In this document: piece by piece, positions 1 through 64,000 of the stretch
Numbering within the stretch: position 1 is the first letter of the stretch
How the letters are laid out: each line of letters begins with the position of its first letter
From: Lachnospiraceae bacterium
GTDB taxonomy: Bacteria > Bacillota > Clostridia > Lachnospirales > Lachnospiraceae
Direction of reading: 5' to 3'
Assembly: GCA_015056975.1 (NCBI GenBank)
Contig: SVFG01000001.1
Coordinates: 61,556-125,555, forward strand
Length of the DNA stretch: 64,000 bases
Position numbers and translations under genes: made by a program
The notes under the pieces: model-generated
Seen by the model: the letters and a program-made list of their open reading frames with translations, nothing else
The model's database searches: none
Told to the model about the DNA's origin: nothing

Positions 1-1
1 T

Positions 2-652
2 CCTCTGATTGGACAGTTTTCGGATATGCTGATTGCAGCAGGAGGAAGCACCGTTCTCACAGAGGTTCCTGAAATGTTCGGCGCAGAAACCATTCTCATG
101 AACCGCTGTGTGGACGAGGCAGTGTTTGATAAGACTGTGAATCTGATAAATGACTTTAAGGATTATTTCACCCAGCACAATCAGGTGATTTATGAAAATC
201 CTTCCCCCGGCAACAAGGCGGGCGGTATTTCCACTTTGGAAGAAAAGTCCTTAGGCTGTACCCAGAAGGGCGGCATGGCTCCTGTGGTGGATGTGCTTAG
301 TTATGGAGACAGAGTGACGAAGAACGGTCTGAATTTGTTAAACGGTCCCGGAAATGATATGGTGGCAGTAACCAATCTGGTGGCGGCGGGCTGCCACATG
401 GTACTGTTTTCCACAGGAAGAGGAACACCTTTGGGTGGTCCCGTGCCCACCGTAAAGATTGCCACGAACTCCAAATTGGCAGAGCAAAAGAGCAATTGGA
501 TTGATTTTAATGCAGGCCCCATGCTGGAGGGCAGGGAGCTTTCGGAGGAGCTGCTTAAGTATGTGATGGCAGTGGCAAACGGTGAGCCGACCAGGAATGA
601 GAAGAACGGTTACAGGGAAATTGCAATTTTTAAGGATGGTGTAACACTTTGA
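2..652 (+). CDS. UxaA-family hydrolase/altronate dehydratase-like, C-terminal part (5' truncated by window)
   Basis: Open frame continues upstream of the ATG at 26 (PLIGQFSDMLIAAGGSTVLTEVPEMFGAE...); UxaA C-terminal motifs such as GNDMVAVTNLVAAGCHMVLFSTGRGTPLGGPVPTVKIATNS. Confidence 0.85.
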   Translation, partial: PLIGQFSDMLIAAGGSTVLTEVPEMFGAETILMNRCVDEAVFDKTVNLINDFKDYFTQHNQVIYENPSPGNKAGGISTLEEKSLGCTQKGGMAPVVDVLSYGDRVTKNGLNLLNGPGNDMVAVTNLVAAGCHMVLFSTGRGTPLGGPVPTVKIATNSKLAEQKSNWIDFNAGPMLEGRELSEELLKYVMAVANGEPTRNEKNGYREIAIFKDGVTL

Positions 653-1530
653 GTAATTATATTATCATTGATGCCCACCTGCACCTTTGGGAAAAGCAGG
701 AGGGCAGAGTAAACGGCAAGCCGGTGTTTGGCGTAGGGGACGGCAGGAGCGATTTCGGCGGAGAAATCCGTCAGATGATGCCCCCCTATATGACGGATGA
801 CAAGAACACCGTGGAGCGTTTGATTGCCAATATGAATTATGCCTGTGTGGGCGGTTGCGTGGTGACTCAGGAGTACATCGACGGCAATCAGGATGCCTAT
901 CTGCTAAAGGCAAAGGCAAAATATCCCGACCGCATCAAAATCTGCTCCCTTTATGAGGAGAAGCCGGATTTCTCCTTGGAGGGTTTTGACGGTGTAAAAA
1001 TCTGTGCGGGAAGACTGGCAGATAAGGATTTAAAGAAGCTGCTTCCTGTTTTCAAGAAGGTAGAGGCGGCAGGTAAGTTTATCTCTATTGATTTGGCAGA
1101 CGGTGATGAGCAGGTGGAGGATATGGAGTATCTGATAAAGGAATGCCCCGACCTTCGGATAGCCATCGGTCATTTCGGCATGGTGACAACTCCCGGCTGG
1201 CAGAAGCAGATTGCCCTTGCCAAGAATAAAAATGTTTATATTGAGAGCGGTGGTCTGACATGGCTGTTCCACAAGGAGTTTTACCCTTATCCTTCCGCAA
1301 TTGATGCTATTTTAGAGGCACGGGATATCTGCGGCATGGAGAAGCTGATGTGGGGCAGCGATTACCCCCGTACCATGACAGACATCACATATATTATGGC
1401 AGTGCGCTTTATTGCAGAGTCTGTAAAGCTTACTGAGGCGGAGAAAAAGGCTTTCCTTGGAGAGAACGCCGTGAGGTTTTATGGATTTGAGCATATGAAG
1501 CCGATAGAGGATTCGTTGAATATGTTGTAG
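649..1530 (+). CDS. Amidohydrolase family protein (lactonase-type TIM barrel)
   Basis: IIDAHLHLW N-terminus, GHFG and MWGSDYPRT motifs typical of amidohydrolase_2; TTG start overlaps the stop of the upstream ORF. Confidence 0.8.
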   Translation: MSNYIIIDAHLHLWEKQEGRVNGKPVFGVGDGRSDFGGEIRQMMPPYMTDDKNTVERLIANMNYACVGGCVVTQEYIDGNQDAYLLKAKAKYPDRIKICSLYEEKPDFSLEGFDGVKICAGRLADKDLKKLLPVFKKVEAAGKFISIDLADGDEQVEDMEYLIKECPDLRIAIGHFGMVTTPGWQKQIALAKNKNVYIESGGLTWLFHKEFYPYPSAIDAILEARDICGMEKLMWGSDYPRTMTDITYIMAVRFIAESVKLTEAEKKAFLGENAVRFYGFEHMKPIEDSLNML

Positions 1531-1625
1531 TGCGAGCTGGTCTTGGCTGTTCGCAGCTAAGCACAGAATGCCTGATATGAAAATCAGATGCGGTTGCACC
1601 GCGACTGCAGACAGGAGGAAGAATT

Positions 1626-2066
1626 ATGTTAAAAGGAATTTCACCCATACTTTCACCCATGCTTTTAAAGGTGCTTTGTGAGATGGGACACAGTGATACC
1701 ATAGTGATTGCAGACGGTAATTTCCCTGCAGAAACCATGGGAAAGAACGGCATTGTCATCCGCATGGACGGACATGGCGTGCCTGAGATTTTAGAGGCGA
1801 TTTTGGAGGTATTCCCTCTGGACCAGTATGTGGAAAAGCCCGTAAGTCTCATGGAGAGAGTACCCGGAGACAATGCAGATGTATCTATTTGGAAGACCTA
1901 TGAGGAAATGATTACAAAGGCGGAGGAGCGCGGTGTAAGCGTTATTGATAAGTTGGAGCGCTTTGCCTTCTATGAGGAAGCTAAGAAGGCTTATGCAGTG
2001 ATTGCAACCTCTGAAACCAGCCAGTACGCAAACGTGATTTTGCAGAAGGGTTGCGTGTTGCTGTAA
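1626..2066 (+). CDS. RbsD/FucU family sugar mutarotase (L-fucose mutarotase-like)
   Basis: MLKGISPILSPMLLKVLCEMGHSDTIVIADGNFPAE is characteristic of FucU/RbsD. Confidence 0.85.
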   Translation: MLKGISPILSPMLLKVLCEMGHSDTIVIADGNFPAETMGKNGIVIRMDGHGVPEILEAILEVFPLDQYVEKPVSLMERVPGDNADVSIWKTYEEMITKAEERGVSVIDKLERFAFYEEAKKAYAVIATSETSQYANVILQKGCVLL

Positions 2067-2160
2067 GTGATGTGGTGTTCCTGACTGGCGATTGTTCAGT
2101 GATTGTTCGGTGATTGTCTGGCGATAAATGCGACCCGTGGGCACCACAAGGTTGATTTCT

Positions 2161-2202
2161 CTCCCCAGACCCCGCTTTTTTCCAAAATGAGGGTCTGGGG
2201 AG
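2161..2202 (+). terminator. Strong hairpin, candidate intrinsic terminator
   Basis: ctccccagaccc ... gggtctggggag, 12-bp perfect stem followed by ttatt. Confidence 0.7.
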
Positions 2203-2321
2203 TTATTATTTCACTCCTGGTGCCCATAAACTGTGTTTTTTAGGGCTTAGAGAGGCCTTTTGTGGGTCTGAGAGAGCTAAAACAATTGTGGAGACCCACG
2301 GGGTGCTGATTTGACTGCGTG

Positions 2322-3266
2322 CTATGCCAGGGGCTTTGTATACTCTGCCAAATACCAATTCTCAAAAGGAATATAATCAGTTCTTGTCAATCCGGCATCG
2401 GCGGCAAGGGCATCAAACTGTTCAAAATCCGCATACAAGCGCACTTGACGCATCAGCTCAAGCGCCTGAGCTTCAGGAATATCATATGTTTCAAAGATTT
2501 TGTGGCGGCGCAGCCATGCACTATGTCGGGAGACGGTAATCAGCTTGCCGCCCGGCTTAAGAACGCGGACTGCTTCTTTTAGGATGGTGGGAATTTCGCG
2601 GCATTCATCAAAGCCAAAGTGCGAGCACACCACATCAAAAAGATTGTCCGAAAAGGGCAGATTCCACAGGCTGGCACATAATCCCAGTGCATTTTTGCGG
2701 TAATAGCGTCCGATAACATCGGCATTTTTGGCACATACAAAATCAATGTCTACGCCAATATAGTACATATCCTCTGTAAGGGAACGTGCAATGGCGTTTG
2801 TACCCACACCGGCACCCACCGTCATTTCCATAATTTTGTGGGGAGTGGCGGATTTTGTACATATTTTGTCTGCGTAATGGGACAAATGCTTTGCAGCCCA
2901 ACCGTTGCGGGCATTTTCAGTTATTTCCACGCGACGTACACTATTTTCATCTAAAGCATGGCGGTAAGATTTCAACAATTCTTCTTCGGTCAGTTCGTTT
3001 ATTGTCCTGTGCGGTCCGTCAATCCAAATCGGCTTGCCGTGAAGCGCATAATGTTGAAAACGCCGGATGAATTCCTCTTTTGTAGGGATTGTTTGCAGAT
3101 AGAAGGCATCCCGCTCGCTGCAAAGCTTTTCGTATTCTGCATCACTGATAGTACCGACAGGATTGGGAGTATTGAGACCATACTTCTCATCAAGCTTCTG
3201 CATGAATTCCTGATAGGGTTTGATATCTTCCCAAAATAAAATGTCGTCGTGTTCATTATAGACCAT
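2322..3266 (-). CDS. Class I SAM-dependent methyltransferase
   Basis: MEMTVGAGVGTNAIARSL...YIGVDID...VVCSHFGFDE...VLKPGGKLITVSRH; start set at MVYNEHDD preceded by GGAGG. Confidence 0.75.
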   Translation of the reverse strand: MVYNEHDDILFWEDIKPYQEFMQKLDEKYGLNTPNPVGTISDAEYEKLCSERDAFYLQTIPTKEEFIRRFQHYALHGKPIWIDGPHRTINELTEEELLKSYRHALDENSVRRVEITENARNGWAAKHLSHYADKICTKSATPHKIMEMTVGAGVGTNAIARSLTEDMYYIGVDIDFVCAKNADVIGRYYRKNALGLCASLWNLPFSDNLFDVVCSHFGFDECREIPTILKEAVRVLKPGGKLITVSRHSAWLRRHKIFETYDIPEAQALELMRQVRLYADFEQFDALAADAGLTRTDYIPFENWYLAEYTKPLA

Positions 3267-3439
3267 TGCACATACCTCCGTTTGTGTTTTATGGTAACAG
3301 TATAGCGAATGGAATGATTGGATACCAGTCTTGTTCTTATTCACGAAATGTAGTATAATATATATAGGGAAAATGAAGGATTTGTATTTAAAGACTGCGA
3401 TGATGCGGTCTTTTGCTTTATAAAGGAGGCGAATTATTT

Positions 3440-3694
3440 ATGTTTTTCAAAAACCATTTCCGTAAAATACAGGATTTAGAAACCATTATGAACAGAATCC
3501 ATATGAACATGTCCAACAATTACAAGGATGCTGCCCAGATGAATTTGAAGGAGCTTGAAGAGTTATATAAAGAACTTCAGGAAAAGGGCAAGGTGAATGA
3601 AAAGCAGGCGGCGCACTATGAGGCAGAGATTTATGCCCTGCAGCATAATTTAAAGGGCTTTACCCATAAGGATCAGAAGCCTTTTTGGACGTGA
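3440..3694 (+). CDS. Small hypothetical protein
   Basis: ORF with good RBS (aaggaggcgaattatttATG); no family recognised. Confidence 0.55.
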   Translation: MFFKNHFRKIQDLETIMNRIHMNMSNNYKDAAQMNLKELEELYKELQEKGKVNEKQAAHYEAEIYALQHNLKGFTHKDQKPFWT

Positions 3695-3700
3695 GTTGAG

Positions 3701-4543
3701 TTACACTTGGAACACATTATGCTTATTATAGCTCTCCCGATATAATGAGGGAGAAAGTCCTGTAACCTTGCGGAATGCATTGGAAAAATTATGAGCATCC
3801 GAAAAACCCAGACTGTAGGCTATCTGGGAGATGGGCTGATTGGTTTCGGACAGGGCATATTTGGCGGAATCCATTTTGGCCTGTAAAAGATGCTGTTTTA
3901 ATGGAATTCCTGCATATTGTTTAAAAAAGGTTGTCAGGTACTTTTCATTGTAGCCAAAGTGGGTGGCAATCTCGGAAATTCGCAGATTGTCCTGGATGTG
4001 CCAGGAGATATAATCTACAATGTCGCTGTAGAGCTGTTCCTTGCGATGTTTATCCGCGGTGCTGTGTCGGCCCTGTGCAGCAGTCTCGGAGAGAATAGCA
4101 CTGCACAGATAGCGGTTTAAGGTGGCGTCATGGTAGCGCCTGTCAGAATCCTGCAACTGCTTCATTAAAATCAAAATGCGTTCCATGGAGGACAGTGCGC
4201 CTGTCATCGGAATGCAGATATGCCCCGGAGTGTGTCCGGAATCGTCAGTCAGAATCTCATGGTTCTGGCTTTCTTTATTGTACCCGAAATGCAGCCAGTA
4301 AAAGCTACAGTTGGAAGAACGTGTTCCGTGTTGGAAGGGCGTGGGACCCATAAGCAGGTACTCACCGGGATGTACCTCGTATTCGTTTTTATGGTCCGCA
4401 ATGTAGAGAATACCCTCTGTAACCACCATAAGCTCATAATCATCCCTGCTTCTGGTCATATGAATCCAGTCGTTGCCCGGAGATGTGAATTTTCCACACC
4501 AATGATATATAAATTCCCTTGAAGAGTCAAAATCCAGAATCAT
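3701..4543 (-). CDS. AraC-family transcriptional regulator
   Basis: N-terminal cupin-like domain and C-terminal double HTH (ISEIATHFGYNEKYLTTFFKQYAGIPLKQHLL...ISQIAYSLGFSDAHNFSNAFRKVTGLSPSLYR); start at MILDFDSS with RBS. Confidence 0.9.
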   Translation of the reverse strand: MILDFDSSREFIYHWCGKFTSPGNDWIHMTRSRDDYELMVVTEGILYIADHKNEYEVHPGEYLLMGPTPFQHGTRSSNCSFYWLHFGYNKESQNHEILTDDSGHTPGHICIPMTGALSSMERILILMKQLQDSDRRYHDATLNRYLCSAILSETAAQGRHSTADKHRKEQLYSDIVDYISWHIQDNLRISEIATHFGYNEKYLTTFFKQYAGIPLKQHLLQAKMDSAKYALSETNQPISQIAYSLGFSDAHNFSNAFRKVTGLSPSLYRESYNKHNVFQV

Positions 4544-4727
4544 TTTCGTTCCTTTCCCGTAATTGACATGAGAACATACCAAATATTTTTATAACTCCAC
4601 AACCATAATATAACTTTTTTACACCTTTTGCAACTTTTGTAGATTTCCAGATGAGGAGATTGCTGTCATAATGTTGATATACAGATTAGAACGGCATTAA
4701 ATACAACAAACAGAAAGGGAAAGAAAG

Positions 4728-7121
4728 ATGAGTATGAGAGGTAACAAAGCATTTTCATTGCGTAAGGTGGCACTTAAGGATGCATATCTTTTGAATGCAT
4801 TTGAAAAGGAGGTCCTGTATCTGACCTCTTTTGATACGGATAAGCTGCTTGCAGGATTCCGTGAGACAGCAGGACTGGATATGCAGGGTGTGGAGAGATA
4901 TCCCGGCTGGGAAAATATGCTGATTGGCGGTCATACCCTGGGACATTTCATGACAGCGTGTGTCAGATGCTGTGAATCCGTGAATTGCAAGGAAGAGGAC
5001 AGAGAGGCACTTTTACAGATACTGAAGCGTCTGGCTGACGGTCTGAAGGAGTGTCAGGTAGCAGGTAAGACCGGATTCTTGTTCGGCGCAACCATTGCGG
5101 ATAAATCAAATGTGGAATTGCAGTTTGATTATGTGGAGGAGAATAAGACCAACATTATCACACAGGCGTGGGTGCCCTGGTATACCATGCACAAGATTTT
5201 CGAGGGCTTTGTATCCGTGGCAAATATGGATGTGGAAGGAGCACTGGCTGAGGATATAAAGGCGACTACCATTGAGGTTACTTCCAAACTGGCAGACTGG
5301 GTATACGGACGTACAAGCAGCTGGAGCGAGGAGACTCACAGAACAGTGCTTGGTATTGAATACGGCGGTATGAATGACTGCTTGTATGATGTATACCTGA
5401 TTACCGGCAAGAAGGAGCATTTGGATGCAGCACATGCCTTTGACCAGGTGGACTTGTTTGAAAGAGTTTATCAGTCCGAGGCGGGAGACAATGTTTTAAA
5501 CAATCATCATGCCAACACCACCATCCCTAAATTTATGGGTGCATTGAAGCGTTTTGTGGTGACAGGGGATGAAAAGTATTTCGACTATGCAGCACATTTC
5601 TGGAAGCTGGTTACCGAGAACCATACCTATGTTACCGGCGGTAACAGTGAGTGGGAGCATTTTGGTGTGGATTTGATTTTGGATAAGGAGAGAACCAACT
5701 GCAACTGCGAGACCTGTAACGTATATAACATGCTGAAGATGACAAAGAGCCTGTTTATGATTACGGGAGACATTAAATATGCGGATTGGTATGAGAATAC
5801 CTACATTAATTCCATTTTGTCCTCCCAGAATCCTGCAGATGGTATGACCACGTATTTCCAGCCTATGGCGAGCGGTTATTATAAGGTGTACGGTGAGCCC
5901 TTTAATAAATTCTGGTGCTGTACCGGTACCGGTATGGAGAATTTCTCCAAGCTGCAGGAGAGCTTTTACTTTGAGAAGGATAATGCCCTGATTGTAAATC
6001 AGTATATTTCCTCTACGGTTGATTTTAACGGTGTGGAAGTTGTACAGTGTGCAAATGTACCCAAGTCAGATGTTGTGACCTTTACTATTAAGTCTGCTCT
6101 TGAGGGCAATCTGTTGCTTCGTCTGCCCTACTGGCTGGCAGCACCCGCAACTGTTAAGGTAAACGGTGAGTCTTATGCTTACAGTGTAACCGGCGGGGAG
6201 AACGGAAAGGGATATGCGATTGTGGAGGGACCCTTCGCGGCAGATACCACTGTTGAGATTACCCTTCCCATGAAGGTGGTTGCGTACAACCTGCCCGATG
6301 GTGAAAATACATACGCCTTTAAATATGGTCCCGTGGTATTGAGTGCTCTTCTTGGAACGACGGATATGGTGGACGGCAAGACCGGTGTAAACGTTACGAT
6401 TCCCAGCAACCGCATTATCGAGGAGAAATATGTTCCTTCCGGCAGCGAGAGAATTCTGATTGCTGAGGGCAGTGTGGCAGAGTTTATGGCTGACATTGAA
6501 AAACATCTTGTGCGTCAGGGCGAGGAATTGACATTTGCGTTAAACGGTACGGATGCAAAACTTACCTACGTGCCTCATTTCTCACAGCACAAGGAGCGTT
6601 ACGGTATTTACTTTACCTTTGTGGATGAAGATATGCTTGCTCTTGAGAAAGAAAAAAAGGAATACGAGAAGATTGATACGGTACAGCCCGGCTATGGCCA
6701 GTATGAAAACGACGAGCTTCACAATATGACGGAGCAAGGTGCAGGTTCTGTAGGTACCACCCAGGGCGGAACCTCCCGTTATGCCAAGGAAGGCGGCAGC
6801 TTCTCTTACACCATGGAGGTAAATCCCGAGGGAACAGATTTGCTGGTAACCTTCAGGGATGCGGATGCGGCAAAGGGTATTAAGCTTACCGTAGGTGATG
6901 TAACTATCTTTGCGGGCGTGCCGGAGAAGACCGATGAGAATGCCGGAGAGGAAGGATATTTTGATGTACTGATTCCAATCTCTGAAGACGCTATGAAGCT
7001 TGCAGGCAAGAAATTCTACGACAGCCGCGAGCGAACCATCCTGACCATTACACTTCAGGGTATTGACGGCAAGGAATCCGCCGCAATCTGCCAGTTTATG
7101 TATACCGTTGTGAGAAAATAA
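4728..7121 (+). CDS. Glycoside hydrolase family 127-like (beta-L-arabinofuranosidase/DUF1680), no signal peptide
   Basis: VSLRDAYLLNAFEK-like N-terminus, GGMNDCLYDVYLITG, NNHHANTTIPK, CNCETCNVYNMLKMTKSLF, FWCCTGTGMENFSKL motifs. Confidence 0.85.
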   Translation: MSMRGNKAFSLRKVALKDAYLLNAFEKEVLYLTSFDTDKLLAGFRETAGLDMQGVERYPGWENMLIGGHTLGHFMTACVRCCESVNCKEEDREALLQILKRLADGLKECQVAGKTGFLFGATIADKSNVELQFDYVEENKTNIITQAWVPWYTMHKIFEGFVSVANMDVEGALAEDIKATTIEVTSKLADWVYGRTSSWSEETHRTVLGIEYGGMNDCLYDVYLITGKKEHLDAAHAFDQVDLFERVYQSEAGDNVLNNHHANTTIPKFMGALKRFVVTGDEKYFDYAAHFWKLVTENHTYVTGGNSEWEHFGVDLILDKERTNCNCETCNVYNMLKMTKSLFMITGDIKYADWYENTYINSILSSQNPADGMTTYFQPMASGYYKVYGEPFNKFWCCTGTGMENFSKLQESFYFEKDNALIVNQYISSTVDFNGVEVVQCANVPKSDVVTFTIKSALEGNLLLRLPYWLAAPATVKVNGESYAYSVTGGENGKGYAIVEGPFAADTTVEITLPMKVVAYNLPDGENTYAFKYGPVVLSALLGTTDMVDGKTGVNVTIPSNRIIEEKYVPSGSERILIAEGSVAEFMADIEKHLVRQGEELTFALNGTDAKLTYVPHFSQHKERYGIYFTFVDEDMLALEKEKKEYEKIDTVQPGYGQYENDELHNMTEQGAGSVGTTQGGTSRYAKEGGSFSYTMEVNPEGTDLLVTFRDADAAKGIKLTVGDVTIFAGVPEKTDENAGEEGYFDVLIPISEDAMKLAGKKFYDSRERTILTITLQGIDGKESAAICQFMYTVVRK

Positions 7122-7133
7122 ATATGTTTCGAT

Positions 7134-7160
7134 ACAAGCCCGCGGTTCCCGCGGGCTTGT
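7134..7160 (+). terminator. Perfect 12-bp GC-rich hairpin downstream of the GH127-like gene
   Basis: acaagcccgcgg-ttc-ccgcgggcttgt; lacks a clean T tract. Confidence 0.6.
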
Positions 7161-7350
7161 TGTGCGCAGAAAGGTTTGCGGTTATGGGAAGTGCCATGGT
7201 ATCCGCAGTGCAATGCGAGCACGTCGGCCCTTGGCGAGGTCAAGGCGCGAGCGCCTTCGAGCCTAGTGCCGCTACGTTGCGAACCTTAGCGAAAGCGTGC
7301 CTGCGGTAGCATGGTATTTTCCAAAAAACCGCAGACCTTTCTGCGCACAA
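7160..7350. repeat. Palindromic (MITE/cruciform-like) intergenic element, 24-bp terminal inverted repeats
   Basis: TTGTGCGCAGAAAGGTTTGCGGTT (7160-7183) versus AACCGCAGACCTTTCTGCGCACAA (7327-7350), 23/24 complementary; central palindrome AAGGCGC-GA-GCGCCTT at 7242-7257. Confidence 0.7.
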
Positions 7351-7431
7351 CCTGTCACAATCTTTTGCTTTTGTGCCACTATTTATGTTATAATAATAAA
7401 ACAATGTATTGCAAAAATAGGAGGTTTTTTT

Positions 7432-9060
7432 ATGGGATTATATGCAAATCAGGTGGGTTATCCTTCCGCCGCCAAAAAGGTGGCAGTTTCAACCAAAGAA
7501 TGTAAGTTTCAGATACTTTCTGCCGATACCGGAAAAGTTGTCTTGGAGGGTGTGAGCGCGAGCGCAAAATATGATGCGGCAGCAGGTGAAGATGCTTTTG
7601 CCGTTGATTTTACCGGACTTACACAGCCGGGAGCTTATTATATTAAAACTGACGATGGAGAGCAGTCACATAAATTTGTGATAGAGGACAAGCCCTATGC
7701 GCAGCTTCACAAGGATATGTTAAAGGCACTTTACTATCAGAGATGCGGTTGTGCACTGGAGGAAGAATACGCAGGTGCCTATACCCATGCGGCATGCCAT
7801 ACTGCTCCCGCTATCCATTATGCGGATTTTGAGGCAAAGACTGAGAATCCTCAGACTTTTGACATGACCGGAGGCTGGCATGATGCGGGAGATTTCGGAA
7901 GATATTCCACTCCGGCAGCAGTTGCAGTGGGACATCTTTTATATGCTTATGAGCTGTTCCCGGAAAGCTTTCAAGGCAGTTTGCAGATACCTGAGAGTGG
8001 TAATGATATGCCGGATGTTTTGAATGAGTGTCTGTACGAGCTGGAGTGGCTTATGAAAATGCAGGCGGAGGACGGCGGTGTGTATCACAAGCTAACCGCG
8101 TATCGCCATGCAGACTTTTTGATGCCTGAGGAAGACCTGGACCAATTCTTGATTTATCCCGTATCTTCCATGGCTGTGGCGGATTTCGCAGCTGTTATGG
8201 CACTGGCATTCAGAGTATACAAGGGCTTTAGACCGGAATTTGCAAAGAAAGCACTGGAAGCGGCAAAGAAATCCTGGAAGTGGCTTTGTGAGAACCCCTA
8301 CATTGGTTTTAAAAATCCGGAGGGAAGCGGTACCGGAGAATATGGTGATTTCAGTGATTATGATGAACGCTTCTGGGCAGCATGTGAAATGCTGTGTTCA
8401 GACAGCGAAAACAGGGAAGAATACATAAAAGCAATCAGGGAATACGGTGACAAGGTTGGGAAGCTGGATTTTGGCTGGACGGATGTATCTGCATTTGGTT
8501 CCCTGTGCCTGATGACGGACGGAGAGAAGCTTTGTCCCGAGGATATTTTGAAAAATATTGAGGAGACTGTATTTGCGGAGGCAGACAGGCTGCTTGCGGT
8601 GCAGGCGGATATGGGCTACGGAGCAGGTATGGAGCCTAATGATTATTGCTGGGGAAGTAATATGGTGGTGTGCAACAGAGGCATGCTTCTTGCACTGTGC
8701 GCAATCAAGGCAGACACAGACAAAGCGACAGCTTACAAAGAGGGCGTGCTGGCACAGCTGCACTATCTGCTTGGAAGAAATGCTACGGATTACAGCTATG
8801 TGACCGGTCACGGAGAGCATGCATTTAGAAATCCTCACAACAGACCCACAGCCTGTGACGGTATTGATGACCCCATGCCCGGTTGGGTCAGCGGCGGTCC
8901 CAACAAGGTGCCCTGTGACGAAGCGGCAGTGGCATTAATCAAGCCCGGCACACCGCCCATGAAGTGCTATGTGGATCATGTGGACAGCTATTCCACAAAC
9001 GAGATTACCATTTACTGGAATTCACCGGCTATTTTTATGACAGCGTTTTTGAATGCCTGA
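7432..9060 (+). CDS. Glycoside hydrolase family 9 protein with N-terminal Ig-like (CelD_N) domain, probably intracellular
   Basis: MGLYANQVGYPSAAKK..., GGWHDAGDFGRY, GHGEHAFRNPHNRPTACDG, DSYSTNEITIYWNSPAIF; start reassigned from 7297 to 7432 (gagg RBS). Confidence 0.88.
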   Translation: MGLYANQVGYPSAAKKVAVSTKECKFQILSADTGKVVLEGVSASAKYDAAAGEDAFAVDFTGLTQPGAYYIKTDDGEQSHKFVIEDKPYAQLHKDMLKALYYQRCGCALEEEYAGAYTHAACHTAPAIHYADFEAKTENPQTFDMTGGWHDAGDFGRYSTPAAVAVGHLLYAYELFPESFQGSLQIPESGNDMPDVLNECLYELEWLMKMQAEDGGVYHKLTAYRHADFLMPEEDLDQFLIYPVSSMAVADFAAVMALAFRVYKGFRPEFAKKALEAAKKSWKWLCENPYIGFKNPEGSGTGEYGDFSDYDERFWAACEMLCSDSENREEYIKAIREYGDKVGKLDFGWTDVSAFGSLCLMTDGEKLCPEDILKNIEETVFAEADRLLAVQADMGYGAGMEPNDYCWGSNMVVCNRGMLLALCAIKADTDKATAYKEGVLAQLHYLLGRNATDYSYVTGHGEHAFRNPHNRPTACDGIDDPMPGWVSGGPNKVPCDEAAVALIKPGTPPMKCYVDHVDSYSTNEITIYWNSPAIFMTAFLNA

Positions 9061-9127
9061 TAACGGATATAGGGTGCGAATCCGGGCAATATGTGCAGGG
9101 GAATAAATTAAAGGAGATATGTAAGAT

Positions 9128-10765
9128 ATGAAGCGAAAAAATAAGCAGGCAATTTGGATAGGCATCATTATGTTTGTAATTGCAATCGTCTCCTTTGTGT
9201 ATTGGAGCAGGCAAAAGCAGGTGTGGTTTTGTGATGAAGTATACACATATGAGTCCTCCAACGGCTTTGAACAGCCCTGGCCTGCCACCTACACAGCGCA
9301 GTGGATGAGCGGTGAGGATGTGGAACGGTATCTGGCTGCGGATTCGGACAACCTTTCCTTTCAAACAATATCAGCTAATTTGTATTCCGACCATGTGCCC
9401 CTGTATTTCTGGATATTCAGGCTGGTGTCCTTCTTTTTCTTTCACGGCAGCGGCAGTATTTGGATTGGTTTTGTCATCAATTTAGTGTTTTATCTTGTGT
9501 TTGTCGGCGTGCTGTACAAGGTGCTTCTGCATCTGACGGACAGTGCATCGGTTTCCGGTGTGATAGTTCTTTTGTCTGCGGTGGCGAACCGGCTGATGTT
9601 AGAACAGATTATGACCTTGAGAATGTACATGATGCTCCTGCTCGGTGAAGGGCTACTTCTGTTGGCAGGCTTTTTGATACTGCGGGACTTGGAGCGTAAA
9701 AAGATGCGCCCGGGTGCTTTTGTATTTTTGTATTTGATTAGCGTATTCGGTTTGCTGACGCACTACCACTATTGGGTATTTTACGCGGCAACTGCTTTTG
9801 TATTTTGCATGTGGATGCTACTTTGCGCATGGAGGAAAGAGAAAAAGAAATTCCTAAAAACATTGGAAATTCGCTCTGTAATCGCATGGGTGGGCAATTT
9901 CATAGCCTCTCTTTTGACTACAATACTGCTGTTTCCCTACTGCAGATGGAACTTAAACCGGGGAAAAGGGGAAATGGCCCTCAGTGCGGTGTTTGATTTT
10001 TCGGCAAAGAAAATAAAGGACATCCTCTGGGGATATGAACGTCTGTCGGCAGTTATTTTCGGCGATGGTTTTCCTGCCATATTGGGACTCGTAATCATTT
10101 TTGGATTTAGCATTGCAGGTGGAATCCTGCTTTACAAAAAAAAGGATTATGGCAGGTTCACCTGCCTGGTAATCACTGTGGCAATTTCCCAACTGTATCA
10201 GCTGGTTGTGTGCTTTACGTTGCCGGCAGGAGGAGAAGAACGCTACCTCTGGGGACCGTTTACCTTTCTGACGGTATGTATGCTTTGGGGTGCGGCGCTT
10301 GTACTGAAGACGGTATTTTCAGGCGTTAAAGCGGACAAGCCAAGGTGCATGGGCTTGCGCGTAGCGGCAACTGTGTTGACTGTGGCAATGCTAATGAACC
10401 AGTGGCTGATTGTGGATGGCGGCAACGGAATTGCCTATTTATTTCAGCAGGGCAAGGATGTCACACTCCTGGAAGAACACAGAGAGCTTCCTTGGCTGGT
10501 GGACGGTGCGGCTGTGGATGCGTCTTGCTACTTTGACTGGCTGATTCCGGAACAGATTTGTTTTGTGTCAGGGGAGAAGAGTGAAGCGGATGCGCAAGCA
10601 GTTCAAGTGCTCAAGGACAAGGAGGCGTTTGTACTTTATGCAGTGCCTGACTTGGCTGATGACATGATTGCGTTTCTGGAGGAAACGCTGGGCAGGGAAC
10701 TGTCCTGCGAGAAGCTGACGCAGAGCACCAAGATGTTGGTGTATGTGGTGAAAAAGGCAGAATAA
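9128..10765 (+). CDS. GT39/PMT-like multispanning glycosyltransferase family membrane protein
   Basis: N-terminal TM then FCDEVYTYESSNGF...SDHVPLYFWIFRL, multiple hydrophobic segments. Confidence 0.7.
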   Translation: MKRKNKQAIWIGIIMFVIAIVSFVYWSRQKQVWFCDEVYTYESSNGFEQPWPATYTAQWMSGEDVERYLAADSDNLSFQTISANLYSDHVPLYFWIFRLVSFFFFHGSGSIWIGFVINLVFYLVFVGVLYKVLLHLTDSASVSGVIVLLSAVANRLMLEQIMTLRMYMMLLLGEGLLLLAGFLILRDLERKKMRPGAFVFLYLISVFGLLTHYHYWVFYAATAFVFCMWMLLCAWRKEKKKFLKTLEIRSVIAWVGNFIASLLTTILLFPYCRWNLNRGKGEMALSAVFDFSAKKIKDILWGYERLSAVIFGDGFPAILGLVIIFGFSIAGGILLYKKKDYGRFTCLVITVAISQLYQLVVCFTLPAGGEERYLWGPFTFLTVCMLWGAALVLKTVFSGVKADKPRCMGLRVAATVLTVAMLMNQWLIVDGGNGIAYLFQQGKDVTLLEEHRELPWLVDGAAVDASCYFDWLIPEQICFVSGEKSEADAQAVQVLKDKEAFVLYAVPDLADDMIAFLEETLGRELSCEKLTQSTKMLVYVVKKAE

Positions 10766-10856
10766 TATCGAAAATATGCTGGAATTTATTATACAATTGT
10801 GCTATAATATATCTAATATTTTATTATTGGCAAAGGCCTAATACAAGGAGGTACCA

Positions 10857-12941
10857 ATGAAGAGAATTTTGAAACGATTTATGGAGATTGCTCTGATTTG
10901 CTGCTTGATGTGTGTGGTTGTTCCTTCCATCCGTTCCATGGCGGCGGACAAGGCGGGCACCTATCATACCATGGATATGTTTAAGAGCACCAACAATAAA
11001 AAAGGACTGCAGGGAGCAGGCACAGCCTCACTTTATGGTGGAATCAAGCACACCATGGGAAACCTTGTTCTCAACGATGTTATTTACGAGCAGAATGCCG
11101 GATACGGTATAGCATACGAATACGAAGGAGAGACCTTCTATTTTTCATATGATCCGTTGGGTTCGGCATCGGGAGCAATACATGCTGCAAGCCGTGAGAA
11201 TATGTCCGTGAGTGTAGTTTTCCTGCTGAGATATTCAGATGCAGATGCTTTTTTGATTGATGAGAATTCCCGCGTAGCAGGTCATACCTACTATGCACCC
11301 AACACCAATATGGATACCTATGGTGGCAGGGCTATCCGCGCATACTGGCATTACCTCATGAATTATTTGATTAATAACAACTTACATATTGATAATTTCA
11401 TCCTCGGTAACGAGGTTAACATGCCCAACCATTGGCATTACAGTGGTTCTCTGGATCCTACTACGGTTGCAAACAAGTATGCGGATGCGTTTTACGTGAT
11501 GTACTCTGCTGTAAGGGAATATTCAGATATCCCTCGTTGCAGTATTTCTATAGACCACAGCTGGCAGCATAATGACGAAGGTCGCGGTATCATGGCGAAG
11601 ACCTTCCTGAATTTGTTCCACAGTCGTTTGTCAGCTTATGGCAGTGATATTGATTGGTGCGTATCTGCGCATTTGTATCCGGCTGTTTTGTTTGAGACAG
11701 ATCTCTGGAACGGAAGTACACTTGTAAAATATGATTTATCTCCTTACCATACGGGAGCACAATTTGTAGACGGCAGTAATCTGTGGGTTATGACAAATTA
11801 TATTAGGGATACCTTTGGCGAACATCACAGAGTAATGCTTACCGAGCAGGGCTTTACGAATTATAAGGGAGATGCGGCACAGACGGCGTGTCTGGCTTAT
11901 ACCTATTATGCAGCATTGTATGACCCCATGGTAGACTGCTTCCTGCTGGTGACGGGAGACCATGGTGATAAGCTGAATTTCAACTTGAACAGTGTGGCAG
12001 CAGAAGTGTACACCAAGATTGGAAACGGCAATGCAGATGATGAAAAATGGATTGCGGATGTCTGCTTACCTACCATCAGAGTAAGCTCATGGGCTGCAAT
12101 AATTCCCAATTACGGAATTCTGCCTGACATCGATAAGAGCTTAAATGGCTTGGCAGAGTCAAAGGACGGTGGCTGGTACTATTACAAGTACGGTCTTGTA
12201 GATACTGAATTTACCGGTTTTGTGGAGAATGAAAGCGGCAGATGGTATATTCAGGAGGGTGTATTGGATTTCACCTATACCGGTCTGGTTCCGGATGAGG
12301 AAGGCTGGTGGATGGTTGTAAACGGCGGTGTCGATTATAATTACAAGGGACTTGCTTTTGCAAATGACAAGTGGTGGTATATACAGAATGGAAAAATAGA
12401 TTTCAATTACTGTGGTCCCTGTGAATACAATGGTGCGACATGGATTGTCATCAACGGAGAGGTGGATTTCGTGAGTGATGGTCTGGTATGTACCGGACTT
12501 GACTGGTACCTTGTAAAGGGTGGTCTTGTGAGAACTGATTACACCGGCCTTGCATTCATCAATGATGCATGGTGGTATGTAGTAGCAGGTAAGATTGACT
12601 TCGCATACTGCGGATTGATGTTCTTTAATAACGATTGGTGGTACGTACAGGGTGGTATGATTGACTTTACCTACAACAATGTATATTACTTCAATGATAC
12701 CTGGTATTACATTGAGACTGGTAAGGTAAACCGCGGATACAACGGTCTTGCATATACCGAATTCAACGATAAGTGGTGGTATGTAATAAACGGTGTAATT
12801 TCCTTCGACTATACGGGTTCTGCATATGCCAATGATAAGTATTGGTATGTAGAGAGAGGCGAAATTTACTTTAGCCGCTTTGGTAAGGTAACGATTGACG
12901 GTGTGGAGAAGGATGTAGCCTGGGGCGAAATTTTGATGTAG
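10857..12941 (+). CDS. Secreted glycoside-hydrolase-like protein (DUF5722-like TIM barrel) with C-terminal WWYV repeats
   Basis: Signal peptide; FILGNEVNMPNHW and VMLTEQGF resemble GH-A clan acid/base and nucleophile motifs; C-terminal repeat array from about 12130. Confidence 0.65.
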   Translation: MKRILKRFMEIALICCLMCVVVPSIRSMAADKAGTYHTMDMFKSTNNKKGLQGAGTASLYGGIKHTMGNLVLNDVIYEQNAGYGIAYEYEGETFYFSYDPLGSASGAIHAASRENMSVSVVFLLRYSDADAFLIDENSRVAGHTYYAPNTNMDTYGGRAIRAYWHYLMNYLINNNLHIDNFILGNEVNMPNHWHYSGSLDPTTVANKYADAFYVMYSAVREYSDIPRCSISIDHSWQHNDEGRGIMAKTFLNLFHSRLSAYGSDIDWCVSAHLYPAVLFETDLWNGSTLVKYDLSPYHTGAQFVDGSNLWVMTNYIRDTFGEHHRVMLTEQGFTNYKGDAAQTACLAYTYYAALYDPMVDCFLLVTGDHGDKLNFNLNSVAAEVYTKIGNGNADDEKWIADVCLPTIRVSSWAAIIPNYGILPDIDKSLNGLAESKDGGWYYYKYGLVDTEFTGFVENESGRWYIQEGVLDFTYTGLVPDEEGWWMVVNGGVDYNYKGLAFANDKWWYIQNGKIDFNYCGPCEYNGATWIVINGEVDFVSDGLVCTGLDWYLVKGGLVRTDYTGLAFINDAWWYVVAGKIDFAYCGLMFFNNDWWYVQGGMIDFTYNNVYYFNDTWYYIETGKVNRGYNGLAYTEFNDKWWYVINGVISFDYTGSAYANDKYWYVERGEIYFSRFGKVTIDGVEKDVAWGEILM

Positions 12942-12947
12942 CAGATT

Positions 12948-12989
12948 AACACAATCTGTCTGTGTCATCGGACACGGACGGATTGTGTT
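12948..12989 (+). terminator. Hairpin terminator
   Basis: aacacaatctgtctgtgtc-atcg-gacacggacggattgtgtt followed by atttc. Confidence 0.75.
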
Positions 12990-13024
12990 ATTTCATAATT
13001 TACGATTGACTGGAGAAGAAACAT

Positions 13025-15916
13025 ATGAGCACACTGAAGAAATGTTTTTGGGGAATGATGATGGCGTTCATGGTGTCGTTGATGCCATGGATATCTGTCA
13101 GTGCGGTAACCTCCTCGGACGGAGTTTATGAATACTATGTGAACGAGGATGGAAACGCAGTAATAACAGAATATAAGGGCAGTGAGACCAAACTGATTAT
13201 GCCTGATAAAGTGGATGGTAAGAAGATAACTGAAATCGGAGATTATGCATTTTATCGTTGCACTGACCTGACATATATAGAGTTTCCGAAAGACCTGACG
13301 GTTATTGGAGCGGAAGCATTTACCTATTGCTACGACCTGACCGGTATCGAATTTCCGGATAGCATTACCGAAATCGGAGAAAGTGCATTTCACTATTGCT
13401 ATGATTTGGTAATCAGTGACTTGCCAAAGAACCTAAAGAAGATTGGTAATAGTGCATTTAGAAGATGTAATGTCGGCATTATCCGGTTACCCAAGGGCCT
13501 TACTAGTATCGGTATGTGGGCTCTTTGTAATGCTGATTCTATCGTGGAAATACCGGATAGTGTAACAGAAATCGGAGAGTGTGCATTTGGAAGTGATGCG
13601 GTGATTTACGCCGGTAAGGGAACGGTTGCAGAAGCGTATGCGAAAGAAAACGGTAACGGGTTTGTTGATACTTCAGCAGATAAATGCAAGCATTCGTATA
13701 ATGCAGAGGTATTGAATGTCGGCTATGAATATACAGAGTATAAATGTAGTAAATGCGGATACAGTTACAGCATTATCAGTCATAAACAACCCTTGGTAGG
13801 TCCTACAGGCAAAGAATACAGATATTCCAGATGGTACTGGCCGATAGAATTGACATTAGTACCTACGGCAAACGGATATGTACAGGTGGAAGCTACGGAC
13901 AGTAACAGCTATGCATCATATGTCATGGTAGAAGAGTATGACCGAAAGCTTAAGTTTGTGAAGGGACTCGGAATCCCCAAGGAATTGCCTTATTATGGCG
14001 GCTTTTATGCCGGTGAGGATGCCTACTATTTTGTGTTTGGACAGTCAAATGCGGAGGAAGATGACAACAAGGAAGTTTTGCGTATCGTAAAATACAGCAA
14101 GGATTGGGAGCGCATTGGCAGTGACAGCTTGTATGGAGCCAATACGACTTATCCGTTTGATGCCGGAACCTTAAGAATGTGTGAGCAGGATGGTATGCTG
14201 TACATCAAAACATGCCACGAAATATATACGACGCCGGACGGACTGAATCACCAGACGAATATGGTGATTATATTTGATGAAGCTTATATGAAAATAATTC
14301 GGAGCTTCCATGAAGTGGAGAATCATAGATATGGGTATGTATCACATTCCTTTAATCAGTTTATTATCAGTGGAAAGAACGGCATTGCCACGGTAGACCA
14401 TGGAGATGCTTATCCTCGCACTATTGTTTTGCATGAAGCAGATAGTTTTAAACGAGCTAATATTCTGGCAATACCGAATACTGTAAACACACATTATAAT
14501 TATACTTATACTACAGTAGGTGGTTTTGAGGCTTCGGATACTCATTATCTGGTTGCAGGCTCTGCAGTTCATTTTGATGAAAATTATGAAAAAAACAAAA
14601 CCTATAACATATATCTGGGAACTGTACCGCTTGACAATGTGGATGATTCTGCGGTCGCAGTCAACTGGTTGACGGAATATGCAGAGGGAAGCACATATTC
14701 TGTAGGAACGCCTCATTTGATAGAGCTTGATAAAGACAATTATCTGCTTTTGTGGGGCATTAAAGAAAAGGACCAATATGGTTGGTATACCGGTTACGGA
14801 AAGGTCAATGCGGCACTGGTGGACGGAAAAGGAACACTTCGTGGGGATATTATTACAATTGATGCCTACCTGTCAGACTGTAAACCGATTTATCACAATG
14901 GTGAAGTTATCTGGTATATAAATGATTGGAACTGGGACAACGGATATTATGCAAGAAATGATTTCACGACATTCTACAGATACCGTGTTGTGTGGGATGG
15001 CGGAAAGGCAATAGGCTTATCGAAGCTTTTGGTGGCAGCGGACGGAAGTCCCCTGGAGGGAATATGTTGCGTTGACGGAGCATGGGCATATTATGAGAAC
15101 GGTGGAATCAATACAAATATGAACGGTCTTGTGCAGGGCACAGACGGCTGGCGGTACGTGAAGAACGGATACGTAGACTTTGTGTATGACGGTCTCGTAG
15201 ACTTGAATGGAACCATGTGGTACGTAAAAGAAGGAACCATTGATTTTGCTTATAACGGATTGTTGTGTTTTATGGATGAGTGGTATTACATGAATAACGG
15301 CGCCGTGGATAAGTCCTACAATGGTCTTGCATTTGTGAATAATGAATGGTGGTACGTGGTAAACGGTAAGATTGATTTTGGCTTCAATGGCCTTGCCTTT
15401 GTCAATGATGCGTGGTGGTATGTAAATACCGGACGAATCGACTTTGGTTATACCGGCCTGACCTTCTTTAATGATGATTGGTGGTTTATTCAGAATGGCT
15501 GTGTGAACTTTGGATATACAGGTCTTGCTTTCATCAACAACGACTGGTGGTATGTAGTAAACGGTAAGATTGATTTCGCATACTGTGGTCTGTTCGATTA
15601 TGATAACCAAAAATGGTATGTCCAGGGTGGAAAGATAGACTTTAGCTACAACAATGTATACTACTTCAATGATATCTGGTGGTACATTGAAATCGGTAAG
15701 GTAAACTTTGGGTATAACGGACTGGCATATACGCAATTCAATGATAAATGGTGGTATGTAATAAACGGTGTAATCTCCTTCGACTATACCGGTGCAGCAT
15801 ATGCAAACGAGAAATACTGGTATGTGGAAAGAGGCGAGATTGATTTCCAGCGCAATGGTAAGGTAACCATTGACGGTGCAGAGAAGGATGTAGCCTGGGG
15901 CGAGATTTTGATGTAA
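13025..15916 (+). CDS. Secreted BspA-type leucine-rich repeat protein with C-terminal WWYV repeats
   Basis: Signal peptide; LRR_5 repeats (KKITEIGDYAFYRCTDLTYIEFPKDLTVIGAEAFTYC...); repeat array from about 15050 ending DGAEKDVAWGEILM. Confidence 0.85.
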   Translation: MSTLKKCFWGMMMAFMVSLMPWISVSAVTSSDGVYEYYVNEDGNAVITEYKGSETKLIMPDKVDGKKITEIGDYAFYRCTDLTYIEFPKDLTVIGAEAFTYCYDLTGIEFPDSITEIGESAFHYCYDLVISDLPKNLKKIGNSAFRRCNVGIIRLPKGLTSIGMWALCNADSIVEIPDSVTEIGECAFGSDAVIYAGKGTVAEAYAKENGNGFVDTSADKCKHSYNAEVLNVGYEYTEYKCSKCGYSYSIISHKQPLVGPTGKEYRYSRWYWPIELTLVPTANGYVQVEATDSNSYASYVMVEEYDRKLKFVKGLGIPKELPYYGGFYAGEDAYYFVFGQSNAEEDDNKEVLRIVKYSKDWERIGSDSLYGANTTYPFDAGTLRMCEQDGMLYIKTCHEIYTTPDGLNHQTNMVIIFDEAYMKIIRSFHEVENHRYGYVSHSFNQFIISGKNGIATVDHGDAYPRTIVLHEADSFKRANILAIPNTVNTHYNYTYTTVGGFEASDTHYLVAGSAVHFDENYEKNKTYNIYLGTVPLDNVDDSAVAVNWLTEYAEGSTYSVGTPHLIELDKDNYLLLWGIKEKDQYGWYTGYGKVNAALVDGKGTLRGDIITIDAYLSDCKPIYHNGEVIWYINDWNWDNGYYARNDFTTFYRYRVVWDGGKAIGLSKLLVAADGSPLEGICCVDGAWAYYENGGINTNMNGLVQGTDGWRYVKNGYVDFVYDGLVDLNGTMWYVKEGTIDFAYNGLLCFMDEWYYMNNGAVDKSYNGLAFVNNEWWYVVNGKIDFGFNGLAFVNDAWWYVNTGRIDFGYTGLTFFNDDWWFIQNGCVNFGYTGLAFINNDWWYVVNGKIDFAYCGLFDYDNQKWYVQGGKIDFSYNNVYYFNDIWWYIEIGKVNFGYNGLAYTQFNDKWWYVINGVISFDYTGAAYANEKYWYVERGEIDFQRNGKVTIDGAEKDVAWGEILM

Positions 15917-15944
15917 CAGCAAAACTATGTTTGGAGGTGCTAAT

Positions 15945-18900
15945 ATGAAGAGATTTACAGGTAGAGTATTAGCCGTAATGATGGTTTGTGCGTTGGCAAT
16001 AGGGCAACATACAAATACAAAATATGCATTTGCACAAGAAAATAATGAACCGGTATTGGATTACGTTTTGGGACGCCCCATGACGGAAGAAGAAATACAG
16101 GTCCAGCAGCAGATAACGGAAGAAGCCTTGCGCAATAATGGTTATGTTGCGCCCGAGGTGGATAATGAAGCGTTAAAGTTGAATAAAAATCCTTTGGTTA
16201 GGGGAGAACTTCCTTCAAGCTATGATCCGCGTCAGACCGGGGTTTCACCGGTTAGAAATCAGAATCCGTATGGTACCTGTTGGTCGTTTGCAGCCATGGC
16301 ATGTATGGAGCATTCCTTGATTAAGCAAAGTTTGGCTGCGTCTTCTGTGGATTTGTCAGAAAGTCATTTGATATACTTTGCGCATCATTCTGCACCGGAT
16401 GTGTTGGGTAATGATTATCTGGACAGTGTTTCTTATGTCGGAGAGAATTACCTTCAAGCAGGAGGGAATTATCTGTTAGCCATGGGAGCGCTTATGCCTT
16501 GGAAGGGCGCGGCTTCGGAATCCTATGCACCCTATGATGACCTTGAAGAAGGATTGGAACCGACCACAGAAGTGGCATATCAACAGAATGTCGCTATTTT
16601 AAAGAATGCCTATTTTATTTCCAATGAGGATATGTATTCTATCAAAGAGGCAATCAGAAGATATGGCGCAGTGGGTGCAAGTTATTATGATGCTACTTCA
16701 TATCACAATTATAGTACCGCTGCATATTATTGTCCGAATAGCAGTACAAGTAACCATGCCATCACAATTGTAGGTTGGGATGATTCATACTCTAAAGAGA
16801 ATTTTAATACAAAGCCTAGTGTTAACGGAGCATGGCTGGTAAAGAATTCCTGGGGTTCCGGTTGGGGAATGAACGGTTATTTTTGGATTTCTTATGAGGA
16901 TGCTTCCCTGAATAACATCTATGCCTTTGAGGCAGGGATGGCTACGGAGTATGATAACAATTATCAGTATGATTTCTGCTCTGCGATAGCAAGTGCCGGA
17001 GCGACTTGTACACAGGCGGCATCAGTGTTTGAGGTGAAGGGAAATCCGGATAAGCAGGAGCGTTTGGACGCAGTGACGCTTTTCCTGGATGAAGAGACCA
17101 ATGTGAAATACTCTATTCAGATTTATAATAACATTACAAATGCTGATGACCCTACCAGTGGAACGGCCTTACTGTCCGAGCCACAGAAAGGAGAAACAAC
17201 CTTTGCCGGATATTATACTATTCCCTTGGAGGAGCAGGTAATATTAAGCCAAGGAGATAAGTTTTCAGTAGTTTTTACATTTGAACAGGAAGTACACATA
17301 TCAATAGAGTATTCCAGAGACGATGCATTCTTGAATGAGCCGTCTTCCAAGGCGGGTGAAAGCTATTTATACTATTACGGTTGGCTTGATTACGGTGCCG
17401 GGGGTGATGGCAACGTACGAATCAAAGCATTCACGCAGGATTTGGACAGTGAGGATGTAGATTGTACTTCCGTATCATTATCTGCCACAGAAATGGAACT
17501 GAAGGTGGGGAAGCAGGAAAAGCTGACCGCAAATGTATTGCCGGCGAATGCTACTAATAAAGGCGTATATTGGAGCAGCAGCAATACGGACGTGGCAAAA
17601 GTAGACCATTTGGGAAATGTAACAGGTGTCTCGGTGGGAACGGCAACCATAACCGCTACAACCATAAACGGAGGATTTGCCGCAAGCTGTACCGTGACCG
17701 TGGTGGCAGTACCAGTTACAGGTATCAAATTTAATAAAACAGAATTGCACCTCAATAAAGGAGAAGCAGAGCGTCTGGAGGTCACCATTTTGCCGGAGGA
17801 TGCAACCAATAAAAACTATAGATGGGGATTCCAATTTAATGGAGTAATCAATATAGATGGTACAGGTTTGGTGACAGCATTGGAGGGAGGAACCTCATAT
17901 GTGTACGCTTATGCGGATGAAGGAGGCTTTAAAGCAACATGCTCCGTGACTGTAACAGTACCTGTTACATCCGTGGAAATACAATATGATGATACACAGA
18001 TTACCAAATGGGGAGATACCAAGGCTGTGAAATCTGTAGCAATACTGCCGGAAGATGCAAGTAATAAAACACTGACATGGACTTCTTCGAATCCTGACAT
18101 CATCAGTGTGGATCAAAATGGTACCCTTACATATCATAAGTCGGGAAGTGCTTCAATTTGTGCGACTGCTGAAAATGGAGTGTCTTGCAGTGTGGATATT
18201 GAGTCTGTATTAAAGACAAGAGGTATTTCACTAAATTATTCTGAGTTGACAATACAGGAAGGGAAAAGTGATTCTTCATTAACGGCAACCGTAACTCCCG
18301 CGGATGCAACAGACCGGACAGTAAAGTGGTCCTCCTCCAATACAGATGTGGCGAGTGTATATGCAGATGACGGAAAGATATTGGCAAAGAGTGCCGGAAC
18401 TGCCATTATTACTGCAGAAAGCAACGATGGCGGCTATAAGGCAACTTGTAAGGTTACTGTAGTTCCAAAGCCTACAGCAACGCCAAAGCCTACAGCTACA
18501 CCAAGGCCGACAGAAACACCAAAGCCTACGGCGACGCCGGAACCTACGGAAACACCCAAACCGACCACAACGCCTGAACCTACGGTAGCACCTGTCGTGA
18601 CTCCTTCCGTGGAGCCTACGCAAGCACCTGTGGTACAGCCCAGCCCGGATTTTGAGGCGGTTATTGTTCCGGATGAGGGTCCCTACAAATGGGCGTGTCG
18701 GGTAAACGGTGAGTATGAAACGAACTATACCGGTTTGGCGCTGCTTGGAGAGAAGTGGTGTATGGTTATTAACGATTGCTTAGACTTTACCTATACAAGC
18801 CCCGTGTTCTTTGATGATGATTGGTGGTTTGTAAGAGATGGCTGGGTAGAGCTTGACTACAATGGCCTTGTGTTTGTCAATGACGACTGGTGGTATGTGG

Positions 18901-19457
18901 TAAACGGACGCATAGACTTTAGCTTCAACGGACTTGCCTTCGTCAATGACGCATGGTGGTATGTAAGTAGCGGACGAATTGACTTTAGTTACACCGGATT
19001 AATTTATTTCAGTGATAACTGGTGGTTCGTACAGAACGGCTGTGTAAATTTCGGATATACAGGCCTTGCTTTCATCAATGACGATTGGTGGTACGTAGTG
19101 AACGGACGCATTGATTTTGGTTATTGCGGCCTGTTTGATTACGATAACCAAAAGTGGTATGTCCAGGGTGGAAAGATAGACTTTAGCTACAACAATGTAT
19201 ACTACTTCAACGATATCTGGTGGTATATCGAGACCGGTAAGGTGAACTTCCAGTATAACGGACTTGCTTACACCCAGTTTAACGACAAGTGGTGGTATGT
19301 TATCAACGGTGTAATCTCCTTCGACTATACCGGTGCAGCGTATGCAAACGAGAAGTACTGGTATGTAGAGAGAGGCGAAATCGATTTCCAGCGTGTCGGC
19401 AAGGTTGTGATTGACGGCGTAGAAAGAGATGTGGCTTACGGCCAGATTTTGATGTAG
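15945..19457 (+). CDS. Secreted papain-like (C1) cysteine protease with Big2-like Ig domains, Pro/Thr linker and C-terminal WWYV repeats
   Basis: SYDPRQTGVSPVRNQNPYGTCWSFAA (Cys), NHAITIVGWDD (His), GAWLVKNSWGSGWGMNGYFWISYED (Asn); SSSNTDVAKVDHLGNVTGVSVGTATITATT Big2 motifs; TPKPTATP linker. ORF opens at 15927; ATG at 15945 has an upstream ggagg. Confidence 0.88.
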   Translation: MKRFTGRVLAVMMVCALAIGQHTNTKYAFAQENNEPVLDYVLGRPMTEEEIQVQQQITEEALRNNGYVAPEVDNEALKLNKNPLVRGELPSSYDPRQTGVSPVRNQNPYGTCWSFAAMACMEHSLIKQSLAASSVDLSESHLIYFAHHSAPDVLGNDYLDSVSYVGENYLQAGGNYLLAMGALMPWKGAASESYAPYDDLEEGLEPTTEVAYQQNVAILKNAYFISNEDMYSIKEAIRRYGAVGASYYDATSYHNYSTAAYYCPNSSTSNHAITIVGWDDSYSKENFNTKPSVNGAWLVKNSWGSGWGMNGYFWISYEDASLNNIYAFEAGMATEYDNNYQYDFCSAIASAGATCTQAASVFEVKGNPDKQERLDAVTLFLDEETNVKYSIQIYNNITNADDPTSGTALLSEPQKGETTFAGYYTIPLEEQVILSQGDKFSVVFTFEQEVHISIEYSRDDAFLNEPSSKAGESYLYYYGWLDYGAGGDGNVRIKAFTQDLDSEDVDCTSVSLSATEMELKVGKQEKLTANVLPANATNKGVYWSSSNTDVAKVDHLGNVTGVSVGTATITATTINGGFAASCTVTVVAVPVTGIKFNKTELHLNKGEAERLEVTILPEDATNKNYRWGFQFNGVINIDGTGLVTALEGGTSYVYAYADEGGFKATCSVTVTVPVTSVEIQYDDTQITKWGDTKAVKSVAILPEDASNKTLTWTSSNPDIISVDQNGTLTYHKSGSASICATAENGVSCSVDIESVLKTRGISLNYSELTIQEGKSDSSLTATVTPADATDRTVKWSSSNTDVASVYADDGKILAKSAGTAIITAESNDGGYKATCKVTVVPKPTATPKPTATPRPTETPKPTATPEPTETPKPTTTPEPTVAPVVTPSVEPTQAPVVQPSPDFEAVIVPDEGPYKWACRVNGEYETNYTGLALLGEKWCMVINDCLDFTYTSPVFFDDDWWFVRDGWVELDYNGLVFVNDDWWYVVNGRIDFSFNGLAFVNDAWWYVSSGRIDFSYTGLIYFSDNWWFVQNGCVNFGYTGLAFINDDWWYVVNGRIDFGYCGLFDYDNQKWYVQGGKIDFSYNNVYYFNDIWWYIETGKVNFQYNGLAYTQFNDKWWYVINGVISFDYTGAAYANEKYWYVERGEIDFQRVGKVVIDGVERDVAYGQILM
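18561..19457 (+). repeat. Long direct repeat copy A (linker plus WWYV repeat array of the protease gene)
   Basis: Near-identical by eye to 48923-49816, same orientation. Confidence 0.85.
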
Positions 19458-19476
19458 GATAATTTGTAAATTGAGA

Positions 19477-19512
19477 AAACGCTGAGGTTTGTATGATGAC
19501 CTCAGCGTTTTT
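19477..19512 (+). terminator. Intrinsic terminator (probably bidirectional)
   Basis: aaacgctgagg...cctcagcgttttt. Confidence 0.8.
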
Positions 19513-19516
19513 ACTT

Positions 19517-19852
19517 TTAGCTATTTCTGTATTTTATAATGTCTTCAAGTAATATATAAAGATTTTCCTGGTCAGCTTGAGGTTGATTGATAATTAGGTC
19601 ATAGCATTTCTGTGCGGTTTGCTGTTTGGGCGTAGTAGCAATAATCTTATTAAACAAATTCTCCATAGGGAAATCCAAAGCAATACAAATCTTTTCAATG
19701 CTTTCGATGGTGGCATTCTTCTCACCTCGTTCCACCTGACCGATATAGGTGGGGTGTAACCCGGCTTTTTCGGAAGTCAGCTCCTGACTGTATCCCAGCT
19801 CCTGCCTTCGCAGGCGAAGCCGCTGCCCCACAATTGTTGCGATTTCACTCAT
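19517..19852 (-). CDS. XRE-family helix-turn-helix transcriptional regulator
   Basis: VGQRLRLRRQELGYSQELTSEKAGLHPTYIGQVERGEKNATIESIEKICIALD. Confidence 0.88.
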   Translation of the reverse strand: MSEIATIVGQRLRLRRQELGYSQELTSEKAGLHPTYIGQVERGEKNATIESIEKICIALDFPMENLFNKIIATTPKQQTAQKCYDLIINQPQADQENLYILLEDIIKYRNS

Positions 19853-20148
19853 CTTTTGTATCTCCTAATCAATTTACTCAGTAGAAACTATTTTAATATG
19901 CAGATTAATGTCTATAGTAGATGTTTTTTATACTACAAATATTATTTTTAATTATAAACAGACTATTGATATTTATTGGAAAAAATTGTATACTATTAGT
20001 ATTATGATGCAATAATTGTATAATCATAGTGTGTGCAATTACGTTTATTGGGATTTATGGTCAAAACTATGTGGAATATATAAGGTTGATTTTAATTAAA
20101 TGCTAAAAATACAAGTAATTCCCTGCTGGATTGAGGAGGAAAACGGAT

Positions 20149-21306
20149 ATGAAGTTTAAAGCAAAAGCAAAAGATTGCCAGATTGTGATACGGGCAAAAA
20201 CTTCGTTTGGAGAAAACATTGACAGCAAGGAACTTGATAGATTTTCCCGAGTATTTCTTCGTGGCTTTTTAAAACCGAAACAGATTAAAAAGGGAATAGT
20301 AGATTATACGGGACCGGTTGGGATTAGCCTCTATGAAAGAATGAAAAAGCCAATAACAAAAAGAGATTTTCTTTTTATTATGGAGCAGATTGTTGTCGCG
20401 GTTCAGAAGCTTCAGGCGAATAGTTTGTCGTTGGTTCATTTAGAAAAAAATATACAGTATGTATATATTAATGAAACGACAAAGGAAGTTCAGTTTATAT
20501 ATTTGCCAATGGTTAAAGTGAGGAATACAGGAGATTTAATAACATTTATTGATTCTATTATTTACTCTGTGTTGCCGGCAGATGAAAATGCAAGTGAGGT
20601 TGTTTCGAGATTTGTATATTATTTCCATGGTCTTAAACCATTTGATATCAATAAGTTAGAAGCGTTTATACAGAAGGAAGATAGAAGCGTTGTTAATACA
20701 ATAAAAAAGCAAAATGCCGGACAGAGCGGCTATATGACAAATAAACAACAGCATTATTATGAACATTATGATAATAAGGATGATGAAAAGACGGGACTGC
20801 TTGACGATGAAGCAACTGGTATGTTGGAGGGCAACGAAGGTCGAACAGTCTTGGAAGGTGCAACCGGAGTGACGTATTTGTTACCTGATTATGAAGAAGC
20901 AACAGGTCTATTGACTGGCGAAGAAGCAACAGGTTTATTGGCGGATGAAGAAGCGACCGGTTTGCTGAATGGTTACGGAATGCAGGCAGCACAAGTGGAG
21001 AAGCAGGAAATTTGTTATGCAACGTTATACAGAGTGCTGACGAATGAAACAATAAAGATTAATAAACCGGTATTTAGAATTGGAAAAGAACGAAGCTATG
21101 TTGACTATTTTGTTACAAATAATACAGCTGTAAGCAGAAATCATGCGGATATAGTCATGCGTGCCGGGAAGTTTTATGTAAAAGATTTAAATTCAAAGAA
21201 TCATACCTATATCAATGGCAGAGAAATCCCTGTTCAGATAGAAACGGAGATTTTGAATGGTGATAGGTTAACCTTGGGTAACGAGGAATTCATTTTCAAG
21301 TATTAA
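20149..21306 (+). CDS. FHA-domain protein with N-terminal DUF6382-like/EssB-pseudokinase-like region and acidic T-G-L-L motif linker
   Basis: C-terminal FHA (FRIGKERSYVDYFVTNNTAVSRNHADIVMRAGKFYVKDLNSKNHTYING); start corrected to ATG 20149 because the RBS aggagg lies inside the ORF-track start. Confidence 0.8.
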   Translation: MKFKAKAKDCQIVIRAKTSFGENIDSKELDRFSRVFLRGFLKPKQIKKGIVDYTGPVGISLYERMKKPITKRDFLFIMEQIVVAVQKLQANSLSLVHLEKNIQYVYINETTKEVQFIYLPMVKVRNTGDLITFIDSIIYSVLPADENASEVVSRFVYYFHGLKPFDINKLEAFIQKEDRSVVNTIKKQNAGQSGYMTNKQQHYYEHYDNKDDEKTGLLDDEATGMLEGNEGRTVLEGATGVTYLLPDYEEATGLLTGEEATGLLADEEATGLLNGYGMQAAQVEKQEICYATLYRVLTNETIKINKPVFRIGKERSYVDYFVTNNTAVSRNHADIVMRAGKFYVKDLNSKNHTYINGREIPVQIETEILNGDRLTLGNEEFIFKY

Positions 21307-21325
21307 ATGACAGGAGGAGCTTTAC

Positions 21326-22090
21326 GTGAAATTTATAGCAACAGTAGATTCAGATGTTGGCATCTCTAAAAAGACTAATCAGGACAGCGTCCTAATCAAA
21401 CATGCAACATGCGATTTGGGAGAAGTGTTGATGGCGGTTGTGTGTGATGGTATGGGAGGCTTGTCTAAGGGTGAATTGGCAAGCGCAACAGTTATCAGAG
21501 CTTTCAATCAGTGGTTTGATAATGAATTGCCTTTTGAACTGGAAAATGTAGATATGAATGTTATTGGTGCTAAGTGGTCTTTGCTGTTGAAGGAACTGAA
21601 TGTAAACATACTTGAATATAGTAAGTCAATTGGTGAAGATGGAATGGGCACAACTTTTTCCGGAATATTGTTTGTGGGAAATGATTATGTGATAGTTCAC
21701 GTTGGAGATTCCAGAATATACCATATTGCATCAGGATTAGAACAATTAACATCGGATCATACATTTATTGCCAGAGAAATCAGCAAAGGAACTATGACCA
21801 TTGAACAGGCTAAAACAGATAAAAGGAGAAATCTATTATTACAGTGTGTTGGAGCTTCAAAAGTTGTTGAACCGGACGTACTAATTGGAAAGACTAACAA
21901 AGGCGTATACCTTTTGTGCTCTGATGGCTTTAGACATGAAATAACAGAAGCTGAGATGTTTGAATCATTAAATCCTATAAACTTAATGAATAAGGAAACA
22001 ATGCATAGTAACGCAAGATATCTTATTGAACAAGTAAAATCTCGAGATGAAAAGGATAACATATCTGTGATTCTTGTTAAGGCAGAGTGA
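21326..22090 (+). CDS. PP2C-family serine/threonine phosphatase
   Basis: NQDSVLIK, VVCDGMGGLSKGELAS, VHVGDSRIYHI, LTSDHTF, LLCSDGF, DNISVILVK motifs; GTG start. Confidence 0.92.
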   Translation: MKFIATVDSDVGISKKTNQDSVLIKHATCDLGEVLMAVVCDGMGGLSKGELASATVIRAFNQWFDNELPFELENVDMNVIGAKWSLLLKELNVNILEYSKSIGEDGMGTTFSGILFVGNDYVIVHVGDSRIYHIASGLEQLTSDHTFIAREISKGTMTIEQAKTDKRRNLLLQCVGASKVVEPDVLIGKTNKGVYLLCSDGFRHEITEAEMFESLNPINLMNKETMHSNARYLIEQVKSRDEKDNISVILVKAE

Positions 22091-22101
22091 GGTGGGCATA
22101 A

Positions 22102-23754
22102 ATGACGGAAGTCGGAACAGTTATTGATGGAAAATATGAAATACTGAAAGAGATTGGTCGAGGCGGTATGTCTGTTGTTTACCTTGCGATGGACAAACGT
22201 TTAAATAAGCAGTGGGCAGTCAAAGAGATTCGAAAAAAAGGGAATGGTAAGAATGATGAGATTGTTGTAAACAGTTTGCTTGCAGAAGCAAATATGATGA
22301 AAAAACTTGATCATCCGTCATTGCCGAGAATTGTTGATATTATTGATAATGGTGTCACTATATATGTCATTATGGACTACATAGAAGGTGAATCATTAGA
22401 TAAGATTTTAGATGAATATGGTTCTCAACCGGAAGAACTGGTAATAGGCTGGGCTAAGCAATTGTGTGATGCATTGGGGTATTTGCACTCACAAAAGCCT
22501 CCAATTATTTATCGAGATATGAAACCGGCTAATATAATGCTCAAACCTGAAGGAAATATTAAGATTATAGACTTTGGTATTGCAAGAGAATATAAAGAAC
22601 AAAATCTTTCGGATACGACGGTGCTGGGGACAAAAGGGTATGCTCCGCCTGAGCAGTATAGCGGACAAACAGACGGACGCTCAGACATCTTTGCTTTGGG
22701 TATGACGATGCATCATTTATTAACCGGTGTTGATCCGAGAAATGGAGAGCCATATGCACCTGTTAGACAGTGGATGCCGGAGCTTTCGGAAGGTATCGAA
22801 ATAATCATTGATAAATGTGTAGAACCGGCAGCGGAAAACAGATATCAGACATGTGCTGATTTGTTATATGATTTGGAACATCCCGATTACATAGTAAAGG
22901 GATACAAGAAAAGGCAAAAGAGAAAGCTGGCTACGTTTTTGGCTTGCATAGGATTTTCAATAGTAGCGGCAATAACCGGAGTAATATTGAATATTTCTTC
23001 AATGAATTTAGATAATCAGGATTATGATTTAAACGTTGCAAGTTCTGATCCGGAAAAGTATTTTACAGCAGTAGATATTTATCCGGAGAGAGTGGATGCT
23101 TATGATAAATTGATTGAGTATTACAAAAATCATGAGGCGGCAAATGAGGAGATTGTTAAGGTTGGAAATGTTATAGAAGAATACGCGGATAAACAAGATT
23201 TGACAAATCCATTAATTGCAGATATGTATTACGACATGGGTAAGCTGTATTTTGCTGAATATGATGGCAATTTTAAGACTCGTGCAGCAAATGCTTTGCG
23301 TTTTTTCAAAGATTCATCGCAGTCAGAAGCGGATTTTGATAAAAAGGAAATCGCACATTGTTATTATGAGATATGTCGATTTATGACAAATCAGAGTACA
23401 ACATCGGAGCATTCCTTAAATGATTACACGACGCTTTTTACAGAGATTGATACTGTAATGGAGATCGTAAGTAGGGCAAATGACAATGAAGCAAATTATG
23501 ACAAAATATCGTTGTATTATGTAACAATGCTTCTTATTAATGATCAGACAGAATATATGGCCGGTGTGGGGTTTGAGAGACAGGCAACATTGGATTTAAT
23601 GGAAGAGTTATATCAGAATGTAAACGGAATAACATCCACGTTACCTTATGTGAATGATTTGAAAGATGAGATAGAGTCTGATTACGATTCCTTTATTGCT
23701 AACATTAATGCGAAGTATAATGAAGTCGAAAAAAGACAGAATGGAGGTAATTAA
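22102..23754 (+). CDS. Serine/threonine protein kinase, single TM, extracytoplasmic helical/TPR-like domain
   Basis: IGRGGMSVVYLAMDKRLNKQWAVKEI, IIYRDMKPANIML, IIDFGIAREY, GYAPPEQY; TM LATFLACIGFSIVAAITGVIL. Confidence 0.92.
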   Translation: MTEVGTVIDGKYEILKEIGRGGMSVVYLAMDKRLNKQWAVKEIRKKGNGKNDEIVVNSLLAEANMMKKLDHPSLPRIVDIIDNGVTIYVIMDYIEGESLDKILDEYGSQPEELVIGWAKQLCDALGYLHSQKPPIIYRDMKPANIMLKPEGNIKIIDFGIAREYKEQNLSDTTVLGTKGYAPPEQYSGQTDGRSDIFALGMTMHHLLTGVDPRNGEPYAPVRQWMPELSEGIEIIIDKCVEPAAENRYQTCADLLYDLEHPDYIVKGYKKRQKRKLATFLACIGFSIVAAITGVILNISSMNLDNQDYDLNVASSDPEKYFTAVDIYPERVDAYDKLIEYYKNHEAANEEIVKVGNVIEEYADKQDLTNPLIADMYYDMGKLYFAEYDGNFKTRAANALRFFKDSSQSEADFDKKEIAHCYYEICRFMTNQSTTSEHSLNDYTTLFTEIDTVMEIVSRANDNEANYDKISLYYVTMLLINDQTEYMAGVGFERQATLDLMEELYQNVNGITSTLPYVNDLKDEIESDYDSFIANINAKYNEVEKRQNGGN

Positions 23755-23756
23755 GG

Positions 23757-24272
23757 ATGGCGGAGACATTATCAACATTATCAATTATCTCATTTGTTTT
23801 AGCTGTTATAGCATTGGCACTTGCAATAGTATTTTGGTTCTTTTTTGATATACCGACAGTTATTGGTGATTTAACAGGAAGAACGGCGAGAAAAACGATT
23901 GCTAAGATGCGAGCGGAAAATGAAAAGAGCGGAGTTAAGAAGTATAAGGAGGGTAAGGTAAATTTACAAAGAGGGAAGCTTACGGAAACAATGTCCGGTA
24001 TTAAAGAAAAGACTGATAATGAGGAAAAACGACCGGATACGGGCTTGCTTGCAGAAAATAGGGCGGAAACAACCGGAATAGAAGATACGGTTTTTTTAAA
24101 CGAGGAAGCGTCTAGGCCGTTGGCTTTTGAGGAAACAAGCTTGCTTGTTGATGAAAATGAAACTGTTGCTTTAGACGGAAATGCTCAGACGGTAAAAAGA
24201 GTCGGTGGTAAAATGCTGACGCTTATTGAAGAGGTCATGCTTATCCATACGGATGAGGTGATTAAATGTTAG
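23757..24272 (+). CDS. Single-TM protein with several T-x-x-L motifs in an acidic cytoplasmic tail (hypothetical)
   Basis: TM near N-terminus (IISFVLAVIALALAIVFWFFF), then RPDTGLL, DTVFL, ETSLL, ETVAL. Confidence 0.6.
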   Translation: MAETLSTLSIISFVLAVIALALAIVFWFFFDIPTVIGDLTGRTARKTIAKMRAENEKSGVKKYKEGKVNLQRGKLTETMSGIKEKTDNEEKRPDTGLLAENRAETTGIEDTVFLNEEASRPLAFEETSLLVDENETVALDGNAQTVKRVGGKMLTLIEEVMLIHTDEVIKC

Positions 24273-24757
24273 AACATAAATTGAAACGTTATATCATTTT
24301 GAGTATTGCAATGGCGTGTTTACAATTTGGTTTAATAATATGTATTGCGTTTGTAAGCATTGAAGGAACAACGATACAGAAGGTGGCAGCATATATTGTG
24401 GCATTTATGTTTTGGACAAGTATCATTTTCGAAATATTATTGGCCCATTGGTCGGACGGAGAAAGAAAGCAGTTGGACCGATATGTGCTTAGGTGTAGGG
24501 AAATAAGGCGAGCGCCATCGGGAATCTTTTCTTTTCTAAAAAACACAGAGGCGATGGTAGCTGATATTTTACTTTTTGTTTCGGTAGCAGCATTGGGCAT
24601 TATTTTGTGGATGCAGATTAAAACAAGTTGGATTATTATCAGTGTATTGTCAATTTTTGTTTTGTCATTTAGCTTACATTGTATTCTGAATGGAAAAAAT
24701 TATAGATATTTAAAAAAGTTAAAAGAACAAAATAAAGGAGCAAAGAAAAATGAGTAG
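24266..24757 (+). CDS. Hypothetical membrane protein (about 4 TM segments)
   Basis: Overlaps both neighbouring ORFs by 7-8 nt; hydrophobic segments. Confidence 0.6.
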   Translation: MLEHKLKRYIILSIAMACLQFGLIICIAFVSIEGTTIQKVAAYIVAFMFWTSIIFEILLAHWSDGERKQLDRYVLRCREIRRAPSGIFSFLKNTEAMVADILLFVSVAALGIILWMQIKTSWIIISVLSIFVLSFSLHCILNGKNYRYLKKLKEQNKGAKKNE

Positions 24758-27700
24758 AAGAAGAGAACGATTTGCAGACCGTTTCCTGGCTGTATTGCTT
24801 TCGATAATGTTGCTGGTCGCAATGTTACCGAGGACCATATTGCCGGTAATGGCAGCAACAGACGGTCATCCTGATTCATTTACTGTATCAGTAACGGATG
24901 GGACAGATGCGATTGATGGAGTAAGTGTCACACTTAGTGCAAAAGAAGCGGAATGGAGTCTAAATTTGAATGTAATCACAGATGAGAACGGTGTGGCTGC
25001 ATTTGATACAGATGCTATTGAAACAGCATTAACAACTGCCGGTTTGGATGCAGGTACCATTGTGTATACTGCGACAAAAACAGGATATGAGAATGCAACA
25101 GGTGAAGTAGGAATAACCGTATCCAATTTGGCGTTAAATGCGGATGTCATTATGACGGAAATACAGGCTATTCCGACATTATTTACTGTATCAATAACGG
25201 ATGGGACAGATCCGATTGATGGAGTAAATGTCGCACTTAGTGCAAAAGAAGCGGAATGGAGTCTAAATTTGAATGTAATCACAGACGAGAACGGTGTGGC
25301 TGCATTTGATACAGATGCTATTGAAACAGCATTAACAACTGCCAGTTTGGATGCAGGTACCATTGTGTATACTGCGACAAAAACAGGATATGAGAATGCA
25401 ACAGGTGAAGTTGAAATAACAGTATCCAATTTGGCGTTAAATGCGGATGTCATTATGACGGAAACACAGGCTATTCCGACATTATTTACTGTATCAGTAA
25501 CGGATGGGACAGATCCGATTGATGGAGTAAATGTCGCACTTAGTGCAAAAGAAACAGAATGGAGTCTGAATTTGAATGCGCCTACAGATTCAAATGGTGT
25601 GGCGAAATTTGATACAGCTGATATTGAAACAGCATTAACAGCTGCCGATTTGGATACAGGTACCATTGTGTATACAGCGACAAAAGCAGGATATGAAAAT
25701 GCAACAGGTGAAATTGAAATAACAGTATCCAATTTGTCATTAAGTGCGGATGTCGTTATGACAGAAACGCAGTATACATTATCTGTAACTGTTACAGGAG
25801 ATGCAGTTGTAAAGTTAAATGATGTAGAACAAAATTCCATCACAGTAGCAGGGCAAGAGGAAGTGGCAGTGGTAATTACCCCGGCGTTAGGATATTATAT
25901 TTCTTCTGTATCCATTGGTGGCGTCGAGCAGGTTGTTACTGACGTAACTTGTTTTGAAACGGATATAGTTGTTAATGAAGATAATGAAGAAGTTGCGGTA
26001 ATTCTTGCTCAATATAGCTATCAGGTTACAGCATCAGAAACAGAGAATGGTAGTATTGGTTTAAGTGCGGCATTCGTTGATTATAACGGTTCGAGTACAG
26101 TAACTGTTACACCTAATACGGGATACTCGATCAAGTCTGTTAAGGTAAATGGTGTTGCTGTTGCAGATTTTACCGAGACAGATAATGATGGTGAGATTAC
26201 TTTTACAATCGACAATATTACAACGCATAAGACTGTGACAGCAGAGTTTGTGCAGACAGCAACCTGTTCCTTGAGTGACATTACAAGTTTATTCAATAAT
26301 GAAGCTGCTGTAAGAAAGGATGGAATGACGTTTATCTATGCAAATGGCGGCACAATCACATTTAGTACCGATAAAACAGGTATCAGAATTTACAATACAG
26401 AAGGACAATCTGTTGCTGGTGACGGTGTTACACAAACGTTCAATCTTACTCAATCAGTTACTATCTCTAAGATTCAGTTGAGATATAAAGCTGGTGAAGA
26501 GTTGGCAGAGAATTGGCATGATGTAACAGGGGTTTCCTCTGAGGCGACACTCAAATTGGTTATTGACGCAAGTAGCACAGATTCAACGATTACATCGGAT
26601 CAAAAGCATAGTAACAATTTCTATAATAATGATTTTAATGTGAGTATCACAGCAAAGGATGAAAATGATTATTCCGGAATCAAGAGTATAGAATACTTTG
26701 TTACAGATACAGCAATCGAACAGAATGTTAATTATGCGGATGTGAGCGAGGAAAGCAAGACACAAAGTGGTGTTCTTTATACATATACTGACACTATCAC
26801 TAGTGAACAGACGGGTACTGTTACTGTTGATGTAGAAGGTAACAAGAATAACAGTGATTATGTGTCAGTTTGGTTTAAAATAACGGACCGTGCGGGGAAT
26901 GTGGAGTATAAGAGAACAGAGTATTATTTGGTTAACTGCACAGCTCCGGTTTTGAATAGCGTAACAATAGACGGAAACGCACATAGTGAAGCAACAGCAG
27001 GTTACTATAGTAAGAGAACTGCTACAATTGTACTGACGGACAGGGCAAGTTCATTTAATTCAGATGCGGCAACTAATGGAATTAATATTGTTGCTAAAGA
27101 TGCCGAGGGGAATGACGTAACGATTAGCAAACCGGCCATGGTTCAATGGAGCAGTGCCGGCAATGTACATACAGCGACTGTTGTTTTTGAAACAAATGCA
27201 AAATACAAATGGGATATTTCATATGTAAATAAAGCGGGAAAAGCGCTGGATAAGACATCCGTTGTTAAAACGGGCGATAGAATTCATGAGTTTACGGTAG
27301 ATACAAAGGCTCCCACAGGTAATATTTCATATAGCATTGAGGATACTTGGAATAATTTGATATCCACGTTGACTTTTGGTGTATGGGATAAATACAGTAT
27401 CACAGCCACAGCCACAGCTGATGATGAGATATCAGAAATATATAATATTTTGTATTACAAGTCAAATGCAGATGCAGCGTTGACAGAAACAGATCTTGAG
27501 GAATTATATCAGCAGGGATGCTTTGGAACGGCTGTATATACAGTAAGTGCGGAAGAGAAGTTTGTGATTTATGCGCGTATTACAGATTATGCAGGTAATA
27601 CATTATACATTAGTACAGATGGTGCGATTGTTGATACTACAAACAGTAAAATTACCATCAATCCGGAACAGCCAAACCGCAATGGATTCTACAATAAGGA

Positions 27701-30700
27701 TGTTACAGTTAACGTTGTTGTAAGCGAAATGCTTGAGAATCATGATGTTTATTCCGGAATTAAGACCATTGATTATCGTGTAGAGAATGATGGTGTAAAG
27801 ACGCAGGAAGGCAATCTATACACATTTGCGGTAGAGAATCCTACCTATGAACAGTTGAAAGCTGAGTGGACCGGTTCAATTACGGTAAAGGCCGGAGTAG
27901 GAGAAGGACAAAATAACTCTGATAATGTAAGAGTCGTTATAACTGTTGTTGATAATGCAGGGAATGAATACAGTGAGGAGACAACACTTGCAATCAACGT
28001 TGATGAATTGAGTGCCTCAATTGAGATGGATGGGGAAGCAGGTAAAGTTGTTGATGGTCATGGTTACTTTGCTATGGCAGAAAGAACAGCGACTATCACA
28101 TTAAAAGACAGAGCTTCATCTTTCAATGCGGATGTAGCAACTGCAGGAATTGTAATCACAGCAGTTGATAAAGAGGGTAAGACTGTTAATAATGCATGCA
28201 GAATCAGCGATTGGACAAGTGTTGGAGACGTACATACTGCGACTGTAACATTTAAGGCGGATGCTATTTATGAATGGTCATTTAGCTATACAAATGATGC
28301 AGATAGCATTCTGGAGACAATTACAACAGGAACTTCAGTAACTCCATATTATTTTACGGTAGACAATACATTGCCCACCGGAACAGTAACGGTAAATAGC
28401 AGTACATGGGATAAATTGATAAATGTATTATCATTTGGATTATACAGTAATATTAAGGCAGAGGTATCTGCTACGGCTACGGATAACATTAGCCCGTTTG
28501 CAGTCGAATATTACAAGACAAGCAACCCTCTGGCAATGACAAAGGCGCAGCTTGATAATGTAACATTTGAAGAGTATGAAGATTTTAGCATTGAAACTGA
28601 CGAACAGTTTGTAGTTTATTTAAAGATTACAGACTACGCAGGTAACTATACATATGTTAGTTCAAATGGTTATATTGTGGATAAAGTAGCAAGTACCATA
28701 ACATTAACGCAATCCGAAGAAGATGCTTTATATAATGCAGCTTCTGATGTAAAGGTTGATGTAAATGTAGTAGCAACTGAGCCATATTCCGGAATCCAGT
28801 CAGTTGATTATTGGGTAGAGTGCGATGGAGTAAAAACACAAGAGCAAAATCTGTTTACCTTCAACGTTAAAGAACCGGCACAAGCAGAATTAGTGGCTAT
28901 TTGGGACGGTACAATTAGTGTAGACAAGACAAAGAACAATAGTTGTGATGTTGTTGTATATGTAAAAACTGTAGATAATGCGGGTAATGAAAGCATTGCA
29001 TCTATTGATCTGGATATAGATGCAACTGCTCCTAGTATTTCTGTTACATTTGACAATGGAAATGATAATAACGGCAATACCTATTTCAACGCACAAAGAG
29101 TTGCAACAGTAGTTATTACCGAAAGAGTTCATCATTTTGATGCAGGTGCAGCAACAGCAGGAATCGTAATTAATGCAGTTGATGCAGAAGGAAATGTAGT
29201 AGAAAATGCCTACACAATCAGCAATTGGAACACGGTAGAAAATGCAGAGGATCCTGATGCATCTACGCATACAGCGATTATTACATTTAGTAAAGATGCA
29301 AATTACACATGGTCTATTGCATATACCGATAAAGCAGGAAATGCGAATGTAGGTGTAACTACATTTGCAACTAATGGGACATCCGTTGCAGCGTTCGACT
29401 TTACTGTTGACACAACAAGTCCGACAGGAACCATAAAAGCGGTATCCGCAGAAGGAAGACAGACTGAGTGGAATGAATTAAGAAATGAGCTTATGTTTGG
29501 ATTCTGGTCAAAGGCAAGTATTACATTGTCAGGAACCTGTGATGATTTGACATCTGCTTTATTACAAAGTGTTGAGTATTACAAAGTTAAGTCAGCATCT
29601 GCAACTGATGGAACGACTGCACTTACAGCAGAACAATTAGATACAGTAACAAGCTGGACGGCGTTAACAGCAAACGTACAGTCTGATGATAACGGAACAT
29701 ATTATTCCTATGATGGATTGACAGTAAATTCTGATGAGCAGTTTGTTGTTTATGTGAAGCTTACTGACCTTGCAGGAAACTACACCTATATCAGCTCCAA
29801 CGGACTGATTGTAGATCACAGGGCACCCATAGAAGAGGTAATTGCTTCAGAAGTTATCCTTACACCGGAGCAATCAGCCAGTGGAATTTACAATGGTAAT
29901 GTGAATATTGCCGTAAAGGTAACAGATCCGTTGATTAATGGAACTTATTCGGGTATCAGTTCCATTACATACAAAGTGTTTAATATGGGAGTGGAAACGC
30001 AGTCAGGTGATTTGTTTGTATTCAATAATGCAAGTCCCAAACAAAGTGATTTGGTACAGACCTGGGCCGGTTCAATTGTAGTTAACGGTAGCTTGAACAA
30101 CAGCAATGATGTCAGGGTTGTTGTCTATGCAAAGGATAATTCCCAGAATACATCGGAAAAGGATGTGACAATCAAAATTGATACAACGGCTCCGGTAATT
30201 GACATTTCCTATGATAATAATGTTGCTGATAACGAAAAGCTTTTCAAGGAAAACAGAACAGCTACGGTTGTTGTTACCGAGCGTAACTTCGATCCACAGG
30301 CAGTAAATGTAACAATTACCAACACAGATGGAGTGGTACCGACAATCGGCGGATGGACAAAGATTGAAGGCACAGGAAATCAGGATAATACAAAGTGGAT
30401 GGCAAATATCGTATATAGTGCGGATGGAGATTACACCTTCGATATTGCATATACAGATATGGCAGGAAATGCATGCACAAGTATTGCTTACGGCAACAGT
30501 GTTGCAGCTACAGAGTTTACAGTAGATAAGACACTTCCTGTAATTTCCGTAGCTTATGACAATAATGCGGAGAAGAATGGCAATTTCTTCGCAGCAGAGA
30601 GAACAGCAACCATAACAATTACAGAGCATAACTTTGATGTGAACAGAGTTGTATTCACACAGAAAGCATCATTGGATGGTAAGAATATTACGATACCTGC

Positions 30701-32078
30701 CGTTTCATGGGCTGATAACGGAGATATACATATTGCGACTATCGTATATAGTGCAGATGGAGATTATTCATTTGATATTACCATGACAGATATGGCAGGC
30801 AATGAAAGCGAAGAAGCAGACTATGGAAATAGTGTTGCGGGCAAAGTGTTTGTTGTAGATAAGACTATTGATAAGCCGTCAGTCACTGGTGTTGAAAACG
30901 GTAAGGCATACACGGGAGATGTGATTCCGACCATTTCATTTGATGATGTGAACTATGATTCATATGAAATAAGTTTAGTACGTACCCGAATGGGTGACAA
31001 GAATGTTAATGTTAAGGAAGCATTTATTGGTGCTATCACAGAGCAGGAACAGGGTGGTTCAGGAACATTTGATACATTTAAAAAGGTTGTTGAAAACGAC
31101 GGAATTTACACCTTGACAGTTAAAATGACTGATAAAGCCGGTAATGAAGCAGTTGAAGAGGTAACATTTACGGTAAACCGCTTTGGTTCTGTATATGTAT
31201 ATAGTGATTATCTTGTATCCTTAATAAAGGATGGAGGTCAGTATATTACCCGTGCCGGAGAAAATGCTACTGCAATTGCCCAAGATTTAGTTATCACAGA
31301 GTATAATGCCGGCAAATTACTTAATGATTCGTTAAGCATCCTGATTACTCGTGACGGAAAAGCATTAGATGTTGACTTTGATGTAAATGCATCAGGTGCA
31401 AATGCAGAAGCAAGTGACAGCGGTTGGTATGAGTATGTGTACACAATCAAGGCATCTAACTTTGCAGAAGACGGTGCTTATAAGATTTCACTATTATCTG
31501 CATATGCTACTGCCGATTCAGAAAGTAATGAATCGACAAGTGTACCGGAGAACTCTATTGACGAAAAGGGCAATCAGATTCTTGATACGATGAATTTTAT
31601 GGTTGATACCACTGCACCGGAAATCAGAAACATTATCAATCTTGATAGCAGTAACGGAATCGTAGATGAAGAAAAGATTAGTGATGAGGGACTTAAAGTA
31701 TCCTATACAATCGTGGATGTAGGCGGATTAAAATCAGTTGATATTCTGTTAAATGGTAAGGTACATCAGACCATTACGGAATTTGGTGACAGTGCGTTTA
31801 ACTACAACGGAAGCTTCTTTATTCCGGAAGACACAAAGACACAGACAGTACAGATTGTTGTTACGGATATTGCAGGCAATGTAACGGATACTTCATCAGA
31901 ATATTTCGATACAAAGGGTGTTTATGTATTTAACAATGAAGTCCTTGTATCTAGAAATTTCTGGGTACGTTTCGTTAACAATCCGGCAATGCTTTGGGGT
32001 ACAGTCGGCGGAACTACTGCAGCATTGGGAGCAGTAGGCTATGCATTAACAGTAAGACGTAAAAGAAGAGTGAAATAA
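24750..32078 (+). CDS. Giant (2442 aa) secreted Ig-like repeat surface protein with C-terminal TM and basic tail
   Basis: Signal peptide; three 101-aa N-terminal repeats; many Ig-like domains (DTTAPVI...ATVVVTER...); ends WGTVGGTTAALGAVGYALTVRRKRRVK; no LPXTG. Confidence 0.85.
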   Translation: MSRRRERFADRFLAVLLSIMLLVAMLPRTILPVMAATDGHPDSFTVSVTDGTDAIDGVSVTLSAKEAEWSLNLNVITDENGVAAFDTDAIETALTTAGLDAGTIVYTATKTGYENATGEVGITVSNLALNADVIMTEIQAIPTLFTVSITDGTDPIDGVNVALSAKEAEWSLNLNVITDENGVAAFDTDAIETALTTASLDAGTIVYTATKTGYENATGEVEITVSNLALNADVIMTETQAIPTLFTVSVTDGTDPIDGVNVALSAKETEWSLNLNAPTDSNGVAKFDTADIETALTAADLDTGTIVYTATKAGYENATGEIEITVSNLSLSADVVMTETQYTLSVTVTGDAVVKLNDVEQNSITVAGQEEVAVVITPALGYYISSVSIGGVEQVVTDVTCFETDIVVNEDNEEVAVILAQYSYQVTASETENGSIGLSAAFVDYNGSSTVTVTPNTGYSIKSVKVNGVAVADFTETDNDGEITFTIDNITTHKTVTAEFVQTATCSLSDITSLFNNEAAVRKDGMTFIYANGGTITFSTDKTGIRIYNTEGQSVAGDGVTQTFNLTQSVTISKIQLRYKAGEELAENWHDVTGVSSEATLKLVIDASSTDSTITSDQKHSNNFYNNDFNVSITAKDENDYSGIKSIEYFVTDTAIEQNVNYADVSEESKTQSGVLYTYTDTITSEQTGTVTVDVEGNKNNSDYVSVWFKITDRAGNVEYKRTEYYLVNCTAPVLNSVTIDGNAHSEATAGYYSKRTATIVLTDRASSFNSDAATNGINIVAKDAEGNDVTISKPAMVQWSSAGNVHTATVVFETNAKYKWDISYVNKAGKALDKTSVVKTGDRIHEFTVDTKAPTGNISYSIEDTWNNLISTLTFGVWDKYSITATATADDEISEIYNILYYKSNADAALTETDLEELYQQGCFGTAVYTVSAEEKFVIYARITDYAGNTLYISTDGAIVDTTNSKITINPEQPNRNGFYNKDVTVNVVVSEMLENHDVYSGIKTIDYRVENDGVKTQEGNLYTFAVENPTYEQLKAEWTGSITVKAGVGEGQNNSDNVRVVITVVDNAGNEYSEETTLAINVDELSASIEMDGEAGKVVDGHGYFAMAERTATITLKDRASSFNADVATAGIVITAVDKEGKTVNNACRISDWTSVGDVHTATVTFKADAIYEWSFSYTNDADSILETITTGTSVTPYYFTVDNTLPTGTVTVNSSTWDKLINVLSFGLYSNIKAEVSATATDNISPFAVEYYKTSNPLAMTKAQLDNVTFEEYEDFSIETDEQFVVYLKITDYAGNYTYVSSNGYIVDKVASTITLTQSEEDALYNAASDVKVDVNVVATEPYSGIQSVDYWVECDGVKTQEQNLFTFNVKEPAQAELVAIWDGTISVDKTKNNSCDVVVYVKTVDNAGNESIASIDLDIDATAPSISVTFDNGNDNNGNTYFNAQRVATVVITERVHHFDAGAATAGIVINAVDAEGNVVENAYTISNWNTVENAEDPDASTHTAIITFSKDANYTWSIAYTDKAGNANVGVTTFATNGTSVAAFDFTVDTTSPTGTIKAVSAEGRQTEWNELRNELMFGFWSKASITLSGTCDDLTSALLQSVEYYKVKSASATDGTTALTAEQLDTVTSWTALTANVQSDDNGTYYSYDGLTVNSDEQFVVYVKLTDLAGNYTYISSNGLIVDHRAPIEEVIASEVILTPEQSASGIYNGNVNIAVKVTDPLINGTYSGISSITYKVFNMGVETQSGDLFVFNNASPKQSDLVQTWAGSIVVNGSLNNSNDVRVVVYAKDNSQNTSEKDVTIKIDTTAPVIDISYDNNVADNEKLFKENRTATVVVTERNFDPQAVNVTITNTDGVVPTIGGWTKIEGTGNQDNTKWMANIVYSADGDYTFDIAYTDMAGNACTSIAYGNSVAATEFTVDKTLPVISVAYDNNAEKNGNFFAAERTATITITEHNFDVNRVVFTQKASLDGKNITIPAVSWADNGDIHIATIVYSADGDYSFDITMTDMAGNESEEADYGNSVAGKVFVVDKTIDKPSVTGVENGKAYTGDVIPTISFDDVNYDSYEISLVRTRMGDKNVNVKEAFIGAITEQEQGGSGTFDTFKKVVENDGIYTLTVKMTDKAGNEAVEEVTFTVNRFGSVYVYSDYLVSLIKDGGQYITRAGENATAIAQDLVITEYNAGKLLNDSLSILITRDGKALDVDFDVNASGANAEASDSGWYEYVYTIKASNFAEDGAYKISLLSAYATADSESNESTSVPENSIDEKGNQILDTMNFMVDTTAPEIRNIINLDSSNGIVDEEKISDEGLKVSYTIVDVGGLKSVDILLNGKVHQTITEFGDSAFNYNGSFFIPEDTKTQTVQIVVTDIAGNVTDTSSEYFDTKGVYVFNNEVLVSRNFWVRFVNNPAMLWGTVGGTTAALGAVGYALTVRRKRRVK
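24880..25782 (+). repeat. Three tandem 303-bp repeats in the giant surface-protein gene
   Basis: Units begin at 24880, 25183 and 25486 (ttactgtatca[g/a]taacggatgggacag); exactly 101 codons per unit. Confidence 0.85.
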
Positions 32079-32100
32079 GAAATAATAGTTTTCTGATTGG

Positions 32101-32132
32101 TTTTCCTACGCAACGTATGTTGCGTAGGAAAA
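32101..32132. terminator. Perfect 14-bp hairpin between the surface-protein gene and the second FHA gene
   Basis: ttttcctacgcaac-gtat-gttgcgtaggaaaa. Confidence 0.75.
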
Positions 32133-32213
32133 CGGAAACTATTTGTCAGACGTAGAAATTTAAAGCTATTAAGTTTGTACTTGTGACAAATAGAACAAGA
32201 GAGAAGGTACAAT

Positions 32214-33134
32214 ATGTATACACTTAAAGACAATGACGTAATAAGAGAAATCGTTTGTGGGAATAATTTTGAATATGTGTTAGAGGACAACAGTTACTTT
32301 GTAAATACTGATTATAAAGTGTTACAGAGTCAAACAAACGGTATTTTTATACAGTGTATGAAGATGACGAGAAATGGGAAGACGGATTTGTATTATATTA
32401 CAAATGATTATCGTCCGATGTCATCTATGTTTGTGGGAATAACTGCAGACTTACTGATTGCTGTGGTTGTGAATCTTTTTGCAAGTGTTATAGAAGTAAG
32501 GAACAATGGCTTTCTTGCATGCCAATGTATAGATTTATCTTGGGATAAGATTTTTGTTGAGCAAAATACACTTAAGGTAAAATTGGTATATCTTCCGCTA
32601 AGTGTGAAAGCATTTGACAGTTATGCAGAATTTGAGAGCGAGCTTCGCTCCAGCATTGTTAAATTGATAAATAAAGTTATTGTTGAGACCAATGAACGTT
32701 TAAATCAGTTTGTACAGGATTTGTGCAACGGTTCTTTATCAATAGAGGATGTATATAATCGTTCGAGAAGTGTAGGCACGCCATCTATTCCAAAGAGAGA
32801 GGAAAACAGAACTCCTGCGCCGGTCAATAATGCAAGCGGTACGATAAAACTCGTGGCAATGAATGCGCCGGGGCATTTTGAGTTACCAATAGACAGTGCA
32901 GATATACTGATCGGCAAGAAACAGGAAATGGTTGATAAAGTTATATTATTTAACAACATGATAAGTCGTAAGCACTGTAGAATTACATGCGTAAACGGCA
33001 TTTACTTCATATCAGATGAAGGAAGTGCTAACGGAACATTTGTCAATGGGGCAAGAGTTGCACAGGGACAGCGTTGTCAGATAAACAGAGGCGACATTAT
33101 TCGCTTAGCAAATAGTGATTTTCAGATTGTGTAA
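32214..33134 (+). CDS. FHA-domain protein with DUF6382-like/pseudokinase-like N-terminus
   Basis: FHA: ILIGKKQEMVDKVILFNNMISRKHCRITCVNGIYFISDEGSANGTFVNG; N-terminal FVEQNTLKVKLVYLPL resembles the FIYLP motif of the 20149 protein. Confidence 0.8.
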   Translation: MYTLKDNDVIREIVCGNNFEYVLEDNSYFVNTDYKVLQSQTNGIFIQCMKMTRNGKTDLYYITNDYRPMSSMFVGITADLLIAVVVNLFASVIEVRNNGFLACQCIDLSWDKIFVEQNTLKVKLVYLPLSVKAFDSYAEFESELRSSIVKLINKVIVETNERLNQFVQDLCNGSLSIEDVYNRSRSVGTPSIPKREENRTPAPVNNASGTIKLVAMNAPGHFELPIDSADILIGKKQEMVDKVILFNNMISRKHCRITCVNGIYFISDEGSANGTFVNGARVAQGQRCQINRGDIIRLANSDFQIV

Positions 33135-33146
33135 AGAGGTGTCAAG

Positions 33147-34205
33147 ATGGCAAAACCAAGAGTGATAATCGCAGATGAAGATGCAAATTATATAATTCCG
33201 TTGCAATTTAAATTTGTAAGTGACTTTTTTAATAAAATAGAGCTCGAGATTATCTCGGACAAGGAATATTTTGATGAATTTTTCTCCAGACCTCAAAATG
33301 CGGAGATATTGATTGTGTCTGATGAGTTATATGATTCTTCGCTTCAGAGACATAACATTGCAAATGTATTTGTGATGATGGAACAGTTTGATGAAGCCGG
33401 AACCGGAGATTTAAGTGTAAATCGATTGTTTAAGTATACGAGTATAAAAGAAATTTTTAATGAGATTGTTGGGAAAAGTGCATCTGCGCTAAGTGTAGCG
33501 GATATAGAGAAGAAAGAAACGCAGATAGTTTTGGTTACATCTGCTGCGGGAGGTGTAGGAAAAACAACAGTAGCAATGGGAATTGCTGCGAGTCTGAGTA
33601 AAAATTATAAAAGAGTGTTATATATAAATGCTTCGAGATTACAGGTATATCAGCATATGTTGGATAATTATTCGGCAATTACGGCATCTGATGTGTATAC
33701 AAAGCTCGCATCATCATCCCAAGATATATATGGAAATATAAAGCATGTAATAAGAAAAGAGGCCTTTAGTTATTTGCCGCCATTTAAAGCGTCATTAATG
33801 TCATTAGGATTAAGCTATTCTGTATACGAAAATATAATTCTCTCAGCGAAGAAAAGTGAGGATTTTGATTATATTATTGTTGATACGGATACAACATTTG
33901 ATGAGGATAAAGCTACGTTATTGAATATTGCCGATAAGGTTGTGATTGTTACGAAGCAAACGTTGGCTTCTGTTCTTGCAACGAATATATTGGTTAGCAA
34001 CATTAATGGTATTGGTGCAGAGAAATATAGTTTTATTTGTAATGATTTTGAGAAGGAAGATAGTAATGCACTGATAAGTCCTAACGTAGCCCTTAAGTTT
34101 ACTGTAGGAGATTATGTAGAACATTTTTTACATTGTGAAGGGATGAAGCCAAATGAGTTGGCGGCGGAAAGTAGTATTCAAAGGGTTTCATTCCTGATTA
34201 TGTAA
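33147..34205 (+). CDS. CpaE/MinD-like P-loop ATPase with degenerate receiver-like N-terminus
   Basis: Deviant Walker A TSAAGGVGKTTVAMGIA; FDYIIVDTDTTFDEDKATLLNIADKVVIVTKQT. Confidence 0.8.
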   Translation: MAKPRVIIADEDANYIIPLQFKFVSDFFNKIELEIISDKEYFDEFFSRPQNAEILIVSDELYDSSLQRHNIANVFVMMEQFDEAGTGDLSVNRLFKYTSIKEIFNEIVGKSASALSVADIEKKETQIVLVTSAAGGVGKTTVAMGIAASLSKNYKRVLYINASRLQVYQHMLDNYSAITASDVYTKLASSSQDIYGNIKHVIRKEAFSYLPPFKASLMSLGLSYSVYENIILSAKKSEDFDYIIVDTDTTFDEDKATLLNIADKVVIVTKQTLASVLATNILVSNINGIGAEKYSFICNDFEKEDSNALISPNVALKFTVGDYVEHFLHCEGMKPNELAAESSIQRVSFLIM

Positions 34206-34216
34206 GGAGGTTTAAG

Positions 34217-34471
34217 ATGAACAAAGAATCCGCAATTATTATTTTTAATATTGTGAAGAGAAATTTTTCGGTGGATCTTGAAGTCCCATTGGATATATCT
34301 GCAAATGACCTTGTCAACGGGTTGAATATAGCTTATGAATTAGGCATTGATACATCTGACATTAAGAATTGTTACTTAAAAGCGGAAAATCCAATTGCGT
34401 TGCTTAAGGGAAATAAAGCATTAGCAGATTTTGGGCTGAGAAATGGTAGTGTAATTAATTTTACAGAATAA
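34217..34471 (+). CDS. EsaB/YukD-like ubiquitin-fold protein
   Basis: 84 aa; DLEVPLDISANDLVNGLNIAYELG...LRNGSVINFTE; immediately upstream of EssC as in T7SSb loci. Confidence 0.75.
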   Translation: MNKESAIIIFNIVKRNFSVDLEVPLDISANDLVNGLNIAYELGIDTSDIKNCYLKAENPIALLKGNKALADFGLRNGSVINFTE

Positions 34472-34483
34472 GGAGAGGGAAAG

Positions 34484-37400
34484 ATGGATAGTAGATATAA
34501 AATTATTTTATCGAATAATAATCTATATAAAGAAATTGAGCTTTCCCCTGATATGCAGATAGCTAAGGTCGGCACAAGTGTTGAGTGTGATTTCCGTTTG
34601 CATAAGGATTTTTTCTTCGGGCAAATTGAACTCATTTTTACTAAAAGTAATAATGGATGGTCTGTAATATGTTCCGACAATCTCTATGTCACTGTTGGTG
34701 ATGTACGTAAATTTGCAACGAAACAACTCGAGCACGGTGATATATTGGAGGTTCGTTATCAAGATTCAGATAATCACGTTTTTAGTTTAGAGTTTTTATT
34801 AGATTTTGATAATGGTAAGCGCAAGTATGAAAGAGTAATTGATGTTTTGGGATGCAACAATTTGTCTATCGGTACTGCAACAAATTGTAATATTGTTTTA
34901 AAAGGCAACTATGTAAAAAGCGACTATATAGAATTATTAAAACAAAATGATGGTTTTTCAGTGCGTATACAAAATTCAACTTATGGTATGTACCATAATG
35001 GAAAAAAAGCTGTAAATACAACTATTATAGCAAATGGCGATTTTTTCTCTGTTTCGGATTACTTTTTCTATTATAAAGATGGTAAGTTATGGACGGAAAT
35101 TAGAGCTGACATCGCAATAAATTATTTGAATTTTATAGATAAACCGGATTTAAACAATTACCCGCGATTTAATCGTAATACGAGAATAAAAGCTATGATT
35201 GAAGGCGGAAAGATTGAAGTATTAGATCCTCCGCCACCGATTCAGAAACCCAAAGGTAATATTATTTCTTCACTCCTGCCATCCCTTATTATGGTAGTGG
35301 CTGGTTTGGCAATGTCCATGCTTTCGCCGTTTATGCTTATTTCAAGCGGCATAGGTGTTGTTACCGGAATAATGGGACTTGTTCAAGGAAACAAAGATTA
35401 TAAAAAGTCATCTGCAGAGCGTATTATTAAATATAATGCTTATATTGAAAACAAAAAGCGAGAAATTGAGCAATGTCGAAATGACGAACGCAAAACACTT
35501 GAAGAAATATATTTGTCTCCGGAAGCAGAACAACATAATTTTGCTACGTTTTCTTCACAACTTTTTGACAGAGATAAAAAGGATGTTGACTTCCTCAGTG
35601 TACGCTTAGGAACTGGTCTTGTTGAAGCGAAGAGAGAGATTAATTATAAAAAGCATGAAAAATTGGATGTTGAAGATGAACTTCAGCAAATTCCAGAAAC
35701 TTTGTGTAATCAATACAAATATATAAATAATGCACCTATCGTTTGTGATTTGACAAAAATAAACGCTGTTTGCATTGTGGGTGAATTAAGTTTTAGGTTT
35801 GAGATTTTTAAAAATTTTATTATTGATATTTCTGCTAGGCACTATTATTCAGATGTCAAAATGTTTTTCATTGCTGAAGAGGAAAACAAAGAAAAGTTAC
35901 ATTGGCTTAGATTCCTTCCGCATGCGTTTAATGATGAATTAGGTATTAGAAATATGGTTTGTGATGGAGAAAGCAAAAATATTATTTTTGAGTATCTATA
36001 CAAAGTTTTGACGCAGAGAAAGCAAAACAAAGAAGATGATACAAAGATAGTGGCATTTTTCTTTGATGAATGCGGATTCAAATCACACCCTATTTCTAAA
36101 TTTGTAGAAGATGCAAGAGAGTTAGGTATTACTTTCGTATTTTTTGAAAAGAACATGTCTGATGTTCCATTGGGATGTGATAATATTATCGAAATAAAAG
36201 ATACTCAAAATGCTTGTTTGATTAACACCTCTGATAAAAATGATGCGTGTAATTTTATTTATCCAAGTATTTCGACTGCATACGCAGAAAGTATTGTTAA
36301 TTTGCTGGCACCGATTTATACCGAAGAAATTTCTTTGGAAGGAACTTTGACAAAAAACATATCACTATTTGAGTTGTTAAATATTATTGCTGTTGATGAT
36401 ATTGATCTCGAATCAAGGTGGAAATCTTCTCAGGTTTTCAAAACGATGGCAGCGCCTCTTGGCGTTTCAAAATCAGGAGTTGTATCATTAGATCTTCATG
36501 ATAAAGCACATGGTCCTCATGGATTGGTTGCGGGTACTACGGGTTCAGGTAAATCCGAAATATTACAAACTTACATTTTGGCAATGTCTACATTGTTCCA
36601 CCCGTATGAAGTATCTTTCGTGATTATAGACTTTAAAGGCGGTGGCATGGTTAATCAGTTTAAGGAATTGCCTCACTTGCTCGGTGCAATAACAAATATT
36701 GATGGAAAAGAAATTGACCGTTCTTTGAAATCGATTAAAGCAGAATTGCAAAAGCGTCAACGCCTTTTTGCTGACGCAGATGTAAATCATATTGACAAAT
36801 ACATAAAGAAGTTTAAGTCGGGTGAGGTAAGGACTCCGCTTCCGCATTTAATTATTATTGTTGATGAGTTTGCAGAGCTTAAAGCAGAACAACCTGAGTT
36901 TATGAAAGAACTTATTTCCGCAGCACGTATAGGACGAAGTTTAGGAGTTCATCTTATTCTTGCAACGCAAAAACCATCAGGACAAGTAGATGATCAGATT
37001 TGGTCAAATTCTAAATTTAAGCTTTGTCTGAAAGTGCAAAGTCAAGAGGATAGTAATGAAGTTATTAAGTCTCCTTTAGCAGCTGAAATTAAGGAACCTG
37101 GTCGAGCTTATTTGCAGGTTGGTAATAACGAAATATTTGAATTGTTTCAATCTGCATATAGTGGTGCACCGGAAAAGGTGGAAAATGAAAGTATTAAGGA
37201 ATTTTCTATATACAGTTTAAGTGGTTCGGGTAAGAAAATACCGGTATTTGTTCAAAAGAAGGAGAAAGCGTCTGAACAAAATCTCACGCAGTTAGAAGCG
37301 ATAGTTAAGTATGTGAATTCTTACTGTTGTAAGCAAAACATAGCAAAACTATCAAACATTTGTCTTCCTCCTTTACCGGATTTGTTGCCGCAACCGGATA

Positions 37401-38956
37401 CTTATGACGAAAATAAAACTCTTGTGGATATTGGATTGTTTGATGATCCGGACAATCAAATTCAAGCACCTGCATATGTGGATTTGCAGAATAGAAATAC
37501 TTTAATTATTGGTTCATCACAGTTTGGAAAAACAAACTTGTTACAATCTATTATTAAAAATATATCCACGCAAACAAGCCCCAAAGAATCAGTATTTTAT
37601 ATTTTAGATTTTGGTTCAATGGTGCTTAAGAATTTTGAAAGGCTTAATCATGTTGGAGGTGTTGTTACTTCTTCCGAGGACGAAAAACTCAAAAATTTAT
37701 TTAAGTTACTTTTTGAAGAGATAACTGTTAGAAAAGAAAAGTTACTTTCAGTTGGAGTCAGTTCATTTTCATCTTATGTTGAAGCCGGATATACCGATTT
37801 GCCGCATATTTATGTGATCGTAGATAATGTGACGGCTCTGATGGAGTTGTACCTATCAAATGATGATAGTTTGCTTTCTATCGTTCGTGAAGGTATTTCA
37901 GTAGGAATCTCAACAATAATGGCTAATAATCAAACTGCCGGTATTGGATATAGGTATCTTTCAAATTTTGCAAATAAAATAGTACTGTATTGTAATGATA
38001 GTGCTGAGTATACTAATATTTTTGATCATGTTACGATTAAGCCGGATGAAAAAGTGGGACGTTGCGTACTGGAAATAGATAAGAATATGCTAGAATGCCA
38101 AACTTACTTAGCTTTTGAAGGGGAGAAGGAAATTGAAAGAGTTCAACATATGCGTAGTTTCATCGAAACTGTTAATAGCAAGTACGAAGAGTTCAGAGCA
38201 AAACAAATTCCGTATATTCCGAATGTTCTTGATATTAAAACGATGCTGCAAGTATATAGTGCTGCACCTAACGGCTATTCATTGCCTGTTGGATTGGCAT
38301 ACGATGATGTCAAACCGTATGTATTAAATCTGAATTCTATAGGAATTTTAGGAATTACAGGAAAAGAAGGCTTTGGTCACAAAAATTTTGTGTCGCTAAT
38401 TGTTAAGAGCTTAATGTCAAAGAGTATGAATGATGCTGAGATAGTAATTTTCGACGATGTAACGAGAAAATATGCTAAATATAAGGACAGCATTGCATAT
38501 TACTCGTTAGATGCAAGTTCGGTTTCAGTTGTTGTTGAACAATGGCATAAGGAATTAAAAAGAAGATATGATGGCATGATGCTAAACAATACAAGTAGTA
38601 CAGATGATAGACTACTTGTTATGATTGTTCAAAATAATGATGTTGCAAGCGCAATACAATCCGATATGGGAGTGTTAGATAAGTTTAATGAAATTCTTAC
38701 ACGTTATAAGGATATGGGAGTATGTATTATTTTTGCAAATTATCCGAACACCTCAATTTCTTACGATGCTCCGGATGCTATTCGAACAATAAGACAAAGA
38801 CAACATGTTATATGCCTTGACGACTTACAAAATCTCAAGTGTATTGACCCGCCGTATGATGCAATCAGACAATATAAAAAGCCGATATCGGTGGGTGACG
38901 GTTACTATGTTAATGGCAATGATGTAGTGAAGTTGAAACTAATATTAGCTGAGTAG
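34484..38956 (+). CDS. essC: Type VII secretion ATPase EssC (N-terminal FHA domains, TM, three FtsK/SpoIIIE-type ATPase domains)
   Basis: Walker A GTTGSGKS with FVIIDFKGGGM; second P-loop GSSQFGKT; third site degenerate (GITGKEGFGHKN). Confidence 0.92.
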   Translation: MDSRYKIILSNNNLYKEIELSPDMQIAKVGTSVECDFRLHKDFFFGQIELIFTKSNNGWSVICSDNLYVTVGDVRKFATKQLEHGDILEVRYQDSDNHVFSLEFLLDFDNGKRKYERVIDVLGCNNLSIGTATNCNIVLKGNYVKSDYIELLKQNDGFSVRIQNSTYGMYHNGKKAVNTTIIANGDFFSVSDYFFYYKDGKLWTEIRADIAINYLNFIDKPDLNNYPRFNRNTRIKAMIEGGKIEVLDPPPPIQKPKGNIISSLLPSLIMVVAGLAMSMLSPFMLISSGIGVVTGIMGLVQGNKDYKKSSAERIIKYNAYIENKKREIEQCRNDERKTLEEIYLSPEAEQHNFATFSSQLFDRDKKDVDFLSVRLGTGLVEAKREINYKKHEKLDVEDELQQIPETLCNQYKYINNAPIVCDLTKINAVCIVGELSFRFEIFKNFIIDISARHYYSDVKMFFIAEEENKEKLHWLRFLPHAFNDELGIRNMVCDGESKNIIFEYLYKVLTQRKQNKEDDTKIVAFFFDECGFKSHPISKFVEDARELGITFVFFEKNMSDVPLGCDNIIEIKDTQNACLINTSDKNDACNFIYPSISTAYAESIVNLLAPIYTEEISLEGTLTKNISLFELLNIIAVDDIDLESRWKSSQVFKTMAAPLGVSKSGVVSLDLHDKAHGPHGLVAGTTGSGKSEILQTYILAMSTLFHPYEVSFVIIDFKGGGMVNQFKELPHLLGAITNIDGKEIDRSLKSIKAELQKRQRLFADADVNHIDKYIKKFKSGEVRTPLPHLIIIVDEFAELKAEQPEFMKELISAARIGRSLGVHLILATQKPSGQVDDQIWSNSKFKLCLKVQSQEDSNEVIKSPLAAEIKEPGRAYLQVGNNEIFELFQSAYSGAPEKVENESIKEFSIYSLSGSGKKIPVFVQKKEKASEQNLTQLEAIVKYVNSYCCKQNIAKLSNICLPPLPDLLPQPDTYDENKTLVDIGLFDDPDNQIQAPAYVDLQNRNTLIIGSSQFGKTNLLQSIIKNISTQTSPKESVFYILDFGSMVLKNFERLNHVGGVVTSSEDEKLKNLFKLLFEEITVRKEKLLSVGVSSFSSYVEAGYTDLPHIYVIVDNVTALMELYLSNDDSLLSIVREGISVGISTIMANNQTAGIGYRYLSNFANKIVLYCNDSAEYTNIFDHVTIKPDEKVGRCVLEIDKNMLECQTYLAFEGEKEIERVQHMRSFIETVNSKYEEFRAKQIPYIPNVLDIKTMLQVYSAAPNGYSLPVGLAYDDVKPYVLNLNSIGILGITGKEGFGHKNFVSLIVKSLMSKSMNDAEIVIFDDVTRKYAKYKDSIAYYSLDASSVSVVVEQWHKELKRRYDGMMLNNTSSTDDRLLVMIVQNNDVASAIQSDMGVLDKFNEILTRYKDMGVCIIFANYPNTSISYDAPDAIRTIRQRQHVICLDDLQNLKCIDPPYDAIRQYKKPISVGDGYYVNGNDVVKLKLILAE

Positions 38957-38972
38957 AAAAGAAGGTGATTAT

Positions 38973-39404
38973 ATGGCTAAATCTCTTGATGACTATAAAT
39001 CAGAGAAAAAAAGTTTGGAAAACCAAATTTCAAGTCGAAAAAGCAAAAATGCAAGAATTTCAAGAGAAATTGCGCGGCTTGAAGACGCTTATAACAAAAT
39101 GGGCAAAATAAAGCGCAATAATGATAATAACGCAGACAAAGTAAGAGATAATACCAAACTTAATAAAGTAGCAGGCAATGTAGAATGGAGAGGCAAATAT
39201 AAGGATCAGTTTGATAATGCTATGAAGGATAGGGCAACTCCTGCTGCTAAAGATTTTTTTGATAGTATTGATGCTATGCAAGACGAAATAGGAAGGGCAT
39301 TGGACAAAAAAAGAGGAGAATATAATACGGGTTCTTCCATTCTTAACGGTTTAAATAAAGCGTGGAATAATGTTTCGGGTATTATCCGTAACTGGGTCAA
39401 TTAA
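38973..39404 (+). CDS. DUF5082/YwqH-like T7SS-associated helical protein
   Basis: Coiled-coil N-terminus, WRGKYKDQFDNAM motif; position upstream of an LXG gene. Confidence 0.65.
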   Translation: MAKSLDDYKSEKKSLENQISSRKSKNARISREIARLEDAYNKMGKIKRNNDNNADKVRDNTKLNKVAGNVEWRGKYKDQFDNAMKDRATPAAKDFFDSIDAMQDEIGRALDKKRGEYNTGSSILNGLNKAWNNVSGIIRNWVN

Positions 39405-39420
39405 TGGGAGGTGATATTTT

Positions 39421-39696
39421 ATGGCAGAGTTAAAGGCTAGAATAGAGGACATAGATGGGTTGGTAAAGGCTATTAAAACAAACAGTGATGCTATTGATAT
39501 ATCGGTCTCCTCTGTGAAAGAGCCTTCAAAAAGTAAAGGGATAGTAGTGACTGAATATATCAAAAGAATAAGAGAAATTTCCCAGCTTTTAGATAAATAC
39601 AAGCAATTGCTGGATAGAGATGTATTAGATATAAAAGATTCAAAAGATAAAATTCAGGAAATGGATAAAGAAATGGAAAAGCTTTCAAAAAACTAA
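39421..39696 (+). CDS. DUF5344/YwqI-like small helical T7SS-associated protein
   Basis: 91 aa helical protein, order YwqH-YwqI-LXG. Confidence 0.65.
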   Translation: MAELKARIEDIDGLVKAIKTNSDAIDISVSSVKEPSKSKGIVVTEYIKRIREISQLLDKYKQLLDRDVLDIKDSKDKIQEMDKEMEKLSKN

Positions 39697-39731
39697 TGAT
39701 GTTTTAGTACTATACAAAAGGAGGGTAAAAT

Positions 39732-42137
39732 TTGGCTTATACAAAAGTTTATTATGATGATATTTGGGAAATAACATCAAATGGTTGCCAAAAATGTGAT
39801 AAGTGGTTACAAAGTATTCAGGACTTGTCGGAAAGTTTTTCTGATTTTGTTCAAACAGAAAGTTTTAAAGGACATGCGGCAACAAATATGAAAAGTTACC
39901 TTGAACAGGTACATGGCATACTCATATCAATTATTGGTACCGTAGTACAGTCATATTATTATCTTGCTACGGACTATTATGGTGGATATACACGTATTGT
40001 GGATACAGGTGATAGTGACAAATATGGTTTGAGATATACGACAATTGTCAATGATGAAGTTAGCGAGATGGGATTAATACAAAGTAGATTAAGTGCAATA
40101 CTAAGAACTGCCGAACAGGTTGTAACTGATGCTAACAGCGTGAAAAGTAGTATTTCAGATTTGGTTTCGATTGCATCGTATCCCAGGACATATAATCTAT
40201 ATGAGCAAATTAACGCTGCAAAATCTAAAGCACAGACTGTTCATGATAATGTTATTGCATATGAAGCCTCAAGAGAAAACGATTTCATTGAAATAGACAG
40301 ACTTATCTCACAGGCTTTGTCTATTATTAATGCTCAGCTAGGAATGACTAGAACGAGAATATCGGTTGTAGAATATCAACAAGGAACAATCGGAACGATA
40401 TGCGATATAAATCAAATACTTGTTGATTTGGAAGCATCTTCAGAAAAAGTTACGGCAATTATCGAAAAGGGATATTTTGAAGAAGACGTTAATCTTGTTC
40501 TTAACCGTGATGCGCTTATCCAAGAAGAGGAACGAGCATCCCGTGAATGGGCTCAATGGGTGGCAGTTGGTTTTGCGGTGGTAGGTGCGATAGCATTGAC
40601 AGTGGTTACCGCAGGTACTGCAGGACCGGGTGCTTGTGTTATGGTGGGGGCTGTGTCAGGAGCTATTACAGCTGGGACAAGTGCATTGGCTGATAACTAT
40701 GTTGATAAAGGTTATGTGTTTAAAGATTTGGATTGGAAGGAATTGGGTAAGGATGTTTTAGTTGGAGCGGTAGGCGGTGCTGTTAGTGGATATCTCGGAG
40801 CAATTTCTCAAGGCTCAGCAATTAAACAGCCCATTCAGAAAGGCCTAACAGCTCTTTCAAATACAGTGTTAAGAGAAGGTGCTAAGGGTGCGACAGCTGT
40901 GACATGGGAAGCAGTGGAAACAACTATAGAAGTTGGAATGGCGATTATTGAAGAAAAACCCGGGGGCAAAATCCAATCTGTTTTAAGAGAAGGCGCAGGC
41001 GAAATGGGGGCTGAGTTTAAAGATACTCTCAAGACAGTGACTACAGAAGGCGCAAAAGATTTTGTGAGTGCTACCATTGCCGGAAATTTTGATATTGATA
41101 CTTCTGATAAAAGTGTATTGAGAAAAGTAGGTGAAAAAACGCTAGAAGGTATTGGCGGTGGTGTGACCAAAGGTACAGTAAGCGCTATTTGGGGCGTTGG
41201 CGAGGCCTTGGTTGATAACGATAGTTCAACAACTGTCCAATCCGCACTTCAAGCAGGCTTCAAAGAAGGCGTTAAAGAGGTGGCAAAATCCACGGCAAGT
41301 ACAGTGGTTTCAGAAGGTATCTTTTCCGGCGTAGATGATATTGATAATAAGACCGGAAAAATAGTAGCAGAAACAGTAAAGGATACGGCTGAGAAAACCG
41401 TTGAAAACGTTGCTGAGGGTGTTGCAGGAAGAACAATGGATTATATTTACGGCGATGAAAAAGATGCTGGTAAAATATTCGGAGACATATGGGAAAAGGA
41501 TTTGGAAAGCGGAAGAGTAATTGCACAAGCAGCAGGCGAAGCAGTAGGGGAACATATTGTTGATGAAGTCCATAAAGATGATAAGCATTATAATGATTTA
41601 AAGAAAATTGATAAAGACGGTGATGGAAAAATAGAAGTTGTTCAGTTTGATGAGTATGCCGTTACCAAGCAAGATTATGATGCAGCCGTTGAAAATGCAG
41701 GAAAAGGTGCGTATAAAGACAAGACGGTACAAGACATACTTGGATTACCAAAGGATACAGATATTAGTGCAGGTAAAGAACGAACTGTTTCAATTGACAT
41801 GACCGAAGAATATTCCTCAAGCAGAAAAACAACAGATACGGTTACTGTTGATGGCAAGTACACATTTAGTAAAAGCTATTACGAATCTTCCTTAAATGTT
41901 GCCGGCACAGATGAATATGGCGGTAAAACTGCTCAAGAAATTCTTGGAATACCTGATGACGTGGACTTATCAGAAGACAATGTAACTTATAAACGTGTCG
42001 ATAATGATAAAATCGGTCGAGGTAAAGAAATAGAGCTTCACAGTGATTACGGCACAAACGTAACCAAAATTCACATTTCAAGTATGAAGCGTGAGACGAG
42101 GTTGGAAAGAGAAGCAGAAAAACAAAATAATCAATAA
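39732..42137 (+). CDS. LXG-domain T7SS substrate with unusual C-terminal region
   Basis: LXG-like N-terminus (FKGHAATNMKSYLEQVHGILI), glycine-rich pre-hydrophobic region, C-terminal duplicated module; TTG start with ggaggg RBS. Confidence 0.75.
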   Translation: MAYTKVYYDDIWEITSNGCQKCDKWLQSIQDLSESFSDFVQTESFKGHAATNMKSYLEQVHGILISIIGTVVQSYYYLATDYYGGYTRIVDTGDSDKYGLRYTTIVNDEVSEMGLIQSRLSAILRTAEQVVTDANSVKSSISDLVSIASYPRTYNLYEQINAAKSKAQTVHDNVIAYEASRENDFIEIDRLISQALSIINAQLGMTRTRISVVEYQQGTIGTICDINQILVDLEASSEKVTAIIEKGYFEEDVNLVLNRDALIQEEERASREWAQWVAVGFAVVGAIALTVVTAGTAGPGACVMVGAVSGAITAGTSALADNYVDKGYVFKDLDWKELGKDVLVGAVGGAVSGYLGAISQGSAIKQPIQKGLTALSNTVLREGAKGATAVTWEAVETTIEVGMAIIEEKPGGKIQSVLREGAGEMGAEFKDTLKTVTTEGAKDFVSATIAGNFDIDTSDKSVLRKVGEKTLEGIGGGVTKGTVSAIWGVGEALVDNDSSTTVQSALQAGFKEGVKEVAKSTASTVVSEGIFSGVDDIDNKTGKIVAETVKDTAEKTVENVAEGVAGRTMDYIYGDEKDAGKIFGDIWEKDLESGRVIAQAAGEAVGEHIVDEVHKDDKHYNDLKKIDKDGDGKIEVVQFDEYAVTKQDYDAAVENAGKGAYKDKTVQDILGLPKDTDISAGKERTVSIDMTEEYSSSRKTTDTVTVDGKYTFSKSYYESSLNVAGTDEYGGKTAQEILGIPDDVDLSEDNVTYKRVDNDKIGRGKEIELHSDYGTNVTKIHISSMKRETRLEREAEKQNNQ

Positions 42138-42154
42138 TAAAAGGAGAAAGCATT

Positions 42155-42472
42155 ATGGAAAACAAGAAAATTTTACCGTTAGGAAGTGTTGTTTATCTTA
42201 GAGAAGGAAATAAGAAGTTACTAATTATCGCAAGAGGTCTTGTTGCAAAAAACGGGGACGGACATGTTTATTTTGATTACGGCGGTGTTCCCTATCCGGA
42301 AGGTCTTGTAGATGATAAGATGGCGTATTTCCAGCATGATGCAATTACTAAGGTTGTATTTGAGGGTTATACTGATTTGGATGATGAAGCAACGATAGAG
42401 AAAATCAACTTGTTTGTTGAAAATCATCCTGAAATTCCCAGAGGAGATGTTAAGCAACTTTTGAATAAATAA
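42155..42472 (+). CDS. DUF4176 family protein (T7SS-associated)
   Basis: ILPLGSVVYLREGNKKLLIIARGLV...YFDYGGVPYPEGL...QHDAITKVVFEGY. Confidence 0.8.
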   Translation: MENKKILPLGSVVYLREGNKKLLIIARGLVAKNGDGHVYFDYGGVPYPEGLVDDKMAYFQHDAITKVVFEGYTDLDDEATIEKINLFVENHPEIPRGDVKQLLNK

Positions 42473-42532
42473 TTAGTTTGCTAATTGGGAATCCAATATT
42501 GCAATATTTCATGTGGTGAGGAGGTGAAATAA

Positions 42533-42829
42533 ATGGCTGCTAATCAAATCAGAATGACTCCTGAATCTTTGCGTGGTAGAGCAGGCGATTATGCTAATCA
42601 GGCTGAAAATATTCAGCAGATTATCAACAATCTTGATCGTTTGCTTCAACAACTTCAGCAAGAATGGGAAGGCGATGCTAGTAGAGCATATGCAGAAAAA
42701 TTTACTCAACTTAGACCTGGGTTTGTTAATGCCAAGAATCTTGTTGATGATATTTCTACAGCACTCAAAAAAGCCGCTCAGATTGTTGAAGATACTGATA
42801 AAAACATTGCAGGGCAGTTCAGAAGTTAA
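42533..42829 (+). CDS. WXG100 family protein (EsxA-like)
   Basis: 98 aa; central W-E-G (QEWEGDASRAYAEKF), helical hairpin. Confidence 0.9.
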   Translation: MAANQIRMTPESLRGRAGDYANQAENIQQIINNLDRLLQQLQQEWEGDASRAYAEKFTQLRPGFVNAKNLVDDISTALKKAAQIVEDTDKNIAGQFRS

Positions 42830-42837
42830 GCGAATAT

Positions 42838-42869
42838 GCCGGTAATCGACAATTATGTCGATTGCCGGC
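42838..42869 (+). terminator. Hairpin terminator after the WXG100 gene
   Basis: gccggtaatcgac-aattat-gtcgattgccggc followed by ttt. Confidence 0.75.
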
Positions 42870-42948
42870 TTTCGCAAATCAAAATACATAATAAAATATT
42901 GATTTATATATTTTCTTGTATCTAAATTGTAAATAAAGGAGCATAAAA

Positions 42949-43785
42949 ATGAATAAACAATGCAAATCATGCGGTACTAATGTACCGGTTGATGTTAATT
43001 ACTGTCAGGTGTGCGGAGGTTCAGAGTTTTATGTCAATAATTCGGCATACAATCAGTACAATCAACAAACTTCTGTTAATCAGACATGGCAGCCTTCGGT
43101 TGCACAAAAACAAACGAAGAAGAATACATGGATTATTGTTGTTATAGTAGTAGCAATTTTAATCGTACTTGCAACAATGGGGTTTATATTTGAGAAAGTA
43201 TTTCAGCGGCTTGGGTATGGTGATAATTCCAGTGATAGAGATGAATATACCCTTGATATGAGTGAAGATATAAATGACAGTTCTGAAGAGATACCGGACA
43301 AACTGTATTATTCAAAAGGCACATTTGATGGAGAGATTTATGTAAATAAATGGGCAGATATACAATTAGCATTACCTGAAGGATTCTTTAATGCTGATTT
43401 GGCTACATATAATTCCGCAGAAAATTCAACTACGGAATGTGGAGCTTACTTTATTGCCAATGATACCATGAGTTTAATTTCTATCATATACGAAAAGTTG
43501 CCAACATTCCCAATTTATGAAGAAAAAGAGTATCTTGATGCGGTGATGAAACAACTGAATTCTGTTACTGGAATTACATATAAAACTCCGGAGGAATATT
43601 CTACTACAATCATTGGTGGATATAGATACGCAAAAGCTGAATGTGAATTCAATAACGGAAATGGAGATTTTTCTAATACTATTTATGCCAGAAAACTTGA
43701 TGACTATATGATTTGTATCTCTGTAATGGGTATAAATTCAAAATCTAACGATGCGTTGGTGAGTAATATAACAACTGCTAAATAA
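42949..43785 (+). CDS. Zinc-ribbon single-TM protein
   Basis: CKSCGTNVPVDVNYCQVCGG; TM WIIVVIVVAILIVLATMGFIF. Confidence 0.75.
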   Translation: MNKQCKSCGTNVPVDVNYCQVCGGSEFYVNNSAYNQYNQQTSVNQTWQPSVAQKQTKKNTWIIVVIVVAILIVLATMGFIFEKVFQRLGYGDNSSDRDEYTLDMSEDINDSSEEIPDKLYYSKGTFDGEIYVNKWADIQLALPEGFFNADLATYNSAENSTTECGAYFIANDTMSLISIIYEKLPTFPIYEEKEYLDAVMKQLNSVTGITYKTPEEYSTTIIGGYRYAKAECEFNNGNGDFSNTIYARKLDDYMICISVMGINSKSNDALVSNITTAK

Positions 43786-43921
43786 GATATCGGTGGAGTT
43801 GCAATTAATTTGAGTAAAAGTCAAAAAGAGCCAGGGCTGAAAATGTTCAATTATGTAATGTTGTAGGAACTGGCTCAACGTTATTTTTATTGGCGGAAAT
43901 GCTTGTCAGGATGGTGATAAT

Positions 43922-46837
43922 ATGAAATCAGAATTAATAGCTTGTTTCCAAGATACATTACAAATTTCAGAGGAAATATTAAGAGAAAAAACAATATCTT
44001 CCATAAGGTCAAACAGGGTTTATAAAGAGAACTTTGTGTCAAAAGTTGTTCATAAAGATGAGGCAGGAATTGTTAGTGTATGCGAGGAGACGACATTATT
44101 TGCTGCAAGGAGTCGCTGTCAATGTGGCAAGGTCGCAGTATTGAATTTTGCAAATCCTGAAATCCCTGGTGGAGGTGTTTGCAATGGTGCAATAGCACAG
44201 GAGGAAAGTCTTTGCAGAAGTAGCAATCTCTATTCCTACATAAATAGTCAAAAGGTTTTTGATGAATATTATGGTTATCACAGAAGCTTAAAGAATCCTT
44301 TCTATTCAGACAGATTGATATATACAAAAGATATTACAGTATTTAAGAATGAGGACACGGTGCCGCAATTTTTGCCTGAGGCTCTGTGGTTCAATGCTGA
44401 TGTAATAACTTGCGCGGCTCCTTATCTTGCAAAAAGGAAGTATACAAATACGAAGGCTCTAAAAATCCTATTGAAAGGAAGGATTAAGAATATTTTTGAG
44501 GCGGCGATTGATAATGCGGTAGATGTTTTGATACTTGGTGCCTTTGGATGTGGTGCTTTCAAAAATCCGCCGGAATTAGTTGCGGCTGCTTTTCGTGATG
44601 TAATTATTGAAAATGGGTATAATAAATGCTTTAAGGAAATTGTATTTGCGATAAAGAGCACAAATGAAAATGATTCTTTTGAACCATGTCCCAATATATT
44701 GGCTTTTGAGAATACTTTTTTGTGGGATGACGAGCTGGATACCCGTGTTACGACACGTGAGATGGGGAAATTAAGATGGACAGATAATTATCCGATTGTA
44801 CAGGCACTTGGAACTGTAGAATTGCCGTCCGGAAGGGTACTAAAAGGTGGAAAAGAATTTGAACCATATTATACTTGGAGAGACCGGAATAAATATAGTG
44901 GTAAACAGTTTTCCTTTTTGGGAGATTCTATAAGTACTCTTAATGGCTATAATCCACGCGGATATAACGTTTTTTATTATGGAGATAAGTGTAAAGAAGC
45001 AAATGTTGAAGAGTATGCGGATACATGGTGGGGAAAGGTTATAGAGTTCTTTGGTGCGGAATTATTGGTAAATAATTCATGGTCGGGAAGCAGAGTGACA
45101 AAGCTTCCGAATCAAAATGAAGTATTCCCGTCAGGATGCAGTGATGAGAGAACCTCTTCCTTACATATTAATTCCGTTAATCCGGATGTAATCATTGTTT
45201 ATCTGGGAACGAATGATTGGGCTTTTGGAGTGAAGACTGGAGAAGATACATGCGTTCTTGAAAGTGAAGAAGAAGTATTTTCAGATGCTTACAGAATAAT
45301 GCTCCGAAAAATTAAGAAAAATTATCCGGAAAGTGAAGTGTGGTGCTGTACTCTGAGTGCGACTTTTATTTCGAGCAAACCGAAGTTTCATTTTCCTCAT
45401 AAATATGCAGGGAAGCATATGGAAGAGTATAACGAGATTATTCGCAGAACGGCAAGAGAGGAAGAATGTAAACTTATTGATTTATATGGCATGAATAAGC
45501 CATATGATTCAATTGACGGTTCGCATCCTAATAAGGAGGGAATGCAGACTATAGCAACATCGGTTTGCTATGCAATGTCAGATGCAAGAGGAAAGAATTT
45601 TTTGTCTTTGGATGAAAAAGACACAGTTAGTAAACAGAACGATGAAGAATATGTTTTTATTGACCCTAATATAACAACAATTCTTTATGATGAAACAATT
45701 TGCTTGACGGATGAACGTACGGGAGAAGAAATAAAGATAAAAGAGAGGTATATTCATTTTGGGCGAGATAAAAAGTGCTTAATTAAGGTTGACGGACTTT
45801 ATATTGCAAGGCTACATGCATCATTTTCATATGAAAAGAATAATTGGTTTATAAGAGATAATTATTCTACTAATGGAACTCGTGTAAATGGAGTAAGGCT
45901 TGAGCCGAACAAGAAATATCAGTTATTGCCTGATGATGTAATTGAGTTTGCCGAAGAATATAAATATGTTTTTTATAAAACGAAAATAAAAAGTGAAGAG
46001 ACAATAGGTTTGAAAGAACAAATTAAAGAGGTAGGGGAAGAATGCCTGATTGGTAAAGTGATAGGAGGCAAATATCGGCTACAGAAAATAATCGGAATCG
46101 GGGGCATGACAAAGATTTATCTTGGAACGGATTTTTCCGGTAGAAAGTTTGCAATTAAGAGCATTAGTAAAAATATGAGTGCTTATAGAACGGTGGTTGA
46201 TGCATTGGTTGGCGGAGGGAGCCTGATAAATCGTTTAGAACATTTATATATCAGAAAAATATTTGAACAGATAGAGGATGAAACGCATTTTTATCTAGTA
46301 ATGGAGTATGTTGAAGGTAGTAGTTTGGAAGCATTGCTCTCAATATCAAGAGGAGTATTGCCGGTTGAAAAAGTAATCAGATATGCAGTACAAATTGCAG
46401 AAGCATTACAATATCTTCATTCACTTAATCCTCCGATTATTAACCGGGACATCAAACCAAGAAACATTATGGTGGATAGCGATGATAATATAAAACTAAT
46501 TGATTTTGACATTGCTATGGAGTACAATCCGCTTCAAAATGATATTAACATAGTAGGAACAAAAGGGTATGCTGCACCGGAGCAGTATGCAGGTAAAACA
46601 ACACCTCAATCAGATATCTTTGCTTTGGGGATGGTAATGTATCAAATGTTGACCGGTGTAAATCCGGCAGAACAACCATGTGATACCCATGCAATAAGGC
46701 AGTACAATTCAAGGTATACAGGGGAATTGGAAGAGATTGTGGAGAAATGCACTCGTACCAATCCGGATGACAGATTTAGTAGCTGTTCTGAATTAATAGA
46801 TGTTTTGAAAAAATGGGCGACAGGAGGAACAGTATAA
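43922..46837 (+). CDS. Four-domain fusion: microbial PARG (TIGR02452/PARG_cat-like) + SGNH/GDSL hydrolase + FHA + Ser/Thr protein kinase
   Basis: PARG signature GGGVCNGAIAQEE (aa 83-95); SGNH motifs GDSIS, GTND, DGSH (aa 334-535); FHA IHFGRDKKCLIKVDGLYIARLHASF...STNGTRVNG (aa 611-657); kinase IGIGGMTKIYLGTDFSGRKFAIKSI...NRDIKPRN...DFD...APEQ (aa 711-968). Confidence 0.9.
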   Translation: MKSELIACFQDTLQISEEILREKTISSIRSNRVYKENFVSKVVHKDEAGIVSVCEETTLFAARSRCQCGKVAVLNFANPEIPGGGVCNGAIAQEESLCRSSNLYSYINSQKVFDEYYGYHRSLKNPFYSDRLIYTKDITVFKNEDTVPQFLPEALWFNADVITCAAPYLAKRKYTNTKALKILLKGRIKNIFEAAIDNAVDVLILGAFGCGAFKNPPELVAAAFRDVIIENGYNKCFKEIVFAIKSTNENDSFEPCPNILAFENTFLWDDELDTRVTTREMGKLRWTDNYPIVQALGTVELPSGRVLKGGKEFEPYYTWRDRNKYSGKQFSFLGDSISTLNGYNPRGYNVFYYGDKCKEANVEEYADTWWGKVIEFFGAELLVNNSWSGSRVTKLPNQNEVFPSGCSDERTSSLHINSVNPDVIIVYLGTNDWAFGVKTGEDTCVLESEEEVFSDAYRIMLRKIKKNYPESEVWCCTLSATFISSKPKFHFPHKYAGKHMEEYNEIIRRTAREEECKLIDLYGMNKPYDSIDGSHPNKEGMQTIATSVCYAMSDARGKNFLSLDEKDTVSKQNDEEYVFIDPNITTILYDETICLTDERTGEEIKIKERYIHFGRDKKCLIKVDGLYIARLHASFSYEKNNWFIRDNYSTNGTRVNGVRLEPNKKYQLLPDDVIEFAEEYKYVFYKTKIKSEETIGLKEQIKEVGEECLIGKVIGGKYRLQKIIGIGGMTKIYLGTDFSGRKFAIKSISKNMSAYRTVVDALVGGGSLINRLEHLYIRKIFEQIEDETHFYLVMEYVEGSSLEALLSISRGVLPVEKVIRYAVQIAEALQYLHSLNPPIINRDIKPRNIMVDSDDNIKLIDFDIAMEYNPLQNDINIVGTKGYAAPEQYAGKTTPQSDIFALGMVMYQMLTGVNPAEQPCDTHAIRQYNSRYTGELEEIVEKCTRTNPDDRFSSCSELIDVLKKWATGGTV

Positions 46838-46908
46838 GATAAAAAGTCGGTTAATATGTAATCCGTATAATCCATTTAAACCATTGAGTGCAAAGTATGG
46901 CATATAAT

Positions 46909-46949
46909 AAAATCCGCAGAATAGGAAGAAATTCCCGGCTGCGGATTTT
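46909..46949. terminator. Intrinsic terminator
   Basis: aaaatccgcag...ctgcggatttt. Confidence 0.75.
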
Positions 46950-47071
46950 GTTGTTAGATTTGCTAAATTATTTAAAATAATAGTGTAAGTTTTTAGAACA
47001 TTTGATATAATGTAAAAGAATAGAAAGACATGACGATTATTCAGATAGAACGGCAGAAAAGGAGAGCACAA

Positions 47072-49816
47072 ATGAAAAAAGGTTTAAAATTTATCTTATT
47101 GGGTTTTGTATGGCTGGCATTTGTCTGGAGTAAGCCGATTGCGGCGGATGCAGAGGAGTATTACTGGTCTGTGCCCAGAGATATTGAAGGCGCTGTGGGT
47201 AGTTGGTATGAAGGCGGTGATGCAAACAGCGTAGACAGTGAAAAGTTGGATGGAATGCCGGAGATTGTTGCCGGTGACTCTATTTATGTGTGCGCAACGT
47301 TGGACGAAGAGACCAAGGAATGGTTTAAATCATTGAGTGGCGAAGCAGAATTTATTAAGGTTCTGTATGAAAACGATTTTCAGATTGGAACCGCGGAGAC
47401 CGCAGATTCACTTAGTATCTACAGGCTGGATGTATATTACGGAACAGTGAGCTTTTACGGAAACGCAAGAACTTTGGGACATACAAGCGGAACGGTAAAT
47501 TTTTACGGTGATACTGAAAAACTGGAATTGGGTGATATTAATCCCGGTAAAATAAGCGGAACAATCAATGTAACCGGAAACGTAGGAGAAGTAGTATGGT
47601 ATCCGGAAAATGATGAGTTTGGTGGCGGTTTCCACGGTAATGTCAGTGTGAGTGGTACTGTAGCGGAAGGTGATATCCTGGATTTTGTGTACGAACCGGT
47701 ATTGGACAAGTATCTGTGGAAGATTGCAAAGAATATCGGAGCATGTGAAGCAGGTGTATTCCGGATAGAAGCGGGTGTGCTTTACGAGACGGTCCCTGTT
47801 ACGGATGCAGAAACTGAGGAAGTGAATTATAAGATAGAGTATCAGTTATATAATGACTATTGTTACAAGCAAGTTCATGACATAGATACAGGCGTTATAG
47901 TATTGATGGAAAAGTGCGAGTTGGAAGAAATTAAAGATGGTGCGATTGTTACCCTGTATTCTTCATCACAGACGGAGTCTTTTGTATTGGATGTGGATCT
48001 TGCTCAGCTGACAGTATTTGCGAATAAAGGCTCCCAAGAGACTGCATCGCTGATAGTAAACGGTGACGTGGCGTATATGAGTGTAGGCACCTTTCAAAAA
48101 TCTGCCTACAATGTTACGGTTAACGGAGATGTAGAACGGCTGCATATAAATTTCAGATACCAGCCCAATAACAATTTGAAAATAAGCGGAAAAGTTGATG
48201 AATGTAAAGCCATGGAGGATTATGAAACAATCGGTTACCTGACCTGTGAAAATACGCAAATCATCGTAGACGGTAATTGGAACAGTAGTCTTTACATGAA
48301 GCAGAGTTTGGAGGATGACAGTCAGATATCGTATACCATCAATAAAAAAGAAGATTTGAATGCGGCCCTGTCAAATGAAAACATAGGTGAGAAGGTGGCA
48401 GTGGACGATGTGGTTTTGATCAAGGATTCCAAGGTGGGATTTGAACAGACCTTGCAGAATGTATTGACGAATTTAAGTGAATCGGCAGGCATCAAAAATG
48501 TATTGGAGAAAATACAGCAAGGTATTGGTGAGGGAATTACAGCTGTGGCAGAAGCTGTCAGTGCTATTGATATCAGTGTAAATACGGTGTACAGAAATGA
48601 TGAGACCGAAGAATTGTACAGCGATGATACATATAAAAGTGAAAGTATATCGCAGTTGGCGGAAGAGTTGGAGTTTTCAATCAAAATCCCGGAGATTTTT
48701 TATGACGAGAATGCAGAGTATACCATAGTGCGTCATCATGTAAATGAGGACGGAAGCGTTTCGGACGAGGCACTGGATACTGTGCAGGATGAGGATACGT
48801 TGACATTTGCTTCGGATAAATTCTCGACCTTCATGGTAGTGAAAACAACTAAGACCGGTGATAATTCCGGAGAGGAAGATTCACAGCCGACTCCGACACC
48901 CGAACCCACGGCAACGCCAAAGCCTACCACAACGCCTGAACCTACGGTAGCACCTGTGGTGACTCCCACCGTAGAGCCTACGCAAGCTCCGGTGGTAACA
49001 CCTGCACCGGAAGCAGATATTACGGTTGCGCAGGGTGAGGATGGCAACTGGTATAGCACCGTAAACGGTGTACTCGACCCGAATTATACCGGTCTGGCAC
49101 AGCTTGGCGAAGCATGGTGGATGGTAGTGAACGGTAAGATTGACTTTACCTATACAAGTCCTGTATTCTTTGACGATAACTGGTGGTTTGTAAGAGACGG
49201 TCTGGTAGAGTTTGATTACAATGGTCTTGTGTTTGTCAATGACGACTGGTGGTACGTGGTAAACGGACGCATAGACTTTAGCTTCAACGGACTTGCCTTC
49301 GTTAACGATGCATGGTGGTATGTAAGCAGCGGACGAATTGACTTTAGTTACACCGGATTAATTTATTTCAGTGATAACTGGTGGTTCGTACAGAACGGCT
49401 GTGTAAACTTTGGATATACCGGTCTTGCTTTCATCAATGACGATTGGTGGTACGTAGTGAACGGACGCATTGATTTTGGTTATTGTGGTCTGTTTGATTA
49501 CGATAACCAAAAGTGGTATGTCCAGGGTGGAAAGATAGACTTTAGCTACAACAATGTATACTACTTCAATGATATTTGGTGGTATATCGAGACCGGTAAG
49601 GTGAACTTCCAGTATAACGGACTTGCTTACACCCAGTTCAACGACAAGTGGTGGTATGTTATTAACGGTGTAATCTCCTTCGACTATACCGGTGCAGCGT
49701 ATGCAAACGAGAAGTATTGGTATGTAGAACGAGGTGAAATCGACTTCCAGCGCAATGGTAAGGTAACCATTGACGGTGTGGAGAAGGATGTAGCCTGGGG
49801 TGAGATTTTGATGTAA
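47072..49816 (+). CDS. Secreted beta-rich surface protein with Pro/Thr linker and C-terminal WWYV repeats
   Basis: Signal peptide; regular SGTINVTGNVGEVV-type segments suggest a beta-helix; TPTPEPTATPKPTTTPEPT linker; repeat array ending DGVEKDVAWGEILM. Confidence 0.75.
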   Translation: MKKGLKFILLGFVWLAFVWSKPIAADAEEYYWSVPRDIEGAVGSWYEGGDANSVDSEKLDGMPEIVAGDSIYVCATLDEETKEWFKSLSGEAEFIKVLYENDFQIGTAETADSLSIYRLDVYYGTVSFYGNARTLGHTSGTVNFYGDTEKLELGDINPGKISGTINVTGNVGEVVWYPENDEFGGGFHGNVSVSGTVAEGDILDFVYEPVLDKYLWKIAKNIGACEAGVFRIEAGVLYETVPVTDAETEEVNYKIEYQLYNDYCYKQVHDIDTGVIVLMEKCELEEIKDGAIVTLYSSSQTESFVLDVDLAQLTVFANKGSQETASLIVNGDVAYMSVGTFQKSAYNVTVNGDVERLHINFRYQPNNNLKISGKVDECKAMEDYETIGYLTCENTQIIVDGNWNSSLYMKQSLEDDSQISYTINKKEDLNAALSNENIGEKVAVDDVVLIKDSKVGFEQTLQNVLTNLSESAGIKNVLEKIQQGIGEGITAVAEAVSAIDISVNTVYRNDETEELYSDDTYKSESISQLAEELEFSIKIPEIFYDENAEYTIVRHHVNEDGSVSDEALDTVQDEDTLTFASDKFSTFMVVKTTKTGDNSGEEDSQPTPTPEPTATPKPTTTPEPTVAPVVTPTVEPTQAPVVTPAPEADITVAQGEDGNWYSTVNGVLDPNYTGLAQLGEAWWMVVNGKIDFTYTSPVFFDDNWWFVRDGLVEFDYNGLVFVNDDWWYVVNGRIDFSFNGLAFVNDAWWYVSSGRIDFSYTGLIYFSDNWWFVQNGCVNFGYTGLAFINDDWWYVVNGRIDFGYCGLFDYDNQKWYVQGGKIDFSYNNVYYFNDIWWYIETGKVNFQYNGLAYTQFNDKWWYVINGVISFDYTGAAYANEKYWYVERGEIDFQRNGKVTIDGVEKDVAWGEILM
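48923..49816 (+). repeat. Long direct repeat copy B (linker plus WWYV repeat array)
   Basis: Near-identical by eye to 18561-19457. Confidence 0.85.
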
Positions 49817-49826
49817 GGGAATGAAT

Positions 49827-49862
49827 AAAAAGCACAGAACATGAAAATTGTTCTGTGCTTTT
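49827..49862 (+). terminator. Intrinsic terminator
   Basis: aaaagcacagaaca...tgttctgtgctttt. Confidence 0.85.
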
Positions 49863-49921
49863 CATTTGTTTTCTGCTATAATCAATTTTGTTAATGAGAA
49901 ACAAAGAGAGGAGTATAATTA

Positions 49922-51193
49922 ATGATACCTGCAATTATTCTTTTTGCAATTACTTATGTTTTAATGTTGAGCTTCAGCAAATTCAGGCCATACATTGCGC
50001 TTGCATCCGGTTTGATTTTTATTGTCACCGGAATGCTACCTTTGGACCGGGTTGTGGGTTCACTGGATTTCAATGTAATCCTGATGATTGCCGGAACCAT
50101 GGGGCTTGTGGCACTGTTTATTGAAAGCAAAATGCCTGCTCTTTTGGCAGATATTATCATGGAAAAGGTTCCCAATGTGCAAATGGCGGCTGTATCTTTA
50201 GCGCTTTTTGCAGGCATTATTTCGGCGTTTGTAGATAACGTTGCTACTGTTTTGATGGTAGCACCGGTTGCTCTTGCAATTTGCCAAAAGGTAAAAACCA
50301 ATCCGGTGCCTTTTATCATTGGTATTGCGGTATCCTCTAATCTGCAGGGCGCAGCTACATTGGTCGGTGACACTACTGCAATCATGTTGGGTTCAGCGCT
50401 GGATATGAGTTTTTTGGATTTCTTTTGGTATAAGGGCAGACCGTCCATGTTCTTTATAGTGGAGTTTGGAGCGATTGTCGCAGCTTTGATTCTGGCTGTT
50501 TTATTCCGTAAGGAGAAGGCGGCGGTTCCCAAAGGAGCTCCCCGTACGGAGGTTAATGCCTATTTGCCTACCGTGCTTTTGGTAGGTGCTATTGCATTGT
50601 TGATTGTTGCATCCTTTGTTCCCAATAAGCCCGATGTGACAAATGGATTGATTTGTTGCGTGATGCTGGTAATCGGATTGATTTATAATTTTGTTAAGAA
50701 GCAGGATTTCAAAGGTGCAATGGCGCCCCTTAAGGAAATTGACTTAAATACCATTGGTTTGTTAGTTGGTCTGTTCCTTATGATTGGCGGTATTACCAAC
50801 ATGGGTGTGATAGATAAAGCGGCGGAGCTGTTGGCTGAAGCAGGTGGCGGAAATGTATTCCTGCTCTATACGATTATTGTGTGGGCTTCTGTTATTATTT
50901 CTGCGTTTATTGATAATATTCCCTATGTTGCAACCATGATTCCTGTGATTGCAGGTCTGGCGGTTCAGTTGGGCATAGACCCCACACCTCTGTACTTTGG
51001 CCTTCTGAGCGGAGCGACTCTGGGTGGAAATATGACCCCTATCGGAGCTTCTGCCAATATTACCGGTATCGGTATTTTGCGTAAGGCGGGATATGAGGTG
51101 AAAAATAGTGATTTCTGCAGAATTGGAATTCCTTTTACTTTGGCAGCAGTAGTTCCGGCATATATTATAATCTGGCTGATGTTCGGAGTTTGA
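49922..51193 (+). CDS. SLC13/ArsB-type anion (citrate/Na+) transporter family permease
   Basis: FVDNVATVLMVAPVALAI and AFIDNIPYVATMIPVI inverted-duplicate motifs; about 10 TM. Confidence 0.82.
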   Translation: MIPAIILFAITYVLMLSFSKFRPYIALASGLIFIVTGMLPLDRVVGSLDFNVILMIAGTMGLVALFIESKMPALLADIIMEKVPNVQMAAVSLALFAGIISAFVDNVATVLMVAPVALAICQKVKTNPVPFIIGIAVSSNLQGAATLVGDTTAIMLGSALDMSFLDFFWYKGRPSMFFIVEFGAIVAALILAVLFRKEKAAVPKGAPRTEVNAYLPTVLLVGAIALLIVASFVPNKPDVTNGLICCVMLVIGLIYNFVKKQDFKGAMAPLKEIDLNTIGLLVGLFLMIGGITNMGVIDKAAELLAEAGGGNVFLLYTIIVWASVIISAFIDNIPYVATMIPVIAGLAVQLGIDPTPLYFGLLSGATLGGNMTPIGASANITGIGILRKAGYEVKNSDFCRIGIPFTLAAVVPAYIIIWLMFGV

Positions 51194-51216
51194 ATTTATT
51201 AGAGATAAAATATGAG

Positions 51217-51248
51217 GGTACAGAACAAACATTCGATTTTGTTCTGTA
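51217..51248 (+). terminator. Intrinsic terminator
   Basis: gtacagaacaaa...ttgttctgtactttt. Confidence 0.8.
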
Positions 51249-51348
51249 CTTTTTATTTACATTCTGTTATAATCAATTCAGTTACTGAAATACTATCAGA
51301 ATGAATGAGGATGAAAACGAAATGCATTCATAGAGGAGGAGCGGTTTC

Positions 51349-53361
51349 GTGTATCAAATTCAGGAGCAGACTTCAAAATTTAAATTACACAGTGAATACA
51401 AACCCACCGGCGACCAGCCCCAAGCTATCGCAGAGCTGGTGGAGGGGTTTAAGCAGGGCAATCAGTTTCAGACTTTGCTTGGTGTGACCGGTTCCGGAAA
51501 GACCTTTACTATGGCGAATGTGATTGCGGCCCTGAATAAGCCCACGCTGATTATTGCCCATAATAAAACCTTGGCTGGGCAGCTTTATGGCGAGTTCAAG
51601 GAGTTTTTCCCTGAGAACGCAGTGGAGTACTTTGTGTCCTACTATGATTATTATCAGCCGGAGGCATATGTGCCCTCCTCTGATACCTATATTGCCAAGG
51701 ATTCCTCCATCAATGATGAGATAGATAAGCTGAGGCTCTCGGCGACGGCATCCCTGACGGAGCGTAGGGATGTGATCGTGGTTGCCAGTGTGTCCTGCAT
51801 ATACGGCTTGGGTAGTCCCGATGAGTATCAGGATATGATTGTGTCTTTGCGTCCCGGGATGATAAAGGACCGTGATCAGGTGCTCAGAGAACTGGTAAGC
51901 ATCCAGTACACGCGCAATGACATGGATATGGGGCGAGGCACCTTCCGTGTGAGGGGTGACGTGGTGGAGGTATATCCGGCTCAGGGCGGAGATTATTTTA
52001 TCCGCATTGAGTTTTTCGGTGATGAGATAGACCGGATTGCAGAGGTGGAGCCTCTGACCGGCAAGGTGCATGCGGTGTTAAATCATGTGGCGATTTTCCC
52101 GGCTTCCCACTATGTAGTGTCTCAGGAGAAAATCAAGACTGCCTGTGACAATATTGAGAAAGAGCTTGAGGAACGGGTGCGCTATTTTAAAGGCGAGGAT
52201 AAGCTGATAGAGGCTCAGCGTATTGCGGAGCGTACCAACTTTGATGTAGAGATGCTCAGAGAGACGGGATTTTGTTCCGGCATTGAGAATTATTCCAGAC
52301 ATTTAAACGGTATGCCGGAGGGTGCACCTCCCTTGACACTGATGGATTTCTTTAAGGATGATTATCTGATTATTATAGATGAGTCTCATATGACCATCCC
52401 GCAGATTCGCGGTATGTATGCGGGAGACCGTTCCCGCAAGACGACTCTTGTGGATTACGGCTTCCGCCTGCCCTCAGCGTTGGACAACAGACCGCTTAAT
52501 TTTAGCGAGTTTGAAGGGCATATTGACCAGATGATGTTTGTTTCTGCCACGCCCTCGGATTATGAGGCGGAGCATGAGCTGCTGCGCACGGAGCAGATTA
52601 TCCGCCCTACCGGTCTGCTTGACCCGGAGGTAGAGGTACGTCCGGTGGAGGGGCAGATTGACGATTTGATTGGTGAAGTGAACAAGGTGGTTGCAAAGCA
52701 GGGCAAGGTGCTGATTACCACACTGACCAAGAGAATGGCGGAGGACCTTACGGACTACATGAAGGAAGTGGGCATCCGTGTGAAATATCTGCATTCGGAT
52801 ATTGATACCTTGGAGCGTGCGGAGATTATCCGTGATATGCGTCTGGATGTGTTTGATGTGCTGGTGGGTATTAACCTGCTTAGAGAGGGTCTTGATATTC
52901 CCGAGATTTCTCTGGTGGCGATATTGGATGCGGACAAGGAGGGCTTCCTCAGAAGCGGTACCTCTCTGATTCAGACCATCGGTCGTGCTGCCCGAAATGC
53001 GGAAGGACATGTCATCATGTATGCCGATATGATAACGGATTCCATGCGGGTTGCATTGGATGAGACCAACAGGCGTCGTGAAATCCAGATGAAATACAAT
53101 GAAGAGCATGGCATTACGCCTCAGACGATAAAGAAGGCGGTCCGCGACCTAATCAGTATCTCCAAGGTGATTGCCAAGGAGGAGATGCGCTTCGAGAAGG
53201 ACCCGGAGTCCATGAACCGCAAGGAACTGGAGAAGCTGATTGCAGATGTTCAGAAGAAGATGCAGAAGGCAGCGGCGGAGCTGAACTTCGAGGCAGCGGC
53301 AGAGCTGCGTGACAAGATGATAGAATTAAAACAAAAGCTTCAGGAATTGGATGAAGAGTAG
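51349..53361 (+). CDS. uvrB: Excinuclease ABC subunit B
   Basis: [50 protein letters not shown]-terminal UVR motif. Confidence 0.98.
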
Positions 53362-53372
53362 AAAGAGGTACT

Positions 53373-56228
53373 GTGATGGAAGAAGCAAAGAAAATGCGCC
53401 CCCGTGAATATATCAAGGTGCGTGGTGCTTGTGAGCATAATCTGAAAAATATAAATGTGGATATACCGAGAAATGAGCTGGTAGTTCTGACAGGACTGTC
53501 AGGTTCCGGTAAATCCTCTCTGGCATTTGATACTATCTATGCGGAGGGGCAGAGGCGATATATGGAATCCTTGTCTTCTTATGCAAGGCAGTTTTTAGGT
53601 CAGATGGAGAAGCCCAATGTAGAGCGCATTGACGGTTTGTCCCCTGCCATATCCATCGACCAGAAGTCTACCAACCGCAATCCCCGTTCCACAGTGGGTA
53701 CGGTGACGGAGATTTACGATTACTTCCGTCTTTTGTATGCCCGAATCGGTATCCCGCATTGTCCGAAGTGCGGCAGGGAGATTTCCAAGCAGAGCGTTGA
53801 CCAGATGGTTGACCAGGTCATGGCACTGGAGGAAGGCACCAAGATTCAGCTTTTGGCTCCGGTAGTGCGCGGACGGAAGGGTGAGCATGCCAAGGTACTT
53901 GAACGTGCCAAGAGAAGTGGTTATGTGCGTGTCCGCATTGACGGCAGTATGTATGAACTGACTGAAGAAATCAGTCTTGATAAGAATATCAAGCACAATA
54001 TTGAAGTGGTGGTGGATCGTCTTGTGGTGAAGCCCGGAATTGAGCGTCGTCTGGCGGATTCCATTGAAAATGTATTGGAATTGGCAGAGGGCCTGCTTGT
54101 AGTGGATATAATTGACGGTGAACCCATGAATTTTAGTCAGAGCTTTTCCTGTCCGGACTGCGGTATCAGCATCAGCGAGGTGGAGCCCAGAAGCTTCTCC
54201 TTTAATAACCCGTTTGGTGCCTGCCCTGAGTGCGTGGGTCTCGGTTACAAGATGGAGTTTGATATTGACCTGATAATTCCGGACAAGAGCCTCAGTATCA
54301 GTCAGGGAGCCATCACAGTGATGGGCTGGCAGTCCTGCGCGGATAAGGGTAGCTTTACCAATGCTATTTTGCAGGCTTTATGTAAGGAATATAAGTTTGA
54401 TTTGGATACTCCCTTTGAGAAGTATCCGGAGAAGATTCAGCAGATTTTGATAAATGGTACGAATGGGAAAGAAGTTCAAGTTCACTATACCGGTCAACGA
54501 GGTACCGGTGTGTACCCCATTGCCTTTGAGGGCCTTATCCGCAATGTGGAGCGCAGATACAGAGAGACCTTTTCTGAGAGTTCTAAGCAGGAATATGAGA
54601 CCTTTATGCGCGTGACGCCCTGTAAGGAATGTAAGGGTATGCGCCTTAAAAAGGAATCCCTGGCAGTTACGGTATGCGATAAGAATATTCATGAGGTTAC
54701 TTCCCTGTCCATCTTACAGCTGCAGGAATTTTTGCAGACGATGCAGCTTACCAAGCAGCAGGAGCTTATCGGCAAACAGGTGCTTAAGGAGATAAGAGCG
54801 AGAGTTGGTTTTCTGGTGGATGTGGGATTGGATTATCTCTCTTTATCCCGTGGTACCGCCACCCTCTCCGGTGGTGAGGCACAGCGAATCCGCCTTGCTA
54901 CTCAGATTGGATCCGGGCTTGTGGGAGTGTGCTATATTTTGGATGAGCCCAGTATCGGTCTGCATCAGCGTGACAATGACAAGCTTTTGAATACTTTGAA
55001 AAATCTAAGGGATTTGGGGAATACCCTGCTTGTGGTGGAGCATGATGAGGATACCATGCTGGCGGCAGATTATATTGTGGATATCGGACCGGGTGCGGGC
55101 TCCCATGGTGGAGAAATCGTAGCCTGCGGTACTGCGGAAGAAATTATGCAGGTGCCGGAATCCGTGACGGGACAGTATTTGAGCGGCAAGATGAGCATCC
55201 CTGTACCGAAGGAGCGGAGAAAGCCTACAGGATATATCAAGGTATTGGGGGCAAGAGAGAACAACCTGAAAAATATTGATGTGGAGTTCCCTCTGGGAGT
55301 ACTGACCTGTGTAACCGGTGTGTCCGGTTCCGGCAAGAGTTCTCTTGTAAATGAAATCCTGCATAAGCACTTGGCAAGGGATTTGAACCGCGCAAGATGT
55401 ATACCCGGCAAGCATAAGGGCATCGAAGGTTTGGAGCAGCTTGATAAGGTGATTGATATCGACCAGTCGCCCATCGGCCGTACGCCCCGTTCTAATCCGG
55501 CTACCTATACCGGCGTCTTTGACCAGATCAGAGACTTGTTTGCATCTACGGCGGATGCCAAGGCAAAGGGCTATAGTAAAGGGCGCTTCAGCTTTAATGT
55601 GAAGGGCGGACGCTGTGAGGCCTGTGGCGGAGACGGTATTTTAAAGATTGAAATGCACTTTTTGCCGGATGTGTATGTGCCCTGTGAGGTGTGCGGCGGT
55701 AAGAGATATAATCGTGAGACCTTAGATGTTAAATATAAGGGCAAAAGCATTTTTGATGTGCTGGATATGACAGTGGAGGAGGCCCTGGGCTTCTTCGAAA
55801 ATGTGCCCTCCATCCGCCGTAAGATAGAAACGCTTTATGATGTGGGATTATCCTATGTGAAGCTGGGACAGCCTTCCACGGAGCTTTCGGGAGGAGAGGC
55901 GCAGCGTATCAAGCTGGCTACAGAGCTTAGCCGCCGAAGTACCGGCAAGACCATCTACATCCTGGATGAGCCTACTACCGGATTGCACTTCGCGGATGTG
56001 CACAAGCTGGTGGAGATTCTGCACAGACTGGCTGACGGCGGCAACACGGTGGTGGTCATCGAGCACAACCTGGATGTTATCAAAACGGCAGATTATATCA
56101 TCGACATCGGTCCCGAGGGCGGCGACCGCGGCGGTACCGTGATTGCTAAGGGAACACCGGAGGAGATTGTGAAATGTAAGCAGTCCTATACCGGACAGTA
56201 TGTGAAGAAGATGCTGGAGCGGAGGTAA
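53373..56228 (+). CDS. uvrA: Excinuclease ABC subunit A
   Basis: Two ABC ATPase domains ([51 protein letters not shown]), CxxC zinc motifs. Confidence 0.98.
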
Positions 56229-56327
56229 GAGGGCAAAGAATGATTAACGTAATTGCATAAAAATACTTGCAAAATACAAAATGACATGATATGCTTTTAA
56301 TAAGCATTATGCCAATTCTTTGGGAGT

Positions 56328-56445
56328 AATCCTGTCAGACTTCATGGAAATCTATGCGAATACCCATTAATCACATCAGCATAGGATTCCGGAGGATGAC
56401 AGGATTTATTGTTTTCGTGCGGAATCCTGTGAGTAAGGAGGAAAC
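56328..56445 (+). promoter_or_regulatory. Structured leader of Rpn gene 1, tripartite A-B-A' pairing
   Basis: AATCCTGTCA (56328-56337), TGACAGGATT (56397-56406), AATCCTGT (56423-56430), then aaggagg and ATG 56446. Confidence 0.55.
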
Positions 56446-57357
56446 ATGAAAACAGATAATAATGTAAAGAAACTAGAAGAAACAGTGCGGGCGGAGCGCA
56501 AGTATAAGGATACGGTGTTTCGGATGCTGTTTAACGACAAGGGGAGGCTGCTGAGTCTGTATAATGCAATCAACGGCAGCCGTTACGAGGATCCTGGGGA
56601 ATTGGAAATCGTCACATTAGAAAATGCTATCTATATGAATGTGAAAAATGATTTGGCATTTTTGATAGACCTACAGTTACACTTGTATGAGCACCAGTCA
56701 ACAGTTAACCCAAATATGCCCTTGCGGTTTCTGCAGTATATATCAAAAGAATATGAAAAGCTAATTGATATGAAGAAGTTGTATAAGAGCAAATTGGTGG
56801 AAATTCCAACACCTAAATTTGTGGTATTTTATAACGGTACAGAGAAGCAACCGGAGCGACAGGTGCTGCGATTATCCAATGCTTATCAGAATAAGTTGGG
56901 TGAACCACAGCTGGAGCTGCAGGTAGAAGTCCTGAATATTAATGCAGGTTATAACAATGAAATAAAAGGTCAATGCAAGGTCTTAGAAGAATACATGCAG
57001 TATGTAGACTGCGTGCGAAAGGAAGCAGAACATAAGGATTTGGAAACAGCGGTATCAAGTGCAGTGGATAAGTGTATCAGACAAGGAATCCTGTCAGACT
57101 TTCTTTTGGCAAACAAAGCGGAGGTAATATCTATGAGTATTTTTGAATATGACGAAGAAGCTGTAAAAAAGATATTGCGTGAAGAAGCATTTGAAGAGGG
57201 CGCCGCATACGGAGAAGCCAGAGGAAGAGAACAAGGAGAGCTTCGACTTCTTACCTTGATTAACAAAATGCACGCAGATAACTTGTCGGCTCAAGTCCCA
57301 CAGCTGTCCACAGATGCTGAGTTTCTGCAGGAAATGTACAAGAAATATGGGGTGTAA
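56446..57357 (+). CDS. Rpn family recombination-promoting nuclease/putative transposase (PD-(D/E)XK)
   Basis: YKDTVFRMLFNDKGRLLSLYNAINGSRYEDP...NDLAFLIDLQLHLYEHQSTVNPNMPLRFLQYI. Confidence 0.85.
   Translation: MKTDNNVKKLEETVRAERKYKDTVFRMLFNDKGRLLSLYNAINGSRYEDPGELEIVTLENAIYMNVKNDLAFLIDLQLHLYEHQSTVNPNMPLRFLQYISKEYEKLIDMKKLYKSKLVEIPTPKFVVFYNGTEKQPERQVLRLSNAYQNKLGEPQLELQVEVLNINAGYNNEIKGQCKVLEEYMQYVDCVRKEAEHKDLETAVSSAVDKCIRQGILSDFLLANKAEVISMSIFEYDEEAVKKILREEAFEEGAAYGEARGREQGELRLLTLINKMHADNLSAQVPQLSTDAEFLQEMYKKYGV
57133..57357 (+). CDS. Candidate nested in-frame small protein (RpnS-like intragenic product, 74 aa)
   Basis: GGAGG (57120-57124), 8-nt spacer, ATG at 57133, in frame with the parent ORF. 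Confidence 0.45.
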   Translation: MSIFEYDEEAVKKILREEAFEEGAAYGEARGREQGELRLLTLINKMHADNLSAQVPQLSTDAEFLQEMYKKYGV

Positions 57358-57399
57358 ACCGGGGTTAGAAAAAATATTTAAAAAATTTTAAAATACCCC

Positions 57400-57426
57400 T
57401 AAAGTAATCCCAATTCTCTCCGATAT
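57400..57426 (+). promoter_or_regulatory. Sigma-28 (SigD/FliA)-like flagellin promoter
   Basis: TAAAGTAA-N11-TCCGATAT compared with the recalled consensus TAAAGTTT-N11-GCCGATAA. Confidence 0.75.
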
Positions 57427-57591
57427 ACTTATCAAGAAAAGCAACTAGCTTTTACAGGAAACTACTCAATACGCACACTGAGTAGACCGGCAACTATCCG
57501 GGAAGATGTGATAAGTGCGAATCACATTGGAACGGATTAACCTATCACCGCGGCGCAAGGAAGCGCCCGTAAATTCAAGGAGGAAAATATT

Positions 57592-59205
57592 ATGGTAGTA
57601 CAGCACAATTTAACAGCAATGAACTCTAACAGAATGTTAGGATTAACCACAGCAACTCAGGCTAAGTCAACAGAGAAGTTATCATCCGGTTACAAGATCA
57701 ACCGTGCAGCAGATGATGCAGCTGGTCTCTCCATTAGTGAGAAGATGAGAAAGCAGATTCGTGGTTTGACACAGGCTTCCCTGAATGCTCAGGATGGTAT
57801 CTCCGCAGTACAGACTGCAGAAGGTGCTTTGAACGAAGTTCAGGATATGCTTCAGAGAGCAAACGAATTGGCAGTTAAGGCTGCAAACGGAACCATGTCT
57901 GAAACTGATAGAAATTACATCCAGGATGAAATTGATCAGTTGGTAACAGAGATTGACCGTGTATCTACAACTACCAAGTTCAACGAAACCTATTTGCTTA
58001 AGGGTGACGGAAAAACAGCTACATTTGAAGAAGAGACAACTTACACAGTTGATGGTGTTACTGTAACAGTTGCAGCTAACAAAGAAATCAAATCCGGCGA
58101 TGAAGTATTGCTCGGTACAGTTGCTGAAAGTGCAACCAAGCGTGAAGTTGCATCTTTCACCGAAGCTGATACAGATGGTAACTTCACAGTAACCGGTAAT
58201 GTAACAGACAGCGTAGCAGCAGGAACCTATACTTACAATGCAGGTGGCGATACTTATACTAAAGCCGCAGCATATGATTTGTATAAGATAACTACAGATG
58301 GTACTGGTAAGATTTCCACTATTACTGCAGTAGCAGAAGATGATTTGGGTACTGCATTTGCTGCCATTGATGCTGAAACGTATGTAACGACAGGAAATAG
58401 TATTACATACTATGCTTATGCTACAGCTGGAGCAGCAACACCGACTGGTACCGGTGGCACTACTCTTACCGGTGCTACAGCAATTGCCAAAGATGCTCAG
58501 GCAACTTATATTACCAAGACTACTGTAGCTGCCGGTTGGTATGCAGAAGGTGCTTCTTCACCAACTGCTTTAGGTGTTACCGCATCTAACATGGAAACCG
58601 GTGACCAGATTGTAATTCAAGCCAAGAAAGAGCTTACAGCTGCAACTGGTATTACGGGAACCTATACTGGTGACATTTCCGATCTTGAAGCTGGTGATGA
58701 AGTAAAGGCATACATGAAAGTTGTTGAAGACGCTGCAACAGGCAATAAGACTGTTACATTGGAAGCTACAGAGCCTGCAGTTGATCCTCTGTTGTTAAAA
58801 CTTCATGTAGGTGCAGATAGCACTGAAGACAATCAGATTTCTGTATCCATCAGTTCTATGAGTTCCAAGGGACTTGGTTTGCTGGATGAAGATGGAAAGC
58901 TTCTTGTTAACGGTGACAACGACCTTAACGCTCGTGCAGCCATCGATACTATCGCAGAAGCTCTTCAGCAGGTATCTACTCAGCGTTCCGCACTCGGTGC
59001 AGTTCAGAACAGACTTGAGCATACCATCAACAACTTAGACAACGTAGTTGAGAATACTACTGCTGCAGAAGCTCAGATTCGTGATACTGATATGGCTACT
59101 GAGATGGTTAGATACTCCAACAACAACATCCTTGCGCAGGCAGGACAGGCTATGTTGGCTCAGGCTAACCAGGCTAACCAGGGAGTTCTTTCCTTACTTG
59201 GCTAA
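57592..59205 (+). CDS. Flagellin with expanded variable central domain
   Basis: MVVQHNLTAMNSNRMLG...EKLSSGYKINRAADDAAGLSISEKMRKQIRGL; C-terminal AEAQIRDTDMATEMVRYSNNNILAQAGQAMLAQANQANQGVLSLLG. Confidence 0.97.
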   Translation: MVVQHNLTAMNSNRMLGLTTATQAKSTEKLSSGYKINRAADDAAGLSISEKMRKQIRGLTQASLNAQDGISAVQTAEGALNEVQDMLQRANELAVKAANGTMSETDRNYIQDEIDQLVTEIDRVSTTTKFNETYLLKGDGKTATFEEETTYTVDGVTVTVAANKEIKSGDEVLLGTVAESATKREVASFTEADTDGNFTVTGNVTDSVAAGTYTYNAGGDTYTKAAAYDLYKITTDGTGKISTITAVAEDDLGTAFAAIDAETYVTTGNSITYYAYATAGAATPTGTGGTTLTGATAIAKDAQATYITKTTVAAGWYAEGASSPTALGVTASNMETGDQIVIQAKKELTAATGITGTYTGDISDLEAGDEVKAYMKVVEDAATGNKTVTLEATEPAVDPLLLKLHVGADSTEDNQISVSISSMSSKGLGLLDEDGKLLVNGDNDLNARAAIDTIAEALQQVSTQRSALGAVQNRLEHTINNLDNVVENTTAAEAQIRDTDMATEMVRYSNNNILAQAGQAMLAQANQANQGVLSLLG

Positions 59206-59243
59206 TGAGTTCATGCAAACAGCATAACAAACTAACCATAATT

Positions 59244-59270
59244 GGAGCGGTCGTTTGACCGCTCCTTTTT
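59244..59270 (+). terminator. Intrinsic terminator of flagellin
   Basis: ggagcggtcgtttgaccgctcctttttt. Confidence 0.9.
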
Positions 59271-59660
59271 TGCATAATTATTTTTTAAAACAAAAGACGG
59301 AACCTAGACTCTGTTTACTAAACGTAGTAAAATTCAGAGATCTTTAAAATGGATTATGTTTACAGTAAGCACGATATTGCTTATATTCAAACTAAGAATA
59401 GTAAAGCAATACCTATTGAATGGTAGAAAAGATTTATGAGTTGGTATATTTTAGTTGTTTTCGAGATGATTTACCAACTAGGTATATATAAGATTTCTGC
59501 CGATAGGTAAATTTTATCTTTGGGGGAAATTTTTTACCTACGAAAGACCTCAAAATGTGTTCGAGAGGGTAATTTATCTCTCTGTAGGAAAAATAATACC
59601 TAATGCCGCAAGCGAAATAACATAGCAGTAGGTAAAGTATAGTAATAAAAGACGGAACCC

Positions 59661-59867
59661 CTACAGTTCCGCCCTTGCTTTTTCCACAAATTCTTCTGAA
59701 CACTCTGCCAAAGCACAGATATCCTCTGTGGACATGCCGCGTTTGAGCATATTTGAAACTACAATGTGTGTTTTGTTTTGGATGCCTTGTGTAATACCCT
59801 GGCTCACGCCCTCATTTACTCCCACTGCTCTGGCATCCGCCAACAATTCTCTCATAGCCTGACACAT
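59661..59867 (-). CDS. Candidate nested in-frame small protein (RpnS-like, 68 aa)
   Basis: Minus-strand GGAGG (59880-59876), 8-nt spacer, ATG at 59867, in frame. Confidence 0.45.
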   Translation of the reverse strand: MCQAMRELLADARAVGVNEGVSQGITQGIQNKTHIVVSNMLKRGMSTEDICALAECSEEFVEKARAEL

Positions 59868-60635
59868 ATCAAATTCCTCCTCGTTTTCTTCGTTGATGTG
59901 CATAAATGATTCTCTCTCATCCCATAGTTTAGGTATGTTTAAAGTAATGGATAATACCTTTACGGTATCCTCATCCAGACTTTGATAAGCTGGATTTTCA
60001 GACAAGGTTCGGTAAAGCATCTTTTTATCCTGCCTGTATGTCATGGCGGTAAATACTTCCCGTAGTTCGGTATGAAACATATCAAAGTCAGTGTGATCGT
60101 TCACACAAAACAGCCGAAAAGGATAATCTGCAAAATAACGGCTCATGTCATCTCCATCCGCTCCGAAATCCATCATGTCCCGCAGGGATAAGGGGCCGTC
60201 CCAAGGCTCCTCTCCGTGATAAAGGCACAATGTATATACCGGTGCCAAGCGGTCCGTCTTTTGCAGACCGCACAATTTCTCGGCGGCAGAATGTAGCAAC
60301 TTATGTTCCTTGTTGTGCTGTTTTATCTGTTTGAGCTGTTTCACATATTCCAGGGTGTCATACTCCATGCACCTAAAGGGCATAGAATAGTCGATGTGTG
60401 TTTGATTTTCCAGTGACAGAATGCGCAGGGTCTCGCCTGTTCGCAGTGTCATTTTCAAATCCCGGAACCGTGGGGAAATATGTTTTCCCTTGTCAGAAGC
60501 ATATTGTTCCGAAGCTTCCAGTAAATCAGTAGCTTTTATAACCGGAGTTCCATGAAAGAAGACACCGTTAAAAAAGTCTGCAAAGCGTGTGCGGTCGCTG
60601 AGATAGTCCCGCATAACTACATCCGTTTTTCCCAT
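59661..60635 (-). CDS. Rpn family nuclease/putative transposase
   Basis: MGKTDVVMRDYLSDRTRFADFFNGVFFHGTPVIKATDLLEASEQ...; C-terminal GVNEGVSQGITQGIQ; start reassigned to 60635 (aaggagg RBS). Confidence 0.85.
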   Translation of the reverse strand: MGKTDVVMRDYLSDRTRFADFFNGVFFHGTPVIKATDLLEASEQYASDKGKHISPRFRDLKMTLRTGETLRILSLENQTHIDYSMPFRCMEYDTLEYVKQLKQIKQHNKEHKLLHSAAEKLCGLQKTDRLAPVYTLCLYHGEEPWDGPLSLRDMMDFGADGDDMSRYFADYPFRLFCVNDHTDFDMFHTELREVFTAMTYRQDKKMLYRTLSENPAYQSLDEDTVKVLSITLNIPKLWDERESFMHINEENEEEFDMCQAMRELLADARAVGVNEGVSQGITQGIQNKTHIVVSNMLKRGMSTEDICALAECSEEFVEKARAEL

Positions 60636-61007
60636 GTAAAACCTCCTTGGTATAGGCAGAGGCTGTACAGGGTTCATGCGCTCTGCCATTTGTAGTATTG
60701 GAGTAAAATGGCAGAAATGCCTGAATGTGCGAATGCACGGTTCTTTGATTACTCTTGATAGATATATGGTACAATATATATAATGTGATGTCAATATGTT
60801 AATGTAATATAGAATATTTATTTGGAGTCAACGAAATAACGACACTTGATATTCTTGTTATAATGTGTTACTATCAGCTTAAAGCATCAGATTTCTAATA
60901 TTCATATCTTTGGAGCTTTCGCTCAATTTTCTTGAAATCCTGCTTTATATCCCAATATTACAAAAGCAGGAACTTAAGAAGCGTTCCTGCCATAAGGAGG
61001 AATGCCT

Positions 61008-61904
61008 ATGAGCAAAAAGATACCTAAGACGTTGCAGGAGCTGAATCTGGTAGACAGATTCCTGTTTGATGAAGCAATGGAGATACCACGGGTGTATGAG
61101 ACTGTGGTGGAAATATTGCTGGAAAAGGAGCTTCATTTTCTGGATGAAGTACAGACGGAGAAGGAGCTTCGGGTTTCGCCCGGACTTCGTTCCATTAGAC
61201 TGGATGTGGTCAGCATGGATGAGTACCGGGAGATTTATTATACTGAGATGCAGAAGGAAAACACCTACAATCTGCCCAAGAGAAGCCGATATTATCAGGG
61301 ACAGCTGGATGTTTCCCTGTTGTCGCCGGGCGAGGTGGATTTCAATCGGTTGAATGATACCTGTATGATACTGGTGGCACCGTTTGATATCTTCGGAAAG
61401 GGTTTGTACCGGTATACCTTTGAGGGTCGATGCCTGGAGTGTCCTGAGCTTAGTATTGGTGACGGCGCAACCCGTATTTTCATCAATACCAAGGGGACCA
61501 ATAGGGAAGCTTTTTCCAAAGAATTTCTGGATTTCATGGAATATATTACAAATTCAACGGATGAAGTGGCGGACAATAGCGATAGCGAGAGGATTCGCTT
61601 CATTCATACGTCGGTTCAAGCAATCCGCCAAGCGGAGCAGATGGGAGTGAAGTATATGCAGAAATGGGAAGAAAGAGTATACGACAGACTTGAGGGACGC
61701 GAAGAGGGAAGAGCAGAAGGAAGAGCAGAGGGAAGAGCAGAAGGTCATTCTTGCGGAACGGCAGTTACTTTGGTAAAAAATGTGCAGAACCTCATGAAAA
61801 ATCTAAACATTTCCTTAGAAGAAGCCTGCGCAGCTGTTGAGGTAACAACTGCGCAGTATCAGGAATCCTGTGAATTGGCTGAGCGGCTTAGTCCACATCA
61901 TTAG
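61008..61904 (+). CDS. PD-(D/E)XK nuclease family transposase (Rpn-related)
   Basis: LVDRFLFDEAMEIPRVYETVVEILLEKELHFLDEVQTEKELRVSPGLRSIRLDVVSMDEYREIYYTEMQKE...LPKRSRYYQGQLD; preferred ATG 61008. Confidence 0.85.
   Translation: MSKKIPKTLQELNLVDRFLFDEAMEIPRVYETVVEILLEKELHFLDEVQTEKELRVSPGLRSIRLDVVSMDEYREIYYTEMQKENTYNLPKRSRYYQGQLDVSLLSPGEVDFNRLNDTCMILVAPFDIFGKGLYRYTFEGRCLECPELSIGDGATRIFINTKGTNREAFSKEFLDFMEYITNSTDEVADNSDSERIRFIHTSVQAIRQAEQMGVKYMQKWEERVYDRLEGREEGRAEGRAEGRAEGHSCGTAVTLVKNVQNLMKNLNISLEEACAAVEVTTAQYQESCELAERLSPHH
61656..61904 (+). CDS. Candidate nested in-frame small protein (RpnS-like, about 82 aa)
   Basis: GGAG (61644-61647), 8-nt spacer, ATG at 61656, in frame. Confidence 0.4.
   Translation: MQKWEERVYDRLEGREEGRAEGRAEGRAEGHSCGTAVTLVKNVQNLMKNLNISLEEACAAVEVTTAQYQESCELAERLSPHH
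61707..61742 (+). repeat. 12-bp tandem repeat encoding (GRAE)n
   Basis: ggaagagcagaa ggaagagcagag ggaagagcagaa. Confidence 0.85.
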
Positions 61905-62877
61905 GACTCTTTTTGCCGGACATATAGTCCATTGCATTTTGCAGAGTAGTTTCTGCGATGGCCTGCAATGCCTCTCTTGTAAAGAAGCCCTGATGTGAGG
62001 TAATCATTACATTGGGGAAAGAGAGCAATCTGGCTGTGGTGGAATGCTCTAATATTTCATCGGAGCGGTCCTCGAAGACGTTGTCTGTTTCCTCTTCATA
62101 TACATCCAGTCCCACGCCGGCGAATTTGTGCATGCGAATGCCTTCAATCAGGTCTTCAGTTTTTACCAGGGCACCACGGGAAGTGTTTATCAGGATTACA
62201 CCATCCTTCATCTGCTTGATGGTATCCAGTTGAATCATATGATAGGTGGAATCCATCAGAGGGCAATGTAGGGAAATTAAATCACTTTCTGCTAACACTT
62301 TTTCTAGAGAGACATATTCTACGAAATCCTTAAGGGATTCGTTCTCGTACACATCATAGGCAATAACCTTCATGCCGAATCCGTGACAGATGCGACACAT
62401 GGCAGCGCCGATTTTACCGGTACCGATAATGCCGGCGGTCTTTTGATACAGATTAAAGCCCATGAGTCCGCTTAAGCTGAAATCATTTTCTCGCACCTTG
62501 TTATATGCTTTATAAAGGCGGCGGTTACAAGCAAGGGCAAGTGCCATGGCATGTTCTGCAACTGCCTCGGGGGAGTAACCTGGCACACGCATGACACGAA
62601 TGTCATATTTGTGAGCGGTGTCCATGTCTACATTGTTATAGCCGGCACTTCGGAGAAGAATCAGTTTGACTCCTTTTGTATGAAGAATTTCCAGAGTTTG
62701 TGTGCCTACATCCGAGCTTACAAAAGCACATACGGCATCAAAACCGTCTGCCAGTGCGGCTGTGCGTGGCTCCAAATCGGATTTCAGATATTCGATTTCT
62801 ATTTCGGGATAAGCGTTACGCGTGGTTTCAAAGGACTTTTGATCGTAGCTTTTGGTATCATAGAAAAGTATTTTCAT
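61888..62877 (-). CDS. ldhA: D-lactate dehydrogenase/2-hydroxyacid dehydrogenase family
   Basis: MKILFYDTKSYDQKSF..., AGIIGTGKIGAAMCRI NAD motif, GLDVYEEE, FPNVMITSHQGFFTREAL. Confidence 0.9.
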   Translation of the reverse strand: MKILFYDTKSYDQKSFETTRNAYPEIEIEYLKSDLEPRTAALADGFDAVCAFVSSDVGTQTLEILHTKGVKLILLRSAGYNNVDMDTAHKYDIRVMRVPGYSPEAVAEHAMALALACNRRLYKAYNKVRENDFSLSGLMGFNLYQKTAGIIGTGKIGAAMCRICHGFGMKVIAYDVYENESLKDFVEYVSLEKVLAESDLISLHCPLMDSTYHMIQLDTIKQMKDGVILINTSRGALVKTEDLIEGIRMHKFAGVGLDVYEEETDNVFEDRSDEILEHSTTARLLSFPNVMITSHQGFFTREALQAIAETTLQNAMDYMSGKKSPNDVD

Positions 62878-62962
62878 GTTGAACCTCCTAAATTATTACT
62901 TATCTATAGTTTAGCTTATTATGAGAACAAAATACATACCTTTTTTTGAATTTATTTAATTA

Positions 62963-62993
62963 AAAAGAAGCCGGCATGAGTCCGGCTTCTTTG
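62963..62993. terminator. Intrinsic terminator
   Basis: aaagaagccgg...ccggcttcttt. Confidence 0.75.
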
Positions 62994-63008
62994 CTCTATG
63001 CGTATAAG

Positions 63009-63096
63009 CGGAGATGATGGGATTTGAACCCATGCGCCGGCGAACCGACCTACCGGATTTCGAATCCGGACCCTTCAACCACTTGGGTACATCTCC
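63009..63096 (-). tRNA. tRNA-Ser (anticodon CGA)
   Basis: Class II tRNA: 7-bp acceptor (GGAGATG/CATCTCC), anticodon stem-loop CCGGA-TTCGAAA-TCCGG, T-arm GGTTCAAATCC, long variable arm. Confidence 0.93.
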
Positions 63097-63284
63097 GTGG
63101 CATATTACAGCCTAATTCATTGTAAAGGAAAAGTGTTTTTTTGACAAGTGTTACAATATAAATATTTGAAAAATTAATCTGAAAATCCCTTGTAAAAGTT
63201 GTAACCGAGGAGATTATGGGGTATAATGATAGATATGAACTGCATCGAAAAGGCGGCCCGTGAGGCGGCGGAATGGAGGAACGC

Positions 63285-64000
63285 ATGAAGAGAATTGGTA
63301 TGTTAACCAGTGGCGGAGATTGTCAGGCATTAAATGCGGCAATGCGAGGAGTGGTGAAGACGCTTGACCACAGTGGTGAAGAGGTTGAGATTTATGGTTT
63401 TTTAGATGGATACAAGGGTTTGATTTACGGTAAATTCTGTATGCTGACAGGCAATGATTTTTCCGGAATACTGACGAAGGGTGGTACAATTCTGGGTACA
63501 TCGCGCACACCTTTTAAGACCATTCAGGACCCTGATGAGAACGGTTTGAATAAAGTGGAGGCTATGAAGCAGAATTATTACAAGCTTCAGCTGGACTGTC
63601 TGGTAATTTTAGGCGGAAACGGTACACACAAGACGGCCAATCTGCTTCGCCAGGAAGGATTGAATGTTGTGACTCTGCCCAAGACCATCGATAATGATTT
63701 GTGGGGCACGGATATGACCTTTGGTTTCCAAAGTGCAGTAGACATTGCGACCAATGCGATTGATTGCATCCATACGACAGCGGCATCTCACGGAAGAGTA
63801 TTTATCGTGGAAGTAATGGGACATAAAGTTGGCTGGCTTACCTTGAATGCGGGTATGGCGAGCGGTGCGGATATCATTTTAATTCCTGAGATTCCCTATG
63901 ATATTGACAAGGTGATAGACAAGATAGAAGAACGCGATAAGAAGGGTTGCCGTTTTACTATTATTGCTGTGGCAGAGGGCGCGATTTCCAAGAAGGATGC
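63285..64000 (+). CDS. pfkA: 6-phosphofructokinase, N-terminal part (3' truncated by window)
   Basis: MKRIGMLTSGGDCQALNAAMRGVV, GGNGTHKTANLL, LPKTIDNDLWGTDMTFGFQSA. Confidence 0.92.
   Translation, partial: MKRIGMLTSGGDCQALNAAMRGVVKTLDHSGEEVEIYGFLDGYKGLIYGKFCMLTGNDFSGILTKGGTILGTSRTPFKTIQDPDENGLNKVEAMKQNYYKLQLDCLVILGGNGTHKTANLLRQEGLNVVTLPKTIDNDLWGTDMTFGFQSAVDIATNAIDCIHTTAASHGRVFIVEVMGHKVGWLTLNAGMASGADIILIPEIPYDIDKVIDKIEERDKKGCRFTIIAVAEGAISKKD

Follow-up and report, generated by a model that had tools for sequence, protein, structure and literature searches.

Gene arrangement at the locus

The DNA analysed here, referred to throughout as the window, comprises 64,000 nucleotides of contig SVFG01000001.1 from a Lachnospiraceae bacterium (assembly GCA_015056975.1). 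It contains a cluster of T7SS genes that lie on one strand and have a gene for a multi-domain fusion protein as their final member:

20131..21306, +, DUF6382-FHA protein (TseJ-like; profile match)
21326..22090, +, PP2C phosphatase (TseF-like; profile match)
22102..23754, +, membrane Ser/Thr kinase (TseD-like), TM helix at residues 278-296 (profile match, hydropathy, tree)
23757..24272, +, small protein with one TM helix (TseH/TseK-like)
24266..24757, +, small protein with four predicted TM helices
24750..32078, +, Ig-like surface protein of 2442 aa with an N-terminal hydrophobic segment (TseI-like)
32214..33134, +, second DUF6382-FHA protein
33147..34205, +, MinD/ParA-type ATPase (AAA_31), possibly TsfV-like
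34217..34471, +, YukD/EsaB-like protein (TseB-like)
34484..38956, +, EssC ATPase with N-terminal FHA region (TseC-like; TIGR03928, 1138 bits)
38973..39404, +, YwqH-like small helical protein (match below the curated cut-off)
39421..39696, +, DUF5344-like small helical protein (match below the curated cut-off)
39732..42137, +, LXG protein whose C-terminal part has no known domain
42155..42472, +, DUF4176 protein
42533..42829, +, WXG100 protein (TseA-like)
42949..43785, +, zinc-ribbon-like, single-TM protein
43922..46837, +, PARG-SGNH-FHA-Ser/Thr kinase fusion protein of 971 aa (profile searches, model)

A first-pass annotation of the sequence had placed the last of these ORFs at the end of a T7SS locus, and profile matches for EssC, YukD, WXG100, LXG and DUF4176 upstream bear this out. 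It had been silent on the second Ser/Thr kinase (STK), the PP2C phosphatase and the two DUF6382-FHA proteins (matches at or slightly below the family cut-off) that belong to the fusion's own locus. The T7SSe components TseA, B, C, D, F, I and J are all represented. With the T7SSe and T7SSj systems (Garrett, Higginson and Palmer 2024, PMC11217815) the window shares EssC-FHA, YukD and WXG100 as well as the membrane STK, PP2C, the Ig-like giant protein and DUF6382-FHA, and it has in addition the MinD-type ATPase, which may correspond to TsfV. The locus encodes one Pfam WXG100 protein, one small membrane protein with a single TM helix and one with four; a second WXG100 protein (TseA2) was not found by Pfam search in the locus, and the phosphothreonine-binding residues R and SxxH are absent from the FHA region of the window EssC when the sequence is inspected by eye. 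We therefore speak of a T7SSe/j-like locus. Phospho-regulation has been proposed for systems of this type (PMC11217815), and the same authors draw the parallel to the threonine phosphorylation pathway of the T6SS, where kinase, PP2C and FHA protein govern a secretion system; the T6SS is a different secretion machine, its pathway lacks an ADP-ribose eraser, and we do not claim homology. No PARG or SGNH component has been described for T7SSe/T7SSj: SGNH is not mentioned in PMC11217815, and "ADP-ribos" occurs there a single time, within the reference list.

A hairpin, GCCGGTAATCGAC-AATTAT-GTCGATTGCCGGC, lies at 42837-42868 of the window between the WXG100 and zinc-ribbon genes; it was not listed by the pattern scan and is possibly a terminator.

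Modules and active sites of the fusion protein

The fusion protein consists of the following modules:

43982..44668, +, PARG module (TIGR02452, residues 21-249; GGG-X7-QEE at 44168-44206)
44915..45547, +, SGNH/GDSL hydrolase module (residues 332-542; GDS, GTND, DGSH)
45755..45949, +, FHA module (residues 612-676; R and H present, Ser of SxxH replaced by Ala)
46073..46783, +, Ser/Thr kinase module (residues 718-954)

The first-pass annotation had described four modules in one ORF, and its coordinates proved exact and its module assignment was confirmed, each module scoring above its curated Pfam cut-off: PARG_cat_microb (PF10021; residues 20-143, E 4e-32, 111.9 bits against a cut-off of 23.5), Lipase_GDSL_2 (residues 332-542, E 9e-16), FHA (residues 612-676, E 3e-16, 60.2 bits against 20.7) and Pkinase (residues 718-954, E 5e-44). 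NCBIfam model TIGR02452 matched residues 21-249 (E 2e-54, 185 bits against a cut-off of 50). Every segment thus passed the profile searches that had been proposed as a check. The reported PARG signature is complete, with GGG at residues 83-85 and QEE at residues 93-95, and the SGNH motifs are found as G334-D335-S336, G429-T-N431-D432 and D532-G-S-H535, the last being the DxxH motif, so that block I (S336), block III (N431) and block V (D532 and H535) are present. The FHA module retains R, H and N, while the kinase retains N848 as well as K746, D843 and D861, the Lys of VAIK and the Asp residues of HRD and DFG typical of Hanks-type Ser/Thr kinases; HRD itself is changed to NRD and DFG to DFD. 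Because the FHA module lacks the SxxH serine and the kinase carries DFD for DFG, phospho-control may be weak in the window fusion.

Structure prediction, likewise suggested at the outset, agreed with these assignments. When the PARG-SGNH half was modelled with AF2 (pLDDT 81, pTM 0.73), Foldseek matched it to the solved Deinococcus and Thermomonospora PARGs, with a TM score on the target of about 0.8, and to GDSL hydrolases, for example 4m8k (0.78). The model of the whole fusion (pLDDT 76, pTM 0.39) does not fix the placement of the modules relative to each other. With the bacterial PARGs (TIGR02452/PF10021; Thermomonospora curvata, Deinococcus radiodurans) the protein has the fold, the GGG-X7-QEE signature and the profile scores in common; it differs from that family by the added SGNH module and signalling tail, and by falling essentially into a group of its own apart from standalone PARGs. 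The SGNH module resembles 4m8k and 4nrd in sequence, fold and catalytic blocks I, III and V; those two proteins were deposited as putative GDSL-like lipases with the substrate unnamed, whereas the SGNH module of the fusion is joined to a PARG.

Recurrence of the fusion and its conserved core

Scanning an SGNH alignment against 85,488 species genomes gave 162 loci, of which the best 80 were retained; PARG and SGNH are encoded in one ORF in 18 of these 80, or about 16 once near-copies are removed (L105 and L106 are identical across the aligned part, L112 and L113 to 95%). Counting the window and the members from genomes G503 and G569, at least about 19 distinct lineages carry the fusion, among them Ruminococcus sp. 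zg-924 (L102), the record of which is not labelled as a MAG. The window genome is a draft of 164 contigs with 85.6% completeness, and no second case of the fusion came to light across its genus (138 genomes), where relatives of the SGNH module are distant ones only and the PARG matches inspected are single proteins or are fused to other domains. Both points would fit a frameshift-fused or chimeric assembly artefact, but the explanation is refuted by independent assemblies, one of them not labelled as a MAG, in which about 19 distinct lineages show identical module order; we consider its probability negligible. The PARG-SGNH fusion is real and recurrent. The first-pass annotation knew of no description of the combination, and we found none in the open-access literature searched, subscription journals lying outside the scope of the search. 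The multi-domain family is apparently undescribed so far, its novelty residing in the architecture.

The four-module unit stands for the window; it does not stand for the family, the invariant part of which is the PARG-SGNH pair only, while FHA, kinase, SseB_N and zinc-ribbon tails are variable or missing. Tails consist of FHA plus kinase, kinase alone or FHA alone, or are lacking altogether, and SseB_N or zinc ribbons are added in some members. The kinase is degenerate in L125 and L126, and in L108 it is encoded by the next, overlapping ORF, an arrangement that could alternatively reflect a sequencing frameshift. QEE is invariant in all members that have the PARG segment and GGG is present in all but L106 (CGG); the SGNH catalytic residues are retained in every aligned member except L209, where the Asn of block III is gone. 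In the alignment, the catalytic residues of both hydrolases are more strictly retained than those of the tail, and those pairs that could be scored indicate purifying selection (w about 0.2 or lower). TM helices are absent in most members; the G503 member (L209, 144-1880) has two at its C-terminus, which suggests membrane anchoring.

A basic, aromatic C-terminal motif resembling PPKKGFFxxIFKK occurs in L101, L102, L104, L107, L109, L110, L128 and the separate L108 kinase, hence also in the kinase-less L107, and is not present in the window protein.

Linkage to T7SS genes

Co-occurrence of the fusion with T7SS genes, predicted by the first-pass annotation, was confirmed as a significant enrichment, but not as a rule. 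Among the distinct fusion loci from the best 80 of 162, eight of 16 have T7SS markers within 10 kb, compared with none of 20 standalone-PARG controls (Fisher p 4e-4) and three of 57 SGNH loci without PARG (Fisher p 1e-4), in a sample that consists mostly of draft genomes and in which several loci end at contig edges. The linked cases number 11 (L100, L101, L103, L106, L107, L108, L110, L128, G503, G569 and the window), and in all 11 the fusion lies downstream of the T7SS genes on the same strand (p 5e-4). Those in which EssC was seen represent at least two EssC lineages, and the L100 contig, like L275 and L100 taken together, shows a complete T7SSe-type operon with the fusion as its last gene. 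EssC is present in 13 of the 23 genomes searched; at least seven carriers among these 23 have neither a detectable EssC nor a nearby T7SS marker. In the reverse, EssC-anchored comparison, about 18 related loci with a full-length EssC from Lachnospiraceae included only one with the fusion, which is therefore an occasional accessory. The association is significant and partial, and it is not obligate.

The position of the gene beside WXG100 and LXG genes, with a WXG100 gene directly upstream in L106, L107, L108, L110 and L052, could also mean that the T7SS secretes the fusion itself, as an effector with its enzymatic targets in other cells. We regard this as improbable, since the window protein has no LXG or WXG-type helical targeting domain (Pfam), no N-terminal hydrophobic segment and, by hydropathy, no transmembrane helix. 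In addition, the upstream WXG100 proteins of L106, L107 and L110 resemble the TseA-like protein of the window, and the two C-terminal TM helices of the G503 member suggest anchoring in the membrane.

Phylogeny of the modules

In the PARG tree, the fused PARGs form one group that includes a single unfused member (two label changes compared with about 18 in shuffles). Fused and unfused members are intermixed in the SGNH tree (10 changes), so that splits or losses have occurred on the SGNH side. Most tail kinases group together in the kinase tree (support 98) and adjoin the TseD-type membrane kinases (86 for tail plus TseD); the tree was built mainly from T7SS loci, so that TseD is the closest kin among the kinases sampled. 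Within its own genome, the window tail kinase is by far closest to the locus kinase encoded at 22102-23754 (42% identity, compared with 31-32% for others).

This kinship, together with the presence of another STK, a PP2C phosphatase and a pair of FHA-DUF6382 proteins in the locus and with the phospho-regulation proposed for such systems, is what would be expected of a regulator. An ADP-ribose-derived signal would then be sensed or consumed by PARG-SGNH, and the resulting state relayed by the FHA/kinase tail to TseD, PP2C and TseJ, gating assembly or firing of the T7SS. Such a role is conceivable, although on balance we doubt it, as it is the hydrolases and not the tail whose catalytic residues are held more strictly, and as the T7SS-linked L107, G503/L209 and L052 lack a fused kinase, that of G503 being encoded separately.

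Neighboring erasers, writers and toxins

In L102, L104, L108, L112, L113 and L128 (a fragment), the fusion has genes for Macro, ADPRH or vWA proteins in its vicinity; L104 has Macro and ADPRH beside it, L108 and L112 have Macro and vWA. The loci listed suggest to us that ADP-ribose erasers may associate repeatedly with phospho-signalling domains. A search that did find PARPs in 2 of 299 relatives found no PARP writer in any of 23 genomes of carriers or their relatives; endogenous poly(ADP-ribose) is therefore unlikely to be the substrate. The ADPrib_exo_Tox family is present in 2 of 22 carrier genomes, and no recognizable ART toxin domain occurs among the scanned candidate T7SS substrates of these loci, some of which are Mbeg1-like lipases.

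Some related arrangements were seen in passing. SGNH, STK, PARG-ADPRH, Macro and vWA are encoded by separate consecutive genes with WXG100 genes close by in L131:7506-13260. An FHA-ADP_ribosyl_GH (FHA-ADPRH) fusion, pairing a phospho-reader with an ADP-ribose eraser, is followed by an SGNH gene in L147:8446-10501. A single 894-aa frame in L035 contains PARG followed by an ADP-ribosylglycohydrolase-like and a Macro-like region, the latter two recognized by reading the sequence, and is possibly a triple eraser.

A general eraser of ADP-ribose or NAD metabolites, or a defence against phage or against DNA/RNA ADP-ribosylation that is only sometimes located at T7SS loci, would account for the carriers (at least seven) without EssC, for Macro, vWA and ADPRH neighbors that also occur with no T7SS gene close by (L112, L104), and for the fact that standalone PARGs are common and show no T7SS link. 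We think this rather unlikely, because the fusion is enriched at T7SS loci of two EssC lineages, always on the same strand and in the same position, and because its tail kinases are related to TseD. With PADLOC, the fusion matched generic kinase models along its kinase region and no specific anti-phage model; membership in a known anti-phage defence system was rejected on these grounds.

Proposed function

Tentatively, we favor the idea that the fusion is a cytosolic eraser of ADP-ribose and ester groups that is tied into T7SS phospho-signalling, most likely for self-protection; this appears possible, though somewhat short of probable. We infer enzymatic activity, substrate, protective role and phospho-control as follows. 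The fusion would serve secretion loci of the T7SSe/j type as an accessory protein in the cytosol, and its core of PARG and SGNH esterase may remove or cleave ADP-ribose-based and ester-linked groups. The tail, related to the TseD family, and the FHA module would link this eraser to the phospho-relay of the locus (TseD kinase, PP2C, DUF6382-FHA), such that phosphorylation might set the time or place of its action. By reversing ADP-ribose-type damage caused by exchanged toxins, the protein could protect the producer or its kin.

Conserved active sites, purifying selection, T7SS linkage, tails akin to TseD and eraser neighbors argue for this eraser with a protective role, and there is precedent. 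ADP-ribosylglycohydrolases are known enzymatic immunity proteins against ART toxins, including T7SS-delivered ones (PMC3482391), and for bacterial PARGs, most of which occur in genomes without PARP and the purpose of which is an open question, defence against ADP-ribosylating toxins has been proposed (PMC4245714). The Imm-ARG/Tri1-type immunity proteins resemble the fusion in its proposed role, because they enzymatically reverse toxin-made ADP-ribosylation at secretion loci (PMC3482391); they have the ADPRH fold, whereas the fusion combines PARG, SGNH and a phospho tail, and no cognate ART was found for it. The protective reading is weakened by the lack of ART domains in the scanned substrates and the rarity of ADPrib_exo_Tox, as well as by the carriers without detectable EssC and the single fusion among some 18 EssC loci. 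Its phospho-control part is weakened further by the FHA and kinase substitutions in the window and by relatives with a pseudokinase or no tail. Overall, the interpretation given in the first-pass annotation, a coupling of ADP-ribosylation reversal to phospho-signalling at the T7SS, is partly supported; within it, the kinase is a putative sensor or activator and the N-terminal half a putative de-ADP-ribosylation module.

A more specific and rather speculative version, which we deem unlikely, is a switch between ADP-ribosylation and phosphorylation at the T7SS of some Clostridia, in which a PARG-SGNH eraser fused to a copy of the T7SS kinase would read phosphorylated T7SS components and remove ADP-ribose-type marks; arming and self-protection would then be one step. 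Joined to an esterase and to a kinase related to that of the T7SS, and recurring at T7SS loci, this PARG provides a concrete, testable setting for the question of what bacterial PARGs are for, and the fusion represents an enzymatic accessory added to the newly defined T7SSe/j variants.

Other SGNH gene arrangements

SGNH genes were also encountered as separate genes. One (L117:1294-1944), in a T7SS locus, adjoins the gene for the MinD-type ATPase and precedes EssC by about 5 kb; its ORF starts past the GDS block, and its start or integrity is unsure. Others lie within clusters of FHA, kinase and PP2C genes (L140 and L149), including one from Eubacterium ruminantium FB3002.
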